Origin: Marispirochaeta aestuarii
GTDB taxonomy: Bacteria > Spirochaetota > Spirochaetia > JC444 > Marispirochaetaceae
DNA length: 64,000 nt
Reading direction: 5' to 3'
NCBI RefSeq assembly: GCF_002087085.1
Contig: NZ_MWQY01000007.1
Span: forward strand, 62,001 to 126,000
Every line of letters starts with the position of its first letter. Position 1 is the stretch's first letter. Under the pieces are notes generated by a model, which made no database searches, was not told the DNA's origin, and saw only the letters and a list, made by a program, of their open reading frames with translations. The translations under genes were made by a program, and so were the position numbers. Positions 1 through 64,000 of the stretch are shown piece after piece.

Positions 1-570
1 GAGGAAGAGAGCGGAGACCTGAGCTGGGAGACCATCAGGGAGGGTGATGAGTACCCCTTCTACCTCCTCTACGCCGAACTGGACATCCTGCCGGAATGGA
101 AGACAAAATCCGGCAGCAGCTTTATTACCGGACTACTGAAGACCTTTGAATCCCACATGAACCGGGTTTTTCTTCCCCTGGGCGGCCAGCTCTGGATGAA
201 AAGCGACTACGGCGGGCTTTATCTCTTCCCCTACAGCGAGGGAAGCTCCGATATTATCCCGGCCTGCATGAGACTCATTCTGAACAGGGTACTCATCAGC
301 ATGGAGGTATTCTCCTACGGAACCCTGCTGCCCTACCACTTTTCCCTGGATACGGGGACTACGGTGTACAGAAAAAAGGGCAACACCGGAACGTTGATTT
401 CCGAAGCGGTAAATTTTATATTCCATCTGGGACAGCAGTATACTCAGCCGGGGCAATTTGTTATCAGCAGAAGGGCTGCGGAGCATATTCCCGCGGGGCT
501 TGCGGACTGTTTTGTTCCATGCGGGAACTATCATGACCAGGACATATTGCGCATGAAAGTGCCCAGGTAG
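1..570 (+). CDS. C-terminal part of a nucleotidyl-cyclase-like protein of unknown function
   Basis: The reading frame is open from base 1, so the N-terminus lies outside the window; 189 residues are visible. The order of elements recalls the class III nucleotidyl cyclase fold: a beta strand FYLLYAELDIL, a central KSDYGGLYLFPY segment where active cyclases have K-x-x-GD, and a late GTLISEAVNFIFHLGQQY helix resembling the YT-x-IG-x-x-VN-x-A helix of cyclases, followed by a PGQFVISRRAAEHIP strand/helix. The first metal-binding Asp of true cyclases appears to be replaced by Glu and the surrounding motif is degenerate, so catalysis is doubtful. No operon partner is visible downstream; a tRNA gene with its own promoter follows. 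Family assignment is inference from motif order only. Confidence 0.6.
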   Translation, partial: EEESGDLSWETIREGDEYPFYLLYAELDILPEWKTKSGSSFITGLLKTFESHMNRVFLPLGGQLWMKSDYGGLYLFPYSEGSSDIIPACMRLILNRVLISMEVFSYGTLLPYHFSLDTGTTVYRKKGNTGTLISEAVNFIFHLGQQYTQPGQFVISRRAAEHIPAGLADCFVPCGNYHDQDILRMKVPR

Positions 571-599
571 TTGACATGAGAGGCAAGTATCGGTATCCT
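571..599 (+). promoter_or_regulatory. Sigma70-type promoter for tRNA-Ala
   Basis: TTGACA (571-576), 17-bp spacer, TATCCT (594-599). The predicted start is about 6 nt before the mature tRNA 5' end at 612. The -35 box is a perfect consensus match. Confidence 0.7.
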
Positions 600-611
600 A
601 AGCACGTTTTC

Positions 612-685
612 GGGGGTGTAGCTCAGTTGGCTAGAGCGCGTGAATGGCATTCACGAGGTCATGGGTTCGATTCCCACCACCTCCA
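612..685 (+). tRNA. tRNA-Ala (anticodon GGC)
   Basis: A 74-nt cloverleaf. The 7-bp acceptor stem GGGGGTG/CACCTCC contains the G3:U70 wobble pair that is the identity element of alanine tRNAs. The D-arm is GCTC/GAGC, the anticodon stem CGTGA/TCACG closes the loop ATGGCAT with anticodon GGC (reads GCC), and the T-loop is TTCGATT. The outermost T-stem pair is an A-C mismatch. The discriminator base is A and no CCA is encoded (TAC follows). Anticodon and G3:U70 agree on alanine. Confidence 0.95.
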
Positions 686-697
686 TACTTTAACGCT

Positions 698-2344
698 ATG
701 AGCGACAACAACAGCACCAAAAGTGATCTTTTCTCCGGGGAACTTGACCCCGATATCGCCGAATTGATGGGCATCGATGACACGCCCTCCGCTCAGGTTC
801 CCGATTTTGAAGAACTTTTTGAAGACACCTCTTCCGGCACTCCCGCCGAGGCGCACGTAAGCGATATAAGCAAGGACCGTTTTCATCCCGTCAGCCGTCT
901 CGAACAGGACCCGGCTCCATATTTCCAGGACAAGGATTACTACAAGAAAGCCCTTGCCGGGGAAGGCGAGGTTTCCCAGAGGGTTCACAGTCTCCTTTCG
1001 AAATTTCTGAACACCCAGGACCCCAAGGAGCGATCCGTCTACAGGGGAAAACTCATATCCGCCTACTGGAACCTGGTGGAGAGCATCGGCAGGAAGGTCT
1101 GCTCCAGTCCGCCCCAGCCCAAGGTCCTGCTTCTCAGATACGGCGTCCTGCTGCCGACGCTGCTTTCCAAGGAGCAGCGCTCCATGATCTCCCGGATTGT
1201 GTACAGCAACACCACGGGAGAACCTGTCCACTACGTGGACGAGTGGCTTACCATGGTCGCCCGGGGGACCGTCGGAAACTCGGCCACGGATGAAACCAAG
1301 GCAGTGAGCCGCCGCAAGGAACATAAGGTCAATACCAAACTCGACCGGGTCAAGGGACAGCGGGATTTCCAGCTCAGCGTGCTGACCCGCAAGTTCGGCG
1401 AACAGGAGCGGATGGAAAACCAGCTCAAGGAACTCTCCAGGCTGGTGGCCGACCATGCCGCCCGTCAGGACCTGCCGGGGGTAAAAGAGGTCTATACCCC
1501 GGAGCAGCGGCAGTACCTGAGTACAATTGCCAACCTGGTAAAAGACCTGCAGCGCCTTGATACGGAGCTTGCGAATACCTTTGAGCATTTTCAGGAGAAT
1601 GAAGCTGAATTCCGCAAACTCTCGGAAAGCGCCGGGGGAGCGGAATCCTACCAGGTAAACAATGACGCCCTGCAGACGGAGCTCGCCACGGTACGCCAGA
1701 TGGCCAAGATGTGTGTGGGCAGGCAGGGAAACCACTTCCCCATTGCCATGAAGCAGTATTTCAGGGACAGTATCCGGGACATCTGCACCCGGGAAAACAT
1801 CATCATGCAGATGGCCGCCGTGGAAAGTCTGGATCCCGGATTGTTCCTGCGGACCTTCAAACAGCAGACCAACCGCATCGTGCCCCATGTCGTTATCATT
1901 CCCAGTTACGGCGAACGGGGAATCTGCTGGGAACCCTTCGAAAAATACAACCGTGCCACGAGCCGGGGCAGAATTGCCGTGCCCCTCTTTCCCAAGGACA
2001 ACAAGACCGCCATCATCGCCGCCCTGGGGGATCTCCGCTGGCAGGTCGCCAAGGAGAAGGCCCAGCATTACTGGATGGAAGAGGGTCTCACCGGCCGCTA
2101 CTACCAGTGGTTCAGCGACAGACGGCTGCGGGGAGACGTGCGGGAGTATTTTATCAATGACTATATCCTGTGGATAACCAAGGAGAGCGAAGGAACCCAG
2201 AAGCTGGACCGGGAGGTCCGGGGCATTCTGTGGCGCTACTGCCCCTTCCCCCAGGAATTGCGGGATTCCCTGAAAAACCGGGGCTATGTCTACAACGAGC
2301 TCTACAAGCGGGATATAAACCGTTCCATGTCAGACGGGTATTGA
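698..2344 (+). CDS. Coiled-coil hypothetical protein
   Basis: A 548-residue soluble protein with no recognised domain. The ATG at 698 is 12 nt after the tRNA; an in-frame start at 644 would lie inside the tRNA and was rejected. The N-terminus is acidic and low in complexity (residues 1-70), the middle (about 195-320) is rich in K, R, E and Q with heptad-like spacing and probably coiled coil, and the C-terminal 200 residues look globular with many aromatic residues. No signal peptide or membrane helix is seen. No good Shine-Dalgarno sequence precedes the start, so it may be read through from the tRNA promoter. It converges on the nif3-lspA operon. It is probably a spirochaete-restricted protein; no function is proposed. 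Confidence 0.8.
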   Translation: MSDNNSTKSDLFSGELDPDIAELMGIDDTPSAQVPDFEELFEDTSSGTPAEAHVSDISKDRFHPVSRLEQDPAPYFQDKDYYKKALAGEGEVSQRVHSLLSKFLNTQDPKERSVYRGKLISAYWNLVESIGRKVCSSPPQPKVLLLRYGVLLPTLLSKEQRSMISRIVYSNTTGEPVHYVDEWLTMVARGTVGNSATDETKAVSRRKEHKVNTKLDRVKGQRDFQLSVLTRKFGEQERMENQLKELSRLVADHAARQDLPGVKEVYTPEQRQYLSTIANLVKDLQRLDTELANTFEHFQENEAEFRKLSESAGGAESYQVNNDALQTELATVRQMAKMCVGRQGNHFPIAMKQYFRDSIRDICTRENIIMQMAAVESLDPGLFLRTFKQQTNRIVPHVVIIPSYGERGICWEPFEKYNRATSRGRIAVPLFPKDNKTAIIAALGDLRWQVAKEKAQHYWMEEGLTGRYYQWFSDRRLRGDVREYFINDYILWITKESEGTQKLDREVRGILWRYCPFPQELRDSLKNRGYVYNELYKRDINRSMSDGY

Positions 2345-2362
2345 ACGGTCCTGATACCCGGA

Positions 2363-2641
2363 CTAGCCTCTCTTCTTTTTCGGGAAAATCGGCTCGAAAT
2401 ACTTGTCCAGATCGATCTTCGAGGCCAGCAGCTTCATGATCCGGTGATACACAAGAAAGGAACCGATCACCGCCAGAATAAAGATCAGAATGAAGGCCCC
2501 CTGGGCCAGTCCGGGATGAACGTCCCGGGGCAATACCAGGGAAAGCATGACAATCCCCGCAACAAGAAAGAAAAACATAAGTATGATATTTACCACCGTG
2601 GCTGCGGCGACAAAAAGCAGAGTGTTGGTTTTCTTATTCAC
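2363..2641 (-). CDS. Small two-helix membrane protein
   Basis: A 92-residue protein with two hydrophobic segments (about residues 8-35 and 47-67) and a basic tail ending PKKKRG, so both ends are probably cytoplasmic. It begins with GTG within the last codons of lspA (GTGAATAA), giving an 8-nt overlap and implying translational coupling. It is the last gene of the nif3-like/lspA operon and ends 18 nt from the convergent coiled-coil gene. No family recognised. Confidence 0.75.
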   Translation of the reverse strand: MNKKTNTLLFVAAATVVNIILMFFFLVAGIVMLSLVLPRDVHPGLAQGAFILIFILAVIGSFLVYHRIMKLLASKIDLDKYFEPIFPKKKRG

Positions 2642-3215
2642 GATTTTCCACCTCGTTCTTCATCCGTTCCTCTTTCCCGGTTTTCTCCCGTCCCTGCAGC
2701 AGGAATGAGAAGGCCAGCAGGATACCCCCGACGACTATGGAGGCGTCCGCCACATTGAAAGCCGGCCAGCGTTCAAGTCCCATGATACCGTAGAATTTGA
2801 CGGAGACAAAATCCACCACCCCCTGGGGCCGGAAAATCCTGTCGATCTGGTTTCCGAGACCGCCGCCGATAATAACCGCGATGCACCAGCGCTGCAATAC
2901 CGACAGTTCACTGGTTCTGAAATAGTAAACCAGGACCCCCGCAAGCACAGCCAGGGGCAACAGTACAAAAACAATCCCCCGTACGGCAGCAGGGAGGCCA
3001 TACCCGATACTGAAGGCCACTCCCAGGTTCCTGGTGTGGAGAATCCAGAGGAAGTCCCCTCCCCAGGCAAAACCCACCGTATGATAGGGGATGTTGGCAA
3101 CAATCAAAAGCTTGGTCAGCTGGTCCGCAAGGATAATTACAGCGGTCAGGACAAGGGGCAGGTACAGATTCAGGTTTTTCGTTTTTTCCGGTCTGTCGGC
3201 TGCAGTTGTATTCAT
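2634..3215 (-). CDS. lspA: Lipoprotein signal peptidase (signal peptidase II)
   Basis: Inner-membrane aspartyl peptidase that removes the signal peptide from prolipoproteins after diacylglyceryl transfer. The 193-residue sequence has four hydrophobic segments and the family motifs: D31-Q-L-T-K, N63-L-G-V-A-F-S, GGGLGNQIDR with catalytic Asp125, VVDF at 133-136, and FNVADASI with catalytic Asp157. Spacing matches the family. The C-terminus carries an unusually long charged tail. It follows the nif3-like gene by 12 nt and overlaps the next gene by 8 nt. Its substrates here would include the lipoproteins at 27.6, 52.1 and 55.6 kb. Confidence 0.95.
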   Translation of the reverse strand: MNTTAADRPEKTKNLNLYLPLVLTAVIILADQLTKLLIVANIPYHTVGFAWGGDFLWILHTRNLGVAFSIGYGLPAAVRGIVFVLLPLAVLAGVLVYYFRTSELSVLQRWCIAVIIGGGLGNQIDRIFRPQGVVDFVSVKFYGIMGLERWPAFNVADASIVVGGILLAFSFLLQGREKTGKEERMKNEVENRE

Positions 3216-3227
3216 ACCAGTGCGTCC

Positions 3228-3989
3228 TTATAGGCCCGTGGGAATATCGATAAAATGGGTCTCGAGACCGGTATCCCTTGCGACGCGTTCGGCCATGGCG
3301 GAAACCCCCCAGGTTTCCGACGCATAATGTCCGACGGCCAGCATGTTTATCCGGTTTTCCTGGGCTTCGTGATAGATTGTGTGATCCCCTTCACCGGAGA
3401 TAAAGAGGTCCAGGTCTTCCTCGATGGCCTGCCGGATATCCCGGCTGCTCCCTCCTGAGATTATGCCCACGGTGCGGATCTCCGGTCGGCCAAAGGGGAG
3501 AACCGCGTTGCAGTCAGCCATCTCGATATCCAGCCGCCGAAGCACCTCCTCCAGTTCAAGGGGTTCGGGAAGAACCCCCTTGAAGCCTATGCTGCGGCCC
3601 TTGTACCAGCCGAAAGGCTCGGCAGCGGAAAGCCCCAGAGCGGCGGCCATACAGCCGTTGTTACCCAGTTCAGGATGAGCATCAAGGGGAAGGTGAGCGG
3701 CGTAAAGGGCGATGTCATGCTCCATCAGAAAGCGGACACGCCGGTAGTGGGCCCCGGTGAGGACCGACTCCCTCCCCCAGAAGATGCCGTGATGCACAAA
3801 AACCAGATCCGCCCCCAGCTCCGCAGCCTGCCTGAAGGTCTGCAGCGAGGCGTCTACAGCAAATACCAGCTTTTTCAGTTCCGGTTCCCGCCGTTCAACC
3901 TGTATGCCGTTTCTGGAGGGATCGATGGCGGCAAAATCATCCATGCAGAGCAGATCCCGGCAATAGTGGTGGAATTCGTCCAATCGCAT
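3228..3989 (-). CDS. Nif3-like dinuclear metal centre protein
   Basis: A 253-residue member of the NIF3/YbgI family (often labelled GTP cyclohydrolase I type 2 homolog; true function uncertain). The metal-binding set is visible: H66-H67-G, H99 and D103 in AHLPLDAHPELGNN, and H221-x3-E225 in GHYASE. The length fits the short family form without the inserted PII-like domain. It heads the operon with lspA. The ATG lies 7 nt downstream of a perfect TATAAT box with no Shine-Dalgarno, so the mRNA is probably leaderless or nearly so. Confidence 0.9.
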   Translation of the reverse strand: MRLDEFHHYCRDLLCMDDFAAIDPSRNGIQVERREPELKKLVFAVDASLQTFRQAAELGADLVFVHHGIFWGRESVLTGAHYRRVRFLMEHDIALYAAHLPLDAHPELGNNGCMAAALGLSAAEPFGWYKGRSIGFKGVLPEPLELEEVLRRLDIEMADCNAVLPFGRPEIRTVGIISGGSSRDIRQAIEEDLDLFISGEGDHTIYHEAQENRINMLAVGHYASETWGVSAMAERVARDTGLETHFIDIPTGL

Positions 3990-3996
3990 GCCCCGT

Positions 3997-4025
3997 ATTA
4001 TAGGGACTCGATGAGATTTGGAAAA
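3997..4025 (-). promoter_or_regulatory. Promoter of nif3-like/lspA operon
   Basis: On the minus strand TTTTCC (4020-4025), 17-bp spacer, TATAAT (3997-4002). Only 7 nt separate the -10 box from the ATG at 3989. It is divergent from, and close to, the Lon-like protease promoter. Confidence 0.6.
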
Positions 4026-4036
4026 GGGCGCTGTGC

Positions 4037-4066
4037 TTGACAGTGGGCGGAAGAGCCTCGCATTAT
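4037..4066 (+). promoter_or_regulatory. Promoter of the Lon-like protease gene
   Basis: TTGACA (4037-4042), 18-bp spacer, CATTAT (4061-4066); the predicted +1 falls at or next to the ATG at 4073. The TTG of this -35 box is also an in-frame start candidate, but it makes better sense as promoter. Confidence 0.55.
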
Positions 4067-4072
4067 AGACTG

Positions 4073-6463
4073 ATGAATGATGCTTACCGTCTGGGACCCC
4101 ACGAGGTCGCCTTTGCCATTGACCCGGAACAACTGAAGGCCATTCCTTTCCCTGAGGATGATGAGCAGATAATCGGCCAGCCCAGGGCCGTTAAGGCCCT
4201 CCAGATGGGCACGTTTATCCGCGCCAAGGGATTCAACCTGGTCGTTTCCGGGATTCCCGGAACCGGACGGCATACGGCGATCCGGCGTATCCTGGAGGAG
4301 CTTCCCCCCACGAAAGGTCCGGACCGGGATATCGCTTTCGTCTACAACTTCCTGCGCCCAGAAGTTCCCATGGTGCTCTACTTTCCCCCGGGGACTGCCC
4401 GGCGCTTTAAACAGCTCATCCACGATCTCGTGGAGAAGCTTAAGGTCCTTATCAAGGCGCGGCTCTCCAGCGAGGTCTACAAGAACCGCCGGGACAGGCT
4501 CGTTTCGGGAATCGAAAAGGAAGAAAACCACCGCCTGGCAGAATTCGAAGCCCAGCTGGCAGCCCAGGGTTTTGCGGCGGTCCGGGTGGAGGATGAAGGC
4601 GTCCTGTCCACGGATATTGTTCCCCTCATCGACGGCGAAGCAGCCGATTTCGACCAGCTCCAGAGCATGGTGGCCTCGGGTGCCCTGGCGGAGGAGGAGT
4701 GGGAACGCCGCAGAGAGATCTACTACCGTCTGATGGACGAGATGCGTTCCATCTTCAGCGATCTGCAGCTTTCCAGGGCAGCCATGGAAGAGGAGCTCGC
4801 CCGTCTGCAGGCCGATACCGTTCGTCCTCCCCTGCATACCGAAATGGGAGAACTCTACCGGGCCTTTCCCCAGAAACAGATCCGTTCCTACCTCGAGGCC
4901 CTGGAACAGGACATCATCGACCGTCTGTTTGTTTTCACCGGAGAAGAACCCGCGGAAGACGCAGCGGGGAACAGAATCTTCCTGCGTTACGGGGTCAATA
5001 TTCTTATGGAAGCCGGGGAAGGAGAGACTCCCCCGGTAATCTACGAGAACAATCCGACAGTCCAGAACCTTCTGGGAACCATCGAGTTCTCCATGGACAT
5101 GAACGGACGGGGAGTAATGAGCTTCATGTCCATCAGGGCAGGCTCCCTGATCCGCTCATCCGGAGGATACCTGGTCATCCGTCTTGACGATCTGCTCCAG
5201 GAGGACGGCGCATGGCTTCAGCTCAAGCGGGTACTGCAGACCGAAATGGTGGAGATTCAGCCCCCCCAGGGAATGCTGGGACTTCCGGCGCCGCAGATCA
5301 AACCCGAGGCGGTCTCCGTTGACCTGAAGATTATCCTCGTGGCAGACGAAGGAGCCTACGATATTCTCTACAATGCAGACTCGGATTTTGCAAAATTCTT
5401 CAAGATCTGCGCCGAATTCGACAGCAGCATGGACCTCAATCCCGACGGCATTGCCCGCTACATGAGTTTCATGCGCCGATCCCTGAAGAATTCCGGGGGC
5501 CCGGAAATCTCCTGGGACGGTATGGCCGAGATAATCGCCTACGGAGCCTATCTTGCGGACCAGAGGGATAAACTCTCCACCCAGTTTTCCCTTATCTCGG
5601 ATCTGCTTGCGGAGGCCTCCTACTGGGCAGGGAAAAGCGGCAAGCGGGAGATAGACGGAGAAACCGTTCAGCTCGCATTGCGGGAGCGGAACTACCTCTT
5701 CAACCTTCCCGAAGAAAAGCTCGAAGAACTGATCCTCCAGGGGGATATTCTCATCAGCATCGAAGGAGAAGAGATCGGCAAGGTCAATGGCCTGGCCATA
5801 CATGACCGGGGATACTACGCCTTCGGCATGCCCACCCTCATCACCGCCAGGGTCGCTCCCGGAGAAGAGGGTCTGGTTAATATTGAGCGGGAGGTGGGCC
5901 TCTCCGGGGAAATTCACGACAAAGGGATACTGATCCTTGACGGCTACCTTCGGGCACGCTACGCCGTGGATTTTCCCCTGGCCATGTATGCCACAATCTG
6001 TTTCGAACAGTCCTACAGCGAAATAGACGGTGACTCCGCCTCTTCCACCGAGATGTACGCCCTGCTCTCCGCCGCCGGCAGGCTCCCCCTGCGGCAGGAT
6101 ATAGCCGTAACCGGCAGCATGAACCAGATGGGACAGATACAGCCGGTGGGAGGTATCAGCGAAAAAATCTCCGGCTTTTTCAACATCTGTAAAAAGAGAG
6201 GCTTAAGCGGCCGGCAGGGAGTAATTATTCCCGATCAGAACAGGAAGAACCTTTTTCTCCCCCCGGAAATCCGGGATGCCGTGAAGGACGGGCGGTTTCA
6301 TATCTACCCCGTAAGCACCATCGATCAGGGGATGGAAATCCTCACCGGCATACCGGCGGGAGAACCGGGACGGGACGGACGGTTCCCGCCCAAGTCGTTA
6401 AACGGCCGGGTCGAACGGGAACTGAGGGCCATGGCCCTCCTGGTCAAGCAATTTAATAATTGA
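4073..6463 (+). CDS. Lon-family ATP-dependent protease (AAA_32/LonB-like)
   Basis: A 796-residue fusion of an AAA-type ATPase and a Lon serine-lysine protease domain. The Walker A-like loop is G60-IPGTGRHT with Arg where classical loops have Lys, a feature of the AAA_32 group. A long helical insertion (about 130-270) replaces the Lon N-domain. The protease dyad is Ser655 in DGDSAS and Lys698 in GGISEK; their 43-residue spacing equals that of E. coli Lon Ser679/Lys722. It should unfold and degrade proteins in the cytoplasm; substrates are unknown. The ATG at 4073 is preferred over TTG 4037, which is a -35 box. No Shine-Dalgarno precedes it, so a leaderless mRNA is likely. Confidence 0.92.
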   Translation: MNDAYRLGPHEVAFAIDPEQLKAIPFPEDDEQIIGQPRAVKALQMGTFIRAKGFNLVVSGIPGTGRHTAIRRILEELPPTKGPDRDIAFVYNFLRPEVPMVLYFPPGTARRFKQLIHDLVEKLKVLIKARLSSEVYKNRRDRLVSGIEKEENHRLAEFEAQLAAQGFAAVRVEDEGVLSTDIVPLIDGEAADFDQLQSMVASGALAEEEWERRREIYYRLMDEMRSIFSDLQLSRAAMEEELARLQADTVRPPLHTEMGELYRAFPQKQIRSYLEALEQDIIDRLFVFTGEEPAEDAAGNRIFLRYGVNILMEAGEGETPPVIYENNPTVQNLLGTIEFSMDMNGRGVMSFMSIRAGSLIRSSGGYLVIRLDDLLQEDGAWLQLKRVLQTEMVEIQPPQGMLGLPAPQIKPEAVSVDLKIILVADEGAYDILYNADSDFAKFFKICAEFDSSMDLNPDGIARYMSFMRRSLKNSGGPEISWDGMAEIIAYGAYLADQRDKLSTQFSLISDLLAEASYWAGKSGKREIDGETVQLALRERNYLFNLPEEKLEELILQGDILISIEGEEIGKVNGLAIHDRGYYAFGMPTLITARVAPGEEGLVNIEREVGLSGEIHDKGILILDGYLRARYAVDFPLAMYATICFEQSYSEIDGDSASSTEMYALLSAAGRLPLRQDIAVTGSMNQMGQIQPVGGISEKISGFFNICKKRGLSGRQGVIIPDQNRKNLFLPPEIRDAVKDGRFHIYPVSTIDQGMEILTGIPAGEPGRDGRFPPKSLNGRVERELRAMALLVKQFNN

Positions 6464-6480
6464 TAACCGTTTACGATTGC

Positions 6481-6509
6481 TTGACCTCTAATTTTACAGA
6501 GACTATACT
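6481..6509 (+). promoter_or_regulatory. Promoter of the ATPase-HDOD gene
   Basis: TTGACC (6481-6486), 17-bp spacer, TATACT (6504-6509). The leader is about 30 nt and contains AGGTGG just upstream of ATG 6546. Confidence 0.7.
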
Positions 6510-6545
6510 GAATACACCAGAGGTCATACCTACCAGGTGGTGTAC

Positions 6546-8027
6546 ATGTCAAAAGCAGTTGATGTCGAAAAAATAAAACGGGCAGCAAGGAATTCCATTC
6601 CAATTTCGATAAAAACCTTTACCCTTCCCCATGAAACTGAAGAGTACATGGAAAGAATTCTCGAGATTTTTCTCTCGGAATTCGGTCAGGATCAGCTCTC
6701 CAGCCGCATCGGTTACTGCATGCGGGAGCTTGCGGTCAATGCAAAAAAAGCGAACACAAAACGGATCTATTTCAAGGAAAAGAGCCTCGATATCAACGAT
6801 CCCCGGCAGTACGAAGAAGGAATGGAACGCTTCAAGCAGGAAACCCTGGACAACATCGACTATTACCTGAACAAGCAGAAAGACGCCGGTCTCTACGTAA
6901 AGGTCGTCTACCATGCCAAGGGCAATGCCTTTACCATGAGCATCCATAACAATTCCCGCATCTCCCGCAAGGAACAGATCAGGGTCTACGACCGCATCGC
7001 CCGTTCCCGGGCCTTCGATTCCATGGAAGAGGCCCTCTCCTCGGTGATGGATGATTCCGAGGGAGCCGGGCTGGGAATCGTGATTCTGGTACTGATGCTG
7101 AAAAAGATGGGCCTGGACGAGGACGCCTTTGATATCGATGTGGACGGAGACGAAACCATTGCCCGGATTACCGTACCTTTCTCTGCGGTACACCTGGAGA
7201 ATATCAACGAACTATCCAGGGAGATCGTCAACGAGATCAACGAGCTGCCCCAGTTTCCCGACAATATCGTCTACCTTCAGAAACTGATCAGTGATCCCGA
7301 TTCGGAGATCTCCGATATCGCCAGGCAGATCAGCACCGACCCCTCCCTGACGGCGGACCTTCTCAAGCACGTAAACTCGGCCCAGTTCATGCTGCCCAAG
7401 AGGGTCGACAACATTGTGGAGGCCGTCAAACTGGTGGGCTTCCGGGGTATCAAGAATCTGCTCTACTCCTTCGGAACCCTTAAAATCCTCGATTCAAACC
7501 AGCGCTGGCTCTGGGACCACAGTTACCGGACCGCTTTTTACGCCTATAACCTGGCAAAGAACTTTAAACGCAGGAAGGAGCTGCTGGATGACGCCTATGT
7601 GGGGGGCATTCTGCACGATATGGGAAAAATCATCTTCTCCAATGTACATCCCAACCTTCTGGAGAAGATCCAGGGCTTCTGCACGGACCGTAATATTCAC
7701 CGCGACTTCATCGAAGACCTGAGCGCCGGACTGAATCACGCCGAAATCGGGGCACTGATCGCAGAAAAGTGGAACTTCCCCGTATCCCTTATCGAAGCCA
7801 TCCGTTACCACCATGATCCCCTGGCCGCTCACAACGAGTTCCGGGACGTTGTTTACACCGTCTATCTGGCCAACGCCCTCTGCGGGTATGAGCGGGGTGA
7901 TATAGAATATGATCAGCTGGAAACCGAAGTTATCCGGGATTTCGGAATCACCTCCCAGGATAAGCTGGATATGGTGCAGCAGCGCCTGTCCCTAGCCTTT
8001 GACGACGAACGAAACAAGAAATTGTAA
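6546..8027 (+). CDS. HATPase-HDOD signalling protein
   Basis: A 493-residue cytoplasmic protein with two modules. Residues about 35-220 resemble a GHKL ATPase related to anti-sigma/histidine kinase ATP-binding domains: an N-box-like YCMRELAVNAKKAN and a G-box-like DSEGAGLGIVIL. Residues about 225-480 form an HDOD domain (LPQFPDNIVYLQKLI start) and, unlike many HDOD proteins, keep an HD pair, H357-D358 in LHDMGK. No phosphoacceptor His domain is visible, so it is not a classic kinase. The start at ATG 6546 follows AGGTGG with 5-nt spacing; the in-frame GTG codons at 6537 and 6540 overlap that site. The role is inferred as signal transduction; the ligand is unknown. Confidence 0.85.
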   Translation: MSKAVDVEKIKRAARNSIPISIKTFTLPHETEEYMERILEIFLSEFGQDQLSSRIGYCMRELAVNAKKANTKRIYFKEKSLDINDPRQYEEGMERFKQETLDNIDYYLNKQKDAGLYVKVVYHAKGNAFTMSIHNNSRISRKEQIRVYDRIARSRAFDSMEEALSSVMDDSEGAGLGIVILVLMLKKMGLDEDAFDIDVDGDETIARITVPFSAVHLENINELSREIVNEINELPQFPDNIVYLQKLISDPDSEISDIARQISTDPSLTADLLKHVNSAQFMLPKRVDNIVEAVKLVGFRGIKNLLYSFGTLKILDSNQRWLWDHSYRTAFYAYNLAKNFKRRKELLDDAYVGGILHDMGKIIFSNVHPNLLEKIQGFCTDRNIHRDFIEDLSAGLNHAEIGALIAEKWNFPVSLIEAIRYHHDPLAAHNEFRDVVYTVYLANALCGYERGDIEYDQLETEVIRDFGITSQDKLDMVQQRLSLAFDDERNKKL

Positions 8028-8044
8028 TTCCACACAAAAGCCTC

Positions 8045-8073
8045 TTGACTTTTATATATATAGTATTTAATAT
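8045..8073 (+). promoter_or_regulatory. Promoter of glutaredoxin gene
   Basis: TTGACT (8045-8050), 17-bp AT-only-rich spacer, TAATAT (8068-8073) within a run of TA repeats. Leader of about 25 nt with GAGGGAGG before the ATG. Confidence 0.7.
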
Positions 8074-8104
8074 ATATGCATACGATTAAGAGAGGGAGGC
8101 TACA

Positions 8105-8335
8105 ATGGCAGTAAGAATCTACACCACTCCAAGCTGTGTATACTGCAATAAGGCGAAACAGTATTTCAGAGAAAATCACATCTCCTTTACGGAGTATAAT
8201 GTGGCCAATGATATGCGCCGGGCGGAAGAAATGGTAAAGAAGTCGGGCCAGATGGGTGTTCCGGTGGTGGATGTAAACGGCAAGATCATCGTGGGGTTCA
8301 ACCAGCCGGAGATTGAACGCGCCCTGCATCGCTAG
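8105..8335 (+). CDS. Glutaredoxin-like / NrdH-type thiol oxidoreductase
   Basis: A 76-residue single-domain glutaredoxin fold protein. The redox motif is C11-VYC14 after a YTTPS strand, and the cis-proline segment is MGVPVV, with a C-terminal VGFNQPEIERAL helix typical of the UxxC/NrdH-like group. It reduces disulfides in the cytoplasm; whether glutathione or thioredoxin reductase recharges it cannot be told from sequence. A strong GAGGGAGG site lies 5 nt before ATG. It is monocistronic, with its own promoter and a strong terminator. Confidence 0.9.
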   Translation: MAVRIYTTPSCVYCNKAKQYFRENHISFTEYNVANDMRRAEEMVKKSGQMGVPVVDVNGKIIVGFNQPEIERALHR

Positions 8336-8354
8336 GAACTCAACAGATCATGTT

Positions 8355-8385
8355 AAAACCGGCGGTTCATTCCGCCGGTTTTTTA
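8355..8385. terminator. Bidirectional intrinsic terminator
   Basis: Stem AAAACCGGCGG/CCGCCGGTTTT with a 6-nt loop, followed by T residues on the plus strand and A residues upstream, so it can serve both the glutaredoxin gene and the convergent SpoU methyltransferase gene. Confidence 0.85.
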
Positions 8386-9201
8386 TTGCCTGGACTCGAA
8401 CCAGCGCTGAAGAGTAATGGCGGCGGCCACTGAAACATTCAGGGAGGCCTTGGCCCCGCCCATGGGGATGGAGAGCCTGACATCGGCCCGTAACAGGGCC
8501 TCCTCACTCAGGCCCCACTCCTCGTTCCCCAGCAAAAGCAGCCCCCCGGAAGGAAATGAGTACGACCCGATACCGGTGCCTCCGGTTTCCAGGGCAATGA
8601 CCTGCGTGCCGTTCCCACTGTCGCCGGAGGCAAGACAGGCCTCCTGAAGGCTACACACCGACCACGGGACCGCCAGAGACGCACCCATGGAACTACGGCT
8701 TGCCCTGGGCTGTTCGGGGCTCGGTGTGGCTGGACTCAGGTATATATGCCGCACCCCGAAGGCTTCGGCGGAGCGAAAAATATTCCCTACATTGAAGGGA
8801 GAACGCAGGTCTTCCAGAAAAAGATCGACGGGCAGCACACGTCGCGCTCCGGAATCGAGAAGCTCTGTTCCGGGGATCCGCAGATCCCAGTCCGCCAGGG
8901 CTGTTCCAAGTTCTGTCAGAATAATAGTGCAGATTACCCCGCATTCTCTGCCAAAGTCAGGCGACAGGGGGCCAGACAGGCTAAGACCGGCTTTTCGCAG
9001 CCGCTCTTCCAGCTTTACCGCCCGTTCCCGTACGGCGTCCGCCGTATCGGAACGTACCAGGGTTTCGCACAGTCCCGCCAGATAATAGCTGTCCACCGGT
9101 CTGGACGCCCGTATCTCGGCCTCAAAGCCGCGAAGAAGCTCAGCAGCCTTACGCAGACGGTTTTTCGTCGACAGTCCCGCCAGCTTTCGCAGGGCGATCA
9201 T
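8383..9201 (-). CDS. TrmH/SpoU-family RNA 2'-O-methyltransferase
   Basis: A 272-residue SPOUT-class methyltransferase using SAM to methylate the 2'-OH of an rRNA or tRNA ribose. Motif 1 is NVGNIFRSAEAFGV (about 137-150), motif 2 LLLGNEEWGLSEE (about 222-234), and motif 3 IPMGGAKASLNVSVAAAI (about 245-262). The first 110 residues form a helical extension unlike the usual L30e-like substrate domain, so the RNA target is not predictable. Its ATG overlaps the stop of the iron-ADH-like gene (ATGA), indicating an operon. It ends at the bidirectional terminator. Confidence 0.9.
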   Translation of the reverse strand: MIALRKLAGLSTKNRLRKAAELLRGFEAEIRASRPVDSYYLAGLCETLVRSDTADAVRERAVKLEERLRKAGLSLSGPLSPDFGRECGVICTIILTELGTALADWDLRIPGTELLDSGARRVLPVDLFLEDLRSPFNVGNIFRSAEAFGVRHIYLSPATPSPEQPRASRSSMGASLAVPWSVCSLQEACLASGDSGNGTQVIALETGGTGIGSYSFPSGGLLLLGNEEWGLSEEALLRADVRLSIPMGGAKASLNVSVAAAITLQRWFESRQ

Positions 9202-10343
9202 AGGACCTCTTTCAGCAGGTTTAGGAGCTCCTCCTGATCCAGGGCTTGGGGCATCTGGTCGGCCAGGCCCATTGCTGTCGCCGCATCCGCCAGGACCGGA
9301 AGCTCCCGGGGGCCGAGTCCGTAGTCGCTGAAACGCAGCGGAAGCTGCAGCGAATCGATTTTGCGCCGCAGGGAGGCGATAACCGTATCAGCCGCAGCGG
9401 GAGTCCCCATTCTGCGGGTGTCCTCCTCGAGGATGGGAGCCATACGGGCAAGTTTGGCGGGACAGGCCCTGCGTCCGTATTCCAGAATCACCGGCAGCAT
9501 CAGGGCCGCAATCCCGGATTTCGGCACCTGAAACAGACCTCCCGCTGTTATGGCCACAGCACTTCCCATTCCCGGGGATCCCATGGTCAGGCCGAAGGCA
9601 GAGAGCAGCCCTGCCTGGTACAAACAGAGATCAGGCCCGGAAGGGTCCTCTTCATGCACCGAACCGATACACCCGGCAAGCAGCCCGAGGGAGCGCAGAA
9701 AAATCGTATTGGAGATAAAATTGCTGCTTTGGGAGAAATAGCCTTCCAGGGAACTCAGCATCGTATCCAGAAGAATGGCGGAACGGTTCCGTTCGGACAG
9801 GCCCGCCGCATACCGCGGATCCAGGATGACCAGGTTCGGAAAAGCCTCTCTGCGACGAAAAACAGAGCTGTGTCGGTTACGGGCATCGATGAGAAAAAAA
9901 TCCTCCCGCAGCATAAAGGGGTTTCTGCAGGAGGTGGGAACCTCGATATAGGGATAGACGGATGTGCCGGCCTCCCCTTTCTCCTTGAGGCTGTCGAGAT
10001 CAGAGATACCCGCGCCGAAGGCGGCCACCGCCTTTGCCAGGGAAAGGACCCGCAGGCCGCCGAAGCCGATAATCATCTGGACTCTGGCGGATTTAGCCAG
10101 ATCGAGGCACTCCTCTCCGGCCCTGCTCGTTGATTCTGCGCCTATCCCGGCATAGCTGATTGTCTCGACCCCGGCGCTCTCCAGGCTGGAACGCAGCTCC
10201 TTCAGCAGTGCTGAGGATCGAAAGGCTGTTTCGGTAATGACGAGTGCCCTGGAACCGAACCTGCGGGCTTCGGTTCCCAGACGCAGGCGGGAGTCGAGGC
10301 CGAAGATGACCCTTCCGGGCATATAAAAGGCGAGACTGTCCAT
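9198..10343 (-). CDS. Iron-dependent alcohol dehydrogenase homolog lacking metal ligands
   Basis: A 381-residue protein with the overall layout of group III (Fe-dependent) dehydrogenases: YMPGRVIFG start, a Rossmann-like half with GFGGLRVLSLAKAVAAFG (93-110), and a helical half. The NAD-binding GGGS-x-x-D-x-AK motif is altered (no Asp, GLRV instead of GS). Of the four metal ligands only Asp193 survives; Ser197, Val263 and Lys275/Ser276 stand where His is expected, and Ala267 replaces the active-site His. This argues against a normal dehydrogenase and for a repurposed protein. ATG 10343 is preferred over an upstream in-frame start at 10385. It is co-transcribed with the SpoU methyltransferase gene. 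The reading frame is intact, so it is not simply a decaying gene. Confidence 0.8.
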   Translation of the reverse strand: MDSLAFYMPGRVIFGLDSRLRLGTEARRFGSRALVITETAFRSSALLKELRSSLESAGVETISYAGIGAESTSRAGEECLDLAKSARVQMIIGFGGLRVLSLAKAVAAFGAGISDLDSLKEKGEAGTSVYPYIEVPTSCRNPFMLREDFFLIDARNRHSSVFRRREAFPNLVILDPRYAAGLSERNRSAILLDTMLSSLEGYFSQSSNFISNTIFLRSLGLLAGCIGSVHEEDPSGPDLCLYQAGLLSAFGLTMGSPGMGSAVAITAGGLFQVPKSGIAALMLPVILEYGRRACPAKLARMAPILEEDTRRMGTPAAADTVIASLRRKIDSLQLPLRFSDYGLGPRELPVLADAATAMGLADQMPQALDQEELLNLLKEVL

Positions 10344-10350
10344 GACGATG

Positions 10351-10379
10351 AGTATAGTACGGATCCGTGCTTTTGGGCA
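10351..10379 (-). promoter_or_regulatory. Promoter of the iron-ADH-like/SpoU operon
   Basis: Minus strand: weak -35 TGCCCA (10374-10379), 17-bp spacer, strong -10 TATACT (10351-10356), then 7 nt to the ATG at 10343. Confidence 0.5.
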
Positions 10380-10383
10380 GGGC

Positions 10384-10410
10384 AAAAAAAATCCCCCTTG
10401 CGGGGGGATT
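10384..10410 (-). terminator. Intrinsic terminator of rsmI-flgM
   Basis: On the minus strand an AATCCCCC/GGGGGATT stem with a 5-nt loop runs into a T tract. It lies 30 nt past the flgM stop and upstream of the iron-ADH-like promoter. Confidence 0.9.
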
Positions 10411-10440
10411 GTATATCCTTGTCCTGGTTATGGATGAGTT

Positions 10441-10725
10441 TTAGAGGCCGAAATTCTTCATTATGTTGTCCGCAACCATCTCGATGACCTTGTCGTTGAT
10501 ATAGTTCGGATCTTCAAGTTTTCGCTTTACTTCCTCAACACGGTCCATGCGTATATCCGCGCTGTTTTTCACAGCCTCATTAACCTGGTAGAGCTCGGCA
10601 AGATTCTTCGCCTCTGAGGATACGTTGACTGAATCCTTCTCCACCACTTTTTCCGGTTTGGAAGTGTTGCTGTTCTTCTTGAGTTTTGAGATTGAATCTA
10701 TCGGTCCAAGACCCTCAATTGTCAT
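10441..10725 (-). CDS. flgM: FlgM-like anti-sigma-28 factor
   Basis: A 94-residue protein resembling FlgM: a disordered N-terminus (IEGLGPIDSISKL), a VNVSSEAK segment, and a C-terminal helical region with the VEEVKRKLEDPNYINDKVIE motif that wraps sigma-28 in the family. It would hold FliA inactive until flagellar export releases it. It begins 3 nt after the rsmI stop with GGAAGGG upstream, so the two are co-transcribed, and a strong terminator follows. Small size and low complexity keep some doubt, but motif order and length fit. Confidence 0.85.
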   Translation of the reverse strand: MTIEGLGPIDSISKLKKNSNTSKPEKVVEKDSVNVSSEAKNLAELYQVNEAVKNSADIRMDRVEEVKRKLEDPNYINDKVIEMVADNIMKNFGL

Positions 10726-10728
10726 TTC

Positions 10729-11454
10729 TCATCCCTTCCTTTCACTGACATTATCGTCATTTTCCCCATAAGATTGAGAAAAATTCCTTCCCTCAACCAT
10801 AATTGCGAACTCTCCCTTAATGCTGGACCGTTCGCCAAGTTCTGTCAAGATGTCCGCCGGGTACCCCCGCAAAAACTCCTCGTGGATCTTGGTCATCTCC
10901 CTGCCCAGGCAGATTCTGCGATCCGGGGCAAGCTCCGCAAGATTCTTTAGAAGCTTAAGGATACGGAAAGGAGACTCGTAGAGAATAAAATTCTCTTCCC
11001 GCTCAAGCAGTTCAGCCAGTCTCCGCTTGCGCCTCCCCTCCCTGGGGCTCATAAAGCCGTCGAAGGTAACCGTTCGTCCTCCGAAGCCTGCCACACTGAT
11101 CAGCGCAGCAAAAGCTGAAGCCCCGGGCAGAGGGACGACCGGAAAACCGGCATCCCGGACAAGGTTACACAAAACCGCCCCCGGATCGCTCAATCCCGGA
11201 GTACCCGCGTCGGATGCATAGGCGACATCGGCGCCCCCGGAGAGGTGCTCCACAAGCTTTTCCGCCGCTTTAGCCTCGTTTCCGGCCCTGCAGCTCATCA
11301 GATGCTTCCGAATACCGTAGGCATTCAGCAGCTTGACGGTCTGCCGGGTATCCTCGCAGGCAATTACTTCCACATTCTTCAGAACTTCCACCGCCCTGAA
11401 GGTTATGTCCCCCAGGTTTCCGATCGGTGTTGCAACAATAAAGAGGCTACCCAC
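10729..11454 (-). CDS. rsmI: 16S rRNA (cytidine-1402-2'-O)-methyltransferase
   Basis: A 241-residue tetrapyrrole-methylase-fold enzyme that 2'-O-methylates C1402 of 16S rRNA in the decoding centre. Visible signatures: FIVATPIGNLGDITFRA at the N-terminus, ACEDTRQTVKLL, YASDAGTPGLSDPG and PLPGASAF. The start is GTG at 11454; an ATG two bases upstream is out of frame. A TACAAT -10 box ends 5 nt before the GTG, so translation is probably leaderless. The last 20 residues extend beyond the conserved domain and the stop lies inside the flgM ribosome-binding region. Confidence 0.93.
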   Translation of the reverse strand: MGSLFIVATPIGNLGDITFRAVEVLKNVEVIACEDTRQTVKLLNAYGIRKHLMSCRAGNEAKAAEKLVEHLSGGADVAYASDAGTPGLSDPGAVLCNLVRDAGFPVVPLPGASAFAALISVAGFGGRTVTFDGFMSPREGRRKRRLAELLEREENFILYESPFRILKLLKNLAELAPDRRICLGREMTKIHEEFLRGYPADILTELGERSSIKGEFAIMVEGRNFSQSYGENDDNVSERKG

Positions 11455-11459
11455 ATCTT

Positions 11460-11488
11460 ATTGTACTAAGCTTCGGTACAAATTCCAA
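11460..11488 (-). promoter_or_regulatory. Promoter of rsmI-flgM
   Basis: Minus strand TTGGAA (11483-11488), 17-bp spacer, TACAAT (11460-11465), then 5 nt to the GTG start. Confidence 0.6.
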
Positions 11489-11561
11489 TTCTTTTTACGA
11501 AAAAGGGGCTATACTCTGCTGATACTCCCGGGATTTGCCGAAAAATGAGCGAGGGAAGTCC

Positions 11562-11960
11562 ATGAACCTGATAATCCTTGCACTGATGGCGGCCCTGATT
11601 GTGCTGCTGCTTGGCGTCTATTTCCGTCTCTCCCCGTCCCGGGACCTGAAATACAGGCCCGCAGTCCCGGAAGAACTTCCGGGAACAGGAAAACGCAGTC
11701 CCTGTCCCCTCTGCGGGTGCATGCTGCAGCCGGGAGAGAGGGTCCATTCGGTGGTGTACCCCGGAAAAGGTGACCGCCTGGCGGAGATCTACGGCTGCCC
11801 CTACTGCTATCCCCCCAACAGGACCCACCGCCGCTACTGCCCCTCCTGCAAACGGGAACTCGAAGGAGACGAGCTGGTGTTTGCCCGGCTCTTTGAAAAC
11901 TCCGGCAAGGTCCACGTCCATGTCAACGGCTGCCGGATCTGCATGCGCCGCAGATCCTGA
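11562..11960 (+). CDS. Membrane-anchored zinc-ribbon protein
   Basis: A 132-residue protein: an N-terminal hydrophobic helix (residues 1-24), a short linker, then a cysteine-rich domain with CPLCGC, GCPYC, CPSC and GCRIC pairs, which can bind two zinc ions as tandem ribbons. The ATG at 11562 follows GAGGGAAG; a TTG nine codons upstream is less likely. It is followed by aspS, which has its own promoter. No family name recognised; the layout suggests a membrane-tethered protein with a zinc-binding head, side of the membrane unknown. Confidence 0.8.
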   Translation: MNLIILALMAALIVLLLGVYFRLSPSRDLKYRPAVPEELPGTGKRSPCPLCGCMLQPGERVHSVVYPGKGDRLAEIYGCPYCYPPNRTHRRYCPSCKRELEGDELVFARLFENSGKVHVHVNGCRICMRRRS

Positions 11961-11977
11961 AGACTGATTTTCAGATC

Positions 11978-12007
11978 TTGCCAGTACAGCGGGGCTAATG
12001 CTACAGT
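11978..12007 (+). promoter_or_regulatory. Promoter of aspS
   Basis: TTGCCA (11978-11983), 18-bp spacer, TACAGT (12002-12007); the ATG is 9 nt downstream, giving a leader of only a few nucleotides. Confidence 0.5.
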
Positions 12008-12016
12008 CAGACTACC

Positions 12017-13792
12017 ATGGAACACTACAAACGAACCGCTACCTGCGGACAGCTCAGCGCCGCCGATGAAGGCGCTACGGTTACTCTCAACGGATGGGTG
12101 CATCGCCGCCGCGACCACGGCGGGGTCCAGTTTATCGACCTCCGGGACCGCTATGGTCTGACCCAGATTGTTGTCGACGAAGACGCCGCCGGGGAGGTCA
12201 AAGAGACCGCGGCGGAACTCAAGTTTGAATACTGTATCGCCGTTGTCGGAACCGTCCGCAGTCGGCTTAATCCGAATCCCAATATTCCCACCGGCGAGAT
12301 TGAGCTTAAGGCGGAAAAGATCGAAATCCTCTCCCGCTGCGAGGTCCTTCCCTTCATGATTGACGAGAAAAGCGACGCCAGGGAAGACCTGCGCCTGAAA
12401 TTCCGCTACCTTGATCTGCGGTCCTTTTCGATGCAGCGCAAAATACGGCTGCGCCATGATGTTACCTTCGCGGTACGCGAGTTTCTGAACGGGGAGGGTT
12501 TTCTGGAAATAGAGACCCCGACCCTGATCAAATCCACCCCCGAAGGTGCCCGTGACTTCATCGTTCCCTCCCGGCTGCATCCCGGAAAGGTGTACGCCCT
12601 GCCCCAGTCGCCCCAGCTTTTCAAGCAGATCCTTATGGTCGGCGGCTGTGACCGTTATTTTCAGATCGCCCGCTGCTACCGCGACGAAGACGCCCGGGGA
12701 GACCGTCAGCTGGAGTTCACCCAGATCGACCTGGAGATGAGCTATGTTTCCAAGGACGACGTTTTCGCCGTCACCGAAGGGATGATGGCCCATATCTTCA
12801 AAAAAACCATGAACATCGATCTGCCCCGCCCCTTTCCCCGGCTTCCCTACTTTGAAGCCCTGGACCGCTTCGGCAGCGATAAACCGGAACTCCGCTTCGG
12901 CATGGAACTCCAGGACTTCGCCTCCTTTGTTTCCGGGTCAGGATTCAAGGTCTTCGAAGGCGTGCTGGAATCCGGTGGAGTAATAAAGGCCCTGGTTGCA
13001 CCGGGCTGCGCCGAATACTCCCGCAAACAGATCAACGAACTTGAAGAGACTGCAAAAACCTACGGCGCCAAGGGCCTGGCCTGGATGAAGGTAAGCGACT
13101 CCGGCGAGCTTGACGGCGGCATCGCCAAATTTTTCGCCCCCCGGGCACAGGAGATCCTTTCCAGCCTCGAGGCCGGGCCCGGAGACCTTATTCTCTGCGT
13201 CGCAGATGAACGTCATACCGCCTGCACCTCCCTGGGGGCCGTACGCCTGCGTCTGGGCCGCAACCTGGAACTGATTCCCGAGGGGACCTTCAACTTCTGC
13301 TGGATAATCGATTTTCCTCTCTTCGAATGGAACAGCGACGAAGAGAAATGGGACCCTGCACACCACATGTTCACCATGCCCCAGGCACAGTACCTGGACA
13401 CCCTGGAAAAGAATCCCGGGGATGTCCGGGCCGACATGTACGACCTGGTCTGCAACGGGTTTGAGCTGGCTTCCGGCTCCATCAGGGTCCACGATCCGGA
13501 GATCCAGAAACGGATTTTCCAGATCGTCGGCTTCAGCGAGGAGGAGGCCCAGAACCGTTTCGGTTTTCTGCTGGACGCCTTCCGCTACGGACCGCCGCCC
13601 CACGGCGGGATCGCTCCGGGACTCGACCGGCTGGTAATGATCATGGCCGGAGAGAACTCGATCCGCGAGGTGATCGCTTTCCCGAAAAACACGGTGGGAA
13701 TCTCTCCCATGGACGAGTCTCCTTCTCCGGCGGAACCGGATCAGTACCGGGAACTGCACCTGGCGGCTGTCCCCGTACAGGAAAAGGAGTAA
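12017..13792 (+). CDS. aspS: Aspartyl-tRNA synthetase
   Basis: A 591-residue class IIb synthetase of the bacterial type, charging tRNA-Asp (and perhaps tRNA-Asn) with aspartate. It has an OB-fold anticodon domain (1-110), class II motifs 1-2 (about 140-235, including QSPQLFKQILM and YRDEDARGDRQ-EFTQ), the bacterial GAD insertion (about 280-425), and motif 3 APGLDRLVM near residue 540. In the anticodon domain the sequence RRRDHGG has His34 after Asp33, the form seen in non-discriminating AspRS, not the RRRDLG of E. coli. No Shine-Dalgarno precedes the ATG; the leader is very short. Confidence 0.97.
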   Translation: MEHYKRTATCGQLSAADEGATVTLNGWVHRRRDHGGVQFIDLRDRYGLTQIVVDEDAAGEVKETAAELKFEYCIAVVGTVRSRLNPNPNIPTGEIELKAEKIEILSRCEVLPFMIDEKSDAREDLRLKFRYLDLRSFSMQRKIRLRHDVTFAVREFLNGEGFLEIETPTLIKSTPEGARDFIVPSRLHPGKVYALPQSPQLFKQILMVGGCDRYFQIARCYRDEDARGDRQLEFTQIDLEMSYVSKDDVFAVTEGMMAHIFKKTMNIDLPRPFPRLPYFEALDRFGSDKPELRFGMELQDFASFVSGSGFKVFEGVLESGGVIKALVAPGCAEYSRKQINELEETAKTYGAKGLAWMKVSDSGELDGGIAKFFAPRAQEILSSLEAGPGDLILCVADERHTACTSLGAVRLRLGRNLELIPEGTFNFCWIIDFPLFEWNSDEEKWDPAHHMFTMPQAQYLDTLEKNPGDVRADMYDLVCNGFELASGSIRVHDPEIQKRIFQIVGFSEEEAQNRFGFLLDAFRYGPPPHGGIAPGLDRLVMIMAGENSIREVIAFPKNTVGISPMDESPSPAEPDQYRELHLAAVPVQEKE

Positions 13793-13930
13793 ACCAGAAG
13801 CATGGCAGCCTTCGGGGTGCTGTTCCGGTCGTGATCTCTTTCATACGGAACAGCTGCTCCGAGGTCCCTGTGAAGCTGCAGGGACTACCGGGTCCTGCAG
13901 CCGACTGAACCGGACAACCCCGATCTTTCC
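13793..13930 (+). other. Intergenic region with two stem-loops
   Basis: Between aspS and the next gene lie two perfect inverted repeats: a 9-bp stem GCTGTTCCG (13819-13827) with CGGAACAGC (13846-13854), and a 7-bp stem GTCCCTG (13864-13870) with CAGGGAC (13879-13885). Neither is followed by a T run, so they are not clear intrinsic terminators. Function unknown; a structured 3' UTR is one option. Confidence 0.5.
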
Positions 13931-13959
13931 TTGCCTTCCCATGTGTTCATGGGTACTTT
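13931..13959 (+). promoter_or_regulatory. Promoter with dyad operator in the spacer
   Basis: TTGCCT (13931-13936), 17-bp spacer, TACTTT (13954-13959). The spacer is filled by the inverted repeat CCCATG-TGTT-CATGGG (13938-13953), the geometry of an operator read by a dimeric regulator. Confidence 0.5.
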
Positions 13960-13992
13960 TGCTGGGAGGAAACAATAAGCGGAGGTACCGAC

Positions 13993-14292
13993 ATGAAAGA
14001 AGAAGATAAGGAAAAACTGAAAAGCAACATCAACAGCACCATCGACAAGGTTGACGCAAAACTGGAGGAGCTGAAAGCCAGGAGGAAGGAACTCTCGGGA
14101 GAAATTCGCAGACAGATCGATACCCGCATAGCGGAACTGGAGAAAAAACGGAAGGAACTTGTTGCCCAGTCATCGGAGTTCGGCAAATCCGCCGGAGAAG
14201 CGGCACGGGACCTGAGCGAAGGACTCAAGAGCGCTCTCAAGGACCTGGAGGCCGGGGTCTCAGCCGCCTGGAAAGAGTTCCGTAAGCACTAG
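13993..14292 (+). CDS. Small coiled-coil protein
   Basis: A 99-residue, highly charged, almost wholly helical protein. Residues 5-60 show a KLEELKARRKEL heptad pattern typical of a coiled coil, and the tail (65-99) is an amphipathic helix ending AAWKEFRKH. There is no signal peptide or membrane segment. A GGAGG site lies 8 nt before the ATG and a promoter with an embedded dyad stands upstream, so it is probably regulated. It resembles small stress or phasin-like coiled-coil proteins only in general form; no family is claimed. It ends 8 nt from the convergent gene. Confidence 0.8.
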   Translation: MKEEDKEKLKSNINSTIDKVDAKLEELKARRKELSGEIRRQIDTRIAELEKKRKELVAQSSEFGKSAGEAARDLSEGLKSALKDLEAGVSAAWKEFRKH

Positions 14293-14300
14293 GATCTTCC

Positions 14301-16292
14301 CTAACTGATACGCTGATTACCGAGGATCTTGATAATATAGAGCTTTATATAGGTCATCAGCGCAGCCTTGTTCTTGATCTGATCAAAGGCATCATGTTCA
14401 GATAACTGCCGGGCCATATTCTCTATACGGGCCAGGTCCGGCGGTTTCACCCGAAAATGTTTCTTGATCGACCTGATAAAATCCCTGATCAGAGAATTGA
14501 CATCCTCCACCAGGTTTGCCTTTGCCTGGGGGTCGTAGAGGGGATTCCATTTCTCCGCCAGTTCGCCCAGAGACTGATCGATGGGCTTATCGTTGCCCGC
14601 GACTCTCCGTTTCAGAACCTCAAGAGCCTCCTTGTAGTTCAGGAGATCCTTCTTTTTGCCTGCTCCTCCGGTACTTGGGGGAGATACAGGGGCAGCATCG
14701 TGCTGGTCCATGTCAGAGAGAGACGTCGATACGAATCCTTCGCCCCGGGCACGCTTTTTGATCTTTTTCTCCCCACCGCTTCGTACGTGATTGTTCCTGC
14801 TGAAGCCCGAGGAGAAGCTCCGGAAAAACTTTGCCACCGCTACAAAAAGAGGGATGGTTTTCCACAGGGGAATCTTGAACTTGGCGTCCTTTACCAGCTC
14901 CTCCCGCTTGAGTTTCAGCACCTCATCCAGGGGTTTCAGGGAATGGTGCTGGGAATCGAAGAGATCCTGGGTATTTTTGGTCGCTTCGAAGCCGTACTTC
15001 CCCGATTCCAGGGCAAAAAAGAGCAGATCAAACCTGAGCAGCCCCGAGAGCAGAGGATCCTCCTCCTTCAGGCGACGTTCAAGATCCCGGATAAAAGCTT
15101 CATCATTCTTCATTTCGGGGCTGGTCTGATAGTTGTTCAGAAGCAGGGTAAAAAGGTTCTGATACTCCCTTTTCAGGATTTCATTGGTGTCCCGCAGCTT
15201 CTTCAGGGTGAGAGGGATGATCAGTTCCCGGTGAATAAAATACTCCTTATTGTCCGGAGTCCTGACCCGCACCACCTCCGGCAGCTGTTTATTGTCCCCG
15301 GAGGTGGTCAGTTTCCGCAAATATGCGTTGAGATCATCCAGGGAGAACCTCTTGGAGAGGGGCACACCGTTTTTATCCTTGAAGGAGTGGATACTGTTGA
15401 AGGTAAAGAAGTAGGGCGCGTTCCGGAATCCCTGACGCACCTGCTTCAAGGCGTTTTCCTTGTCCTTTTCCCGCTGGGATATGCTCTTGTAGTACATATT
15501 GTAGAGTCCCAGCATATAGGCGGACTGAATATAGGCATTCTCCAGGGCGGTACGGTTGTTCTTCTTGTTGTACTCCTGAATCATGGAACTGGCCAGGTGT
15601 GTCCAGAACTGAAAGGAGAAATCCGTCGGTTCAAGCAGGGAGGAGATTGAAGTCCGAACCTGGGTCAGGACCTTGGAAAACATGTCCTTGAGGCTCGCTT
15701 CCCGGTTCTTGAAGATTCCCCGCATCCGGCTCTGCATATACTCCGCATTGCGGTGGGTATTCAGGTAATTGCGGATTTTCTGGACCGAGAACTCAAGCAT
15801 TTTATTTTCCACCATGGTCGAGGTGGTCAGAATCGAGGGGATGGTGTCGGGAAAGGTGAGTCTGACAATCTCCTGATCGTCTTTCTTTTTCAGGAGCTCA
15901 ACAAACTCGGTCTTCACATCCACTGTGTTCATGGCGCCGTCGGGAATCTCGTACCCGGTACTCTCCAGGGAAGGAAAAGGCTCCTCAGGTTTCTGCTCGA
16001 TATCCTTGTAAAGCTTGTGTATCTCGTAGTAGTAGAATTTCGGATAGAAGATCGTCTTTATCCGGTCGTCCTGCTTCTCCAGGCGCAGAATTCCTCTGGA
16101 GGCAAGCTCCTCCAGCTGTGAATCAAGCTGTTCCGGAGCACTCAGACGCGGGTCGATCTCTTCCCCCTCACTCACAAGCCGCTCAGCATACTTCTGGGCA
16201 TAGGCTGTAAAGGAGGTGAAGTTGAAGCGGGGTTTTCCCATGCGGAGGGAATAACCGCGGATGATGGTATTCAGATCATAACGGCCTGCCAT
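14301..16292 (-). CDS. Large hypothetical protein downstream of topoisomerase IV
   Basis: A 663-residue soluble protein with no recognised motif. The N-terminal 100 residues look like a winged-helix-like or helical domain (MAGRYDLNTIIRGYSLRMG start). The middle is helical with many charged residues, a low-complexity basic linker occupies about 500-560 (KKIKKRARGEGF and a PVSPPSTGGAGKKK stretch), and a helical C-terminal domain follows. There is no signal peptide; one moderately hydrophobic patch (IPLWKTIPLFVAVAKFF, about 480-496) could touch membrane. It begins 23 nt after parC, so it is the third gene of the parE-parC operon. Possibly spirochaete-specific and linked to chromosome handling, by context only. 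Confidence 0.8.
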   Translation of the reverse strand: MAGRYDLNTIIRGYSLRMGKPRFNFTSFTAYAQKYAERLVSEGEEIDPRLSAPEQLDSQLEELASRGILRLEKQDDRIKTIFYPKFYYYEIHKLYKDIEQKPEEPFPSLESTGYEIPDGAMNTVDVKTEFVELLKKKDDQEIVRLTFPDTIPSILTTSTMVENKMLEFSVQKIRNYLNTHRNAEYMQSRMRGIFKNREASLKDMFSKVLTQVRTSISSLLEPTDFSFQFWTHLASSMIQEYNKKNNRTALENAYIQSAYMLGLYNMYYKSISQREKDKENALKQVRQGFRNAPYFFTFNSIHSFKDKNGVPLSKRFSLDDLNAYLRKLTTSGDNKQLPEVVRVRTPDNKEYFIHRELIIPLTLKKLRDTNEILKREYQNLFTLLLNNYQTSPEMKNDEAFIRDLERRLKEEDPLLSGLLRFDLLFFALESGKYGFEATKNTQDLFDSQHHSLKPLDEVLKLKREELVKDAKFKIPLWKTIPLFVAVAKFFRSFSSGFSRNNHVRSGGEKKIKKRARGEGFVSTSLSDMDQHDAAPVSPPSTGGAGKKKDLLNYKEALEVLKRRVAGNDKPIDQSLGELAEKWNPLYDPQAKANLVEDVNSLIRDFIRSIKKHFRVKPPDLARIENMARQLSEHDAFDQIKNKAALMTYIKLYIIKILGNQRIS

Positions 16293-16315
16293 GGACTCTT
16301 TTATTACCTCATTCT

Positions 16316-18304
16316 TCAGTCTTTACTGCCGGTCCGCTTTTTTGAAGCGGCTTTTTTAGATTGTAGCCCGCTTTTTCCGTTCCCGCCAGTACTCTGACGA
16401 ACGAATTTGGCGCTCCGGACCTCCTTGGCGGCCAGACGCACACCCCCGGCCTTGACGCCCTTGACGACAAAATCCTCAAGCGGAAAAGTCTCTTCCAGAA
16501 TCTTCATGCGCGGTTTGGGTTTATAACTGACCTGAACACCCACCTTCTCCTTCTGGGTGGTCAGTTTTATACCCAGGGCATCCTCAGGAATCAGGGTATA
16601 GCCCTTGTTCAGAATGTACTGTTCAATCCTGCAGCGTTTGATATAGGCATAGCGGGTGGCCTTATCAACATACAGGACAGTAAAGACCAGCTTGGCAAGG
16701 CGTTCCTTTTCCGCAAGAACGCAACACAGCATTCCTTTGTCAACAAAAAGACGCTCGGGAACATCGATTACCGAATAGGAGCCGTTCTTCCGTATAACCA
16801 GGACCCTGTCATAGGGGGAAACCTGGAACATTACCTTGCCGGTTTTAATTCCGTACCCCAGGTAGCCGGTATCCGGATCATAACGCAGGTCCAGGTCACG
16901 CTGAGCCGCCTCCCGGACATCGACCTTCTCGAAGGATTTTATCGTCGACAGCCTGGGATAGACAGAACCGTGGTCCTCAATAAGCCTGTCCAGGAAGCCC
17001 AGGGCATAGCCGGTCAGGTCCTTCAGATTGGCCCGTACCTCCTTGAGCCGGGCATCCAGCTCCTGGAGTTCCCTGCGGGCCTTTTCGATATCATACAGTG
17101 AGATACGGCGAATCGGGATTTTCAGGAGACGTTCAACGTCCTCGTCGGTCACCTCCCTGCGAATCTCGTCCTGAAAAGGTTCAAGCCCCGTGTGCACCGC
17201 CTTCATGACGCCGCTCTGGGTCTTTTTGTCCTCTATACGCTTGTAGATCCGTTCCTCGATAAAGATTCTCTCCAGGGTCCGGGCATGGATCTTGTCCCTG
17301 AGCCGCCCTTCTTCGATCTTCAGTTCCGCCTTCAAGACCTTGATGATGAACCCTGCATGAAACTCTATGATCTTTGAAATCGGTACCAGGACCGGCTTAT
17401 TGTCTATAATGACCAGGGAATTGACGGAGATGGAGGTTTCACAGTCGGTAAAGGCATAGAGGGCATCCAGTACCTCCTGGGTATGGACCCCACGGGCAAG
17501 TTTTATCTCGATCTCTACATTTTCCGCCGTATAATCGCTGATGCTGCCGATCTTGAGCTTGCCTTTCCGGGCGGCATTCTCCACCGAAGCGATCAGGGTA
17601 TCCGAAGTCGTCCCGAAGGGTAGCTCCCGCACCACGATACGCTTGGGATCCGAGGTGTCCAGCTTGGCCCTGACCAGGACCTTTCCCATTCCGTCCTGAT
17701 AGTCGGCCACATCTATAATCCCGCCGGTGGGAAAATCGGGATACAGGGTCATTTTCTCCCCCTTAAGGGCAGCTTTGAGAGCCTCCAGGACCTCGACAAA
17801 GTTATGGGGGAGGATCCTGGTGGACATACCCACCGCAATCCCTTCGGTCCCCTGAATCAGCACCACCGGAATCTTGGCGGGGAAAATCAGAGGCTCCCTG
17901 TTTCGGCCGTCGTAGGAATCGTCGTAATCGGTTATCTCGGGAAAATAGAGGACCTTTTTTGCAAGAGGCAGGAGCCGACACTCGATATATCGGGCCGCAG
18001 AGGCCGGATCCCCGGTATAGATGTTCCCGAAGTTCCCCTGTTTCTCGATAAAGAGGTCCTTGTTGGCCAGGACCACGAGGGCGGAGTAGATCGAGGCGTC
18101 CCCATGGGGATGGTACTTCATGCAGTGGCCAACGACATTTGCCACCTTGTGGAATTTACCGTCGTCCATCTCGAAAAGGGAGTGGAGAATCCGGCGCTGA
18201 ACCGGCTTGAAGCCATCCTCGATATTGGGAATAGCCCGGTCCTTGATAACGTAGGAGGCGTACTCCATAAAGTTGCTGTCGAAAAGCTTCTGTACGTAGG
18301 CCAT
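16316..18304 (-). CDS. parC: DNA topoisomerase IV subunit A
   Basis: A 662-residue DNA cleavage subunit of a type IIA topoisomerase that decatenates or relaxes DNA with ParE. The winged-helix 5Y-CAP region holds YHPHGDASIYSALV (64-77) and the catalytic Arg105-Tyr106 in AARYIECRL. The coiled-coil tower and GyrA-like core reach about residue 480; the C-terminal beta-pinwheel is short, as in ParC and not GyrA, and lacks a GyrA box. It starts with TAATG overlapping the parE stop. The divergent AARYIECRL (GyrA has AAMRYTEVRL) fits the spirochaete/Bacteroidetes ParC branch. Confidence 0.93.
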   Translation of the reverse strand: MAYVQKLFDSNFMEYASYVIKDRAIPNIEDGFKPVQRRILHSLFEMDDGKFHKVANVVGHCMKYHPHGDASIYSALVVLANKDLFIEKQGNFGNIYTGDPASAARYIECRLLPLAKKVLYFPEITDYDDSYDGRNREPLIFPAKIPVVLIQGTEGIAVGMSTRILPHNFVEVLEALKAALKGEKMTLYPDFPTGGIIDVADYQDGMGKVLVRAKLDTSDPKRIVVRELPFGTTSDTLIASVENAARKGKLKIGSISDYTAENVEIEIKLARGVHTQEVLDALYAFTDCETSISVNSLVIIDNKPVLVPISKIIEFHAGFIIKVLKAELKIEEGRLRDKIHARTLERIFIEERIYKRIEDKKTQSGVMKAVHTGLEPFQDEIRREVTDEDVERLLKIPIRRISLYDIEKARRELQELDARLKEVRANLKDLTGYALGFLDRLIEDHGSVYPRLSTIKSFEKVDVREAAQRDLDLRYDPDTGYLGYGIKTGKVMFQVSPYDRVLVIRKNGSYSVIDVPERLFVDKGMLCCVLAEKERLAKLVFTVLYVDKATRYAYIKRCRIEQYILNKGYTLIPEDALGIKLTTQKEKVGVQVSYKPKPRMKILEETFPLEDFVVKGVKAGGVRLAAKEVRSAKFVRQSTGGNGKSGLQSKKAASKKRTGSKD

Positions 18305-20115
18305 TAAATCAGGTTCTCCATTATATAATCCCGGCGCTCGGGGGTATTCTTACCCATAAAGAATCCCAGGGTATTGTTGATGTTTTTCAGGGATTTGATA
18401 TTGACCTTGACCAGGCGTATATCCGGCCCGATGAACTGCCCGAACTCCTTCGGAGAGATCTCTCCAAGCCCCTTGAAGCGGGTAACCTCGGGGGAACTTA
18501 TCTGCTGCAGCGCCTCTTCCTTCTCCCTGGGGGAGTAGCAGTAGCGGGTCTCCTTCTTGTTGCGCACCCGGAACAGGGGAGTCTCCAGGATATAGACCCT
18601 TTCGGAGACCACAAGCTCCTCAAAGAAGGTCAGAAAAAAGGTCATCAGCAGGTTGCGGATATGAAAACCGTCATGGTCGGCATCGGTGGCTATTACAACC
18701 CGGCCGTACCGCAGCCCCTCGATTCCGTTCTCTATTCCCAGGGCCATCATCATGTTGTAGAGCTCTTCGTTTTTATAGATGTCAGCGCGCTTGCGGGAGT
18801 ACATGTTCTGACACTTGCCACGAAGGGAGAATATGGCCTGGGTATAGGGGTCACGACTGGATACCATGGAGCCTGACGCGGAGGCCCCTTCGGTAATAAA
18901 GAGGGTCGACTCATCCCCCTTTTTGTCTCCCAGGTGATACTTGCTGTCCTTGAGGTTGGGGATCTTCAGGGCGATCTTTTTCGCTGCCTCCTTGGCCTCT
19001 TTCTTGACCGCATTCAGTTCCTTGCGGAGCTTCTCGTTGGAGACGATCTTCTCTTCCAGTCGCTTGGAGGCGGAATTGTTCTTGTGCAGGAAGTCCACCA
19101 CCCCGGATTTTACCTCACCGACGATCCATCCGCGGATTTCCGTATTCCCCAGCTTGTTTTTTGTCTGGCTTTCAAAGATGGGATTGGTCAGCTTGACGGC
19201 TATGGCTCCGGCGATACCGTCCCGGACATCCACGCCGGAGTAGTTCTTCTTATAGAACTCGTTGACCCCTTTCAGGATCCCCTCCCGGAAGGCGCTCTGA
19301 TGGGTACCTCCGTCGGAGGTGAACTGCCCGTTGACGAAGGAAAAGTAGGTTTCCCCGTAGTTCTGGGTATGGGTAAAAGCGAACTCGATGCGGTCTCCCT
19401 TGAAGTAGGCCTCGTCATAGATTCTGTCCTCCCCCACCTCGGCATTCAGGAGATCCTTGAGACCATTGGCGGAATAGAACTTCTGCCCGTTCAGAACCAG
19501 GGTAAGTCCCGAGTTCAGGCAGGCGTAATTCCAGAAGCGCTGCTCAATGTATTCCTGGTTAAAGGCGTATTCCCCAAAAATTTCCGAATCGGGAACAAAC
19601 TCAACCAGGGTGCCGTTCTTCTCAGTGCTCTTTCCCTCCTTGCTGTCCAGCAGGGAACCCCGGGAGAAGGAAGCCTGAAAATACCTGCCCTCACGAAAAC
19701 TGGTAACGGTAAAGCTGGAAGAGAGGGCATTGACCGCCTTGGTTCCCACTCCGTTTAATCCTACGGAGAACTGAAACACCTCGTCGTTATATTTTGCCCC
19801 CGTATTGATGACGGATACACAGTCTATAACCTTGCCCAGAGGAATACCCCGTCCGTAATCCCGTACAGTGACCGTGTCTTTCTTGAGGGACATCTCGACA
19901 CGACTGCCATGGCCCATGATGTATTCGTCGATGGCGTTATCCACAACCTCCTTGATGAGGATGTAGATACCGTCGTCCATATTGGAACCGTCTCCCAGCC
20001 GCCCGATATACATACCCGTTCTGAGACGTATATGCTCGAGGGAACTGAGGGTTTTTATCTTGCTTTCGTCGTAGACGGCCTGCTTCTTTTCTGTCTGTAC
20101 TGCCTGTTTTGCCAT
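18304..20115 (-). CDS. parE: DNA topoisomerase IV subunit B
   Basis: A 603-residue ATPase subunit. The GHKL domain has E56-VVDNAIDE and DYGRGIP; the transducer has GGTHQSAFREG (269-279). The TOPRIM domain has Glu409 in TEGASASG, where gyrase has EGDSAGG, and the DxDxD metal triad at 478-482 in TDADHD. The EGASASG form is the one I associate with ParE of Bacteroidetes and spirochaetes. It heads the operon with parC and a large unknown gene. Its promoter lies about 40 bp upstream, just below a large tandem repeat array. Confidence 0.93.
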   Translation of the reverse strand: MAKQAVQTEKKQAVYDESKIKTLSSLEHIRLRTGMYIGRLGDGSNMDDGIYILIKEVVDNAIDEYIMGHGSRVEMSLKKDTVTVRDYGRGIPLGKVIDCVSVINTGAKYNDEVFQFSVGLNGVGTKAVNALSSSFTVTSFREGRYFQASFSRGSLLDSKEGKSTEKNGTLVEFVPDSEIFGEYAFNQEYIEQRFWNYACLNSGLTLVLNGQKFYSANGLKDLLNAEVGEDRIYDEAYFKGDRIEFAFTHTQNYGETYFSFVNGQFTSDGGTHQSAFREGILKGVNEFYKKNYSGVDVRDGIAGAIAVKLTNPIFESQTKNKLGNTEIRGWIVGEVKSGVVDFLHKNNSASKRLEEKIVSNEKLRKELNAVKKEAKEAAKKIALKIPNLKDSKYHLGDKKGDESTLFITEGASASGSMVSSRDPYTQAIFSLRGKCQNMYSRKRADIYKNEELYNMMMALGIENGIEGLRYGRVVIATDADHDGFHIRNLLMTFFLTFFEELVVSERVYILETPLFRVRNKKETRYCYSPREKEEALQQISSPEVTRFKGLGEISPKEFGQFIGPDIRLVKVNIKSLKNINNTLGFFMGKNTPERRDYIMENLI

Positions 20116-20155
20116 GTGGGTCCGTAAAACTCGTTGATCTGCTTGAATTTAGACC

Positions 20156-20183
20156 ATAGTATCAGAAAAACACGAGGCTTCAA
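20156..20183 (-). promoter_or_regulatory. Promoter of the parE-parC operon
   Basis: Minus strand TTGAAG (20178-20183), 16-bp spacer, TACTAT (20156-20161). Predicted leader about 34 nt. Confidence 0.5.
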
Positions 20184-20261
20184 AGGGGAATTTTACACCC
20201 TCAAAAGCAGAGCAGTCACCATGAGCAGATCAGGCCTTTATTCAGGCATCCCGTTTTAAAC

Positions 20262-20940
20262 CTCTGCGTCCTCTGCGCGGCCCCTCCTCAACCATCCAGC
20301 TCCACACCGTGATACCGCATCCCCACCACTACCTCTGCGTCCTCCGCGCGGTCCTTACCCCGACCATCCAGCTCCACACCGTGATACCGCATCCCCGCCA
20401 CTACCTCTGCGTCCTCTGCGCGGCCCCTCCCCCAACCATCCAGCCATCAACGCAATACCGCACTTCCTCTTCCCAGACTCTGCGTCCTCCGCGCGGTTCC
20501 TCCACGACCATCCAGCTCCCCACCGTGATACTGCATCCCCGCCACTACCTCTGCGTCCTCTGCGCGGTCCCTCCACGACCATCCAGCTCCCCACCGCAAT
20601 ACCGCTTTCCCGCCACTACCTCTGCGTCCTCTGCGCGGCCCCTCCCCCAACCATCCAGCCATCAACGCAATACCGCACTTCCTCTTCCCAGACTCTGCGT
20701 CCTCCGCGCGGTTCCTCCACGACCATCCAGCTCCCCACCGTGATACTGCATCCCCGCCACTGCCTCTGCGTCCTCTGCGCGGTCCCTCCCCGACCATCCA
20801 GCTCCCCACCGTGATACCGCATCCCCGCCACTACCTCTGCGTCCTCTGCGCGGTCCTTACCCCGACCATCCAGCCATCAACGCAATACCGCACTTCCTCT
20901 TCCCAGACTCTGCGTCCTCCGCGCGGTCCCTCCCAGAGTG
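20262..20940. repeat. Tandem array of nine 71-73-bp units in A-A-B trimers
   Basis: Units start at 20262, 20333, 20405, 20478, 20549, 20620, 20693, 20764 and 20835, with a partial unit from 20908. Each begins CTCTGCGTCCTCTGCGCGG or a close variant, followed by an ACCATCCAGC core. Type A (71-72 bp) continues CTCCCCACCGTGATACCGCA; type B (73 bp) continues CATCAACGCAATACCGCACT. The order is A A B, A A B, A A B, so a trimer of 215-216 bp is itself repeated three times. The B units at 20405 and 20620 are identical over 73 bp. The plus strand is C/T-rich. It sits between the tkt terminator and the parE promoter. Open frames through it on both strands are a by-product of composition. Confidence 0.9.
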
Positions 20941-20972
20941 CCCCTGATACATCCCACTGAACCCCTCAGCAT

Positions 20973-21013
20973 AAAAAAACCGCAGGCAGGAACTCATACA
21001 TCCCCGCCCGCGG
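20973..21013 (-). terminator. Intrinsic terminator of transketolase gene
   Basis: Minus strand CCGCGGGCGGG pairs with CCTGCCTGCGG (11 bp, two G-U pairs) around an 11-12-nt loop, followed by seven T residues. It is 31 nt past the tkt stop. Confidence 0.88.
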
Positions 21014-21043
21014 CCTTATATAAACGCTATTGAACGCTTTACT

Positions 21044-23005
21044 TTACAGCAGCTTTGCCAGGTTCTCCGGAACAAAGCCGAAATGCTTTTCCACGTCTCC
21101 TGCGGGTCCGGACTCACCAAAGGACTTCATACAGAGCACAGAATCCGCGTCGCTGGCAATTCCTTCCCAACCGTTGACAATCCCCGTCTCAGCCACGACG
21201 GTCTTTACGCCTTCCGGCAGAATGGACTTACGGAAAGCCGCATCCTGCTTAAGAAAGGTCTCCCGGGAAGGCATGGAAACCACCCGTACCTTTTTGCCGG
21301 ACATATCCGCAGCTTTCAGTGCCAGATTGACCTCGGAACCCGTTGCAACCAGCACCACGTCGGGCATACCGTCGACCTCTTTGACTATGTAGGCCCCTTT
21401 GCGCATGGTTTTCTGCCAGTCCTTGTCCGCCTTCTCGTAAACGCTCAGGTTCTGCCGGGTCAAAGCAAGGGCCACCGGTCCGTCGGTCTTTTCCAGAGCC
21501 ATCTCCCAGGCAACGTTGGTCTCCTCACCGTCTCCGGGTCGCAGGACGGTCATGCCGGGAATAATCCTCAGGGACTCCAGGTGCTCCACCGGCTGATGAG
21601 TAGGCCCGTCCTCGCCCACGTAGATGGAGTCGTGGGTAAACACATAGGTAACCGGCAGCTTCATCAGGTTCGCCAGCCGTACCGGGGGCCGCATGTAGTC
21701 GGCAAATACCAGGAAGGTGGCGCAGAAGGTACGCAGACCTCCGTGAAGGGCAATACCGTTGGCAATGCCCCCCATGGCATGTTCCCGGACACCGAAACGC
21801 AGGGTTCTGCCGGAGCGGTTCTCCCGGCTGTAATCCCCTTGTCCAAGGCCGGTCTTGTTGGAAGGCTCAAGGTCCGCCGAACCGCCCATAAAATTACCCA
21901 GGGCTGCGGCAATCGCCTTCATGGCGGAACCCGATGCACTCCGGGTTGCCGCTGAATCACCCACCTTGTACTCAGGCCACTTGATACCCGAAAGGTCGGG
22001 AATCCCGGCCATCCACTGATCCCACTCCTTCTTCAGCTCCGGGTTTGCCTTCGCCCAGGCGTCAAAAACAGCCTGCCATTCATCCTGGGCGGCCTGAAAA
22101 TCAGCCTTTTTGCCCTTGAAGTATTCAACGGCCTTCGGAGCAATGTAGAATTCAGCATCCTCAGGAATTCCCAGGTTTTTCCGGGTAGCTTTCACCTCAT
22201 CCGTCCCCAGGGGTGCGCCGTGAACATCATGGCTGCCCGCCTTGTTGGGCGACCCTTTACCGATTACCGACTTCAGGATAATCAGGCTGGGCTTTCCGCC
22301 CTCGGCCTTCGCCTTCTCAATCAGCCCGGCCATCCCCGCAAAATCGTACATGTCACCTTCCAGGACCTGCCAGTTGTAGGCCCGGTAGCGATCGGCGACG
22401 CTCTCGGTAAAGGTAATGTCGGTATTCCCCTCTATGCTGATCTTGTTGGAGTCGTAAAAAACGATCAGCCTGCCCAGTCCCAGGTGTCCCGCCAGGGAAG
22501 CCGCCTCGGAGGTGATCCCCTCCATCATGCAGCCGTCTCCGGACAGGGCGTAGGTGTAATGGTCCACCACTTTGTGTTCAGAGGTATTGAACTTCGCAGC
22601 CAGCATGGACTCCGCAATCGCCATTCCCACGGCATTGGAGAATCCAGCTCCCAGGGGACCCGTGGTAGTCTCGACCCCGTCGGTCCAGCCGTACTCCGGG
22701 TGTCCCGGGGTTTTCGAACCGAGCTGCCGGAACTTCTTCAGCTCCTCCAGAGGCAGCTTGTAGCCCGACAGATGCAGCAGGCTGTAGAGAAACATCGAGC
22801 CGTGGCCCGCGGAAAGAACAAAACGATCCCGGTCAAACCACCCGGAATCAGCGGGATTGTGCTTTAAAACTTCGCCGTACAGCAGTGCCCCGAGCTCCGC
22901 GCAGCCCATGGGAAGCCCCGGATGCCCGGAGTTCGCCTTCTGGACACCGTCCATCGACAGGGCGCGTACGCTCAATGCAACGGCCTTCAGGGAATCAATA
23001 TGCAT
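21044..23005 (-). CDS. tkt: Transketolase
   Basis: A 653-residue thiamine-diphosphate enzyme of the non-oxidative pentose phosphate pathway, moving two-carbon units between sugar phosphates. It has the full three-domain layout: N-terminal TPP-binding domain with HPGLPMGCAELG and the GDGCMMEG-x-N type motif (GDGCMME ... DSNKISIEG), a pyrimidine-binding domain with RFGVREHAMGGIANGIALHGG and THDSIYVGEDGPTHQP, and a C-terminal domain ending FGFVPENLAKLL. The ATG at 23005 follows CGGAGGT by 6 nt; an in-frame start at 23038 lacks support. It is transcribed away from thioredoxin and has its own terminator. Confidence 0.96.
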   Translation of the reverse strand: MHIDSLKAVALSVRALSMDGVQKANSGHPGLPMGCAELGALLYGEVLKHNPADSGWFDRDRFVLSAGHGSMFLYSLLHLSGYKLPLEELKKFRQLGSKTPGHPEYGWTDGVETTTGPLGAGFSNAVGMAIAESMLAAKFNTSEHKVVDHYTYALSGDGCMMEGITSEAASLAGHLGLGRLIVFYDSNKISIEGNTDITFTESVADRYRAYNWQVLEGDMYDFAGMAGLIEKAKAEGGKPSLIILKSVIGKGSPNKAGSHDVHGAPLGTDEVKATRKNLGIPEDAEFYIAPKAVEYFKGKKADFQAAQDEWQAVFDAWAKANPELKKEWDQWMAGIPDLSGIKWPEYKVGDSAATRSASGSAMKAIAAALGNFMGGSADLEPSNKTGLGQGDYSRENRSGRTLRFGVREHAMGGIANGIALHGGLRTFCATFLVFADYMRPPVRLANLMKLPVTYVFTHDSIYVGEDGPTHQPVEHLESLRIIPGMTVLRPGDGEETNVAWEMALEKTDGPVALALTRQNLSVYEKADKDWQKTMRKGAYIVKEVDGMPDVVLVATGSEVNLALKAADMSGKKVRVVSMPSRETFLKQDAAFRKSILPEGVKTVVAETGIVNGWEGIASDADSVLCMKSFGESGPAGDVEKHFGFVPENLAKLL

Positions 23006-23116
23006 AAATTTACCTCCGAAATTTTGAATACTCAGCATATATTGTTATACTCTAAATGAACGAAGAGTTGAAGGCCCGTCATAAAATCCCACATATACAG
23101 ATGTACCGCCAAGGTA

Positions 23117-23145
23117 TTGACTTATTCGTATATAGTGATTATTAT
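23117..23145 (+). promoter_or_regulatory. Promoter of trxA
   Basis: TTGACT (23117-23122), 17-bp spacer, TATTAT (23140-23145). The leader of about 25 nt carries AAGGAGA before the ATG. Confidence 0.7.
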
Positions 23146-23176
23146 ATGTTTGTAAGCACAAGCAAGGAGAGTTACA

Positions 23177-23533
23177 ATGCCCGTACAACTTACCAAAGAG
23201 ACATTCCTCGAAAAGGTTTTTAATTATGAAGAAAACAAAGAATGGAAGTTCGAAGGCGACAAGCCCGCAATAATCGACTTCTACGCCGACTGGTGCGGTC
23301 CCTGCAAGATGGTCGCCCCCATCATGGAGGAACTTGCCCAGGAATACGACGGCAAAATCGACGTTTACAAAATCAACACCGACGAGCAGCAGGAGCTGGC
23401 AGGGGCTTTCGGCATCCAGAGCATCCCCAGCATCCTCTTTATCCCCGTGGACGAACAGCCCCAGATGGCCGCCGGTGCACTCCCCAAGGAGACCTTCAAA
23501 AAGGTCATCAGCGACGTCCTCAAGGTAGAATAG
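23177..23533 (+). CDS. trxA: Thioredoxin
   Basis: A 118-residue thioredoxin. The active site is W39-C40-GPC43-K in DFYADWCGPCKM, and the cis-proline loop is IQSIPSILF. The N-terminus is about ten residues longer than E. coli thioredoxin (FNYEENKEWKFEGDKP). No signal peptide, so cytoplasmic, where it supplies electrons to reductases and peroxidases. AAGGAGA lies 6 nt before the ATG. It stands divergent from tkt and upstream of nfnAB, each with its own promoter. Confidence 0.96.
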   Translation: MPVQLTKETFLEKVFNYEENKEWKFEGDKPAIIDFYADWCGPCKMVAPIMEELAQEYDGKIDVYKINTDEQQELAGAFGIQSIPSILFIPVDEQPQMAAGALPKETFKKVISDVLKVE

Positions 23534-23547
23534 ACAGTCTCTATTTT

Positions 23548-23677
23548 CCGGCGCGTTTCCCGGCTTTCCGGGACTCCGCCGGGTCCCTGCCGCGCCTGCC
23601 TCTGCGCACAGAGTCAGGCACGGCCCGGCTCCGGTCGACCACTCAAAAATCGTGGTCGACCGCCCTTTTTCAGGGCG
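23548..23677. repeat. Cluster of four inverted repeats after trxA
   Basis: The 130 bp hold (1) CCGGCG/CGCCGG (23548-23553 with 23577-23582) enclosing CCCGG/CCGGG; (2) GCCTG-CTCTG/CAGAG-CAGGC with a 4-nt loop (23594-23619); (3) a perfect 11-bp stem CGGTCGACCAC/GTGGTCGACCG (23632-23662, 9-nt loop); (4) CGCCC/GGGCG (23661-23677). Stem 3 followed after GCCC by TTTTT may terminate trxA. The remainder looks like a structured RNA or a hairpin-type interspersed element. CCGGCGCGTTT occurs again at about 23690. Confidence 0.65.
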
Positions 23678-23738
23678 TCCCTCCAATCCGGCGCGTTTGT
23701 GTATCCCCAGCCGGCAGGATTCAACTCTTTAATTCTAC

Positions 23739-23767
23739 TTGATTTTATTAAGTATCTATTCAATAAT
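23739..23767 (+). promoter_or_regulatory. Promoter of nfnAB
   Basis: TTGATT (23739-23744), 17-bp spacer, AATAAT (23762-23767). The leader is about 25 nt with CGAGGAA before the ATG. Confidence 0.55.
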
Positions 23768-23799
23768 GGAATACCCAAATACGATTTCGAGGAACCCCC

Positions 23800-24660
23800 A
23801 TGAAAAAGATACTTGCCAAAGAGCAGCTGTCCGAGGAAGTCTTTCGGATGAAGTTCGAAGCCCCCCACATTGCACGGGAACGCAAGGCTGGTCAGTTCAT
23901 CATTATTCAGCTCGACTCGGAGTTCGGCGAACGCATTCCCCTTACCATCGCCGATGCAGACCCGGACGAGGGCAGCGTAACCATAATCTTTCAGACCGTT
24001 GGACGCACCACCCATCTTCTGGCGGACCTCGAAGTCGGAGATCATATAGCAAACGTACTGGGACCCCTGGGGCACCCCACCCATATCGATAACTTCGGCA
24101 CCGTCGTCTGCGTGGGCGGCGGTATCGGCGTCGCTCCCATGCATCCCATTGCCCAGGCCCTGAAGGCTGCTGGCAACAGGGTTATCATCATCATGGGTGC
24201 CAGAAACAGGGACCTCATCATAATGGAAGATGAGATGAAAAAGATCGCCGATGAGCTGATCATCTGTACCGACGACGGCAGCTACGGCCGCAAGGACCTT
24301 GTTACCGTCCCCCTGAAGGAAATCTGCGAACGGGATCCGAAACCCGACATGGCTGTGGCCATCGGTCCTCCCATCATGATGAAATTCTGCGCCGAAACCA
24401 CCCGGCCCTATGAAGTCCACACCGTAGTCAGCCTGAACACCATCATGGTGGACGGCACCGGAATGTGCGGCGGCTGCCGGGTAACCGTCGGAGGGGAGAC
24501 CAAGTTCGTCTGCGTCGACGGCCCCGAGTTCGACGGACACAAGGTCGACTTCGACAACATGATGCTCCGACTGGGCTCCTACAAGGAGCAGGAAACCCTG
24601 GATCACGAACAGTGTCACCTGGAAATGGAAATCAAGGAACGAGGACTGGACAAGGAATGA
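23800..24660 (+). CDS. nfnA: NfnA-type FAD/[2Fe-2S] subunit of ferredoxin:NADP oxidoreductase
   Basis: A 286-residue ferredoxin-NADP-reductase-like protein. An N-terminal FAD domain (1-100, with IPLTIADADP and TVGRTTHLLADL), a nucleotide-binding domain starting VCVGGGIGVAPMHPIAQALK (104-123), and a C-terminal [2Fe-2S] site with GTGMCGGCRV and FVCVDGPEFDGH. With NfnB it should form the electron-bifurcating NADH-dependent reduced ferredoxin:NADP oxidoreductase, making NADPH from reduced ferredoxin and NADH in the cytoplasm. The family is also annotated as sulfide dehydrogenase or as a glutamate synthase partner; the fused gene order NfnA-NfnB and lack of a large GltB favour Nfn. Its stop overlaps the nfnB start (ATGA). 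Confidence 0.88.
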   Translation: MKKILAKEQLSEEVFRMKFEAPHIARERKAGQFIIIQLDSEFGERIPLTIADADPDEGSVTIIFQTVGRTTHLLADLEVGDHIANVLGPLGHPTHIDNFGTVVCVGGGIGVAPMHPIAQALKAAGNRVIIIMGARNRDLIIMEDEMKKIADELIICTDDGSYGRKDLVTVPLKEICERDPKPDMAVAIGPPIMMKFCAETTRPYEVHTVVSLNTIMVDGTGMCGGCRVTVGGETKFVCVDGPEFDGHKVDFDNMMLRLGSYKEQETLDHEQCHLEMEIKERGLDKE

Positions 24661-26141
24661 GCTATATACCCGCCGACAAACTGCACGAGGAAGCCATAAA
24701 AACCGTAAAGGAACTGGAAGGAAAGGAGCTAAAGCCCAAAGACCGGCTCTCCCTGCCACGGCAGGAGATGCCCTCCCAGGACCCGGAAGTCAGGAAAAAG
24801 AACATGAACGAGGTGGCCCTGGGCTACTTCGAGGAACAGGTCAAAATCGAGGCTGAACGCTGCCTGCAGTGCAAAACCGCTCCCTGCATCTCCGGATGCC
24901 CGGTGCAGATCGACATCCCCGGCTTCATCAAGACCGCCGCCGAAGGTGACTACGAAAAGTCCCTCTCCATAATCAAGCGCACAAGTCTTCTTCCCGCCAT
25001 CTGCGGCCGGGTCTGCCCCCAGGAGGTCCAGTGTCAGCTGCCCTGTACCGTGGGCAAGTCCTTGAAAGACGTTGACCTGGCCGTTTCCATCGGACGGATC
25101 GAACGCTTTGTAGCCGACTGGGCGGACGCCAAGGGAAAAAAGACCGTCCCTCAGGTAAAACCCGAAACAGGTAAAAAGGTCGCCATCATCGGTTCAGGCC
25201 CGGCCTCCATTACCGTTGCCGCCGACGTTCGCCGGGAAGGCCACGAGGTCCACATGTTCGAAGCCTTCCACAAACCCGGCGGCGTCATGGTCTATGGCAT
25301 CCCCGAATTCCGGCTTCCCAAACGCATCGTTGCCGACGAGATCGAAGCCCTCAAGGAGATGGGGGTCAAACTCGAGACCAACTTCCTGGTCGGGCGCACC
25401 CGGAAAATCCAGGACCTTATAGACAAGGACGGCTTCGAAGCGGTCTTTATCGGTACCGGTGCCGGACTTCCGAAATTCATGAACATCGAAGGCGAAAACC
25501 TTATCGGAGTCTTCTCCGCCAACGAGTATCTTACCAGGGTAAACCTGATGCGGGCCTACGACAAGGAACGCTCCGCAACCCCCATCTACCAGGCTAAAAA
25601 GGTCGCCGTTCTCGGCGGAGGAAACGTCGCCATGGACGCTGCCCGGAGCGCCCTTCGCATGGGAGCCGCGGAGGTACATGTTCTTTACCGGCGAACCGAA
25701 AAGGAGATGCCCGCCCGGGTGGAAGAGGTCGCCCATGCCAAGGAGGAAGGAATCACCTTTCACTTCCTGCGCAGTCCAAAACGCATCCTGGAGGGAGAAA
25801 AGGGCCGGGTACGGGGCCTCGAGGTCCTTAAATACGAGCTGGGAGAACCCGACGATTCAGGAAGGCGCCGACCCGTGGAAGTCAAGAACTCCAACTACGA
25901 AATGGAGTTCGACACCGTTATAGTGGCCATCGGAAACAACTCGAACCCCCTCATCGAGAAGACCACCCCGGGACTCGATACAAATAAGTGGGGCAACATC
26001 GTGGCTGACGAAAACGGAAAGACCAGCATGGAACGGGTATTCGCCGGCGGCGACATCGTACTGGGAGCAGCCACGGTAATCCTCGCCATGGGAGAAGGCC
26101 GTAAAGCCGCCCAGAGCATCAACGAGCTGCTGTCAAAATAA
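24657..26141 (+). CDS. nfnB: NfnB-type flavin/[4Fe-4S] subunit (GltD-like)
   Basis: A 494-residue homolog of the glutamate synthase small chain. Two [4Fe-4S] clusters are bound near the N-terminus (ERCLQCKTAPCISGCPV, then CGRVCPQEVQCQLPC). The FAD site is [17 protein letters not shown] followed by KPGGVMVYGIPEFRLPK; the NADP site is VAVLGGGNVAMDAARSALRMGA. The C-terminus has VFAGGDIVLGAATVILAMGEGRKAA-type FAD closure. The ATG at 24657 overlaps the nfnA stop by 4 nt; a longer in-frame reading back to 24465 overlaps nfnA and was rejected. Forms the catalytic pair with NfnA. A large imperfect hairpin follows the gene. Confidence 0.9.
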   Translation: MSYIPADKLHEEAIKTVKELEGKELKPKDRLSLPRQEMPSQDPEVRKKNMNEVALGYFEEQVKIEAERCLQCKTAPCISGCPVQIDIPGFIKTAAEGDYEKSLSIIKRTSLLPAICGRVCPQEVQCQLPCTVGKSLKDVDLAVSIGRIERFVADWADAKGKKTVPQVKPETGKKVAIIGSGPASITVAADVRREGHEVHMFEAFHKPGGVMVYGIPEFRLPKRIVADEIEALKEMGVKLETNFLVGRTRKIQDLIDKDGFEAVFIGTGAGLPKFMNIEGENLIGVFSANEYLTRVNLMRAYDKERSATPIYQAKKVAVLGGGNVAMDAARSALRMGAAEVHVLYRRTEKEMPARVEEVAHAKEEGITFHFLRSPKRILEGEKGRVRGLEVLKYELGEPDDSGRRRPVEVKNSNYEMEFDTVIVAIGNNSNPLIEKTTPGLDTNKWGNIVADENGKTSMERVFAGGDIVLGAATVILAMGEGRKAAQSINELLSK

Positions 26142-26164
26142 GTACAGTCGATCTTGCCACGAAG

Positions 26165-26214
26165 ACACCGAGGCATACAGAGTTGTTCACAGCCAATTCT
26201 GTGTGCCCCGGTGT
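26165..26214. repeat. Long imperfect hairpin between nfnB and hicA
   Basis: ACACCG (26165-26170) to CGGTGT (26209-26214) bracket further pairing GGCA/TGCC, ACAGA/TCTGT and TTG/CAA, giving about 18 pairs with single mismatches and an 8-nt loop. It lies between convergent genes and may terminate both. Its outer arm (GACACCGAGGC) resembles the ACACCGGGC at about 30810, tying it to the dispersed repeats nearby. Confidence 0.6.
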
Positions 26215-26226
26215 AAACCGAGCTTT

Positions 26227-26451
26227 TTATATATTCAAGAAATCATCAGTATCCACACCGGCCTGTTTCAAAATTGCCTTCATGGTACCTTCCGGAATAT
26301 CCCCTGGGTGATTAGGAATTGTGGTTCGCGCTCTTGTTTGCTTATTCCACCATATCTCGTGGCTTCCACGCGCACCCCTGTCAAATTCAAAGCCGAGTTT
26401 TCTGAGTTTCTTTATACATTTTTTATAATTGAATCCAGCAAGCCGACCCAT
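26227..26451 (-). CDS. hicA: HicA-type mRNA interferase toxin
   Basis: A 74-residue dsRBD-like HicA/YcfA protein. The catalytic His31 is in RGSHEIWW, and the family signature IPNHPGDIPEGTMKAILKQAG covers residues 45-65. It would cleave mRNA in the cytoplasm when free of HicB. It starts immediately after the hicB stop (TAAATG), so translation is coupled. The stretch is visibly AT-richer than the flanking housekeeping genes, consistent with horizontal acquisition. Confidence 0.92.
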   Translation of the reverse strand: MGRLAGFNYKKCIKKLRKLGFEFDRGARGSHEIWWNKQTRARTTIPNHPGDIPEGTMKAILKQAGVDTDDFLNI

Positions 26452-26694
26452 TTATACGCCAACAGGAACATCAAGTTCAAACCTATCTGTAAGTGGTTTT
26501 AACGAATGTGGGATTGGGTCCCCATGATCCATATAGGATTCAATAAGTTTTCGGGCGACATCTTGAGCGATTTCCACAGCTTCAGGAATGGTACGCCCCT
26601 GTGCTACCAGACCGGGAATGTCATCAGACTGGGCAAGGAACTGCCCATTTTCAACCTTGGAAATCATCAAGTGAATTGAGTAAAGCTTTTCCAT
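26452..26694 (-). CDS. hicB: HicB-type antitoxin
   Basis: An 80-residue HicB-fold protein (partially degraded RNase H fold): IHLMISKVENGQFLAQSDDIPGLVAQG, then TIPEAVEIAQDVARKLIESY. The usual C-terminal DNA-binding helix or ribbon is short here. It neutralises HicA and probably represses the operon. Antitoxin precedes toxin. The ATG is 6 nt from a TATATT -10 box and has no Shine-Dalgarno, so the message is probably leaderless. Confidence 0.88.
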   Translation of the reverse strand: MEKLYSIHLMISKVENGQFLAQSDDIPGLVAQGRTIPEAVEIAQDVARKLIESYMDHGDPIPHSLKPLTDRFELDVPVGV

Positions 26695-26700
26695 ACAATC

Positions 26701-26729
26701 AATATATACCGCTTAATACCTGTTGGCAA
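26701..26729 (-). promoter_or_regulatory. Promoter of hicBA
   Basis: Minus strand TTGCCA (26724-26729), 17-bp spacer, TATATT (26701-26706), then 6 nt to the hicB ATG. Confidence 0.65.
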
Positions 26730-26907
26730 ATATGTTCGTTTGCTTACCTCCTGACAGGATTTATAGTAACCCTTCCCTCCCTGTCAATCTTTATGACAAA
26801 ATTCAGAACAAAGATTAACAGCGAACCAAGGATATAGGGATCTTCAACATCATTCATAGAAACATTACCTATTCAGGCAGTAAAACAGTCATACGGCTGG
26901 TATTATT

Positions 26908-27030
26908 CCTCTGCGTACTCCGCGCGATTCCCATCCCTACAATCGCAGCGTTCTGCCGTGTTAGAGAACTCTTTCTCCCCTCCCTCAGCGGACTCTGCGT
27001 GGTCCTTCTCCTGACCATCCAGCTTCTCCC
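26908..27030. repeat. Dispersed copy of the CTCTGCG repeat family
   Basis: Two degenerate units: CCTCTGCGTACTCCGCGCG at 26908, and ACTCTGCGTGGTCCTTCTCC followed by GACCATCCAGCTTC near 26993-27025. The second half matches the 20.3-kb array unit (GCGCGGTCCTTACCCC, then GACCATCCAGCTCC). Same orientation as the array. The rest of 26730-26907 shows no gene. Confidence 0.7.
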
Positions 27031-27053
27031 ATATTTACGCATTGGAAATCCAG

Positions 27054-27325
27054 AAATGAACGTCGGTCCGGAAGATATGCAGAAAATAGGGGACTATGTT
27101 CGCCTACATCTTCCTGAATGGATGCGCGGCTTCAGAAACTATAGGGAATCGATCTCATCGAACATATTGACAGGGAAGAAGAAGAGCTCAAATCCAAGCG
27201 GGAACTTATTGAGCAGGGTTTCGTTACAATGGAAAAAAGAATACTGACTCAGCAGTGGATAACGGGCTTAAGGTTTACTCTGATCGATGCACTCATGGGA
27301 GTTTTTAATTTCTTTTTATCACAGC
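27054..27325 (+). pseudogene. Decayed fragment of a coiled-coil protein gene
   Basis: Two adjacent frames each carry gene-like sequence. In the first (27054 to about 27150): PEDMQKIGDYVRLHLPEW. In the second (about 27145-27325): HIDREEEELKSKRELIEQGF, then MEKR and TQQWITGLRFTLIDALMGVF, a coiled coil followed by a hydrophobic tail. Reading them together needs a frameshift near 27135-27160, and the N-terminus is missing. The order recalls small proteins with an IGxYVRxHLPEW start, a heptad coiled coil and a C-terminal membrane helix. Dispersed repeats flank it on both sides. A remnant, not a working gene. Confidence 0.55.
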
Positions 27326-27398
27326 ATCACAGAAAACGCAGATACTTCGTCCCTCCAGGCAGTAAATCCGCCGAACTTCCGGTGTTTTATCTATACGG

Positions 27399-27512
27399 CC
27401 TCTGCGCGGTTCCTATACCGACTATCGCAGCAGTCCTACCGTGGTGGCGCACTCCTTCTCTCCTGCCTCAGCGTACTCCGCGCGGTCTTTCTCGCTTCCT
27501 GGACTTATATGC
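27399..27512. repeat. Dispersed copy of the CTCTGCG repeat family
   Basis: CCTCTGCGCGGTTCCTATAC at 27399, followed by CGACTATCGCAGC, and a second CTCAGCGTACTCCGCGCGG about 70 bp on. A further shared module, CCTTCCCATCATCCCCATC with TTTGTTCCC, is at about 27542-27570 and recurs near 30889 and 31771. Together with 27326-27398 this fills the gap up to the lipoprotein gene; no other gene is seen. Confidence 0.7.
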
Positions 27513-27593
27513 GTATTCTTAATTCCCCTGTGGCGATATCGTCCTTCCCATCATCCCCATCTTTGTTCCCTATTCCCGTGCAGTTCACTTTCC

Positions 27594-28196
27594 TCAAATC
27601 TTCGTAAACGGAAAGGTGAACTCGTAGATGTCGGGCTTGAAACCATCACCAAAGATAGGCAAAAAGAGGGTCATTTCACCATATTTTGGCATCCTTGCGA
27701 GAAAAACGACATATCCACGCTTTAAACCATCTGAAGGTATTTCAATCTTTCTGGGAAAGACATGGCGGTCAATTATCTTGTCCATGCGGTTTCTGTCGGC
27801 ACTTTTTACATCATCCTGTTTTTCCCAGTACTGCTTTATCTGGAATCCATTCTTAGTATAATAATTTGCCGCACCCATTTTAAGCTCAAGGTCTTTTAGC
27901 TCAAACATTGCCCCATGGTCCGATTTATTTTTTATTACCACCTCAAAAACAACGTATTCTCTGGGATCAAATACTCCTGGTTCTATTACGAAGGGACTGG
28001 GGATGCGCCCGCTTTGCCGTTCGAGCTCTTCAGCCTCAACTATACGAATCTGAATATTGTAATTGTCACTCTGAATGCTGTGGACTACACGCTCATACCT
28101 GACCGGGTCTGCGGTAGTACAACCGCTTATCAAAAAGACAAATAAAATCAAAATAAATAATGGAAACGTAAAAGTTCTTATACGAAAAAGGCTCAT
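27594..28196 (-). CDS. Hypothetical lipoprotein
   Basis: A 200-residue exported lipoprotein: hydrophobic signal (about 7-24) ending in lipobox VFLISGC with the modified Cys near residue 26. The mature part looks like a beta-rich domain with EYVVFEVVIKNKSDHGAMFEL, the form of immunoglobulin-like domains that lie in DUF4352-type lipoproteins, but this is only a resemblance. The ATG at 28196 follows AGGAG by 6 nt; TTG at 28202 is less likely. Codon use is AT-rich compared with neighbours, fitting the accessory character of this segment. Confidence 0.75.
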   Translation of the reverse strand: MSLFRIRTFTFPLFILILFVFLISGCTTADPVRYERVVHSIQSDNYNIQIRIVEAEELERQSGRIPSPFVIEPGVFDPREYVVFEVVIKNKSDHGAMFELKDLELKMGAANYYTKNGFQIKQYWEKQDDVKSADRNRMDKIIDRHVFPRKIEIPSDGLKRGYVVFLARMPKYGEMTLFLPIFGDGFKPDIYEFTFPFTKI

Positions 28197-28251
28197 GCAC
28201 AACTCCTATGATAGTCCGGGACAATAGTACCCCGCCACAATGGAATGGTCA

Positions 28252-28280
28252 ATAAAAAAGGCCGCCCGAAGGCGGCCGAA
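28252..28280 (-). terminator. Intrinsic terminator of the barrel protein gene
   Basis: Minus strand GGCCGCC-TTCG-GGCGGCC, a UUCG-tetraloop hairpin, followed by TTTTTTATT. Confidence 0.92.
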
Positions 28281-28302
28281 AAAGTTCATTGGTTACAACG
28301 AC

Positions 28303-29457
28303 TTAGAAGTCGCATTCAACCTTCATGTACAGACCGCCGTTTACAGGAACGGTTGCACGGCTGTTGTTGGCCAGACCGAACTCAGTCATGGCATAACCAA
28401 GGCGGAACTTGGGAGCACCGGGCTTGAACCAGGCAGAAATATCGGTATACAGCAGGTCGCCATCAGCAACTTCGCTATCTTCGTTTACAGCACCAGGTAC
28501 AGCTGCAACTGCATAGTTCATGTCTACATCAAGTCCGTAAGCATCGGTGTAGAGGCTTGCACCGCCACCGAGTACGCGGAAGGACTCATCGTCGTCACCC
28601 ATAAAGGAGACAGATACGTCTGCGGTAAGGTCTTCGTCTATGGCATAGTCGAACTGAGCACCGGCACCGAACATCTGTTCCCAGGAACCTGCGTCGCGGT
28701 CGCCTTCGCTGTCAGTTGCGAACTCACCGGCAAAGGTCAGCATCATACCGTCGCCCAGGTCGTAAACATAGTTGGCCTGAATGTCGAAGACGGATTTCTT
28801 AACTTCGGTAGTACTATTGATCGCACTTCCACCGCCGTTGTCTGCTACGTTGTAGTTAACTTCAACGGCAAGACCCTCTACCAGGGAAGTAGAGTATACG
28901 GAAACGTAGAATTCCTGATCGGTGTCTTCGCCGTCATATTCCTTGCCCATGAGGTCCCAGTTGGCGCTTGCATCGACAGCAAACATACCGAAATCAAGGG
29001 TAACCTTGGTCATGAGGTCTTTGCTGGTGCTGCCTGCACCTTCAACAAACTGGTTTCCTACGTTAAGCACGTCGGCATATTCCTGGTCGCCGGCATCGAA
29101 GTAACCGTTGGTCCACGTAAGGCCGACTCCGGAAAGCGCAAAGTATGCACCCAGGTCAGTGGTAATCTTGACGCTGTCCATGAACAGCTGGTCAAACATC
29201 TGTGCACTTGTAACCGTAGTGGTATCGCTTGCAGATTCGGTTGCACCGGGTTCGATCTGGGTAGAGAATGAGTTGTATTCATCAACATCAGCAGCAACCG
29301 CCAACTCCATCTCATTAACTTTCGAGTTGTACACATCACCGGTACCATTGTCACCAGCGGCCCAACCGAAATCGGTGTCCCAAGAGAAGCTGAAGTCCGC
29401 CGCAAATGCGGTAGAGGCAACAGCCAGAGCTACAAAAAGGACTAGTAACTTCTTCAT
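28303..29457 (-). CDS. Outer-membrane beta-barrel protein
   Basis: A 384-residue protein with a clear signal peptide (MKKLLVLFVALAVASTAFAA). The mature chain is acidic, rich in alternating aromatic/hydrophobic residues (FSFSWDTDFGWAAG at the N-terminus), and ends VECDF with terminal Phe, the beta-signal of outer-membrane barrels. It is probably an abundant porin-like protein: perfect-consensus promoter, strong AGGAAGGA ribosome site, 75-nt leader with a stem-loop, and a UUCG terminator. It belongs to no family I can name with confidence; spirochaete major outer-membrane proteins often have this form. Confidence 0.8.
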   Translation of the reverse strand: MKKLLVLFVALAVASTAFAADFSFSWDTDFGWAAGDNGTGDVYNSKVNEMELAVAADVDEYNSFSTQIEPGATESASDTTTVTSAQMFDQLFMDSVKITTDLGAYFALSGVGLTWTNGYFDAGDQEYADVLNVGNQFVEGAGSTSKDLMTKVTLDFGMFAVDASANWDLMGKEYDGEDTDQEFYVSVYSTSLVEGLAVEVNYNVADNGGGSAINSTTEVKKSVFDIQANYVYDLGDGMMLTFAGEFATDSEGDRDAGSWEQMFGAGAQFDYAIDEDLTADVSVSFMGDDDESFRVLGGGASLYTDAYGLDVDMNYAVAAVPGAVNEDSEVADGDLLYTDISAWFKPGAPKFRLGYAMTEFGLANNSRATVPVNGGLYMKVECDF

Positions 29458-29482
29458 AATTGTCCTTCCTCCATCGTTTTTA

Positions 29483-29516
29483 GGGGCACCATGCAACACG
29501 GCATAGCGTTGTCCCC
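29483..29516 (-). promoter_or_regulatory. Stem-loop in the leader of the barrel protein mRNA
   Basis: In the transcript GGGG pairs with CCCC, and inside that CAACGC pairs with GTGTTG (one G-U). It lies between the start of transcription and the ribosome site. It could stabilise the mRNA or control translation. Confidence 0.4.
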
Positions 29517-29537
29517 TTTTTATTATTTATTGACGTC

Positions 29538-29566
29538 AGTATAGCAACCGGTATATGGGCTGTCAA
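29538..29566 (-). promoter_or_regulatory. Strong promoter of the barrel protein gene
   Basis: Minus strand TTGACA (29561-29566), 17-bp spacer, TATACT (29538-29543). It is the closest to consensus in the window. The remaining gap 29567-29822 shows no gene or clear signal. Confidence 0.85.
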
Positions 29567-29822
29567 GAAAAAATAGAAAATAGGGGCAATAGCGCGGCGT
29601 AAAAAAAGTTACATAAATGTTTCAATAATAACTATTTATTTCCCGGCCTTTCTTCCGTTTGTTACCCTTTTTCAGCCGGTAAACTGATTTAACACAAAAT
29701 TAATTCGGCCGGTGGCTTAATATATTGGACATAAAAAAGATAATGGATTAATAAATTCCGCCTATTTTTCTTTGTCAGGATAATTGCGTAAAAAAGGACC
29801 CTGCTATACATTAGTAATTCTG

Positions 29823-30776
29823 ATGACGGACGGCGAACTGGAAAATAAAATAAAAGGAGACTGGTCGCTTTTTTTTTCCGAGGCAAAGGACCTGTACACC
29901 ATGCAGGACTTTTTCGCCTTCCCCGCAGCCTTTCTTAAGGAACGTCTGGAAGAGCTCCAAAACTGTGTCGATCTCGGGATCGTCGAATACAAACGATCCT
30001 TTTTATCCCGGAGCTTCGAGCTTATAGAATCCCTCAAATACGACGCCCGGGGTTTCGATAAAATCGGGCAATGGGCCGATCGGCTTCAGTATGGGCTCTA
30101 TCTTTCCATGATCCAGCACCTCATGTGCAGGGGATCCATCCGGATCCGCAGGGCTAAACACGAACCGCCTGAGCAGGAGAAAGAGAACGCCAGGGCTTCG
30201 GCAACGGACCTTAAAACCGTCATTGCAGATGTGTCGGAACGCCTGAAAAACAAGCCTGAGCTTCAGAAAAATCCCCATATAAAACAGATCCTCATGCAGA
30301 TCAGCATCTATAAAAAGGAACTCGCCGAAACCAGGCGCCTTGCCGCAAGCATGCCCCGGGAAAAAGCCGCAGGACTGGCGGCCAATTTTAAAAAACGGGT
30401 GGAAGAAATTACCCGGAGCGCTTCGGAAAACCACCGGAAGCTCCTGGATGAGCTGGAACCCAAACCCGCAGCCCCGCTAAAGGGCCTTCCGTCCTACGAC
30501 CTCGCTCCGCTTGCACCCCTCTATCTGTCCCAGGCCAAAGCCTTCTCCACCCTGGCAAGCAGGTTCTCCTTTGTAGAAGAACAGCGTTCCGGTGCCCGGG
30601 ATGTACTTATTCCCATTTTAGGTCAGCGGGAGACCTGGTTCCGACTCATGGAGCGTGAGGTCAAGGCCTACAACCTGCTCGAACCCTTTGAAGGAGGAGA
30701 ACGCAGGGCCGCCATGGAGTTCACCCGGGAAATAGTACGTATACTGGACCGGGAAGCAGAAGAAGCGTTCAGGTAA
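29823..30776 (+). CDS. Hypothetical helical protein
   Basis: A 317-residue cytoplasmic protein without recognised motifs. It is largely helical: an aromatic N-terminal part (LFFSEAKDLYTMQDFFAF), a charged central region with likely coiled coil (about 125-215), and a C-terminal helical bundle. No signal peptide. ATG 29823 is preferred over an in-frame start at 29784; a TATACA box (29805-29810) upstream would leave a leader of only a few nucleotides. It stands alone between the barrel gene and the mazEF region. Possibly spirochaete-restricted; no function proposed. Confidence 0.75.
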   Translation: MTDGELENKIKGDWSLFFSEAKDLYTMQDFFAFPAAFLKERLEELQNCVDLGIVEYKRSFLSRSFELIESLKYDARGFDKIGQWADRLQYGLYLSMIQHLMCRGSIRIRRAKHEPPEQEKENARASATDLKTVIADVSERLKNKPELQKNPHIKQILMQISIYKKELAETRRLAASMPREKAAGLAANFKKRVEEITRSASENHRKLLDELEPKPAAPLKGLPSYDLAPLAPLYLSQAKAFSTLASRFSFVEEQRSGARDVLIPILGQRETWFRLMEREVKAYNLLEPFEGGERRAAMEFTREIVRILDREAEEAFR

Positions 30777-30789
30777 AATTTCCCGAGAA

Positions 30790-30915
30790 ATACCCTTGAA
30801 CCACAGAGACACCGGGCTCATGGAGATTTCTTCTTAATAGCCAGAAAAAGAAGCGGTAGCCAGACCTCAGCGGCTCCGTGGCTTTCCCCATCATCCCCAT
30901 CGGTGTTCCCCCTTC
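30790..30915. repeat. Degenerate dispersed repeat segment
   Basis: Contains CCACAGAGACACCGGGCTCA at about 30800, CAGCGGCTCCGTGGC, and the CCCATCATCCCCATC-(GG/TT)TGTTCCC module near 30889-30910, also found at 27542 and 31771. No coding potential. Confidence 0.5.
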
Positions 30916-30929
30916 TTCTCTTCGATCCC

Positions 30930-31253
30930 CTAATCAACAAGCATTTCCTGCAGTACGGATTTAATCTTCTCGATCTCCTTTTTCCTGACTATACCAAGCT
31001 TCCTTATTAAACGTGACTGGTCCACAGTTCGCAACTGATCAAGTACTACCCAGCCGTTCTTTCCTTGGAAATGCACTGAAACTCTGGTGGGGTAGCTATG
31101 AGATTTTGTAGTCATAGGTGCAATAATAACTGTCTTGATCGAGGAATTCATTTCGTTTGGAGAAACAACCAGGCATGGCCTCGTTTTCTGAATTTCATGC
31201 CCGATGGTGGGATCAAGATTAACAAGAAAAACCTCATATTGGCGTATTACCAT
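30930..31253 (-). CDS. mazF: MazF/PemK-type endoribonuclease toxin
   Basis: A 107-residue toxin with the family signatures: EVFLVNLDPTIGHEIQKTRPCLVVSP at the N-terminus, VIIAPMTT, and GWVVLDQLRTVDQSRLI. It cleaves mRNA at short sites when MazE is lost. The start can be ATG 31253 or 31259; both overlap the antitoxin reading frame (EWEW end), so expression is coupled. Confidence 0.93.
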   Translation of the reverse strand: MVIRQYEVFLVNLDPTIGHEIQKTRPCLVVSPNEMNSSIKTVIIAPMTTKSHSYPTRVSVHFQGKNGWVVLDQLRTVDQSRLIRKLGIVRKKEIEKIKSVLQEMLVD

Positions 31254-31495
31254 TCCCATTCAAAGGATTCCTGATCAAGTATTTCTGGAAACATCAGAGC
31301 ATCATCTCCATTCTTATGCATCTCTGTAAAAGCCTCTTCCCAGCCCTCCCGTGGTCTGGTTTTAACAGGTTTGATCAGAATCTCCTTATCCCGGACTTCC
31401 AGTTCAACCTTTTCATCAATCTCAAGCTGCTTAAGGATACCCTTGGGGATTCTTATGCCTTTTGAATTACCAATGGGAATTACCGATATTATCAT
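31247..31495 (-). CDS. mazE: MazE/AbrB-type antitoxin
   Basis: An 82-residue antitoxin with a SpoVT/AbrB swapped-hairpin DNA-binding domain (VIPIGNSKGIRIPKGILKQL, KVELEVRDKEILIKPV) and an acidic C-terminal tail that would thread over MazF. ATG 31495 follows GAGGGA; a GTG four codons upstream overlaps that site. It overlaps mazF. A perfect 7-bp inverted repeat over the -10 box is a plausible self-repression operator. Confidence 0.9.
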   Translation of the reverse strand: MIISVIPIGNSKGIRIPKGILKQLEIDEKVELEVRDKEILIKPVKTRPREGWEEAFTEMHKNGDDALMFPEILDQESFEWEW

Positions 31496-31512
31496 GCCGT
31501 CCCTCACTATCT

Positions 31513-31544
31513 GTAATTATATAGTAATTACTTTCAAAAGGCAA
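31513..31544 (-). promoter_or_regulatory. mazEF promoter with overlapping operator
   Basis: Minus strand TTGCCT (31539-31544), 17-bp spacer, perfect TATAAT (31516-31521). The inverted repeat GTAATTA-TATAG-TAATTAC (31513-31531) covers the -10 box. Confidence 0.7.
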
Positions 31545-31770
31545 TGATTCAATATTCGCATATCTGATAATAAAACTTTTCTTATTCCTCCTGCAGGCAT
31601 CGGGTGAAATTCTTCCTCACAAAGCTCACAAAGAATGCTGCAGGCTCACAGAATCTTCAAATTCCCAGGCAGAAAACCAGCCAGTTTTTCTCTCCTATTA
31701 CTCTGCATAATCTACACGATGTATCTATTTCTATTCCGGTTTTCTCAATGATCTTCTTGCCCCTTTGCGA

Positions 31771-31935
31771 TCTATCCTTCCCATCCTCCCCATCTTTGTT
31801 CCCTGTTTCCGTTTCTCCCTCCTCTTCCTCTGCGTACTCTGCGCGGTTCCTACCCCGACTGTCACTGCGTTCCGCCGTAATAACGCTGCCCCTTTCTACT
31901 CCCTCAATGTTCTCCGCAACTCCGTGGCAACCTCT
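31771..31935. repeat. Dispersed copy of the CTCTGCG repeat family
   Basis: Begins with CCTTCCCATCCTCCCCATC and TTTGTTCCC, then CCTCTGCGTACTCTGCGCGG at 31827 followed by TTCCTACCCCGACTGTC, and ends with CTCAATGTTCTCCGCAACTC plus CGTGGCAACC. It abuts the 3' end of manC. Same orientation as the other copies. The rest of the gap back to mazE (31545-31770) holds a degenerate AT-rich stretch with CTCACAAAGCTCACAAAG near 31617 but no gene. Confidence 0.7.
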
Positions 31936-31942
31936 TCTCTTC

Positions 31943-33052
31943 TCACCGCCACTCTTCCGGCAGCTCATTCAGCGCATCCTTTACCCCCTGACTGTCTCCC
32001 TTACGGCAGACAAGGGCCCGGCCGTTGCGTATTACCACAATCAGGTCCCGAACCCCCACAAGGGATACAGGAAGATCGGACAGCACAAAACAGCCTTCAG
32101 AAGAGACCTCCCCCCGGGCGGGAACGCTTTCAGGGAATACCCGGGAATATTCATCCCAGCTGCCGATGTCGTTCCAGCTGAAGGAGGCCGGGAGCACCGC
32201 GGCGCGGTCTGTCTTTTCCATTACCGCGTAGTCTATGGAGATGGAAGGAGCGCTTGTGTAGATTCTCGCGACCTCCGGAGAATCGAGGATGACGGAAACC
32301 CCTGAGGCGGACGTTTTCACAGAGACGGAGAGAAGACTCGTATACAGACGATGCACTTCCGGGGCATGCTGTTCAAGTTCCGCTACAAATGCCCCAAGGC
32401 TGAAAAGGAACATACCGGAGTTCCAGGTAAAATTCCCGGCCTCAAGAAACTGCTGCGCTGTGGCGGAATCCGGTTTTTCCCGGAAGCGACGGACTTTCCG
32501 TATTTTCTGCCTTTTCCCCATCTCTCCGGAGATCGGTTCACCCGCTTCTATATAACCGTATCCCGTTTCAGGCCGTGTGGGGGCTATGCCGAAGGTGACG
32601 ATACTCCCCGCGGAGGCTGCATCTGCTGCAGAAGCAATATCCGAAGCAAATCGTTCCACCGGCTCAATCAAATGGTCAGCCGGAAGCACCAGGACAGCCT
32701 CGTTTTCACCGCCAAGCTGCTCCAGAGCTGCAGCACCTGCGGCTATGGCCGGTGCTGTGTTTCTGGCCGCCGGTTCCGGCAGCACAATGAGCTCCGGAAG
32801 CCCCCCCTGTTCCTCTCCTGCCCAGGTTGCCAGCTCCTCCGCAGCCTGTTCCGCCTGGGACGCCAGGGTGACGATCATGATCCGTTCGGGACGAAGGGCG
32901 GCAGCCCGTTGCAGGGTAAGGTTCAAAAGACTCCTGCCATCCCGGACGGCCATGTACTGCTTCGGAACTTCCTTCGTGGATGCAGGCCAGAGCCTCGTAC
33001 CGGAACCTCCGGCAAGGATCATTACATTCGGAACGATGCTTTCCTTTTTCAT
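31943..33052 (-). CDS. manC: Mannose-1-phosphate guanylyltransferase
   Basis: A 369-residue nucleotidyltransferase making GDP-mannose from GTP and mannose-1-phosphate for cell-surface glycans. Signatures: LAGGSGTRLWPASTKEVPKQ (13-32), PAARNTAPAIAAGA, VLPADHLI, PETGYGYIE, FTWNSGMFLF, and SIDYAVMEK with SWNDIGSWDEY. The C-terminal isomerase (type II PMI) domain is absent, so it is the single-function form. The ATG is 6 nt from a TATAAA box without a Shine-Dalgarno, so probably leaderless. Confidence 0.95.
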   Translation of the reverse strand: MKKESIVPNVMILAGGSGTRLWPASTKEVPKQYMAVRDGRSLLNLTLQRAAALRPERIMIVTLASQAEQAAEELATWAGEEQGGLPELIVLPEPAARNTAPAIAAGAAALEQLGGENEAVLVLPADHLIEPVERFASDIASAADAASAGSIVTFGIAPTRPETGYGYIEAGEPISGEMGKRQKIRKVRRFREKPDSATAQQFLEAGNFTWNSGMFLFSLGAFVAELEQHAPEVHRLYTSLLSVSVKTSASGVSVILDSPEVARIYTSAPSISIDYAVMEKTDRAAVLPASFSWNDIGSWDEYSRVFPESVPARGEVSSEGCFVLSDLPVSLVGVRDLIVVIRNGRALVCRKGDSQGVKDALNELPEEWR

Positions 33053-33058
33053 AACGGA

Positions 33059-33091
33059 TTTATAGTAGCCCAGAGCAGTTCCCTCCGCAAG
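33059..33091 (-). promoter_or_regulatory. Promoter of manC
   Basis: Minus strand -10 TATAAA (33059-33064) or TACTAT three bases upstream, with a weak TTGCGG 17 bp above the latter. Six nt separate TATAAA from the ATG. Confidence 0.45.
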
Positions 33092-33105
33092 AGAGGTAAA
33101 TTTCT

Positions 33106-33120
33106 CTTAAGTTACTTAAG
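33106..33120. promoter_or_regulatory. Palindrome between manC and ilvE
   Basis: CTTAAGT-T-ACTTAAG, a perfect 15-bp dyad with a single central base, 20 bp upstream of the ilvE -35 box and followed by TTTTTGTTAAG. A possible operator. Confidence 0.4.
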
Positions 33121-33139
33121 TTTTTGTTAAGTCCCCTCG

Positions 33140-33168
33140 TTGACCATCTCCCTTTACAGGTTTATTAT
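33140..33168 (+). promoter_or_regulatory. Promoter of ilvE
   Basis: TTGACC (33140-33145), 17-bp spacer, TATTAT (33163-33168). Leader of about 33 nt containing GGGAGGT. Confidence 0.75.
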
Positions 33169-33206
33169 GATCGGTGCAATCAACACATTTTCGGGAGGTG
33201 CCGCAA

Positions 33207-34298
33207 ATGGCCGCCAAGGGATTTACCCTCTCCATATACCCATGGGTCTATGTCGCTCAATCAGAGAACTCCGGCTGGAAGGAGGAGTTTCAGGAAAAAC
33301 CTCACAAAACTCCTGCACAGGAGGCGGCCATGGGCGAAGCGGAGCTCAATGAGCTGCTTGCACGGCGCAACTCCTTTGCCGATCTCCCGCTGGTCAACTA
33401 TACAACCCAGTACGGTATGGGCTGTTTCGAGGGACTCAAGGCCTTTCCCCAGAAGGACGGCAGTCTCAAGCTCTTCCGGCCCGACCGGAACGCCAGACGC
33501 TTCCGCAGCTCCATGGAGGGGCTCAAGATGCCCAGCTACCCGGAGGAGACCTTTGTAAAGGCGGTCCGCGAGACGGTCCGGCGCAACAGGGATATCGGTT
33601 TTGCCCCGGATTATGATCCCGCCTGGGAGGCCGGGGATTTTGCCGAAGGTCATGCGGTATACGTACGCCCCTTCAGCTACTCGGAACCCGCCATCGGTCT
33701 TGGCCTGAGCGTCAGCCCCTGGGTTGTAATAATCACCACACCCGTGGGTGCCTACTTCCGCCCCGGCAACAGCAAGGCGGTAACCACCGACAAGGTACGG
33801 GCCTTTCCCGGGGGTACGGGCTGGATAAAATGTGATGCCAACTACGTGGTGCCGATTCTTGCAAAGAAAGAGGCGGAAGCCCAGGGCTACATGGAAGCCA
33901 TATTCCTGGACGCTGAACACAAGGAGTACGTTGAAGAGGGCTCTTCCTGCAATATCTTCTTCGTACTAAAGAACGGAACCCTGGTTACCCCCGACCTGAG
34001 CGATACAATCCTGCCGGGCATTACCCGGGCAAGCGTCATTCAGCTGGCGAAGGACCTGGGAGTCAACGTGGAAGAACGGAGAATCTCCATCCACGAGGTC
34101 ATGGATTCAGCCGTCGAGGCCTTCGTAACCGGTACGGCCGCCGGAATCAGCTACTTCGAATCCATCACCCACAAGGGACAGACCAAAGTATTCAACGGCG
34201 GAAAGATCGGCGATACCACCCGGGAACTCCAGGTGGACCTCAAGGGGATTCAGTACGGATCCCGGGAAGACCGCCACGGCTGGATGGTCCAGGTTTAG
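33207..34298 (+). CDS. ilvE: Branched-chain amino acid aminotransferase
   Basis: A 363-residue fold-type IV PLP enzyme that transaminates leucine, isoleucine and valine (or their keto acids) with glutamate/2-oxoglutarate. The PLP lysine is in GGTGWIKCDANYV; other family motifs are YGMGCFEGLKAF, EGSSCNIFFV and DTILPGITRASVI. The length fits the BCAT form with N-terminal extension. ATG 33207 follows GGGAGGT by 7 nt; the in-frame start at 33174 overlaps the promoter region. It is monocistronic. Confidence 0.95.
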   Translation: MAAKGFTLSIYPWVYVAQSENSGWKEEFQEKPHKTPAQEAAMGEAELNELLARRNSFADLPLVNYTTQYGMGCFEGLKAFPQKDGSLKLFRPDRNARRFRSSMEGLKMPSYPEETFVKAVRETVRRNRDIGFAPDYDPAWEAGDFAEGHAVYVRPFSYSEPAIGLGLSVSPWVVIITTPVGAYFRPGNSKAVTTDKVRAFPGGTGWIKCDANYVVPILAKKEAEAQGYMEAIFLDAEHKEYVEEGSSCNIFFVLKNGTLVTPDLSDTILPGITRASVIQLAKDLGVNVEERRISIHEVMDSAVEAFVTGTAAGISYFESITHKGQTKVFNGGKIGDTTRELQVDLKGIQYGSREDRHGWMVQV

Positions 34299-34326
34299 CC
34301 TGGACTTCAGGGCATAAGAAGAGCCT

Positions 34327-37300
34327 TCAGCGCATAGAAAGAGTCTCAAGGTCCAGAGGTATATCCCGATAGATCTGCAGATCGTAGTTCTCCACAGGGT
34401 AGAGCATGGCCCGCTGGTTCAGGTAGCCCAGATTGACGGCGCTGCCCCGCTCCATGGTCTCCTGGTCCCGCCCCAGAAGATCGAACATCTCCATGGAGTC
34501 GGTAAAGTGGACCAGTGCCCGGGAGAACTTCTCCCTGTCTCCGGTGGCCAGGGAGAGACGCTGCAGGGTGACCCCGAGATTATTATTGACCCGAATAAGG
34601 CGTTCAATCAGGGCCCGGTCCTCCTCCCGTTCATCGGGCAGCAGGACGCTCAGTTCCCGGCGCTGCTGTTCCAGCCTGTCCAGAAGATGGGTGTAATAGC
34701 CCTGGGCGGCGAAAAAATCGGATCGCATAAAGAGGGCGTTTCCGGTGGCAAAGAGCAGGTTTTCATTCAGCGAGAACAGGTCAGCCGCCAGATGAAACTC
34801 CGCAAGGGAATCCCGATAATCTTCCCGGTTATAGTGAATATACCCCTTCTTGTAATGCATCTCCGGACTCTTGTATCCGTTCTCCTGGGCGGCGCTGAAC
34901 ATATCGAAGGCTGAATCGAACTCCGCGGCTATGTAGTAGTACAGGTTGCCCAGGTTGCGATAGATTCGGCCGAACATGCTCTCGGGCTCCAGGATTCTCC
35001 GTTCCAGGGCATCCTCGTACTGGTCTCTGGCCTTCAGGAAGTACTCCTCCGCCGTCAGATACTGCCCGTCCTCGTAATCCGCCTCACCCTGACGGTCATA
35101 GGTATCCGTCAGCAGTTTCAGCCTGGTTTTACCCAGCGGCCGGACCTCTTCGAAGTAGTACTCCGCAAAATCCAGGGCCTTACGTTCCTCCACCGGCTCT
35201 TCCACCCGCCGGAAATAGCGGGCCAGGTGATAATGTGTCTCCGGCAGGGTTCTGTCCGCATCCATGGCACGCTGAAGAATCGGACGCACATCTCCGATAT
35301 CATTCTTGTCCAGGAGGTATCCCCCCAGCTCCGCATAGGCATCGGGCTCCACTTCCAGACGGGAATTCGCCTGAAACTGCTCCTTGAGCCGGGTTACTTC
35401 AGTATAATTATCGGTGCGAATAAAATAGCGGAGCATGCGAAACAGCAGCTCGTACTTGGCCCCGTACTGCTGAATCAGTGTTGCGTAGGAGCGTCGGGCC
35501 TCCTCGTAGCGCTCGTAATCGTACTCTCCCCAGTCAAGATAGTTGTCCCCCGCGGCAAGCAGCGCTTCGTAGTCATACTTGTCCTGATTCAGAAGGACCG
35601 CCAGCAGCTTTTCAGCGTGCTCGAAGTTCTCAAGCTTGTCGGACTCCATATGGGCGTAATCGAGCAGGGCCTGGCGCTCCTTTCCGCGGATCCGCTTGAT
35701 ATCCGGCAGTTTTACAATCTGCCCTCCGGCCTCGTCTCCGAAACTGATATGACCCCTGAGGAGCTCTTCGTATTTATCCGCCGCCAGGCTGTACTGACGT
35801 TTATCCTGAAAACCTTCTGCGAAACGAAAATACTGATTTTTATAGCGCCACTCCTCCACGGCGTCGTCAAAAAAGAGGTTGGCCTCCCGGTAGGAGTCCT
35901 CTTCCAGGTGGCGATACCCGGCGTTGTAGAGAACAATGGCGTGAATCGGCCGGTAAACGAAGGTAAATCCCAGAAAAGCGATCATTCCCAGGAGCAGGGC
36001 ACCCCCGGCAACCAGGCGGAGAATCGGCAGGATGTTCTGCCGGAAGGCATAGGCGAAGGTCCCCTTCTCCTCTTCGAACTCGGCGCCGCTCCGTTTTTCG
36101 TAACGGCTGGGAATACGGATCTTCTTTCCGGTTATGGAGCCTACTATTGCAGCAAGCTCTTTTGAGCTTTTCCCCTCCACCAGGGCCCGAACAAGCTTCT
36201 GCAGATGGGGGCCGCTCAGGTTCTGCTCCCCGATAAGCTCTTCGATTGCAATCTTCAGGTTGAGGGGCTGCTGATTGAGGGTCTCCTGCAGGCGCTGGAA
36301 CTCATCTTCATCCAGATCGAGTTCCTCGTCTCCCGAGGGGAGTTCTTCACTCACCGCCAGTGCGGGATTCAGCTCCTCCTCGGTCAGGGTATCCAGGGGC
36401 TCCTCGATCTCGCCGAACTGCTCCCCCAGATCGCCCAGGCTGAACTCGTCTACCTCGAAATTGGCCTCGTCTATGTCTTCAATGTCTCCGGCGGTGGGAA
36501 TCTCAAAGTCATCGCTGACAGCTTCGCCAGATCGCGCTGCGGGAGGAGCTTCGGGGGCTTCCGCCTCTTCGAAGGGAAAGCCCTCGGGCATGGAGAAATC
36601 CATCTCCCCGATATCATCGTCATCGAAGGAGAGCTCCTCCTCTTCGGGAATCTCCTCGGCCGTATCGGGAGGGCTGAAATCCTCAGCTTCAGCCGCCGGT
36701 TCCTCATCCTCCATGGAGAGGATATCCGCGGCCTCGGCAAACTCCTCAGGAATCTCGAACTCTTCGACCCCCTCAGGCTCCTCCTCCGGCGTCTCCTGTT
36801 CCTCCGGAAAAAATGCCTCTTCCTCCGGCAGGCTGAAATCTTCTTCCGAAAGGTCCAGGGACTCTTCAGCCAGCTCTTCCGCTTCCTCGGTTCCAGCCTC
36901 TTCCCCGGTAAAATCCATCCCCTCCGGAGAAAAGAGATCCTCCGACAGCTCATCGGGCAGGGAAAATCCCTCATCAAAGCTTTCCTCCCCCTCCGGGGAT
37001 GGAGCTATATCGTCAGGAAGCGCAAAGCCTTCATCAGATGCTTCTTCCCCCGGCTCCTCCCCGGCGAGATCAAACTCGTCAGGCAGGGAGAACTCATCCT
37101 CTCCGGCGGAGGACTCTTCGCCGGTCTCCTCCTCAAAATCCAGTCCGGAGAGCAGGTCTTCGGGAATGGAAAAGTCATCTTCCTCTCCGGTATCCACCGG
37201 AGGCATCTGGTCTTCCCCGGTATCGATACCGAAGATATCCTCATCCTCGTCAGGGAGCTCCGGAGCAGTTTCCTCTTCGATTCCCCCGAAGGGCTCCTCT

Positions 37301-37473
37301 TCGGTTTCACTCTCCCCGGAAAGGTTGAGCAGGGCATCCAGGTCTTCGTCCAGTTCCGCCTCGGGGGCGGAAATATCCTCGAGACGTTCCCCGCGCTCGG
37401 CCAGAATGGAGGGTTCATGTCCGAGGGAGTTGAGTTCCGCTTTAAACTGTTCTATCTCTTCAAGCCTGGGCAC
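34327..37473 (-). CDS. flcA: TPR membrane protein, candidate periplasmic flagellar collar protein FlcA
   Basis: A 1048-residue protein in three parts. Residues 1-440 are extremely acidic and low in complexity, with recurring EEE/FSLP-type segments (PDEFDLAGEE, FALPDD, FSLPDELSEDL) after a conserved-looking start PRLEEIEQFKAELNSLGHEP. One membrane helix sits at about 475-505 (ILRLVAGGALLLGMIAFLG). Residues 510-1048 are TPR-like helical repeats (YNAGYRHLEEDSYREANLFF; MHYKKGYIHYNREDYRDSLA). This layout fits spirochaete FlcA (Borrelia BB0326), which builds the collar around the periplasmic flagellar motor and helps stator assembly, with TPRs in the periplasm. The start is GTG with AGGA 7 nt upstream. 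The assignment rests on layout and context, not on a search. Confidence 0.65.
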   Translation of the reverse strand: MPRLEEIEQFKAELNSLGHEPSILAERGERLEDISAPEAELDEDLDALLNLSGESETEEEPFGGIEEETAPELPDEDEDIFGIDTGEDQMPPVDTGEEDDFSIPEDLLSGLDFEEETGEESSAGEDEFSLPDEFDLAGEEPGEEASDEGFALPDDIAPSPEGEESFDEGFSLPDELSEDLFSPEGMDFTGEEAGTEEAEELAEESLDLSEEDFSLPEEEAFFPEEQETPEEEPEGVEEFEIPEEFAEAADILSMEDEEPAAEAEDFSPPDTAEEIPEEEELSFDDDDIGEMDFSMPEGFPFEEAEAPEAPPAARSGEAVSDDFEIPTAGDIEDIDEANFEVDEFSLGDLGEQFGEIEEPLDTLTEEELNPALAVSEELPSGDEELDLDEDEFQRLQETLNQQPLNLKIAIEELIGEQNLSGPHLQKLVRALVEGKSSKELAAIVGSITGKKIRIPSRYEKRSGAEFEEEKGTFAYAFRQNILPILRLVAGGALLLGMIAFLGFTFVYRPIHAIVLYNAGYRHLEEDSYREANLFFDDAVEEWRYKNQYFRFAEGFQDKRQYSLAADKYEELLRGHISFGDEAGGQIVKLPDIKRIRGKERQALLDYAHMESDKLENFEHAEKLLAVLLNQDKYDYEALLAAGDNYLDWGEYDYERYEEARRSYATLIQQYGAKYELLFRMLRYFIRTDNYTEVTRLKEQFQANSRLEVEPDAYAELGGYLLDKNDIGDVRPILQRAMDADRTLPETHYHLARYFRRVEEPVEERKALDFAEYYFEEVRPLGKTRLKLLTDTYDRQGEADYEDGQYLTAEEYFLKARDQYEDALERRILEPESMFGRIYRNLGNLYYYIAAEFDSAFDMFSAAQENGYKSPEMHYKKGYIHYNREDYRDSLAEFHLAADLFSLNENLLFATGNALFMRSDFFAAQGYYTHLLDRLEQQRRELSVLLPDEREEDRALIERLIRVNNNLGVTLQRLSLATGDREKFSRALVHFTDSMEMFDLLGRDQETMERGSAVNLGYLNQRAMLYPVENYDLQIYRDIPLDLETLSMR

Positions 37474-37584
37474 AGATATTCCTTTCGATCTCTCCGATTT
37501 TCGGCAAATTATCCACTCTGTTCAAGTAAAGAATTTCCCCCATTGTATCCCAGATTAAGAGAATCCGCTATCAGGCCGAAAATC

Positions 37585-38334
37585 ATGATGATGAACAGAG
37601 CAATCTCCCCATGGATACTCCTCGTCCTCTTCTGTGCCCTGAGCCCCCTGAACGCTCAAAACGGCTATGATCCCAACCTCGACGCGTATCTTCATTCACT
37701 GTCCGGAGCCGAGGCCCCGGGGGTCATATCGGAACACCTGGTATTGACCTATTCGTCCCGGAACCCGGTCCGCTATGTAGCCGCGGCCTTTGAACATGAA
37801 GATTTTACCAGGATGCATATCTACGAAAAAAACCAGAACGGTGTCTTTGTATTCGCCTATCCTCTCCAGTCCCTGCCCCGGGACCGGCAGGAGTTGAAAT
37901 ACAGGATTATCGTGGATGGTCTGTGGATGCGGGATCCGAGCAACCCAAAGCAGGTACCCGACAGCAGGGGCATTCCCATTTCCGTGAGCCCCGTTCCCCA
38001 GCGCCCGCCCCGCCGGGGTGAGACACCGGTATTTCATTCCGACGGTACGGTGGAATTCGTCTATCTGGGAAGCCCCGGACAGAAGGTCCGCCTGGCAGGG
38101 GATTTTAACCACTGGAGTCCTTTCAGCCATTCCCTGAAGGAGAGTTCACCGGGAGAATACAGGCTCAGGCTGAGGCTGTATAAGGGTTACCACCGCTATG
38201 TCTTCTACGTCAACGGGTCCCGGGCAACGGATATACGGAACCCCCGGATCGCCTACGACGTGCTGGGGAATCAGGTTTCCGCTGTGCGGGTCCCGAAATC
38301 CGACTCCCTTGACGCCAGTCTGGCGGAGAATTAA
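37585..38334 (+). CDS. Exported protein with glycogen-binding-like E-set domain
   Basis: A 249-residue exported protein: signal peptide to about residue 22 (LLVLFCALSPLNAQ), a middle beta-rich domain (YVAAAFEHEDFTRMHIYEK), and a C-terminal CBM48/AMPK-beta-like E-set domain with VRLAGDFNHWSPFSHSLKES and GYHRYVFYVNG. Domains of this type bind alpha-glucans or mediate assembly. The most likely start is one of three consecutive in-frame ATGs from 37585. It is divergent from the FlcA candidate and 3 nt upstream of the methyltransferase gene. A much longer open frame running back to 36205 is only the antisense of the acidic FlcA repeats. Confidence 0.8.
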   Translation: MMMNRAISPWILLVLFCALSPLNAQNGYDPNLDAYLHSLSGAEAPGVISEHLVLTYSSRNPVRYVAAAFEHEDFTRMHIYEKNQNGVFVFAYPLQSLPRDRQELKYRIIVDGLWMRDPSNPKQVPDSRGIPISVSPVPQRPPRRGETPVFHSDGTVEFVYLGSPGQKVRLAGDFNHWSPFSHSLKESSPGEYRLRLRLYKGYHRYVFYVNGSRATDIRNPRIAYDVLGNQVSAVRVPKSDSLDASLAEN

Positions 38335-38337
38335 CGA

Positions 38338-39081
38338 ATGGACTTTTACACATCCCTGTCGGAGTATTATGACCTTCTCTTTCCTCCATCCCGGGAACAG
38401 AAGGAGTGGGCTCTGGACTGTGCCGGTACGGGACCGGTGCTGGACGCCGGCTGCGGTACGGGGGAACTGCTGCTGCATATTGTCCGCAAAGGCATTCCCG
38501 GATCAGGCTTCGACGCCGATGACGAGATGGTCCGAAAGGCGAAGGAGAAAGCCGCTGGAACAGAGGGCGTCGTCGACTTCCGAAAAGCCGGTCTAAGGGA
38601 AGCCGCCGAACTGTATACGCCCAGCTCCTTCAGTGCCCTGCTCTGCATGGGGAACACCATCGCCCATGTGCAGGACCCACAGGAGCTGAACAGGGTAATC
38701 TCCGGCTTCGCATCTTTACTGGCAGAGGGGGGCAGACTTGCGATACAGCTCCTCAATTACGACCGCATCCTCGCTGAGAGGCCGGAGGAACTGCCTCCCC
38801 TGAGAACGGAAACGGATGATCTGAAGCTCAGCTTTTTCCGGCGTTACCGCTACGAAAGGGAACATATTCTTTTTACAGGTACCCTGCGGGTGGAATTCAA
38901 CCGGAACCCCGCAAAGAGCCTTGAAAAAAGCTTTGAAACTTCTCTTCTCCCTGTCGGCCGGGAAACTGTAACGGCGGCCTTTTTAAAAGCCGGATTGAAG
39001 AATATAAGCGTCTGGGAGGATTACGGCTCAACGCCGGCCTCGGAAGAATCGGCTGTCTACCTGTTTACCGGAAAACGATAA
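38338..39081 (+). CDS. Class I SAM-dependent methyltransferase
   Basis: A 247-residue methyltransferase with motif I VLDAGCGTGELLLHI (41-55), acidic loop GSGFDADDEMV, a post-I LLCMGNTIAHV strand and GGRLAIQLLNYD at motif III. The N-terminus FYTSLSEYYDLLFPPS is typical of Methyltransf_25/11 proteins. The substrate is not predictable. It starts 3 nt after the E-set gene, so it is in the same transcript, and ends 6 nt from the convergent lipA. Confidence 0.88.
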   Translation: MDFYTSLSEYYDLLFPPSREQKEWALDCAGTGPVLDAGCGTGELLLHIVRKGIPGSGFDADDEMVRKAKEKAAGTEGVVDFRKAGLREAAELYTPSSFSALLCMGNTIAHVQDPQELNRVISGFASLLAEGGRLAIQLLNYDRILAERPEELPPLRTETDDLKLSFFRRYRYEREHILFTGTLRVEFNRNPAKSLEKSFETSLLPVGRETVTAAFLKAGLKNISVWEDYGSTPASEESAVYLFTGKR

Positions 39082-39087
39082 TCCGGC

Positions 39088-39969
39088 TTAGGCCTCAGCT
39101 TTTCCCTCCAGGGCCTCCGCGGCCTTGTAGGAGGAGCGCACAAAGGGAGCGGATGCAACATGCCGGAAGCCCCGCTTTTCCGCCTCTTTTCGATAATCGT
39201 CAAATACTTCAGGTTTCACATACTCCGCCACCGGGTAGTGCTCTGATGACGGGGCGAGGTACTGACCGATCGTTAAAAAGTCGCATCCGGCACGGCGCAG
39301 ATCATCGAAAAGTTCGAGAACCTCTTCCCGGGTCTCCCCCAGCCCCAGCATCAACCCCGTTTTTACCGCCATGGGTCTTCCGCAGTCCGCCGCCCGCTTA
39401 AGGAGTTCCAGGGATCTGCGGTAATCCGCCTGGGGACGCACCCTGGAGTAGAGCCGCGGCACGGTTTCCACGTTATGATTGATCACCTCCGGCCCGGCCT
39501 CGATTACCGTGGCCAGAGCATCGGGATCACCCTGAAAATCCGGGATCAGGACCTCGATGCTGGCTTCAGGCAGCCGGGTCCGAAGCTCCCGGATGACCGC
39601 CGCAAAGTGTCCCGCTCCGCCGTCGGGCAGATCGTCCCGGGTTACGGAGGTCACCACCACATGACGCAGTCCCAACTCCCGGGCGGCCCGGGCAAGCCTG
39701 ACCGGCTCCTCGGCATCAACAGGCTCAGGCGTTCCAGGGCTGACATTGCAGAAACGGCAGTTCCGGGTGCAGACGGAGCCGAGGACCATGAAGGTCGCGG
39801 TACGGGAGGCGAAACACTCCATCCGGTTGGGACAATTCGCCTCGACGCAGACCGTGTTCAGATGCAGGCTTTTCAGAAGGGCCTTTACCCTGTTCAGGTC
39901 CCGCCCTCCCCGGACGGGGATTCTCAGCCAGTCCGGTTTTCGCTGATGAGTATGTTCAGATCGTCCCAT
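39088..39969 (-). CDS. lipA: Lipoyl synthase
   Basis: A 293-residue radical-SAM enzyme that inserts two sulfurs into the octanoyl chain on lipoyl domains. The auxiliary [4Fe-4S] cluster ligands are C41, C46 and C52 ([12 protein letters not shown]), the radical-SAM cluster ligands C67, C71 and C74 (CTRNCRFC), and the C-terminal serine ligand is in VRSSYKA. The first 46 nt overlap the end of lipB in another frame, with AGAGGAG upstream supporting ATG 39969. Confidence 0.97.
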
Positions 39970-40622
39970 GAAAACTCCTCTGTTTCGCTATAGCCGTAGG
40001 TATCCCGGAAGACTCCGGCATAGTCAAGACGGGCCCGCTCCATGTCGGATTCGCGCCCTGTAAGCATGCGGGTGGAGGTAACCCCTTTATCGGTAATCCC
40101 GCAGGGGATTATATAGCTGAAGGGTGTCAGATCGCAGTTTATATTCAGGGCGAAACCGTGCATGGTAACCCCGCGGCTGATGCTGATACCCAGGGCGGCG
40201 ATTTTGGCATCCTTCACCCAGACCCCGACATGCTCCTCGCTCAGGCCCGCTTCTATACCGTGGTATTCTGCCAGGTAACGGATCACCGAGCTTTCCAGGC
40301 GTTCGACAAAGAGCCGGAGCTTCCGCTGGTGATGATACAGGTTGACGATTACATAGCCCACCAGCTGACCCGGGCCGTGATAGGTAATCTGGCCTCCCCG
40401 GTCGATCTCCGCGACATCGATTCCCTTCTGCGCCAGAATCTCCCTGGAAAGCAGCAGGTCCCCGTGGTCTCCCCGCTTGCCCAGGGTCACCACCGGAGGA
40501 TGCTCCAGAAGAAGCAGGGTATCCGGAATCTCCTCCCCCTGACGAAGTTCCCTGAGCTTCTGCTGAATTGTCAGGGCCTCTCCGTAAGGAACCAGTGGTG
40601 CATGAATTATCCGCAGCTTCAC
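39924..40622 (-). CDS. lipB: Octanoyl-ACP:protein octanoyltransferase
   Basis: A 232-residue cysteine/lysine acyltransferase that moves octanoate from ACP to lipoyl domains, the step before LipA. Motifs: [29 protein letters not shown], and the dyad Lys140 (DAKIAALGI) and Cys174 ([10 protein letters not shown]), spaced 34 residues as in E. coli LipB. The start is taken as GTG 40622, preceded by AGGAGA; the frame stays open 61 codons further upstream but that part has no LipB character. It overlaps lipA by 46 nt. Confidence 0.93.
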
Positions 40623-40654
40623 CAATCTCTCCTTGTCGGTATCCGTACAATCCA

Positions 40655-40684
40655 ATACTACTCCGGAGCAGAGCTGCGGCGCAA
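40655..40684 (-). promoter_or_regulatory. Possible promoter of lipB-lipA
   Basis: Minus strand TTGCGC (40679-40684), 18-bp spacer, TAGTAT (40655-40660). Both boxes are imperfect. Confidence 0.35.
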
Positions 40685-40760
40685 GTAGCGTTTTTGTATA
40701 CAGATTCACTGGATATAGAGAAGAATTTTCTATATGCTTGAGGAAAAGCAGGAGCCAGAC

Positions 40761-41126
40761 ATGAACAAGGTACTGATTGTGGACGATTCCATGATCTCCC
40801 GGCAAATGTTAAGCAAATACCTCGCCCCCACGGGTTACACCATCGATACCGCCGCGTCCGGAGAAGAGGCCCTGGAAAAGATTCTTCCCGGCTCCTGCGA
40901 TGTGGTCGTTCTTGATCTGCTGATGCCGGGAATCAGCGGGCTCGAGGTGCTGGAAAAGCTTTCCCTGAAAAAACTCACGCCGCCGGTCATAGTGCTGAGT
41001 GCGGATATTCAGGATTCCACCCGGGAAAAAGCCCTTTCCCTCGGAGCCAGCCGCTTCATGACCAAACCGCCCCGGCCGGAGGAACTGCAGAAGCTTGTAC
41101 GGGAGCTTATGGAGTCAAAAGAATGA
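40761..41126 (+). CDS. CheY-like response regulator
   Basis: A 121-residue single receiver domain. It has the acidic pair D8-D9, phosphoacceptor Asp52 in VVLDLLMPG, Ser80 and Lys102 in MTKPPRP. No output domain, so it acts by protein contact, as CheY does. ATG 40761 follows AGGAG by 6 nt; the in-frame ATG at 40734 overlaps this site. Its stop overlaps the CheC-like start (ATGA), and a histidine kinase follows. Confidence 0.92.
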   Translation: MNKVLIVDDSMISRQMLSKYLAPTGYTIDTAASGEEALEKILPGSCDVVVLDLLMPGISGLEVLEKLSLKKLTPPVIVLSADIQDSTREKALSLGASRFMTKPPRPEELQKLVRELMESKE

Positions 41127-41743
41127 CCTCCATCGGCAGACTGGAAAAACAGAATATCCAGACCCTGATAGACTCCGGTGTCCGGCAGGGGGCGGAAGTC
41201 CTGAACGCAATGCTCAACAGTCCCATCAAGCTCGAAGCCCCCGTTCTCTCGGTTGTTGGTATGGAGGAGCTAAAGGAGCAGCTTAAAGCTGAGTACAAAG
41301 GATCCCTGGCCGGGGTGCGTATGAGCTATGCCGGGGAACTGATCGGGGAGGTGGAGCTTATCTTCAACACCGCCGAAGCCGCCAGGCTGGCCTCGGCAAT
41401 CACCCAGGACCTTGCTCCGGAAACCGACCTGGATGCGCTTCAGGCCGCAACCATCAGCGAAGTCGGGAACGTGGTTATCAATGCCATAATCGGGACCATG
41501 AGCAACAGCCTGGGGCTGCATTTGAACTTTTCGGTACCCCAGTACATGGAAGGCGAAATCGATTCTCTTCTCCGGCGCACGGAGGAGATCAGAAGCACCA
41601 CGGCATTGCTGGTAAAAACCCGGTTTTTTATCAACAAGCTGGATATAAGCGGCCATATTCTGCTTTTTTTTACCCTGGGGGCCTTTGATCTTTTCAAATC
41701 CCGGCTGAAAGACTACAACACTGCCAGCCAGGGAACATCCTGA
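41123..41743 (+). CDS. CheC-like phosphatase
   Basis: A 206-residue protein of the CheC/CheX/FliY type. The second active-site helix is present as ISEVGNVVINAIIG with Glu113 and Asn116; the first (residues 14-31, LIDSGVRQGAEVLNAML) has lost the E-x-x-N pair, so only one site would work. In the family such proteins dephosphorylate CheY-P, and the upstream receiver is the obvious substrate. It is translationally coupled to that gene and 3 nt before the kinase gene. Confidence 0.82.
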   Translation: MTSIGRLEKQNIQTLIDSGVRQGAEVLNAMLNSPIKLEAPVLSVVGMEELKEQLKAEYKGSLAGVRMSYAGELIGEVELIFNTAEAARLASAITQDLAPETDLDALQAATISEVGNVVINAIIGTMSNSLGLHLNFSVPQYMEGEIDSLLRRTEEIRSTTALLVKTRFFINKLDISGHILLFFTLGAFDLFKSRLKDYNTASQGTS

Positions 41744-41746
41744 GCC

Positions 41747-42817
41747 ATGGACTACTCGATATTCGATCGTATTCCCCTGGGGATCTGTCTTATGGACAGG
41801 GATTTCACCGTCAGGGGATGGAACATCTGTATGCAGGACTGGACCGGAATCACCCTGGAGGAGATCCGGGACCAGGATATACGGAGCTTCTTTCCCCTTT
41901 TCAACAGAGAGATATACGCTTCCCGGCTCAAGCTGCTCTTTAACGGGGGTCCGCCGGCGATTTTCTCTCCCCAGCTCCACGCGGGGCTCTTTCCCAGCCG
42001 CAAACAGGGGATGCCCCCTCAGGTCCACCATATAACCGTCTCCTCCATCAATACCGATAAAGGCGAGGTCCTGGCACTTTTCGCGGTACAGGATGTAACG
42101 CGGGAGCATAACAGAAGCGCGGAACTCCGAAGGCTGCACCAGCTTGCCAGAGAGGAGATTGTTCAGCGCAAAAAGGCCGAGGAGGAACTGACAGAGGCCC
42201 TGGATCAGAACAGAGCCCTGCTGAGGGAGAACCAGCACCGGATAAAAAACAACCTTGCCACGCTGATCAGCCTCCTGGAGCTGCAGAAGAACAACCTCTT
42301 TGATCCCCGGGACGAGGAGATTCTGACACTGCTTATCAACCGGGTATATTCCATTCAGCGGGTCCATAAGCACCTTTCCGAAAATGCGGACACCCCGGAC
42401 ATCCGCCTGGATGCCTATCTGAAGGACCTGACGGAGAACATGATAAACGCCGCCGCCGCGGAGGAAAAAGAGAAGCGGCCGGAAGTGCGAATCCATGCAG
42501 ATCCGGTGGAACTGAAGATAAAGACGGCCATTCCCGTGGGGATGATAATCGCCGAATTAATTACCAACTCCCTGAAACACTCTTTCGGAAGCTCCAGGGA
42601 AACACAGAATACAATAAGCATCTCCACCCGGCTGGACACCAGGGGAATGCTTACCCTCAGGTACCGGGATTCAGGAAATACCGGCGGTGAGCCCCGGGAA
42701 GGGGGACTGGGAATCCGACTGAACGAGGCCTTCGCCGATCAGCTCGGCGGAAGTCTGCGGAGGGAGCCGGAAATGGGAAATGTTACTGTTCTGGAATTCC
42801 CGCTTAAGCAGCAATAA
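41747..42817 (+). CDS. PAS-HisKA_2 sensor histidine kinase
   Basis: A 356-residue cytoplasmic kinase. A PAS domain occupies about 1-120 (MDYSIFDRIPLGICLMD start), followed by a coiled linker, a HisKA_2-type dimerisation/phosphoacceptor segment with His164 in LLRENQHRIKNNLATLISLLELQ-type sequence, and a HATPase domain with ELITNSLKHSF (N-box) and GGLGIRL (G-box). No membrane helix or signal peptide. The likely partner is the receiver protein two genes upstream. It ends 90 nt before the LacI gene, which has its own promoter. Confidence 0.9.
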   Translation: MDYSIFDRIPLGICLMDRDFTVRGWNICMQDWTGITLEEIRDQDIRSFFPLFNREIYASRLKLLFNGGPPAIFSPQLHAGLFPSRKQGMPPQVHHITVSSINTDKGEVLALFAVQDVTREHNRSAELRRLHQLAREEIVQRKKAEEELTEALDQNRALLRENQHRIKNNLATLISLLELQKNNLFDPRDEEILTLLINRVYSIQRVHKHLSENADTPDIRLDAYLKDLTENMINAAAAEEKEKRPEVRIHADPVELKIKTAIPVGMIIAELITNSLKHSFGSSRETQNTISISTRLDTRGMLTLRYRDSGNTGGEPREGGLGIRLNEAFADQLGGSLRREPEMGNVTVLEFPLKQQ

Positions 42818-42824
42818 GCCGATG

Positions 42825-42853
42825 TTGACATCCGGCCCCCTCTGTGATGTTAT
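42825..42853 (+). promoter_or_regulatory. Promoter of the LacI-uxaB-uxaA operon
   Basis: TTGACA (42825-42830), 17-bp spacer, TGTTAT (42848-42853). Predicted start near 42860, just before the operator. Confidence 0.65.
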
Positions 42854-42865
42854 GAAAGCTGCAGC

Positions 42866-42879
42866 TGAAAGCGCTTACA
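42866..42879. promoter_or_regulatory. LacI-family (cre-type) operator
   Basis: TGAAAGCGCTTACA matches the consensus TGWNANCGNTNWCA at every defined position. It lies just downstream of the predicted transcription start and 28 bp before the regulator's ATG, a position suited to autorepression. Confidence 0.7.
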
Positions 42880-42907
42880 AATCTTCGGGAGACGGACTGG
42901 CGGATCC

Positions 42908-43921
42908 ATGAACATCTACGACATAGCCCGGGAGGCCGGGGTATCCATAGCTACAATCTCGCGGGTACTGAACGGCAGCCCCAAGGTCAAGGAATCAACC
43001 CGGACCAGGATTGAAAGGATCCTGGAAAAGCACCACTACTCCCCCAGCGCCTTTGCCCGCGGCATGGTCTACGGCAGCATGCATACCATCGGAGTACTGA
43101 CCGTGGACGTCAGAGACCTCTACTTCGGTACCGTCACCCACGCCATCGAACAGGCTTTTTCCCGATCCGGCTACACCACGGTACTCTGTAACACCGGAGG
43201 TATCCCGGAGCGCCAGCTTCACTATCTGGAACTGTTGACCACCAAAAAGGTGGACGGTATCATTCTGGTAGGCTCCTACTTCGACAACCGGGAGCTCGAG
43301 GAGGCCATACGCCACGTGGCGGCCAGGATTCCGGTAATCATGCTCAACCGGGACCTTCAGGGGGATAACATCTGGTCGGTAGTCTGCGATGAGGCCCAGG
43401 GAATTTCCGCCTGCGTAGCCCATCTCAGCGCCCTGGGACACCGGGATATCATTTACATCAGGGACACCACCACCTTCAGCGCCATGCGCAAACTCTCCGG
43501 TTTCCGCCGGGGAATGGAGTCGGCGGGTCTTGAAAACGCTGAGGCTGCCGTTATTGAAACAGGAAAGGGAATCGAAGGCGGGATAAACGGGGTACTGCGG
43601 GCTGCGGAACTGGGTGTTCCCTTCAGTGCCGTTGTGACCGGAGACGACGTCTGTGCCGCCGGGGTCATAAAGGGGCTCAAAAAGCTGGGACGAATTCCCG
43701 GAAGGGAGGTCTCCGTCACCGGCTTCAACGATTCCCTGCTTGCCCGAAGTACCGATCCGGAACTGAGTTCCGTTAACAGCCGGCCCGAAGAGATGGGAGA
43801 AACCGCCGTTTCGATCCTGTCCAGGGTTCTGGAGGGGGAAGATCCCCCGAAAATCACCCTGGTACGGCCGGAATTGGTACTCCGGGAGAGTACCTCCCCG
43901 TTTACGGGAAAAAAGGAGTAA
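42908..43921 (+). CDS. LacI-family transcriptional regulator
   Basis: A 337-residue repressor: N-terminal LacI helix-turn-helix IYDIAREAGVSIATISRVLNG (3-23) with hinge helix SPSAFARGMVYG, then a periplasmic-binding-protein-like effector domain (IGVLTVDVRDLYFGTV, DGIILVGSYFD, VTGDDVCAAGVIKGLKKLG). It probably controls the uxaB-uxaA genes 4 nt downstream, answering a hexuronate or its catabolite, and itself through the cre-type operator. In enterobacteria this pathway is instead under GntR-family ExuR/UxuR, so the regulator type differs. Confidence 0.92.
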   Translation: MNIYDIAREAGVSIATISRVLNGSPKVKESTRTRIERILEKHHYSPSAFARGMVYGSMHTIGVLTVDVRDLYFGTVTHAIEQAFSRSGYTTVLCNTGGIPERQLHYLELLTTKKVDGIILVGSYFDNRELEEAIRHVAARIPVIMLNRDLQGDNIWSVVCDEAQGISACVAHLSALGHRDIIYIRDTTTFSAMRKLSGFRRGMESAGLENAEAAVIETGKGIEGGINGVLRAAELGVPFSAVVTGDDVCAAGVIKGLKKLGRIPGREVSVTGFNDSLLARSTDPELSSVNSRPEEMGETAVSILSRVLEGEDPPKITLVRPELVLRESTSPFTGKKE

Positions 43922-43925
43922 GAAG

Positions 43926-45440
43926 ATGAAGCAGTTGTCACGAGAAAACGCCGCGTCATTTACATTCCCCCCGGAGATCCAGGCCCCGGATCTGACGGTC
44001 CGGCCGGTAAAGGTCCTGCAGTTCGGGGAGGGGAACTTTCTCCGGGGATTCGTGGACTGGATGATCGACCGCATGAACCGCGCCGGGGTTTTTAACGGCA
44101 GCGTTCAGATAGTGCAGCCTATTTCCCGGGGAATGGTGGAGGAACTTAACGAGCAGGGAGGAATCTATACCCTCTTTCTGAGGGGCCTGCGCAAGGGTTC
44201 GGTAATCGAGCAGAAGGAGGTGATCGCCTCCGTTAGCGGCGGCATAAATCCCTACAGGGATTTCGATGCGTTTCTAAGGGCCGCGGAAAACCCGGAACTC
44301 AGGTTTGTCGTCTCCAACACCACCGAGGCAGGAATAGCCTACACCCCGGAGGAACTTCCCCTGAATGCCCCATCGGCCTCCTTTCCGGGAAAGGTGGTTC
44401 AGCTGCTGTATCAGCGTTTTTCCAGCTTCCACGGTGCGGCCGATAAGGGTCTGGTGTTTCTGCCCTGTGAACTGATCGACCGCAACGGGGACAACCTGAA
44501 GCGAATCGTTCTTCAGCTTACCCGGGAGTGGACGCTGCCGGAGGATTTCCGGAGATGGATACTGGAAGCCAATGTCTTCTGCAACACCCTGGTGGACCGC
44601 ATTGTAACCGGCTACCCCAGGGAGCAGGCTGTTGAGTACGAGGGAGAACTGGGTTACCGGGACAAACTTCTGGACACCGGAGAGCTCTTTCATCTCTGGG
44701 TTATCGAGGGTCCGGCGGAATTGAAAGAGGAGTTTCCCCTCCAGGATGCGGATATCCGGGTCGTCTGGACCGATGACATGACCCCCTACCGGACCCGGAA
44801 GGTGAGAATCCTCAACGGCGCCCACACCATGACCGTTCCCGCGGCCTACCTGGCGGGGATGGAAACCGTGGGGGAGTGTCTCGCCGACAATGTGGTCGCC
44901 TCCTTCATGAAGAAGGGCATCTTCGACGAGATCATGCCCGTCATGGAGATGCCCAAAAAAGAGCTGAAGGAATACGCCGACGAGGTGCTGGAACGCTTTT
45001 CCAACCCCTTCATAACCCACTACCTGCTGGATATATCCCTGAACTCTGTTTCAAAGTTCAAGGCCCGGGTCCTTCCGTCCCTGAAGGACTATATCTCCCG
45101 GAAAAAGGAAGTCCCCGGGATATTAAGCTTCTCCCTGGCGGCACTGATACGCTTTTACCGGGGGAGCGAGCTCAAGAACGGCAGCCTCAGCGGGACCCGT
45201 GGGGGAAGGACCTACCGGATTACCGACAACCAGGAGGTCCTGGAGTTCTTCCGCGGCCTGTGGACGGAACACGCAGAAGGCTCAAAGGACCTTAAGGCAG
45301 TGGCAGAAGCGGCCCTTGCCGAATCCCGGTTCTGGGGAGAGGACCTGACCGGGCTAAAGGGACTTGCGTCAGCCGTTGCCGCACACCTTGAAAACATTCA
45401 GCGGGCGGGTATGCTCGCCGCAATAAAAGACCTTTTATAA
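43926..45440 (+). CDS. uxaB: Tagaturonate reductase (altronate oxidoreductase)
   Basis: A 504-residue member of the mannitol dehydrogenase family that reduces D-tagaturonate to D-altronate with NADH in galacturonate breakdown. The nucleotide-binding loop is VLQFGEGNFLRGFVDWM (30-46), and the catalytic region has VRILNGAHTMTVPAAYLAGM. The neighbouring altronate dehydratase makes tagaturonate the likely substrate, rather than fructuronate. GGAG lies 7 nt before the ATG; the gene is 4 nt after the LacI gene. Confidence 0.9.
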   Translation: MKQLSRENAASFTFPPEIQAPDLTVRPVKVLQFGEGNFLRGFVDWMIDRMNRAGVFNGSVQIVQPISRGMVEELNEQGGIYTLFLRGLRKGSVIEQKEVIASVSGGINPYRDFDAFLRAAENPELRFVVSNTTEAGIAYTPEELPLNAPSASFPGKVVQLLYQRFSSFHGAADKGLVFLPCELIDRNGDNLKRIVLQLTREWTLPEDFRRWILEANVFCNTLVDRIVTGYPREQAVEYEGELGYRDKLLDTGELFHLWVIEGPAELKEEFPLQDADIRVVWTDDMTPYRTRKVRILNGAHTMTVPAAYLAGMETVGECLADNVVASFMKKGIFDEIMPVMEMPKKELKEYADEVLERFSNPFITHYLLDISLNSVSKFKARVLPSLKDYISRKKEVPGILSFSLAALIRFYRGSELKNGSLSGTRGGRTYRITDNQEVLEFFRGLWTEHAEGSKDLKAVAEAALAESRFWGEDLTGLKGLASAVAAHLENIQRAGMLAAIKDLL

Positions 45441-45457
45441 GGAAGATACACCCATCA

Positions 45458-46948
45458 ATGAGCACCTATCGCATTCACACCAGAGACAATGTAGCTGTCG
45501 CAGTTGAAGATCTGAAGGCCGGAGAAACCCTGAACATCGAGGATGTTCAGCTAATCTGCAGGAGCGAAATCCCCCGGGGCCACAAGTTCGCCCTTCGCAG
45601 CATCGAGGCGGGAAGCAGCATTATCAAATACGGCTACCCCATCGGTACCGCCCTGCAGAATATCGAAGCCGGGGACCACATCCATGTACACAACCTGAAA
45701 ACCTCTCTTTCCGGAACCCTGGAGTACGACTACGAACCGGTTGACTCCCGCCTTCAGGCGGCGGAATCCCGCAGTTTTATGGGATTTCCGCGTCCCGACG
45801 GCAAGGCCGGTACCCGCAACGAGGTCTGGATCATTCCCATCTCGGGCTGCGTGAACAGAACAACCCAGATGCTGGCACAGAGCGGCCTTCCCCTGCCGGA
45901 GAACGTGGAGGGCATCCACGCCTTTCCCCATCCCTATGGCTGCTCCCAGCTGGGGGACGACCATGAGCACACCCGCAGTATCCTGGCGGGACTTGCGGAG
46001 CACCCCAATGCCGGAGCCGTACTCCTGATCGGTCTGGGCTGCGAAAACAACCAGATGGACAGCTTCATCGAGCTTCTGAAGGAACGGGGATCCTGGAACG
46101 ATGAGCGCATCCGGTGGATGGTTACCCAGGATGTGGAGGATGAACTCGAGACCGGCAGGGAGCTCCTCAAGCGCTGTATCAGCTATGCCGCGGGCTTCCG
46201 GCGCCGGGAGCTTCCTTCATCCAGACTTGTCGTCGGTCTCAAGTGCGGAGGTTCCGACGGACTCTCCGGCCTTACGGCGAACCCTCTGGTAGGGGCCTTT
46301 TCCGACGACCTGATCGCCCAGGGGGGCAGCACGATACTGACGGAGGTGCCGGAGATGTTCGGTGCCGAGACGATCCTCATGAACCGTGCAGCGGACCATA
46401 ACGTCTACGGAAAGATTGTCTCCCTTATCAACAGTTTCAAGGAATACTTTCTCAGGCACAACCAGACGGTTTACGAAAATCCCAGTCCCGGCAATAAAAA
46501 GGGGGGAATATCCACCCTGGAGGACAAGTCCCTGGGCTGTACCCAGAAAAGCGGGGACGCCCCGGTGGCGGATGTTATCCGCTACGGCCAGGTGCTGAAG
46601 ACCCCGGGGCTCAACCTGCTCCAGGGACCCGGCAACGACATCGTGTCGGTAACCGCCCTGGCAGCCGCGGGCGCCCAGATAATCCTCTTTACCACCGGAA
46701 GGGGAAACCCCCTGGGCTCGCCGGTCCCCACGGTCAAGATCGCCAGCAACAACGACCTGGCGGTCAGGAAAGCGCACTGGATCGACTTCAGCGCCGGAGA
46801 CCTGGTTTCAAAGCCCGGAACCCTGATGGAGACCCTGCGGAAGGATTTGATGGGAGTTGTGCTTGATCATGCCTCTGGGAAGCGTACCCGAAACGAGGAA
46901 CACGGCTACCGGGAGATAGCGATTTTCAAGGACGGGGTCATTCTCTGA
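45458..46948 (+). CDS. uxaA: Altronate dehydratase
   Basis: A 496-residue dehydratase converting D-altronate to 2-keto-3-deoxygluconate. The N-terminal SAF-like domain (1-95: VAVAVEDLKAGETL, IPRGHKFALRSIEAGSSIIKYG) is followed by the main domain with FPRPDGKAGTRNEVWIIP, HPYGCSQLGDDHEHT, GLGCENNQMD and GLKCGGSDGLSGLTANP, the conserved Cys/His set of the iron-dependent family. Third gene of the operon, 17 nt after uxaB. It abuts the convergent CDF gene with no gap. Confidence 0.93.
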   Translation: MSTYRIHTRDNVAVAVEDLKAGETLNIEDVQLICRSEIPRGHKFALRSIEAGSSIIKYGYPIGTALQNIEAGDHIHVHNLKTSLSGTLEYDYEPVDSRLQAAESRSFMGFPRPDGKAGTRNEVWIIPISGCVNRTTQMLAQSGLPLPENVEGIHAFPHPYGCSQLGDDHEHTRSILAGLAEHPNAGAVLLIGLGCENNQMDSFIELLKERGSWNDERIRWMVTQDVEDELETGRELLKRCISYAAGFRRRELPSSRLVVGLKCGGSDGLSGLTANPLVGAFSDDLIAQGGSTILTEVPEMFGAETILMNRAADHNVYGKIVSLINSFKEYFLRHNQTVYENPSPGNKKGGISTLEDKSLGCTQKSGDAPVADVIRYGQVLKTPGLNLLQGPGNDIVSVTALAAAGAQIILFTTGRGNPLGSPVPTVKIASNNDLAVRKAHWIDFSAGDLVSKPGTLMETLRKDLMGVVLDHASGKRTRNEEHGYREIAIFKDGVIL

Positions 46949-47890
46949 TCAGCAGCTGTTCTGTTCCTCGTCCATGATCTGCTGAGAAAGGCCGTATCGC
47001 TCACGATGCTCCCCCTTGCCCCGGGGTTCTATGTGAACTATTACGTCGTACACATCGGGGATCTCCCGCTTTATGGCCTCCTCCACCCGGCCCGCGATCC
47101 TGTGTCCCAGCAGAACCGTGGCATTGCCGTCGACCTCTATATCGAGATCCACAACCTGCAGCCTGCCGATTCTGCGTACCCGGGTCCGGTGGGGATTCAT
47201 GGCCCCTTCTACCTCGCTGACCGCGCAGAAGATCTTCCGGTAGATCTCCGGATCGGCCTGTCCGTCCATCAGCTCCACCGAGGTCTCCAGAAAGATCCCC
47301 AGGGCGACCCGCATGATCCAGATGCTGAGGAGAAAAGCGATGATCGGGTCGATCACCGGCATATGCAGCACATGGGTCGCAAAGAGTCCTGCCAGCACCG
47401 TCAGGGAGATAAAGATATCGTTCCGCATGTTCGCCGCATCGGCGATCAGCATGGAACTGCCCGTTGAACAGCCAACCCGGTACTTGTACATGGCGAGTCC
47501 GAGTTTTCCGATGATTGAAACTCCGGTTACAACCAGAGCGGCGGTCCGGGGAACCGAGGAAACCTCTCCGGAGATCAGGTGCTGTATGGTGATGATCGCC
47601 AGCTGAGCGCCGGCAAAGAAGATAATGAAGCTCAGCAGCTTGGTGGCGATGGTCTCGGCCCGGGTGTGCCCGTAGGGATGATTAACATCCGGCGGTTTTT
47701 CGCTGATATTGATGGTTACCAGGGTGATCGCGGAGGTAAGGATGTCCGTGGCAGAATCGATTCCGTCGCTGATAACGGCATAGCTGCCGGCAATGAACCC
47801 GACGATGATTTTCGCCGCCGAGAGCAGGGCGTTGGCAACTATACCGATCACCGAAGCCCGGGCAATGATTCTGGCTCGTCGTTCAGGCAT
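46949..47890 (-). CDS. Cation diffusion facilitator transporter
   Basis: A 313-residue CDF antiporter that exports divalent metals in exchange for protons. Six hydrophobic helices, the HPYGHTRAET loop, and a cytoplasmic C-terminal domain (VEGAMNPHRTRVRRIGRLQVVDLDIEVDG). The metal site shows Asp-x3-Asp in DGIDSATD (helix 2) and, in helix 5, ADAANMRND, where zinc transporters such as FieF/YiiP have His-x3-Asp; the His is Asn here, so specificity may not be zinc. ATG 47890 is chosen over an in-frame start 40 codons upstream; it is 6 nt from a TATGCT box without a Shine-Dalgarno. Confidence 0.92.
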   Translation of the reverse strand: MPERRARIIARASVIGIVANALLSAAKIIVGFIAGSYAVISDGIDSATDILTSAITLVTINISEKPPDVNHPYGHTRAETIATKLLSFIIFFAGAQLAIITIQHLISGEVSSVPRTAALVVTGVSIIGKLGLAMYKYRVGCSTGSSMLIADAANMRNDIFISLTVLAGLFATHVLHMPVIDPIIAFLLSIWIMRVALGIFLETSVELMDGQADPEIYRKIFCAVSEVEGAMNPHRTRVRRIGRLQVVDLDIEVDGNATVLLGHRIAGRVEEAIKREIPDVYDVIVHIEPRGKGEHRERYGLSQQIMDEEQNSC

Positions 47891-47896
47891 ACAGGG

Positions 47897-47925
47897 AGCA
47901 TAATCCAAAAGAGCATCCGCCGCAA
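47897..47925 (-). promoter_or_regulatory. Promoter of the CDF gene
   Basis: Minus strand TTGCGG (47920-47925), 17-bp spacer, TATGCT (47897-47902), then 6 nt to the ATG. Confidence 0.4.
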
Positions 47926-47940
47926 TATACACACCGGGGT

Positions 47941-47969
47941 TTGCTTTTACCCTGCCCGGGACGTACAAT
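47941..47969 (+). promoter_or_regulatory. Promoter of the small exported protein gene
   Basis: TTGCTT (47941-47946), 17-bp spacer, TACAAT (47964-47969). Leader of about 22 nt with GAGGAG. Confidence 0.55.
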
Positions 47970-47997
47970 TTAATAATCACACAATGAGGAGTGAAGC

Positions 47998-48372
47998 ATG
48001 AAAAAAACACTGTTTATCCTGGTTCTACTTACATTCTCCCTGATGTTCCTGAGCGCCGAAGGCATCGACATGGGCGACTTCCCCGTCGGTACCTGGCTGG
48101 ATCCCAATTACGACGCGGTCTGGGAACTGTCGGTGGAGAACATCCGGATCCTCGATACATCGGAAAACGTATACTTCGATTTTTCCGAAGCCACGGTGGA
48201 AGACTTTGACGTATCCGGCGGCATGAGCGGCCTGACCGTCTCCTTCTCCTGCCCGGAGACCGGCAAGTTCTACAAGCTTACCAAACCGGTATCCATGGGT
48301 ACGGCGATTGTTCTGGAGATCGAACGCTCGGATTATCCCGACTACAGGGTCGAAATGCCCTTCCGCAAGTAG
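47998..48372 (+). CDS. Small exported protein
   Basis: A 124-residue protein with a signal peptide (MKKTLFILVLLTFSLMFLSA) and a mature domain of about 100 residues, acidic and beta-rich (VGTWLDPNYDAVWELSVENI resembles lipocalin-like or DUF-type strands starting GTW). No lipobox Cys. GAGGAG lies 6 nt before ATG. It has its own promoter and converges on the cyclase gene. Family unknown. Confidence 0.8.
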   Translation: MKKTLFILVLLTFSLMFLSAEGIDMGDFPVGTWLDPNYDAVWELSVENIRILDTSENVYFDFSEATVEDFDVSGGMSGLTVSFSCPETGKFYKLTKPVSMGTAIVLEIERSDYPDYRVEMPFRK

Positions 48373-48393
48373 AAGGGGCTGCACGGTTCTGAA

Positions 48394-50052
48394 TTATTTT
48401 GAGGTCATGACCGATTCCCCCTGCCAGTCTGCGGGGGGAGGGTTCCTGAAAAAATCTTCACTGCGCTTCCGGTACATTTTCGCCGGATAATCCCGGGGGA
48501 GCAGCTCCAGTACCCGCTCAAAGCGCTTTCCCGCTTCGGCGAAATCCCGCCGGATATACAGGTCCATGGCCGCGTGGTAGATCTCCCAGGCCTCTTTCTC
48601 CTTCTCGGACAGGGACTCCCGTACAGTGTAGATGCGTACGGCGGAACTTTTTCCCTTTACGATTACCCTGTCAATCAGCCTGCAGGGATAGCTTGACGCC
48701 ACCCGCTGCTGAACCGACTCGGAGACGATTATCGGCTCATGGTAAATCTTGGTAAGTCCTTCCAGCCGGGAGGCAAGGTTTACCATGTCACCGATGACGG
48801 TATAGTCCATCTTCTTTTCCGACCCGATGTTCCCCACCGTCACGACACCGTAATTTATGCCGATGCCGATCCTGAAGGGCGGCATGCCCAGACTGCGCTG
48901 CCGTCTGTTGAAGACCTCCAGGGAGGACAGCATCCCGAGCCCCGCCTCCACCGACAGAAGGGCATCGTTGTCACCCTTCACCGGGGCGCCGAAGAAGGCC
49001 ATGATGGCATCCCCGATATACTTGTCGACGATGCCGTTCTTTGCGAGGACTACATCCACCATCTTCTCAAAATAGCCGTTCAGGGACTCCACAAGCACAT
49101 CCGGAGACATATTCTCGGAAATCGTGGTAAAGGAACGGATGTCGGAAAAGAGCACCGCCATCACCCGGTTGTCCCCCTTCAGCATCGATTCCGGGGCCTC
49201 CTCGAACTGTTCAATCACATTATTGGGAACGTATTTCTGGAAAATATGGCGAATTCGTGTTTCCCGGTTTTTCGCCAGGACCATTTCGTAGGCGTACTTC
49301 TTTATCTGAGAGTAGGCTTTATCCAGCTCCCCCGTCATAAGGTTAAAGTAATGCCCCAGCTGGCCGGTCTCGTCCTGGTACTGGAGACTTACCTTTTTTG
49401 ACAGGTCCCCCGTGGAGATGATCTCCCGGATGACATCCACCATCGCATTCAGAGGGCGGGTAAGGATATTGGAGAATACAATCAGAAGGGCTGCTGCCGC
49501 AGCCAGGGAGAGAATCAGGATTATCGCCGTACGACGGTAAATCTGGCCCAGAGCGGCATAGAAGACCTCCTCCTTTTCCGTACTGAGAATGTACCAGTCA
49601 AAGGGGGCAAAGAATGCGGCCTGGCCTACATAGGATTCCCCTGCGAGACGCAGCCTCCGCCAGCCTTCCAGTTCCTTCGCAAAGCTTTCAGCCAGAGATT
49701 CCTGCTCCGCCGGAGAAAGCTCTATCTTCCGGGTAGCCAGTACGGGACTGCCCGTCCTGTCCACAGCAAGGATGAGCTCGGTATCGCTGCGGATTATGGT
49801 GCCCGCAAAGCTCGAGACGGCTTCTTTTGCCGCAGCAACGAACTCCGGATCAGAATCAAAGCCGTTGTTCATCAGCAGGTCCCACTGGCTGCGGGCATAG
49901 TTGAGAACGGTATCATTCTTAAAACGCAGGAACTCCGCGGCTATTATACTTATACCGTTGCGTGCCGATAATGAAGAGACGAGGACCGTCATTAAAAGAG
50001 GCGTCATCAACAGGGGCAGGACAATCAGAATGATCTTTCGCCGTATGGTCAT
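48394..50052 (-). CDS. HAMP-containing class III adenylate/guanylate cyclase
   Basis: A 552-residue inner-membrane receptor cyclase: helix 1 (5-27), an extracytoplasmic sensor of the dCache/sCache type (about 30-175, with AAFFAPFDWYILSTEKEE), helix 2 (177-197), HAMP (198-250), a coiled signalling helix, and the cyclase domain (about 295-480). Metal-binding Asp304 (LFSDIRSFT) and Asp348 (DKYIGDAIMAFFGAP) are 44 residues apart as in active enzymes. The substrate-binding Lys in EKKMDYTVIGDMVNLASRLE points to ATP. The tail (480-552) is helical, TPR-like. The TATACT box leaves a leader of about 5 nt. Confidence 0.93.
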   Translation of the reverse strand: MTIRRKIILIVLPLLMTPLLMTVLVSSLSARNGISIIAAEFLRFKNDTVLNYARSQWDLLMNNGFDSDPEFVAAAKEAVSSFAGTIIRSDTELILAVDRTGSPVLATRKIELSPAEQESLAESFAKELEGWRRLRLAGESYVGQAAFFAPFDWYILSTEKEEVFYAALGQIYRRTAIILILSLAAAAALLIVFSNILTRPLNAMVDVIREIISTGDLSKKVSLQYQDETGQLGHYFNLMTGELDKAYSQIKKYAYEMVLAKNRETRIRHIFQKYVPNNVIEQFEEAPESMLKGDNRVMAVLFSDIRSFTTISENMSPDVLVESLNGYFEKMVDVVLAKNGIVDKYIGDAIMAFFGAPVKGDNDALLSVEAGLGMLSSLEVFNRRQRSLGMPPFRIGIGINYGVVTVGNIGSEKKMDYTVIGDMVNLASRLEGLTKIYHEPIIVSESVQQRVASSYPCRLIDRVIVKGKSSAVRIYTVRESLSEKEKEAWEIYHAAMDLYIRRDFAEAGKRFERVLELLPRDYPAKMYRKRSEDFFRNPPPADWQGESVMTSK

Positions 50053-50063
50053 AGATACTTTTG

Positions 50064-50091
50064 AGTATAAACTCTATTTCCCGGGAGTCAA
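50064..50091 (-). promoter_or_regulatory. Promoter of the cyclase gene
   Basis: Minus strand TTGACT (50086-50091), 16-bp spacer, TATACT (50064-50069); ATG is 11 nt beyond the -10 box. Confidence 0.6.
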
Positions 50092-50124
50092 CCTGTGTAA
50101 TGCCGGCAGCCGGAGCCGTTTATA

Positions 50125-52140
50125 ATGGGAAGCCTTCTTTCACGGGCCCGGATGCTCCGGGAGAGACCCCTCCATCCTTCTCAAGGTCTTCTGAGGAAGG
50201 CCCGAAGCCTCCAGGAACGAATCACCGGAAGACCTTCCGCAGATATTGAATCCCTCGACCCGCGGCGGACAAAAGAGCAGGAAATCATGGCGGAGATGGA
50301 CTCCATCCTGGAACAGAACCGTCTTGCCATAACCGATGAGACCCTGAAGTTCTCTGCCCTCTCCTCGGGCGCCCGTTTCCCTGTCATACTGAACCTGACC
50401 GCCGCAGTCCTGATGCTTGTCGTCGGAACAGGCCTCTTTTTCCTCTTCAACCGGGGAGAGGCATCACAGGTCGACCCTGCCGGGCGAATCAGTTCCGCGG
50501 AAAGCAGGATAATTTCCGCCGTGAGGGAGGAATCCCGCCAGGAACTGGCCCGCAAGGAAGAAGAGATCAATTCCATAAACCGGCAGCTCCGGCAAGCCCA
50601 GGAGGCCAGGGTCGCCCTGATCGCCGAAACAGAAAACGAGCTGTTGCGCAGGGAGGCCCAGCTGAAGGAAGAGATGTCCCGGGAACTCGAGGCGGAGCGC
50701 CGGCGCCTTCTGGCAGCCGGACTCGACCAAGTCGACCTCGATGAACAGCTCTCCCGCTACCGGGAGCAGCAGCAGGGGGAATACGAGGAACAGCTCGCCG
50801 CGGTAAACGCCGAACTCGAAGCCCGCCTGGAAGAACGCTCCGCGGAACTGAACCAGCAGATGGAGGAGTACCGGCAGGCCCTGAGCAGCGCCAGAACAGA
50901 ACAGGAAAGTATCCAGGAAAGGCTTGCCACGGCCAGGGATGAGGCTGCCCGGGCTGTTCAAGAGGCCGGGGCCGACCGGAGTGCCGCCCTGAACAGGCTG
51001 GAGACCCTCAATCGGCAGCAGGGTCAGAAAACTCTCGTGGAGGAGCATCTTCTGTCCATGTATGACGGCGTCAATACACAGCTGCAGCGGGGAGAATACC
51101 GGGAAGCCTCTCTGCAGCTCGATCGGATAGAGGAATTTATCAACAGTAGCGCCGCCGAAACCATAATGGTTCTGAATAACAGAATGGAAGTCGAACAGTT
51201 TCTTCTAGGCTCCCTGCGCCGCCTTATTGCCGTTGAAGCCGGCACAGGCGGGGAGCTTCCACGCTTCGGCCCTCTGCTGGCATCCGTCTCCGCCAGGGTT
51301 GAAGAAGGCAACCGTCTCTTCAGTGAAGGAAATCTGGAAGAGGCCGGGAAGGCCTATACTGAAGCCCTGAACACAATACCGGAGATTGAAACCGGCTATG
51401 CCCGTCTTCAGGAGATAGAGGAAGGTCAGCTGGCCCGGGAGCGCAGTCTTCTCGAAGAACGCCTTGCAGAAGGGGACAGGCTCTACCGGGAAGCCAGGTA
51501 CCAGGCTTCCGTGGACCGCTACCGGGAAGCCCTGGGAATTCTGGAAAGGCAGGCGCCGCCCCTGGATCAGCTGGTTACCCATCTGATGGACGCGGGCTAT
51601 CATTTACGCAGTGAAAACGAGGCACAGCCGGAACCGGTAATCATTACCAGGGTCATCAGGGAAGAGATCCCCGCAGAAGATACCGCACGTATCGAGAAAG
51701 CCAGGGCTGAGGAGGAAAGACGCCGGCTGCTCCTGGAACAGCTTGACCTGCTCCGCTCAAGATATGCAGAGGGCTCCTCGACGCAAGAGTCAAAAGCTTC
51801 CCGGCAAGCCCTCATTACTCTGTTGAACACCAAGCTGCTTATCCGGCAGGCCCTGGCCAGCGAAGAGGTCCGCAGGCAGTATCCCGATCTCTACAGGAAC
51901 GCTGATGAAGTTCTTGATATGTATGGCGTGGAACAGCGCCGGGAAGGTAAAACCGAAGCCCTCCGGGATGTCGTGGCCATTACCGATTACCTGGAGAACA
52001 ATCCTTCCAGTTCCCCCCCCACGGCCACCGCGGAAAGTGCCCGCCAGCGGGAGCTTCTGCTGCAGTTTCTGGAGAACCTGAAAGAGCTGCTGGGAGAAAA
52101 ACCGACAAAAAACCCCGATTATTCCTCTCCAGAAATGTAG
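50125..52140 (+). CDS. Coiled-coil/TPR-like membrane protein
   Basis: A 671-residue protein. The N-terminal 84 residues are basic and cytoplasmic, one membrane helix lies at about 86-111 (VILNLTAAVLMLVVGTGLFF), then a long Glu/Arg/Gln-rich coiled coil (about 120-310) and a helical region with TPR-like pairs (VEEGNRLFSEGNLEEAGKAY; LAEGDRLYREARYQASVDRY). The single-helix plus long coiled-coil design suggests a structural or scaffold protein of the cell envelope with a large extracytoplasmic part; no family named. Its last 22 nt overlap the 3' end of the convergent CARDB lipoprotein gene. Divergent from the cyclase gene. Confidence 0.8.
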   Translation: MGSLLSRARMLRERPLHPSQGLLRKARSLQERITGRPSADIESLDPRRTKEQEIMAEMDSILEQNRLAITDETLKFSALSSGARFPVILNLTAAVLMLVVGTGLFFLFNRGEASQVDPAGRISSAESRIISAVREESRQELARKEEEINSINRQLRQAQEARVALIAETENELLRREAQLKEEMSRELEAERRRLLAAGLDQVDLDEQLSRYREQQQGEYEEQLAAVNAELEARLEERSAELNQQMEEYRQALSSARTEQESIQERLATARDEAARAVQEAGADRSAALNRLETLNRQQGQKTLVEEHLLSMYDGVNTQLQRGEYREASLQLDRIEEFINSSAAETIMVLNNRMEVEQFLLGSLRRLIAVEAGTGGELPRFGPLLASVSARVEEGNRLFSEGNLEEAGKAYTEALNTIPEIETGYARLQEIEEGQLARERSLLEERLAEGDRLYREARYQASVDRYREALGILERQAPPLDQLVTHLMDAGYHLRSENEAQPEPVIITRVIREEIPAEDTARIEKARAEEERRRLLLEQLDLLRSRYAEGSSTQESKASRQALITLLNTKLLIRQALASEEVRRQYPDLYRNADEVLDMYGVEQRREGKTEALRDVVAITDYLENNPSSSPPTATAESARQRELLLQFLENLKELLGEKPTKNPDYSSPEM

Positions 52141-55100
52141 ATAGTATAGGGTATCTCATAGGCTGGATTCCCATATACAATATACTCGTATGACTCAATC
52201 CCGACATATGCTGTCTCCGGAGGTATCCATCCAGTAACACTGAGACTCCCGATATCCGGCTCACGATCTGCAACATTATCCGCGCTGATGAAATCACTCT
52301 TAAAATCATCCCAGAGGTGCAGTGCGCCAGCATCATCACCTGTTGACCATACAGCGTATGAACTTATAGTGCTGATCCCGGGCTCCAGATCGAAGGAGAA
52401 GGTATCGTATTTGTCATTCAGGGCGGAATCATCGAGCCATCCCCGCACAACCAGGGTCTGTCCGACTTCAAGACTGCCGATATACTGGGTATTAGGAATT
52501 GGCGTGCCCGAAGGGTTCGGGCTTGGACCTGAACCATCATTAGAAAGGCCTGAATGATCGGCCCCTTCGGAATCAACGAAATACAACTCCACTGCCGAAG
52601 ATATATATTTGTTGTTCAAAAGGATATGATCATCCGAAGCGCTTATACGCACAAGGATGTAACAGCGACCGTACGCCGGCCAGCTGCTTATATCCAGATC
52701 CTCCGCATGAATGGAAAAACTATCTCCTGCATCCAGGGGACTCTCAGAACCGGAACCGATCTCCAGATCATCATCGCTGAAGCCCGTATCGAAGCTCAAA
52801 AAGACCTCCCAGAAGATGTTTTTTCTTCCATCTCCGCTCCCGCTGTTCTCTAGTATAAATCCGCCGGTAACTGAAGTGCCTGCCTCTGCCTCAAGGGGAA
52901 AGGTTACGGACTGAATCTCGTAATCAGGAGGATCGCTGACGGTAAACCTGCCGGCGGATACGGCGTAATCATCGGGATTAATCTCGTCAGGGGCCTGTAC
53001 TTCTATAATCAGGTAGTACTCCCCTGGCGTCGCGGGCCAGACAGCCCCCAGAGTCGGAATATTGGACAAGGTCTGCCCGCCGTTCAAAGGCCCCACCGTT
53101 CCGCTTCCGATCTCCTCCCCCGCATCAGGGACCGCGTTATAGGAAGCATAAGCGGTCCAGGTCACATTTTCCGAGCCGTTGGTTCCGATATTGGCAATAC
53201 TGAAACTCTCCTCCACAGGACTGCCGCCGGTCACATACGGGGCATACATGCTTATGTCGCTGACCGTGTAATCGGGATCGCTTGCCCCGGGGTCCGTGAC
53301 ATTGTACGTACTGCTGCTGGCCCGAATGTTGTTGCTGGTATTGACCTCGTCCGCCGCCTGCAGGCGCACCAGGATATACCAGTTACCCGCAGCCGGCCAG
53401 GATCCCTCGTTAATCGGAATGGAAGCGGAGCTTGCTTCGGATCCCAGGGCGGAAAAACTGCCGCTGTCCACCAGGATGTCCCCGGCATTGTACACCTGGT
53501 CAGCGGAGATATAGGCGGACCATTCCACCGGAGAGCTGCCGGCGTCGGTCCCCTGATTTCTGGCGGTGAAACTGGCCGACACCGTATCTCCCACCTGGGC
53601 ACTGCCCCCGGACGGCGCCAGGGACACATAATAATCCACATCGGATCCGGCACTGACCGGCTGCACGCTGAAAGCAGCGCTGACAAACCACTCGTTCGGC
53701 GTAACTTCATCATCCGACCACTCCCGGACCTTCAGGTACCAGGTTCCGGCCGTCGCAGGCCAGAAGCCCGCCAGGGAAACAACAGCGCTGTCCCCTCCGG
53801 CAAGTGCTGACTCGCTGTCGGAATCGATTATACGATCTCCGCCGCTCAAACCGGGACTGTTGTCCTGGGATACCCAGGCGGCCCAGTTTACGCTGGTCCC
53901 GCCGTCGTCAAGGCCGTCGTTCAGCAGGGTAAAGCTTTCGCCCATGGCTGAACCCGCATCCGGTGTCGGGTCGACGGCGGTAAAACTGTCCACAATATAT
54001 TCTATGTCCCCCGCCGGGGGAGGAGGAAACTCGCTGACGATAATCGTCGCCTGGTCACTCCAGCCGTAGGCATTGTCAGTTACCTCCAGCACATCCGTTC
54101 CGGCGGAGTTTCCGGCGGTATAGCTGTCCCCCGTCATGGAAGGCGAGCCCGAATCCGACTGGCTGAAGGAGTAGGAATAGGTCCCTCCGCCCCTGCCGCC
54201 GCTTATTTCAAAATCGACACTCTGCCCCACATACACCGATGCCACCGCCGGGCTGATCGACAGGGGAGCAACTATTTCCGTACTCCCTGCCGACCGGTTC
54301 CGGTTGTCCCCGGTCTCCAGGTCGTCGGCGGCATATACCTCTACCAGCAGGTAATAATCTCCCGGTTCCGAAGGCCATGTGCCGCCGGTGCCGTCGGATA
54401 ACCGGACCGTGCTCCCGGGGCCGGTGGGCAGCCCTCCGGAGATCGATCCGGAGGCGACGATCCGGTCGTCGGCACCCCCAATGGAAGTGTCCGTACTGGC
54501 GTAGACCGTCCAGTTGATGTCCCTGGAACCATCAGCGGTCCCATGGTTTATTATCGTGAACTCCGCGTCGAAAGAGCTGCCGGTGAGTATATCCACGGAA
54601 ACGATGTTAAGAATTTCCCCTGCCTCGTAATCAACACTCGTCGCGGAATCAACCACCGTTACCGTCGCTGGCCGGGTCCTGCCGTCGTAGCCGTCGGTCA
54701 GGGTTACCGTATCGGTGCCCGGAGTCGGGCCCGCGGTATAGACGTTACCCGCAAGGGATCCGCCGCTCTGATTATGTGCGGGTACCATGAATGCAAAGCT
54801 GAAGGCCCCGTCCCCGCCGACGGCATTGAATGTAATCGACTGGTTCACATAGACCGTAATAATCTCCGGGCTTATGGAGAGGGGTTTGGCCTGAACAGAG
54901 ATCGTCGCCGTGGCGGAATCCCCCAGACTGTCGGTAACCGTGATTATGTCGGTCACCATATTTGACCCGTCGGATGGCCCTGCGGCGTAAGAATATGACG
55001 ATACTCCGCTGGCCGGGGCACTGGGAGAAAAGGATCCGTTGCTGGTGACTTCGAAACTGAATGGTCCGGTTCCCCCGACGGGAGAGAAATTTATTCCGTC

Positions 55101-55493
55101 GCCGGTATAGACGGTCTGACTTGCAGGGCTGATTCCCAGCGCCAGGCCGGGATTGTTAATGGTAAACTCCCCGTACACGCTGGTGCCGGCCTGATCCCTG
55201 ACCCTGATTACCGTCAAGCCCGGACTCGCGGGGGCCGAGAAGACATTGCCGGTAAATCCGCCGTCTCCGGATACCAGTCCGTAGCTGTAGGGAGGGATTC
55301 CTCCGGAGGTATCCACAGGAAGGCTGTCCCCGATCTGCAGCACCGCCGAGGTGGGAGAAATGCTCAGGGCCTTCCCGTCGGGACCGTCCACCAGCTCTTC
55401 CAGGCTAAAGGGTTCCTGGCAGGAGATCAACAGGAGTGTTAAAGACAGTAATAGAGTGATGTTATAGACGATCCTCGTACGAAAAAACAACAT
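52119..55493 (-). CDS. Large Ig-like/CARDB repeat lipoprotein
   Basis: An 1124-residue exported lipoprotein: lipobox LLLISC with lipidated Cys25. Four Ig-like modules begin with a SISPxxxxVxxGxS-type strand near residues 44, 121, 206 and 412. Five CARDB-like modules (about 290-405, 497-610, 618-730, 735-850, 855-965) each end in a recurring A-x-DE-x-x-x-DN-type turn (YAADDLETGDNRN, QAADEVNTSNNIRA, QAPDEINPDDYA). The C-terminal 140 residues look like a PPC-type beta domain ending IPYTIYISGEE. Such proteins serve adhesion or surface assembly; ligand unknown. SCQEPFSLEELVDG is almost repeated in the small paralog upstream. GGAG lies 7 nt before the ATG. Confidence 0.85.
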   Translation of the reverse strand: MLFFRTRIVYNITLLLSLTLLLISCQEPFSLEELVDGPDGKALSISPTSAVLQIGDSLPVDTSGGIPPYSYGLVSGDGGFTGNVFSAPASPGLTVIRVRDQAGTSVYGEFTINNPGLALGISPASQTVYTGDGINFSPVGGTGPFSFEVTSNGSFSPSAPASGVSSYSYAAGPSDGSNMVTDIITVTDSLGDSATATISVQAKPLSISPEIITVYVNQSITFNAVGGDGAFSFAFMVPAHNQSGGSLAGNVYTAGPTPGTDTVTLTDGYDGRTRPATVTVVDSATSVDYEAGEILNIVSVDILTGSSFDAEFTIINHGTADGSRDINWTVYASTDTSIGGADDRIVASGSISGGLPTGPGSTVRLSDGTGGTWPSEPGDYYLLVEVYAADDLETGDNRNRSAGSTEIVAPLSISPAVASVYVGQSVDFEISGGRGGGTYSYSFSQSDSGSPSMTGDSYTAGNSAGTDVLEVTDNAYGWSDQATIIVSEFPPPPAGDIEYIVDSFTAVDPTPDAGSAMGESFTLLNDGLDDGGTSVNWAAWVSQDNSPGLSGGDRIIDSDSESALAGGDSAVVSLAGFWPATAGTWYLKVREWSDDEVTPNEWFVSAAFSVQPVSAGSDVDYYVSLAPSGGSAQVGDTVSASFTARNQGTDAGSSPVEWSAYISADQVYNAGDILVDSGSFSALGSEASSASIPINEGSWPAAGNWYILVRLQAADEVNTSNNIRASSSTYNVTDPGASDPDYTVSDISMYAPYVTGGSPVEESFSIANIGTNGSENVTWTAYASYNAVPDAGEEIGSGTVGPLNGGQTLSNIPTLGAVWPATPGEYYLIIEVQAPDEINPDDYAVSAGRFTVSDPPDYEIQSVTFPLEAEAGTSVTGGFILENSGSGDGRKNIFWEVFLSFDTGFSDDDLEIGSGSESPLDAGDSFSIHAEDLDISSWPAYGRCYILVRISASDDHILLNNKYISSAVELYFVDSEGADHSGLSNDGSGPSPNPSGTPIPNTQYIGSLEVGQTLVVRGWLDDSALNDKYDTFSFDLEPGISTISSYAVWSTGDDAGALHLWDDFKSDFISADNVADREPDIGSLSVTGWIPPETAYVGIESYEYIVYGNPAYEIPYTIYISGEE

Positions 55494-55520
55494 ACCGGCA
55501 CTCCAAAAACCTTCTTATCA

Positions 55521-55549
55521 AGTATCGATTACCATTATTAATATTTCAA
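55521..55549 (-). promoter_or_regulatory. Possible promoter of the large CARDB lipoprotein gene
   Basis: Minus strand TTGAAA (55544-55549), 17-bp spacer, GATACT (55521-55526), 27 bp before the ATG. Confidence 0.45.
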
Positions 55550-55563
55550 GAGATGTCCTGATT

Positions 55564-56046
55564 CTAATTTCCTACAGAATACGGGCCACTGTTGTTTTTA
55601 TTGTTCGAGGTGTCATAATCGCTATAGTTTATCTCTACAATCACGTAATAGCCGGCTGCAGACACCGGCCAGTTACCGGAAAAACTAACCGTAGCAGGAA
55701 CATCCGTCAGCAGAGCCTCTCCTTGAGTTAAAAGAACCGGGTTATTCAGATTGTTCTTCGAAGTATAAACGGCCCACTGTATATCGAAGGAACCTTCGCT
55801 TAAACCGTTTTTTCCCAGGTTGAAGGTTCCCGTAATCTCACCGCCAGCTATATTTGGATCGGACGTCACAACCGGAGACATGACGTAATAGTCAAAAAAG
55901 GCCTCTTCCGCAGTTATCTCATCCCCTTCAAGGTTTCCGTCAACCACAGTCTCCAGGAAAAAAGGCTCCTGACAGGATAATACGATGAGACATAACAGAA
56001 GGACCTGCACTATCCGTGCCGGTAAGCCGTAGGCTTGCGGCCACAT
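55564..56046 (-). CDS. Small single-CARDB lipoprotein
   Basis: A 160-residue exported lipoprotein with lipobox LIVLSC (Cys25 or so) and one CARDB-like module (GEITGTFNLGKNGLSEGSFD, WAVYTSK, GYYVIVEINYSDYDTSNN). The start of its mature chain, CQEPFFLETVVDG, parallels that of the large lipoprotein downstream, so the two are paralogs. GGGGAG lies 7 nt before the ATG. It follows the barrel-protein gene by 27 nt, probably in one transcript. Confidence 0.82.
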   Translation of the reverse strand: MWPQAYGLPARIVQVLLLCLIVLSCQEPFFLETVVDGNLEGDEITAEEAFFDYYVMSPVVTSDPNIAGGEITGTFNLGKNGLSEGSFDIQWAVYTSKNNLNNPVLLTQGEALLTDVPATVSFSGNWPVSAAGYYVIVEINYSDYDTSNNKNNSGPYSVGN

Positions 56047-56073
56047 ATACTTACTCCCCTGCTGCGTGAGCAG

Positions 56074-57147
56074 CTAGAAATTTATCCCGATCCTCGGCAT
56101 AAATCCGTACAGAAGCGCTCCGTTTTCGTAAAAAAGTGCAATATCCGCGGCGGCGGTCAGCACCAGCTTCCCCAGGGCAAAATCCATGGTCATTCCTGCT
56201 TCAGCAGAGGGTACCAGCTTGGTCTCGCTGTCTCCGCCTTCCGGCGTCACCACAAACAACGCTCCCCCCGCGGCTGCCCTGAGGCCCGGTACGGCAGGGC
56301 CGCCTGCATCAAACTTCAGTCGCAGTTCAGGACCCGATGTAACAATGAAACCCTGCGCCTCGGTGGCGAAGCCTTCGGCCTGGAAAAACATGGCCCCCAG
56401 GTTCAGTCCGCAAAAGAGTCCCGGTTTAAAACGATAGCCTCCGAAGAAAGAGGGAGCAAAGCCGGTCTTCATGTAGCGGCCGGCCTCTCCCGCGGCAAGA
56501 AAAAGTCCCATATCGGCGGAAAAAAGAAAGTCTTTTGTCTTCGCCGCCTGTTCTGAAACATCCACGGCGGCCTTTTCAGCCTCCGGCGGAGTCGTTCCCT
56601 GCTCCTTCGCAGCTGCTGTATCCTCAGTTTCCCTTTCTGCTTCCACAGGTCCGCCTTCCGCCGGAACAGCTTCTTCGAGGTTTTCAGGGGAAACCGTCGC
56701 CGCGAAAAAGTCCGGATTCTCGTCCAGAAAAGCGCTGATCGATTCGGTCAGTTCCCGGGCATAGCCCAGAAGAACCGAATCAAGGGCAAAACGGAGCTCC
56801 TCCCTGGCCTCGACGGAGAACAGGTTTATATTCTTCCCCGGTACTCCGGCTTCCAGTTTGAAATTGATTGAATCGCCGATAATATCATAATCGCCGCGGA
56901 TCAGGATATCCGGGTCTGGAAGGCTTGAATCCTCAAGCGTGAATCCCGCAAGTCCGAGTTCGAGTTCAAGACTCTCCAGAAAAAGACTGCTCAGATCCTC
57001 ACCGCCTGTATCTGTGTCTCCGGTAATTGCGGCGCTTATTTTTACAGGCGGGGCTTCATTCCCTGTCTGGGCGTTCAGGGATGTCCAGGCGGGACCTGGA
57101 GCCAGAACAAGTAGTACAGTAAGCAGCACACGGCCGAATCCGGACAT
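56074..57147 (-). CDS. Exported protein with C-terminal outer-membrane barrel
   Basis: A 357-residue protein: signal peptide (FGRVLLTVLLVLAPGPAWTSLNAQ), an N-terminal alpha/beta domain (about 30-150; DILIRGDYDIIGDSINFKLE resembles periplasmic domains that assemble on membranes), a Glu/Ala/Pro-rich linker (about 155-195), and a C-terminal beta-barrel-like domain ending FMPRIGINF, with terminal Phe as in outer-membrane proteins. ATG 57147 is 6 nt from a TATACT box; an in-frame ATG at 57165 lies upstream of that box and was not chosen. It heads a cluster with two CARDB lipoproteins. Confidence 0.78.
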   Translation of the reverse strand: MSGFGRVLLTVLLVLAPGPAWTSLNAQTGNEAPPVKISAAITGDTDTGGEDLSSLFLESLELELGLAGFTLEDSSLPDPDILIRGDYDIIGDSINFKLEAGVPGKNINLFSVEAREELRFALDSVLLGYARELTESISAFLDENPDFFAATVSPENLEEAVPAEGGPVEAERETEDTAAAKEQGTTPPEAEKAAVDVSEQAAKTKDFLFSADMGLFLAAGEAGRYMKTGFAPSFFGGYRFKPGLFCGLNLGAMFFQAEGFATEAQGFIVTSGPELRLKFDAGGPAVPGLRAAAGGALFVVTPEGGDSETKLVPSAEAGMTMDFALGKLVLTAAADIALFYENGALLYGFMPRIGINF

Positions 57148-57153
57148 AGGCAC

Positions 57154-57182
57154 AGTATATATCATATCGTGGTAATCTACAA
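57154..57182 (-). promoter_or_regulatory. Promoter of the barrel/CARDB cluster
   Basis: Minus strand TTGTAG (57177-57182), 17-bp spacer, TATACT (57154-57159), then 6 nt to ATG 57147. Confidence 0.5.
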
Positions 57183-57195
57183 ACTGAACCTTCGA

Positions 57196-57618
57196 CTATC
57201 TTTCCTCCCCTTCATTTCCGGTCTGTTCAGGGACTCCCCGGGCTACTGATTCAGCCGCAGGAATATCCGCCTCCGCCAGCCGGAAGCTGAGAAGATCATC
57301 CACCGTAACCCAGGCAAGCTCATGATGCTCCCTCGGATGGGGCTCTCCCCTGATAATTTCGGCTTCATAGACGGCGAGTTCGATGGAGATATCCGGATAG
57401 GAGAACGGGAAAAGCCCCAGCTTCTCCCCAATCCGGGCCTCGATCCCCAGCTCCTCCTGAAGCTCCCGGGACAGACAGCTCCGGTCGTCCTCTCCGTCCT
57501 CCACCTTCCCTCCGGGGAATTCCCATAAAAGCGGACGGGATTGCTGTTCAGAACGCCTCGCAAGGAGGATATATTCACCCCGGCGGAGGACCGCGGCCGT
57601 TACACGAACGTGTTTCAT
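57196..57618 (-). CDS. MutT-like Nudix hydrolase
   Basis: A 140-residue Nudix protein close to MutT (8-oxo-dGTP diphosphatase). The Nudix box is complete from Gly37 to Ile59 (G-x5-E43-x7-R51-E52-L-Q-E55-E56-L-G-I). The N-terminus VRVTAAVLRRGEYILLARR and the PGGKVEDGE loop match MutT. It would clear oxidised nucleotides in the cytoplasm. Divergent from the permease gene. Confidence 0.9.
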   Translation of the reverse strand: MKHVRVTAAVLRRGEYILLARRSEQQSRPLLWEFPGGKVEDGEDDRSCLSRELQEELGIEARIGEKLGLFPFSYPDISIELAVYEAEIIRGEPHPREHHELAWVTVDDLLSFRLAEADIPAAESVARGVPEQTGNEGEER

Positions 57619-57657
57619 CCGGCCAAGGGTAATCCTTTCATACTGCTTTGTTCAAGC

Positions 57658-57686
57658 TTGAAGCGGACTGCTCCAGCTGATATGGT
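57658..57686 (+). promoter_or_regulatory. Possible promoter of the permease gene
   Basis: TTGAAG (57658-57663), 17-bp spacer, TATGGT (57681-57686); ATG 57697 is 10 nt downstream. Confidence 0.4.
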
Positions 57687-57696
57687 GTTCTCTATT

Positions 57697-58671
57697 ATGC
57701 GGCAGATGCTTTTTTCTCTCGGAATCATTATTGCGGGAATGTCCATCGGATACGCCCTTCAGCGTCTTGTGCGGGCGGGAATCATCAAAGCCGATCCGTC
57801 CCTTGGAAGGGCACGAAAATACCTGCAGCGGATCTCCCTGCTCCTGTTTTTACCCCTGGCGAATATGGGGGCAATCTGGATCTTCCAGATCGATACCCTG
57901 CGGCTGCTGTTCCTTCCCCTGCTGGGGTTTCTGGCCATTGTCGCCGGTGCGGCGGCCTCCCTGGGGATCGGCAGGTTCCTGAACTACGATCCGGAGCGGA
58001 GGGGGGCCCTCTTTTCCACGGGAACCATGTCGAACCTGGGCTCCGTCGGCACCCTGGTGGTATTCATTACCCTCGGCGAAGCGGGTTACGCGATGGTCCC
58101 TTTCTATCGTCTTTTTGAACTCTTCAGCTATTACGGAATCTGTTTCCCCATCGCCAGGAGTTTTTCTCCCCAGAGGGCTTCGGCAGCCGGCCGCGGCCGC
58201 ATTCTTACCCTCTTTGCCGACCCTTTTGTCCTGGTAACCCTCTTGAGCCTGGGCACCGGACTCATCCTCAATCTGGCCGGGGTAGAACGGCCCTCTTTTT
58301 ACGGCCCCCTGAATTCCGTCCTGGTACCGCTGGCGAGCCTCTTCCTGCTTATGTCCATCGGTATGGCCATGCGTTTCGGTAAAATCGGGAGCTACCTGCG
58401 CGAGGCCTTTGTCGTGGCGGGGATAAAATACCTGATAATTCCTGTTGCGGTTGCGGGAAGTGCGGCCCTTCTCGGCTACGGTTCCATCTACGGCGGACTG
58501 CCCCTAAAGGTGGTACTCATAATGTCCTCCATGCCGGTGGGCTTTATCGCCATGGTGCCACCGTCCATCTATAAACTCGATGTTGATCTGGCCAACGCAG
58601 CGTGGCTTGTAACTACCCTGCTCCTTGCCCTGGTTATTCCGCTGCAGATGTTTCTTGTTCGAATGATCTAG
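57697..58671 (+). CDS. AEC-family permease
   Basis: A 324-residue integral membrane protein with about ten hydrophobic segments, in two halves of five as in the auxin efflux carrier (AEC) family. The C-terminal half has the family-like MSSMPVGFIAMVPPSIYKLD followed by a final helix. Substrate unknown; AEC members move organic anions. In-frame ATGs at 57682 and 57697 are possible; 57697 is preferred because the earlier one falls within the likely -10 box. The stop overlaps the convergent hydrolase gene by 4 nt. Confidence 0.8.
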   Translation: MRQMLFSLGIIIAGMSIGYALQRLVRAGIIKADPSLGRARKYLQRISLLLFLPLANMGAIWIFQIDTLRLLFLPLLGFLAIVAGAAASLGIGRFLNYDPERRGALFSTGTMSNLGSVGTLVVFITLGEAGYAMVPFYRLFELFSYYGICFPIARSFSPQRASAAGRGRILTLFADPFVLVTLLSLGTGLILNLAGVERPSFYGPLNSVLVPLASLFLLMSIGMAMRFGKIGSYLREAFVVAGIKYLIIPVAVAGSAALLGYGSIYGGLPLKVVLIMSSMPVGFIAMVPPSIYKLDVDLANAAWLVTTLLLALVIPLQMFLVRMI

Positions 58672-59501
58672 CCCTTCAGCCGGGAATCAAGCCAGTCGAA
58701 GACATAGGCGAAAACCTCGTCCCTCTCCGGTTCGTTCATGAGCTCATGATAAAGCCCGGGCCAGAATTTCTTTGTTTTATCCTGACTGGAAGCCCGGGAG
58801 TAAACAATCTCCGTTGCCGCCGGGTCGATTACCTTGTCATCGGATCCGTGCATTACAAGAAGCGGCAGACGAATCTCACCGAGCCGGTCCTGTACCTCCT
58901 GCTGGGCGCGGATCGTTTCATTCCCCGTCCTGGCCCTGGCCTTTCCTTTATACTGAAGGGGGTCCCTGTCGTCCTCCGCCCGCATCTCCATGTTCCTGGT
59001 TGCCTCGCTCAAGTCGAGTTCCTGGACGGGAAGCTTCGGTGCCAGGCGCGCGATAAGCCCGGCCATGGCCTTTATCAGGGGACTGATCCCCTCCGGCAGA
59101 AGTATGGCGGGTCCGCTTAATACCGCGGCTGCATACTGGTCCTGGTATTTCAGCAGCTGATACAGGGCCAGCATCCCTCCCATACTGTGGCCCACAAGAA
59201 CCACCGGAAGTCCCGGGCACTTCTGATTAATTGTCTGAGTCAGGATGTGTGCGTCTTCCCGGATTTTGTCCCGTCCCTCCAGATCCCCCAGGCAGCGTGC
59301 ATTTCTGCCGTGGCCCCGAAGGTCAGGAACGAATACCGCATACCCCCGGGCTGCAAAATTCTCGATGACATGAGAATACCGGCCGGAATGTTCCCCGTAG
59401 CCGTGGAGGAACAGCACCGCTGCTTTCGGTTCCGCCGGAAGAGCATAGCGGTAAAAGAGTTCCCTTCCCCTGTATCCGTAAAAAATTCCTTCCTGTACCA
59501 T
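58668..59501 (-). CDS. Alpha/beta hydrolase, monoacylglycerol-lipase type
   Basis: A 277-residue serine hydrolase of the Hydrolase_4 (lysophospholipase/monoglyceride lipase) group. The oxyanion segment is LFLHGYGEHSGRY, the nucleophile Ser is in LVGHSMGGMLA, Asp in MHGSDDKVIDP and His in LYHELMNEPERDE. No signal peptide, so cytoplasmic. GGAGGAG sits just before the ATG at 59501. It is transcribed from between itself and the pckG terminator. Confidence 0.92.
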   Translation of the reverse strand: MVQEGIFYGYRGRELFYRYALPAEPKAAVLFLHGYGEHSGRYSHVIENFAARGYAVFVPDLRGHGRNARCLGDLEGRDKIREDAHILTQTINQKCPGLPVVLVGHSMGGMLALYQLLKYQDQYAAAVLSGPAILLPEGISPLIKAMAGLIARLAPKLPVQELDLSEATRNMEMRAEDDRDPLQYKGKARARTGNETIRAQQEVQDRLGEIRLPLLVMHGSDDKVIDPAATEIVYSRASSQDKTKKFWPGLYHELMNEPERDEVFAYVFDWLDSRLKG

Positions 59502-59550
59502 GTGCTCCTCCTCCCCCGTTTATACCATGAAAATGATCGGCTCGCCATAA

Positions 59551-59585
59551 TAAAAGGGCCCGACCGCCGTACGGCAATCGGGCCC
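59551..59585 (-). terminator. Intrinsic terminator of pckG
   Basis: Minus strand GGGCCCGA/TCGGGCCC stem enclosing a second self-complementary segment GCCGTACGGC, followed by TTTTATT. Confidence 0.88.
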
Positions 59586-59610
59586 CATAATTCTGTGTTT
59601 GTGGTGCTGA

Positions 59611-61569
59611 CTATTTGCCGGCAACCTGCTCAACGGAAACGACAGCTCCAAACTTCTCCTTGAGGGCGAGGAGTTCAGCTTTCTGCTTCTCGTAAACCTT
59701 GAACAGCTGTGAGGGAAGATTCTTCTCCTTGCTGTAGGCTTCGGTCTGCAGGTCGATTCTCTTGATGATGTTGTCAACGTACAGCGCGAACTGCATGTCG
59801 TAGAGGCTCTTGGGATACTCTTTGCCGATTCCGTCAAAGAGCTTCTTCAGGTCTTCGTACTTCGGAATGAATCCGATGGGGGTCTCGATGGCTTCAACGT
59901 CACCGTTGGCATAGAGCTCAAGCCAGCCGAGCCAGACCTTTACGTCCTTCTTTTCACCCAGGAGACCCTTGCCGGAACCGCCGCGGTTCTCGTGGGTAAG
60001 GAAGTAGTTGAGTCCCGCAAGAAGGGGCTTATCCTTGATCTTGCCGGAGTTGTAGAACTTGAACTGGGCATCCATGTAGTCGGCGAGGGCACCGGGTACG
60101 AAGGGTGCATTGGCCCAGGGCTGACGGTTTACACCGGTAGCACCGACCTCGGTGGCGGTAGCCTTGGAAACTACGGACGCACCGATTGCAACACCCTCAT
60201 CAGGAGTCCTGGCAACCCATACGGGAACCATGGTGTCGGCGTCACGTCCGGAGTAGGTTACGACCTTTACGTGTACTCCCTTGGGATCTTCCGCGGCCTC
60301 TTCGTTATAGTTGTCGATGGAGGAGTTGAGCAGGGTACAGCGGGAGTTGGGGTGAGACATGGGGACCGGCTTGCCGTTGGCATCGGTCTTTCCGGGCCAC
60401 CATTCGCCCTGGAAGTTGGTTCCCTTCTGAGGGATCTCTTCACCGTCGCCGACCCAGCGGGGTTTCAGGTTCTCGTCGACAAGAACATTGGAATAGATAA
60501 CCGTGGTTTTCTCTTCCCGCAGACACTTCATCAGGTGGGGGTCGCCTTCCCAGTTAACGTCTTCAACGATACCGAAGATACCTTTTTCCGGGTTGATCGC
60601 CCGAACGGTTCCGTTGGACTCGTCGATCCAGATCTGGGCCAGGTCGTCGCCGATAAAGTCGGTACCAACCATGGCGGTGGTTGTCTTTCCGCATCCCGAA
60701 GGTGCGGCACCGGCAAAGTAGGTTTTCCGTCCGCCGGGGCCGGTCATTCCGGTAATGAACATGTGCTCGGAAAGCTCTTCCTCGACCTTCTGGTAGGTTG
60801 CACGGTCTACGGCAAAGCGGTGGTTACCCTTCTTGAGGAGCAGGGTATTACCGGCATAGGTACAGTAGGTTGAGTAACAGGTCTGCCAGCTTCTGTCCAT
60901 GTAGATGCGGGCGTTGGGTACGTCTTCGGAGCGGTTGGGGCCCTGGCTGTGAACGTTGGTAAAGAAGGTCCCGCAGCGCTCAACTTCACTGTCGAAGCTG
61001 GAGTATACGTTCCGGTACAGCAGGTCGCCGCTGGTCTGAACATAGGTGGAGGAGGTAATCATCAGGGCGGGAATGGAGGCTTTGGCACCTACGGGTCCCC
61101 GGTTCAGGAAGGAGACGTACATGGTAAGTCCCTTCATGATACCCTTCATGTTGTCCTTGACGTACTGGTGGGCTTCGGAACGCAGCTGCTTCTTTGCCAG
61201 AGCACTGATGTCCTCATCCTCGTTTATAATGTAGAAGGTCTGGCTGACCAGACGTCCCTGATCTTCAGGAAGGTCAAAGTGGATGGTGTGGTCCTTGATT
61301 GCCAGTTTTTTCTCTTCACCGGTCTCGATGCTGCGCTGCTTGACATAGGCTGCGTCTTCCCGGGTATCGCTGATAATAAAGACATTATCGGGCTCGCACA
61401 TGGAGATCGCGTTGGCGATCTTGAGCAGAGCCTCTTCGTTCTTGATCTTTGAAATTTTGGCGAGATTGGCGGAATCCAGATTCGCTTCAAAGACCTTACG
61501 TGCTTCATCGATGGTTTTCAGGCCGCCGACGTCTGAAAGGATATCTACCCCTTTCTTCATTTCTAACAT
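59611..61569 (-). CDS. pckG: Phosphoenolpyruvate carboxykinase (GTP)
   Basis: A 652-residue GTP-type PEPCK linking oxaloacetate and PEP; in fermenters it often runs toward oxaloacetate. The P-loop with the hyper-reactive cysteine reads APSGCGKTTTAM, while many homologs have FPSACGKTN. Other family segments: FITGMTGPGGRKTYFAGAAP, INPEKGIFGIVEDVNWEGDP and NWFLTH-like NYFLTHENRGG. AGGAG lies 6 nt before the ATG. It has a strong promoter, an 80-nt leader and a strong terminator, so it is probably well expressed. Confidence 0.93.
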   Translation of the reverse strand: MLEMKKGVDILSDVGGLKTIDEARKVFEANLDSANLAKISKIKNEEALLKIANAISMCEPDNVFIISDTREDAAYVKQRSIETGEEKKLAIKDHTIHFDLPEDQGRLVSQTFYIINEDEDISALAKKQLRSEAHQYVKDNMKGIMKGLTMYVSFLNRGPVGAKASIPALMITSSTYVQTSGDLLYRNVYSSFDSEVERCGTFFTNVHSQGPNRSEDVPNARIYMDRSWQTCYSTYCTYAGNTLLLKKGNHRFAVDRATYQKVEEELSEHMFITGMTGPGGRKTYFAGAAPSGCGKTTTAMVGTDFIGDDLAQIWIDESNGTVRAINPEKGIFGIVEDVNWEGDPHLMKCLREEKTTVIYSNVLVDENLKPRWVGDGEEIPQKGTNFQGEWWPGKTDANGKPVPMSHPNSRCTLLNSSIDNYNEEAAEDPKGVHVKVVTYSGRDADTMVPVWVARTPDEGVAIGASVVSKATATEVGATGVNRQPWANAPFVPGALADYMDAQFKFYNSGKIKDKPLLAGLNYFLTHENRGGSGKGLLGEKKDVKVWLGWLELYANGDVEAIETPIGFIPKYEDLKKLFDGIGKEYPKSLYDMQFALYVDNIIKRIDLQTEAYSKEKNLPSQLFKVYEKQKAELLALKEKFGAVVSVEQVAGK

Positions 61570-61657
61570 GATAAGCTCCTTCCGTTCTTGATAGGAATTT
61601 TATAGTAGAAAAAACCGGTGTCCCATACCGGATCTACGTACAGGTTCTCCGGGATGT

Positions 61658-61686
61658 ATAATAGAGATTTTTGTAGCGGGGGTCAA
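61658..61686 (-). promoter_or_regulatory. Promoter of pckG
   Basis: Minus strand TTGACC (61681-61686), 17-bp spacer, TATTAT (61658-61663). Confidence 0.75.
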
Positions 61687-61707
61687 GGAGGAACCCTGAT
61701 TTCCGGC

Positions 61708-61736
61708 TTGACGACGCCGGTCTGATTCCGAATAAT
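61708..61736 (+). promoter_or_regulatory. Promoter of the Gfo/Idh/MocA gene
   Basis: TTGACG (61708-61713), 17-bp spacer, AATAAT (61731-61736). Leader of about 34 nt with GGAGG. Confidence 0.6.
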
Positions 61737-61776
61737 GAGTTTTGAATTTTAAATTAATAGGATATTGGAGGACATG

Positions 61777-63060
61777 ATGAGGAAGCGCTATGCCGTGTGC
61801 GGCGTAAGCAACAGGGCCCTGAAAATGTTTGTGAAGCCGATGCTTTCACTCTTTCAGGAACATACGGAGGTGGTTGGACTCCTGGACCCGGACCCCCGCC
61901 GCTTTGAAGTAGCCGGAGAACAATACCCGTCATTGAAGGAACTCCCCTGCTACAAGCCCGAGGAGCTGGAAAAAATGATACGGGAGTGCAGACCCGACGT
62001 GCTGCTTATTGCCGGCAGGGACAATACTCACGCCCGGTACGTGCTTGCGGCCCTGGAACACGATATCGATTCCCTGGTGGAAAAACCGATGGCCGCCGGT
62101 GCCGAGGACTGCCAGAAGATCATCGACGCGGAAAAGAAGAGCAAAGGCCGGGTCCAGGTCACCTTCAATTACCGCTATACCGCCATACACCGGCGCATCA
62201 AGGAGATGATCCTCCAGGGCAAGGTTGGACGTATTACCTCCATCGACCTTAACTGGTACATCGACACCTACCACGGATCAAGTTACTTCCGGCGCTGGAA
62301 CCGTTACCGGGAAATCTCCGGGGGTCTTTCCATCCACAAGGCTTCGCACCACTTCGACCTGGTAAACTGGTGGACCGGACAGCGCCCCGAGGAGGTCTTC
62401 GCCTTCGGAGCACTGAACTACTACGGTCCCGAGGGACCAAAGAATCCTTCAATAAAGGACGGCCGTTTCTGTCAGACCTGTGACGAAAAGGACCAGTGCA
62501 TCTACTACCGCCGCTGGAATCACCGCACCGGCGACGCGGAGGTAAAGGACGACCACCTGGACCTGGACGAGGCCAGGAAAGCCAATTTTACCGGCTACCG
62601 TACCGACGCCTGTATCTTTGATTCGGACATACAGATCGAGGATACCTATACGGCGACCATCCGCTATGACAAGGGGGCGATGCTCTCCTATTCGGTCAAC
62701 TTTTCCACCCCCTGGGAGGGTTACCGGGTGGCCATCAACGGAACGGAGGGGCGTATAGAATCCACGGAATACCATATGCCCCAGCGTATTCCCTTCCCCT
62801 TCGAGGAGCACCAGACAATCGAATACTATCCCCTCTTCGGCTCCAAGGAGATCATCCACGTGGTCGAGCGTCCCGGCGGCCATCACGGCGCAGATCCTGT
62901 TCTGCTGGAGGATGTCTTTCTGGGACCGGATCCTTCACGGGACTACGAGATCGCCTCGAGCTCCCTTGACGGAGCCCTTGCGGTGGCCACCGGAGAGGCT
63001 GTCTGGAAATCCGTACGGGACAGGCGCCCCTACAAGCTCCGGGAACTGCTCACGTATTAG
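61777..63060 (+). CDS. Gfo/Idh/MocA-family oxidoreductase
   Basis: A 427-residue NAD(P)-dependent sugar or cyclitol oxidoreductase. A Rossmann domain starts RKRYAVCGVSNRALKMF, with LIAGRDNTHARYVLAAL and the family's EKPMA motif; the substrate domain has VTFNYRYTAIHRRIKEMI and GGLSIHKASHHFDLVNWWTG. A cysteine cluster, FCQTCDEKDQCIYY (near 230-243), lies in the substrate domain and could hold a structural metal. GGAGG precedes two adjacent ATGs (61774, 61777); the second has the better spacing. Substrate unknown. Confidence 0.9.
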   Translation: MRKRYAVCGVSNRALKMFVKPMLSLFQEHTEVVGLLDPDPRRFEVAGEQYPSLKELPCYKPEELEKMIRECRPDVLLIAGRDNTHARYVLAALEHDIDSLVEKPMAAGAEDCQKIIDAEKKSKGRVQVTFNYRYTAIHRRIKEMILQGKVGRITSIDLNWYIDTYHGSSYFRRWNRYREISGGLSIHKASHHFDLVNWWTGQRPEEVFAFGALNYYGPEGPKNPSIKDGRFCQTCDEKDQCIYYRRWNHRTGDAEVKDDHLDLDEARKANFTGYRTDACIFDSDIQIEDTYTATIRYDKGAMLSYSVNFSTPWEGYRVAINGTEGRIESTEYHMPQRIPFPFEEHQTIEYYPLFGSKEIIHVVERPGGHHGADPVLLEDVFLGPDPSRDYEIASSSLDGALAVATGEAVWKSVRDRRPYKLRELLTY

Positions 63061-63072
63061 TACTTCGACAAA

Positions 63073-63114
63073 ACCGGGGCCTTCATCCATGAAAAGAATC
63101 CGAAGGCCCCGTTG
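63073..63114. terminator. Hairpin between convergent genes
   Basis: A perfect 9-bp stem GGGGCCTTC (63076-63084) with GAAGGCCCC (63102-63110), 17-nt loop. No strong T run, but it lies between the ends of the Gfo/Idh/MocA and rsgA genes. Confidence 0.55.
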
Positions 63115-63131
63115 TACTCCGGCAGCAGGGT

Positions 63132-64000
63132 CTAATATCCCTTCTTGCCCTTATAAAACTGCTTAACAGATTTGGAAATCTGTTTCCAGCGACGCTCCTC
63201 CTCGGCCCGGGCCTGTTCATCGCTTCTGCGGTGCAGATAATTCAACTCCTTCCGCAGTTCCAGATAGCTCTCATAGCGTTCGTGGGAAAGCTCCCCGTCC
63301 ACAAGGGCCTGCTGCACTGCACAGCCCGGTTCCCCCTGGTGGGTGCAGTCGCGAAAGCGGCAGTTCCGGGCATGGTGGTCCAGGTCATGAAAGACCTCAT
63401 CCAGGGAGGCTTCTCCGGCCCAGAGCCGGAGTTCCCGTAAGCCCGGGGTATCTATCAGGGCACCACCTCCTGGAATAAAAACCAGATTGCGACTGGTCGA
63501 GGTATGTCTGCCCCGGTGGTCGCTTTCCCTGGTCTCTCCCCTGGAAAGCCGGTCTTCCCCCAGCAGGGCATTTATGAGGGAGGATTTTCCAACCCCCGAG
63601 GGGCCCAGGACAACCCCGGTCAATCCGGGGCTCAAAACACCGGCCAGTTCCTTCATACCGTCACCGGTACGGGCACTGGTCAGGATCTGCCGGACCCCGG
63701 GAGCTGCCTCCTCCGCGGCCTGAAGGGCGCTGACAATGTCGGAACACAGATCCAGCTTGTTCAAAACCAGGACCGCTTCGGCCCCGCTCTCACGAACCAT
63801 TACCAGATAGCGCTCGATTCCCCGTCGGGTAAGATTACGGCCGCCGTCCAGGCCGGCGACGATAAAAACCAGGTCCACATTGGCGGCCAGGATCTGCCGC
63901 TCCGTGGTCCCTCCGGCACTGGCGCGGGCTATACAGGCCTCCCGCCGAAGGACTCCTTCAATCAGAGATCCTTCTCTGCGCAGGGCGACCCAGTCCCCGG
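63132..64000 (-). CDS. rsgA: Ribosome small-subunit GTPase RsgA (N-terminus cut by window edge)
   Basis: The frame continues to base 64000; 288 residues are visible, beginning inside the OB-fold (GDWVALRREGS). It is a circularly permuted GTPase assisting 30S maturation. Motifs come in permuted order: G4 LVLNKLDL, G5-like LTSARTGDG, G1 VLGPSGVGKSSL, G2 region GRHTSTSR, G3 LIDTPGLREL. The zinc site is CRFRDCTHQGEPGC. A charged helical tail ends KQFYKGKKGY. Only the first part of the OB-fold is missing. Confidence 0.95.
   Translation of the reverse strand, partial: GDWVALRREGSLIEGVLRREACIARASAGGTTERQILAANVDLVFIVAGLDGGRNLTRRGIERYLVMVRESGAEAVLVLNKLDLCSDIVSALQAAEEAAPGVRQILTSARTGDGMKELAGVLSPGLTGVVLGPSGVGKSSLINALLGEDRLSRGETRESDHRGRHTSTSRNLVFIPGGGALIDTPGLRELRLWAGEASLDEVFHDLDHHARNCRFRDCTHQGEPGCAVQQALVDGELSHERYESYLELRKELNYLHRRSDEQARAEEERRWKQISKSVKQFYKGKKGY

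Follow-up and report, generated by a model that had tools for sequence, protein, structure and literature searches.

Introduction

MITEs and other non-autonomous IS derivatives are short, dispersed and intergenic, and have inverted ends in common with a gene-bearing form. The same is true of the repeat family behind the tandem array analysed here, which lies between parE and tkt in Marispirochaeta aestuarii, within a 64,000-nucleotide stretch of contig NZ_MWQY01000007.1 (positions 62,001 to 126,000) that we refer to as the window. The likeness extends to numbers, since the gene-less versions of the family outnumber the gene-bearing form in some genomes. Unlike MITEs, however, this family has ends made of tandem 9-mers, which vary in number and expand into arrays, and its associated gene encodes a PD-(D/E)XK nuclease and no recognised transposase, with target site duplications (TSDs) in one cousin only. 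The units of the array also lack terminal inverted repeats, as they all have one orientation, whereas two other clusters of the family in the same genome, C2 and C12, have them.

REP elements and REPINs with their RAYT are likewise intergenic and multi-copy, form inverted pairs and are associated with a single gene family, but the M. aestuarii genome is without a Y1 transposase and the partner gene of the present repeats is GxxExxY. CRISPR-type arrays share with the window array a constant short core that alternates with longer spacers; this candidate was rejected because the spacers are not unique but copies of each other, the units being 70–100% identical to one another with spacers included. 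VNTRs, or minisatellites, resemble the array in their tandem units and higher-order duplication, but the array unit derives from a dispersed repeat family. Finally, the gene of the GxxExxY family (TIGR04256; PDDEXK_3, PF13366) is bracketed by the same type of repeat, while the window array is gene-less. In the open-access literature searched, GxxExxY is mentioned by just two papers, neither of which deals with repeats, and there is no account of a tie between these repeats and this nuclease.

Results

The array occupies positions 20262–20939 on the plus strand (~0.68 kb) and comprises nine units of 71–73 bp in the order A-A-B, repeated three times, followed by a partial tenth unit. The first trimer consists of units A1 (20262–20332, 71 bp, core at 20262–20280), A2 (20333–20404, 72 bp) and B1 (20405–20477, 73 bp), the second of A3 (20478–20548, 71 bp), A4 (20549–20619, 71 bp) and B2 (20620–20692, 73 bp), and the third of A5 (20693–20763, 71 bp), A6 (20764–20834, 71 bp) and B3 (20835–20907, 73 bp), while the partial unit (20908–20939) holds a core and 13 further bp. 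Every unit begins with its core, and all ten copies carry the form CTCTGCGTC-CTC(T/C)GCGCGG. Periods of 71, 144 and 215 bp were detected by TRF at 20260–20934, the 215-bp period with 93% matches and no indels. Mean identity between units is 0.94 at lag 3 and 0.79–0.81 at lags 1, 2, 4 and 5, and the lag-3 similarity exceeds that of shuffled unit orders (permutation P = 0.008).

TRF, the unit alignment and the lag-3 test thus bear out the A-A-B order that an earlier note had read from the letters of this DNA. The same holds for its finer observations: B1 and B2 are identical over 73 bp, A3 and A5 differ at a single base, and A2 and B3 are mosaics that both contain TCCTTACCCCGACC. Its proposals that a 215-bp trimer was duplicated recently and that units have exchanged sequence are backed by the unit alignment and the lag-3 test. 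The count of nine units stands, but the partial tenth at 20908 had been missed. As the assembly is a draft, the copy number of the array is uncertain.

Both neighbours of the array are encoded on the minus strand, a parE/gyrB-type topoisomerase gene at 18304–20115 and tkt (transketolase) at 21044–23038. A terminator-like hairpin is predicted downstream of tkt (20976–21017, minus strand), and the array lies, as had been described, downstream of this predicted terminator and upstream of parE (ATG at 20115). The earlier note had also suggested that G runs on the minus strand could form G-quadruplexes. Such runs are indeed present (25 G3 runs; mean G4Hunter score 0.90), but the canonical motif of four G3+ runs with loops of 1–7 occurs on neither strand of the array; that the array may form G-quadruplexes is therefore weakly supported. 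No known structured RNA in Rfam matches the array.

The 19-bp core consists of two 9-mers (consensus CTCWGCGNN followed by CTCWGCGYGG) and can be written as CTCTGCGTC, CTCTGCGC and a final GG. A genome-wide search for it, which the earlier note had proposed, located variants in about ten clusters across the 4.2-Mb genome, several of which are inverted pairs or tandem arrays. Within the window, 14 matches with at most 3 mismatches were found where 0.01 are expected by chance, and all 15 of the 15 window core copies are in the plus orientation. Outside the array these comprise copies at 26909–26927 and 27391–27409 (each with 3 mismatches), at 27467–27485 and at 26984–27040, the last with unit-like sequence downstream (GACCATCCAGCT), as well as a dispersed copy of the unit at 31817–31892, which is 76% identical to an array unit over 74 bp and has its core at 31828–31846. 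Some non-core parts of the 72-bp unit thus recur as well, at this last place and at window positions 27396–27487, which show 74% identity to an array unit. The two other window gaps that carry cores also hold toxin–antitoxin-type genes, namely HicA with a HicB-like partner (26227–26694) and a MazF/MazE pair (30930–31507); inverted bracketing of these modules by the repeats was significant for neither HicAB (P = 0.99) nor MazEF (P = 0.07).

The clusters elsewhere in the genome differ in their arrangement. In C2, which has a 151/304-bp array, and in C12, which has a 130-bp array and lies on either side of a GxxExxY gene, the orientation of the cores alternates between minus and plus, and these clusters are therefore chains of inverted pairs. 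Cluster C11 begins with inverted pairs, the last right end of which has been amplified fourfold in 73-bp units, and so shows an intermediate form. Cluster C16 comprises 34–41-bp arrays with 21 copies in one direction. The clusters outside the window adjoin unrelated genes, and C16 has copies inside a gene cluster. The view that such arrays are unusual in bacteria consequently does not hold for this genome, in which the arrays of C2, C11, C12 and C16 carry the same core. In both cases considered, the window (local GC skew −0.05) and C16 (L042; local GC skew +0.13, cores on the minus strand), the C-rich strand of the core is the strand of negative local skew.

Its parE relatives place the window in Marispirochaeta. 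The array unit has no match in either of two sister genomes, G001 and G002, and there is no conservation of sequence or size between the sister species. In G002, the three gaps that match core-bearing gaps of the window hold divergent CGCAGAG-type sequence, which in the parE-tkt gap includes an inverted pair (P = 0.022). In G001, the gap flanking parE contains a GxxExxY gene; tkt is not adjacent to parE in that genome, and the comparison of the gap is therefore one-sided. At L306 of G001 (767–1267 and 1717–1888), a GxxExxY gene lies between 9-bp-period arrays of AGGATGGGA, with 53 and 17 copies. Strings related to these, such as ATCCTCCCCATCTTTGTT, occur in the window near 27550, 30890 and 31770. 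The G002 counterparts of the HicAB and MazEF gaps measure ~345 bp, too short for those modules, and ~9.3 kb of the window (47902–57250) has no counterpart in the syntenic region of G002, which holds 53 bp there.

While the description of the array in the earlier note was sound, the link of its core to a dispersed family and to GxxExxY nuclease genes had escaped it. The M. aestuarii genome has 8 GxxExxY copies, and its sisters have 12 and 15 matches. In M. aestuarii a single core cluster, C12, surrounds a GxxExxY gene, and only one of the eight genes has CTCTGCG-type flanks, the rest having other end sequences. Across Spirochaetota, CTCYGYG is enriched ~11-fold within 250 bp of GxxExxY genes, with 79 occurrences in the 250 bp nearest the gene and 6–11 in each later 250-bp bin, and CTCYGYG dimers fall from 48 in that nearest bin to 0–4 per bin further out. 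The motif is inverted around the gene, 19 reverse and 4 forward on the left and 23 forward and 6 reverse on the right, where left and right denote genomic sides and some minus-strand loci were left unturned, which does not affect the inverted-pair test. In that test, the two flanks of the same gene match as inverted repeats better than mismatched pairs do, both in Spirochaetota (P = 0.0003) and in records from other phyla (Planctomycetota, Gemmatimonadota, Chitinispirillum-type, Nitrospinota and Latescibacterota, as named in the record titles; P = 0.0001), and they also match better than flanks drawn from different loci within one genome (P = 0.008). The best inverted ends match exactly over long stretches, as at L158, where 29 of 29 bp agree, and the gene-bearing bracketed units mostly measure 421–501 bp. 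The sequence of the ends varies (CTCTGTG, CTCCGTG, TTCGTGT, ATCTGCG and ATCCTG types), but the 9-mer plan is kept.

The repeats and the gene also co-occur at the level of whole genomes. Among 247 Spirochaetota genomes, those with a GxxExxY match over the cut-off carry a mean of 17.5 CTCYGYG dimers, compared with 1.4 in those without (MWU P = 1e-12, uncorrected for phylogeny and genome size), while the mean count of a reversed-pattern control is 0.5 and 0.26, respectively. The strict dimer is absent from 15 of the 56 gene-positive genomes, and eight gene-negative genomes have at least 10 dimers.

Tandem arrays accompany GxxExxY genes as well: of 65 genes, 16 have tandem repeats no more than 500 bp away, compared with 7 of 92 controls (P = 0.005) and with 7 of 65 when the far flanks of these loci are taken instead (P = 0.064). 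In a planctomycete record (L208), a GxxExxY gene is followed by a one-direction array of ~70-bp units with tandem CTCTGCG cores; this is the nearest counterpart of the window array. At L153, opposed arrays lie on both sides of the gene and the right one alternates longer and shorter sub-units, forming another higher-order structure. Amplification of ends into arrays is thus shown to happen both with and without a GxxExxY gene. Some loci have further features of their own. At C3 of M. aestuarii (L203, 5669–7952), two GxxExxY copies that are 90% identical lie 1.6 kb apart, with an apparent VapB/VapC-type toxin–antitoxin pair, recognised by eye, between them. At C8 (L206, 4085–6200), several hairpin-like mini-elements of ~70 bp (AACCACAGAATACACAG...CTGTGTTTTCCGTGGTT) lie beside a GxxExxY gene and have been tandemly duplicated together with neighbouring coding sequence. 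In a Sphingomonas plasmid record (L235, 2029–4193), a GxxExxY gene lies between fabD and fabG.

The GxxExxY gene encodes a protein of ~120 aa that Pfam assigns to PDDEXK_3 (PF13366) with E values of 1e-34 to 1e-42. The GxxExxY motif, D61, E71, K73, Q85 and Y89 are invariant in 25 of these proteins, which have the D...ExK and QxxxY residues of PD-(D/E)XK nucleases, and the protein is likely an active nuclease, as predicted from these residues. Matches to solved structures were non-significant only (T7 endonuclease I, E = 0.3). One query run against 50,697 phage records gave no match to GxxExxY, and a scan of viral contigs found no relative; a phage origin was rejected on these grounds.

Signs of transposition come from a cousin, a related element with different ends that is present in genome G165 in five dispersed copies of ~0.5 kb (L236, L237, L238, L239 and L242), mostly 90–97% alike. 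The copies end sharply in terminal inverted repeats and are flanked by 9-bp direct repeats, which match at 5, 9, 7, 3 and 8 of 9 positions; the copy scoring 5 reaches 8 after a shift of one base. Agreement between the flanks is 0.71 at length 9 and 0.15–0.37 at other lengths. GxxExxY is the only recognised gene of this element, stops interrupt some of the copies, and the end sequences are unlike the CTCYGYG ends. The 9-bp TSDs are found only in this cousin. No TSD of fixed length was found among 45 CTCYGYG-type pairs; the direct repeats that do occur in their flanks are for the most part due to arrays in which element and spacer are repeated together.

Discussion

Based on these results, we consider it likely that the array is one end of a GxxExxY-associated repeat element, amplified in tandem and devoid of the gene. 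That its core belongs to the GxxExxY-associated repeat type is well supported, and the core fits the plan of the GxxExxY ends, in which NTCNGYG-type 9-mers stand in tandem and the outer end is GG(T). As this repeat family brackets a small nuclease gene in several phyla, the array looks like the leftover of a mobile element. In its full form the element would be a GxxExxY gene flanked by inverted ends, which are built from two or three 9-mers in tandem; in this genome the 9-mers would be CTCWGCGNN, with YGG(T) at the outer end. We suggest that the parE-tkt gap may formerly have housed a whole element, that the nuclease would recognise or cut the 9-mer ends and might also move the element, and that break repair, or slippage and unequal exchange between ends, could have produced first the units of 72 bp and later the A-A-B trimers of 215 bp. 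In the window, the parE-tkt gap yielded neither a GxxExxY gene nor a relic, and no inverted partner end to the left of the array was significant (P = 0.87), the ends in the array being one-directional.

The trimer and the mosaic units are also what slippage and exchange would be expected to produce in an ordinary minisatellite, that is, in unique intergenic DNA amplified with no link to any element, and the array does sit in non-coding DNA. However, the core occurs at about ten unlinked places, where spacers differ and inverted pairs are present, and GxxExxY genes are bracketed by repeats of this type. These dispersed copies tell against the minisatellite as a full account of the array, and we disfavour it as quite improbable. 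The last amplification of the array may have occurred by slippage; indeed, slippage and unequal exchange suffice to explain the final amplification steps, and the amplification of the trimer is ordinary. It is more doubtful still that the array is a functional cis element kept between tkt and parE, whether it would bind protein, serve the nucleoid or insulate transcription, possibly via G-quadruplexes. Its place between a terminator and the region upstream of parE, the related-type sequence that fills the parE-tkt gap of G002 and the uniform orientation of the window cores would all suit such a function, but neither sequence nor size is conserved between the sister species, a canonical G4 motif and an Rfam match are both absent, and other core clusters lie beside unrelated genes or, as C16 does, within a gene cluster. 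The array probably has no required cellular role.

Two further explanations concern mobilisation. The repeats recall the architecture of REPs and REPINs in being short, dispersed, intergenic and arranged in inverted pairs; such elements would be mobilised by a RAYT (Y1 transposase). However, neither the M. aestuarii genome (G000, completeness 97%) nor G181, a genome with 88 copies of the motif, yielded PF01797, of which six other genomes have 1–4. We therefore reject this explanation for M. aestuarii itself, where PF01797 is absent, and give it hardly any credence overall. The repeats could also be scars of a DDE-type transposon, with GxxExxY genes and gene-less repeats as its passengers and the nuclease as cargo. 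Terminal inverted repeats together with 9-bp target duplications are the typical footprint of a DDE transposase, and the five copies in G165 display both; yet GxxExxY is the sole recognised gene of that element, and its ends differ from the CTCYGYG ends, which are without a fixed TSD. We regard this explanation as unlikely; it concerns the mover and is compatible with the derivation of the array from an amplified end of a GxxExxY-associated element.

What is out of the ordinary is that a repeat type and a nuclease, both of them widespread, are tied to one another. It connects a common, unexplained type of intergenic repeat to a common, unexplained nuclease family, and we propose that the repeats are the ends of the element. 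If the nuclease does the moving, the 0.5-kb copies in G165 would constitute a mobile element without a recognised transposase. More tentatively, and as a possibility that we hold with some doubt, GxxExxY proteins may be the nucleases of widespread minimal mobile elements of ~0.42–0.5 kb that spread and amplify their own 9-mer ends, and the gene-less offspring of these elements may account for a large part of the intergenic repeats with 9-bp periodicity (CTCTGCG, CTCTGTG, TTCGTGT, ATCTGCG and ATCCTG types) of several bacterial phyla.
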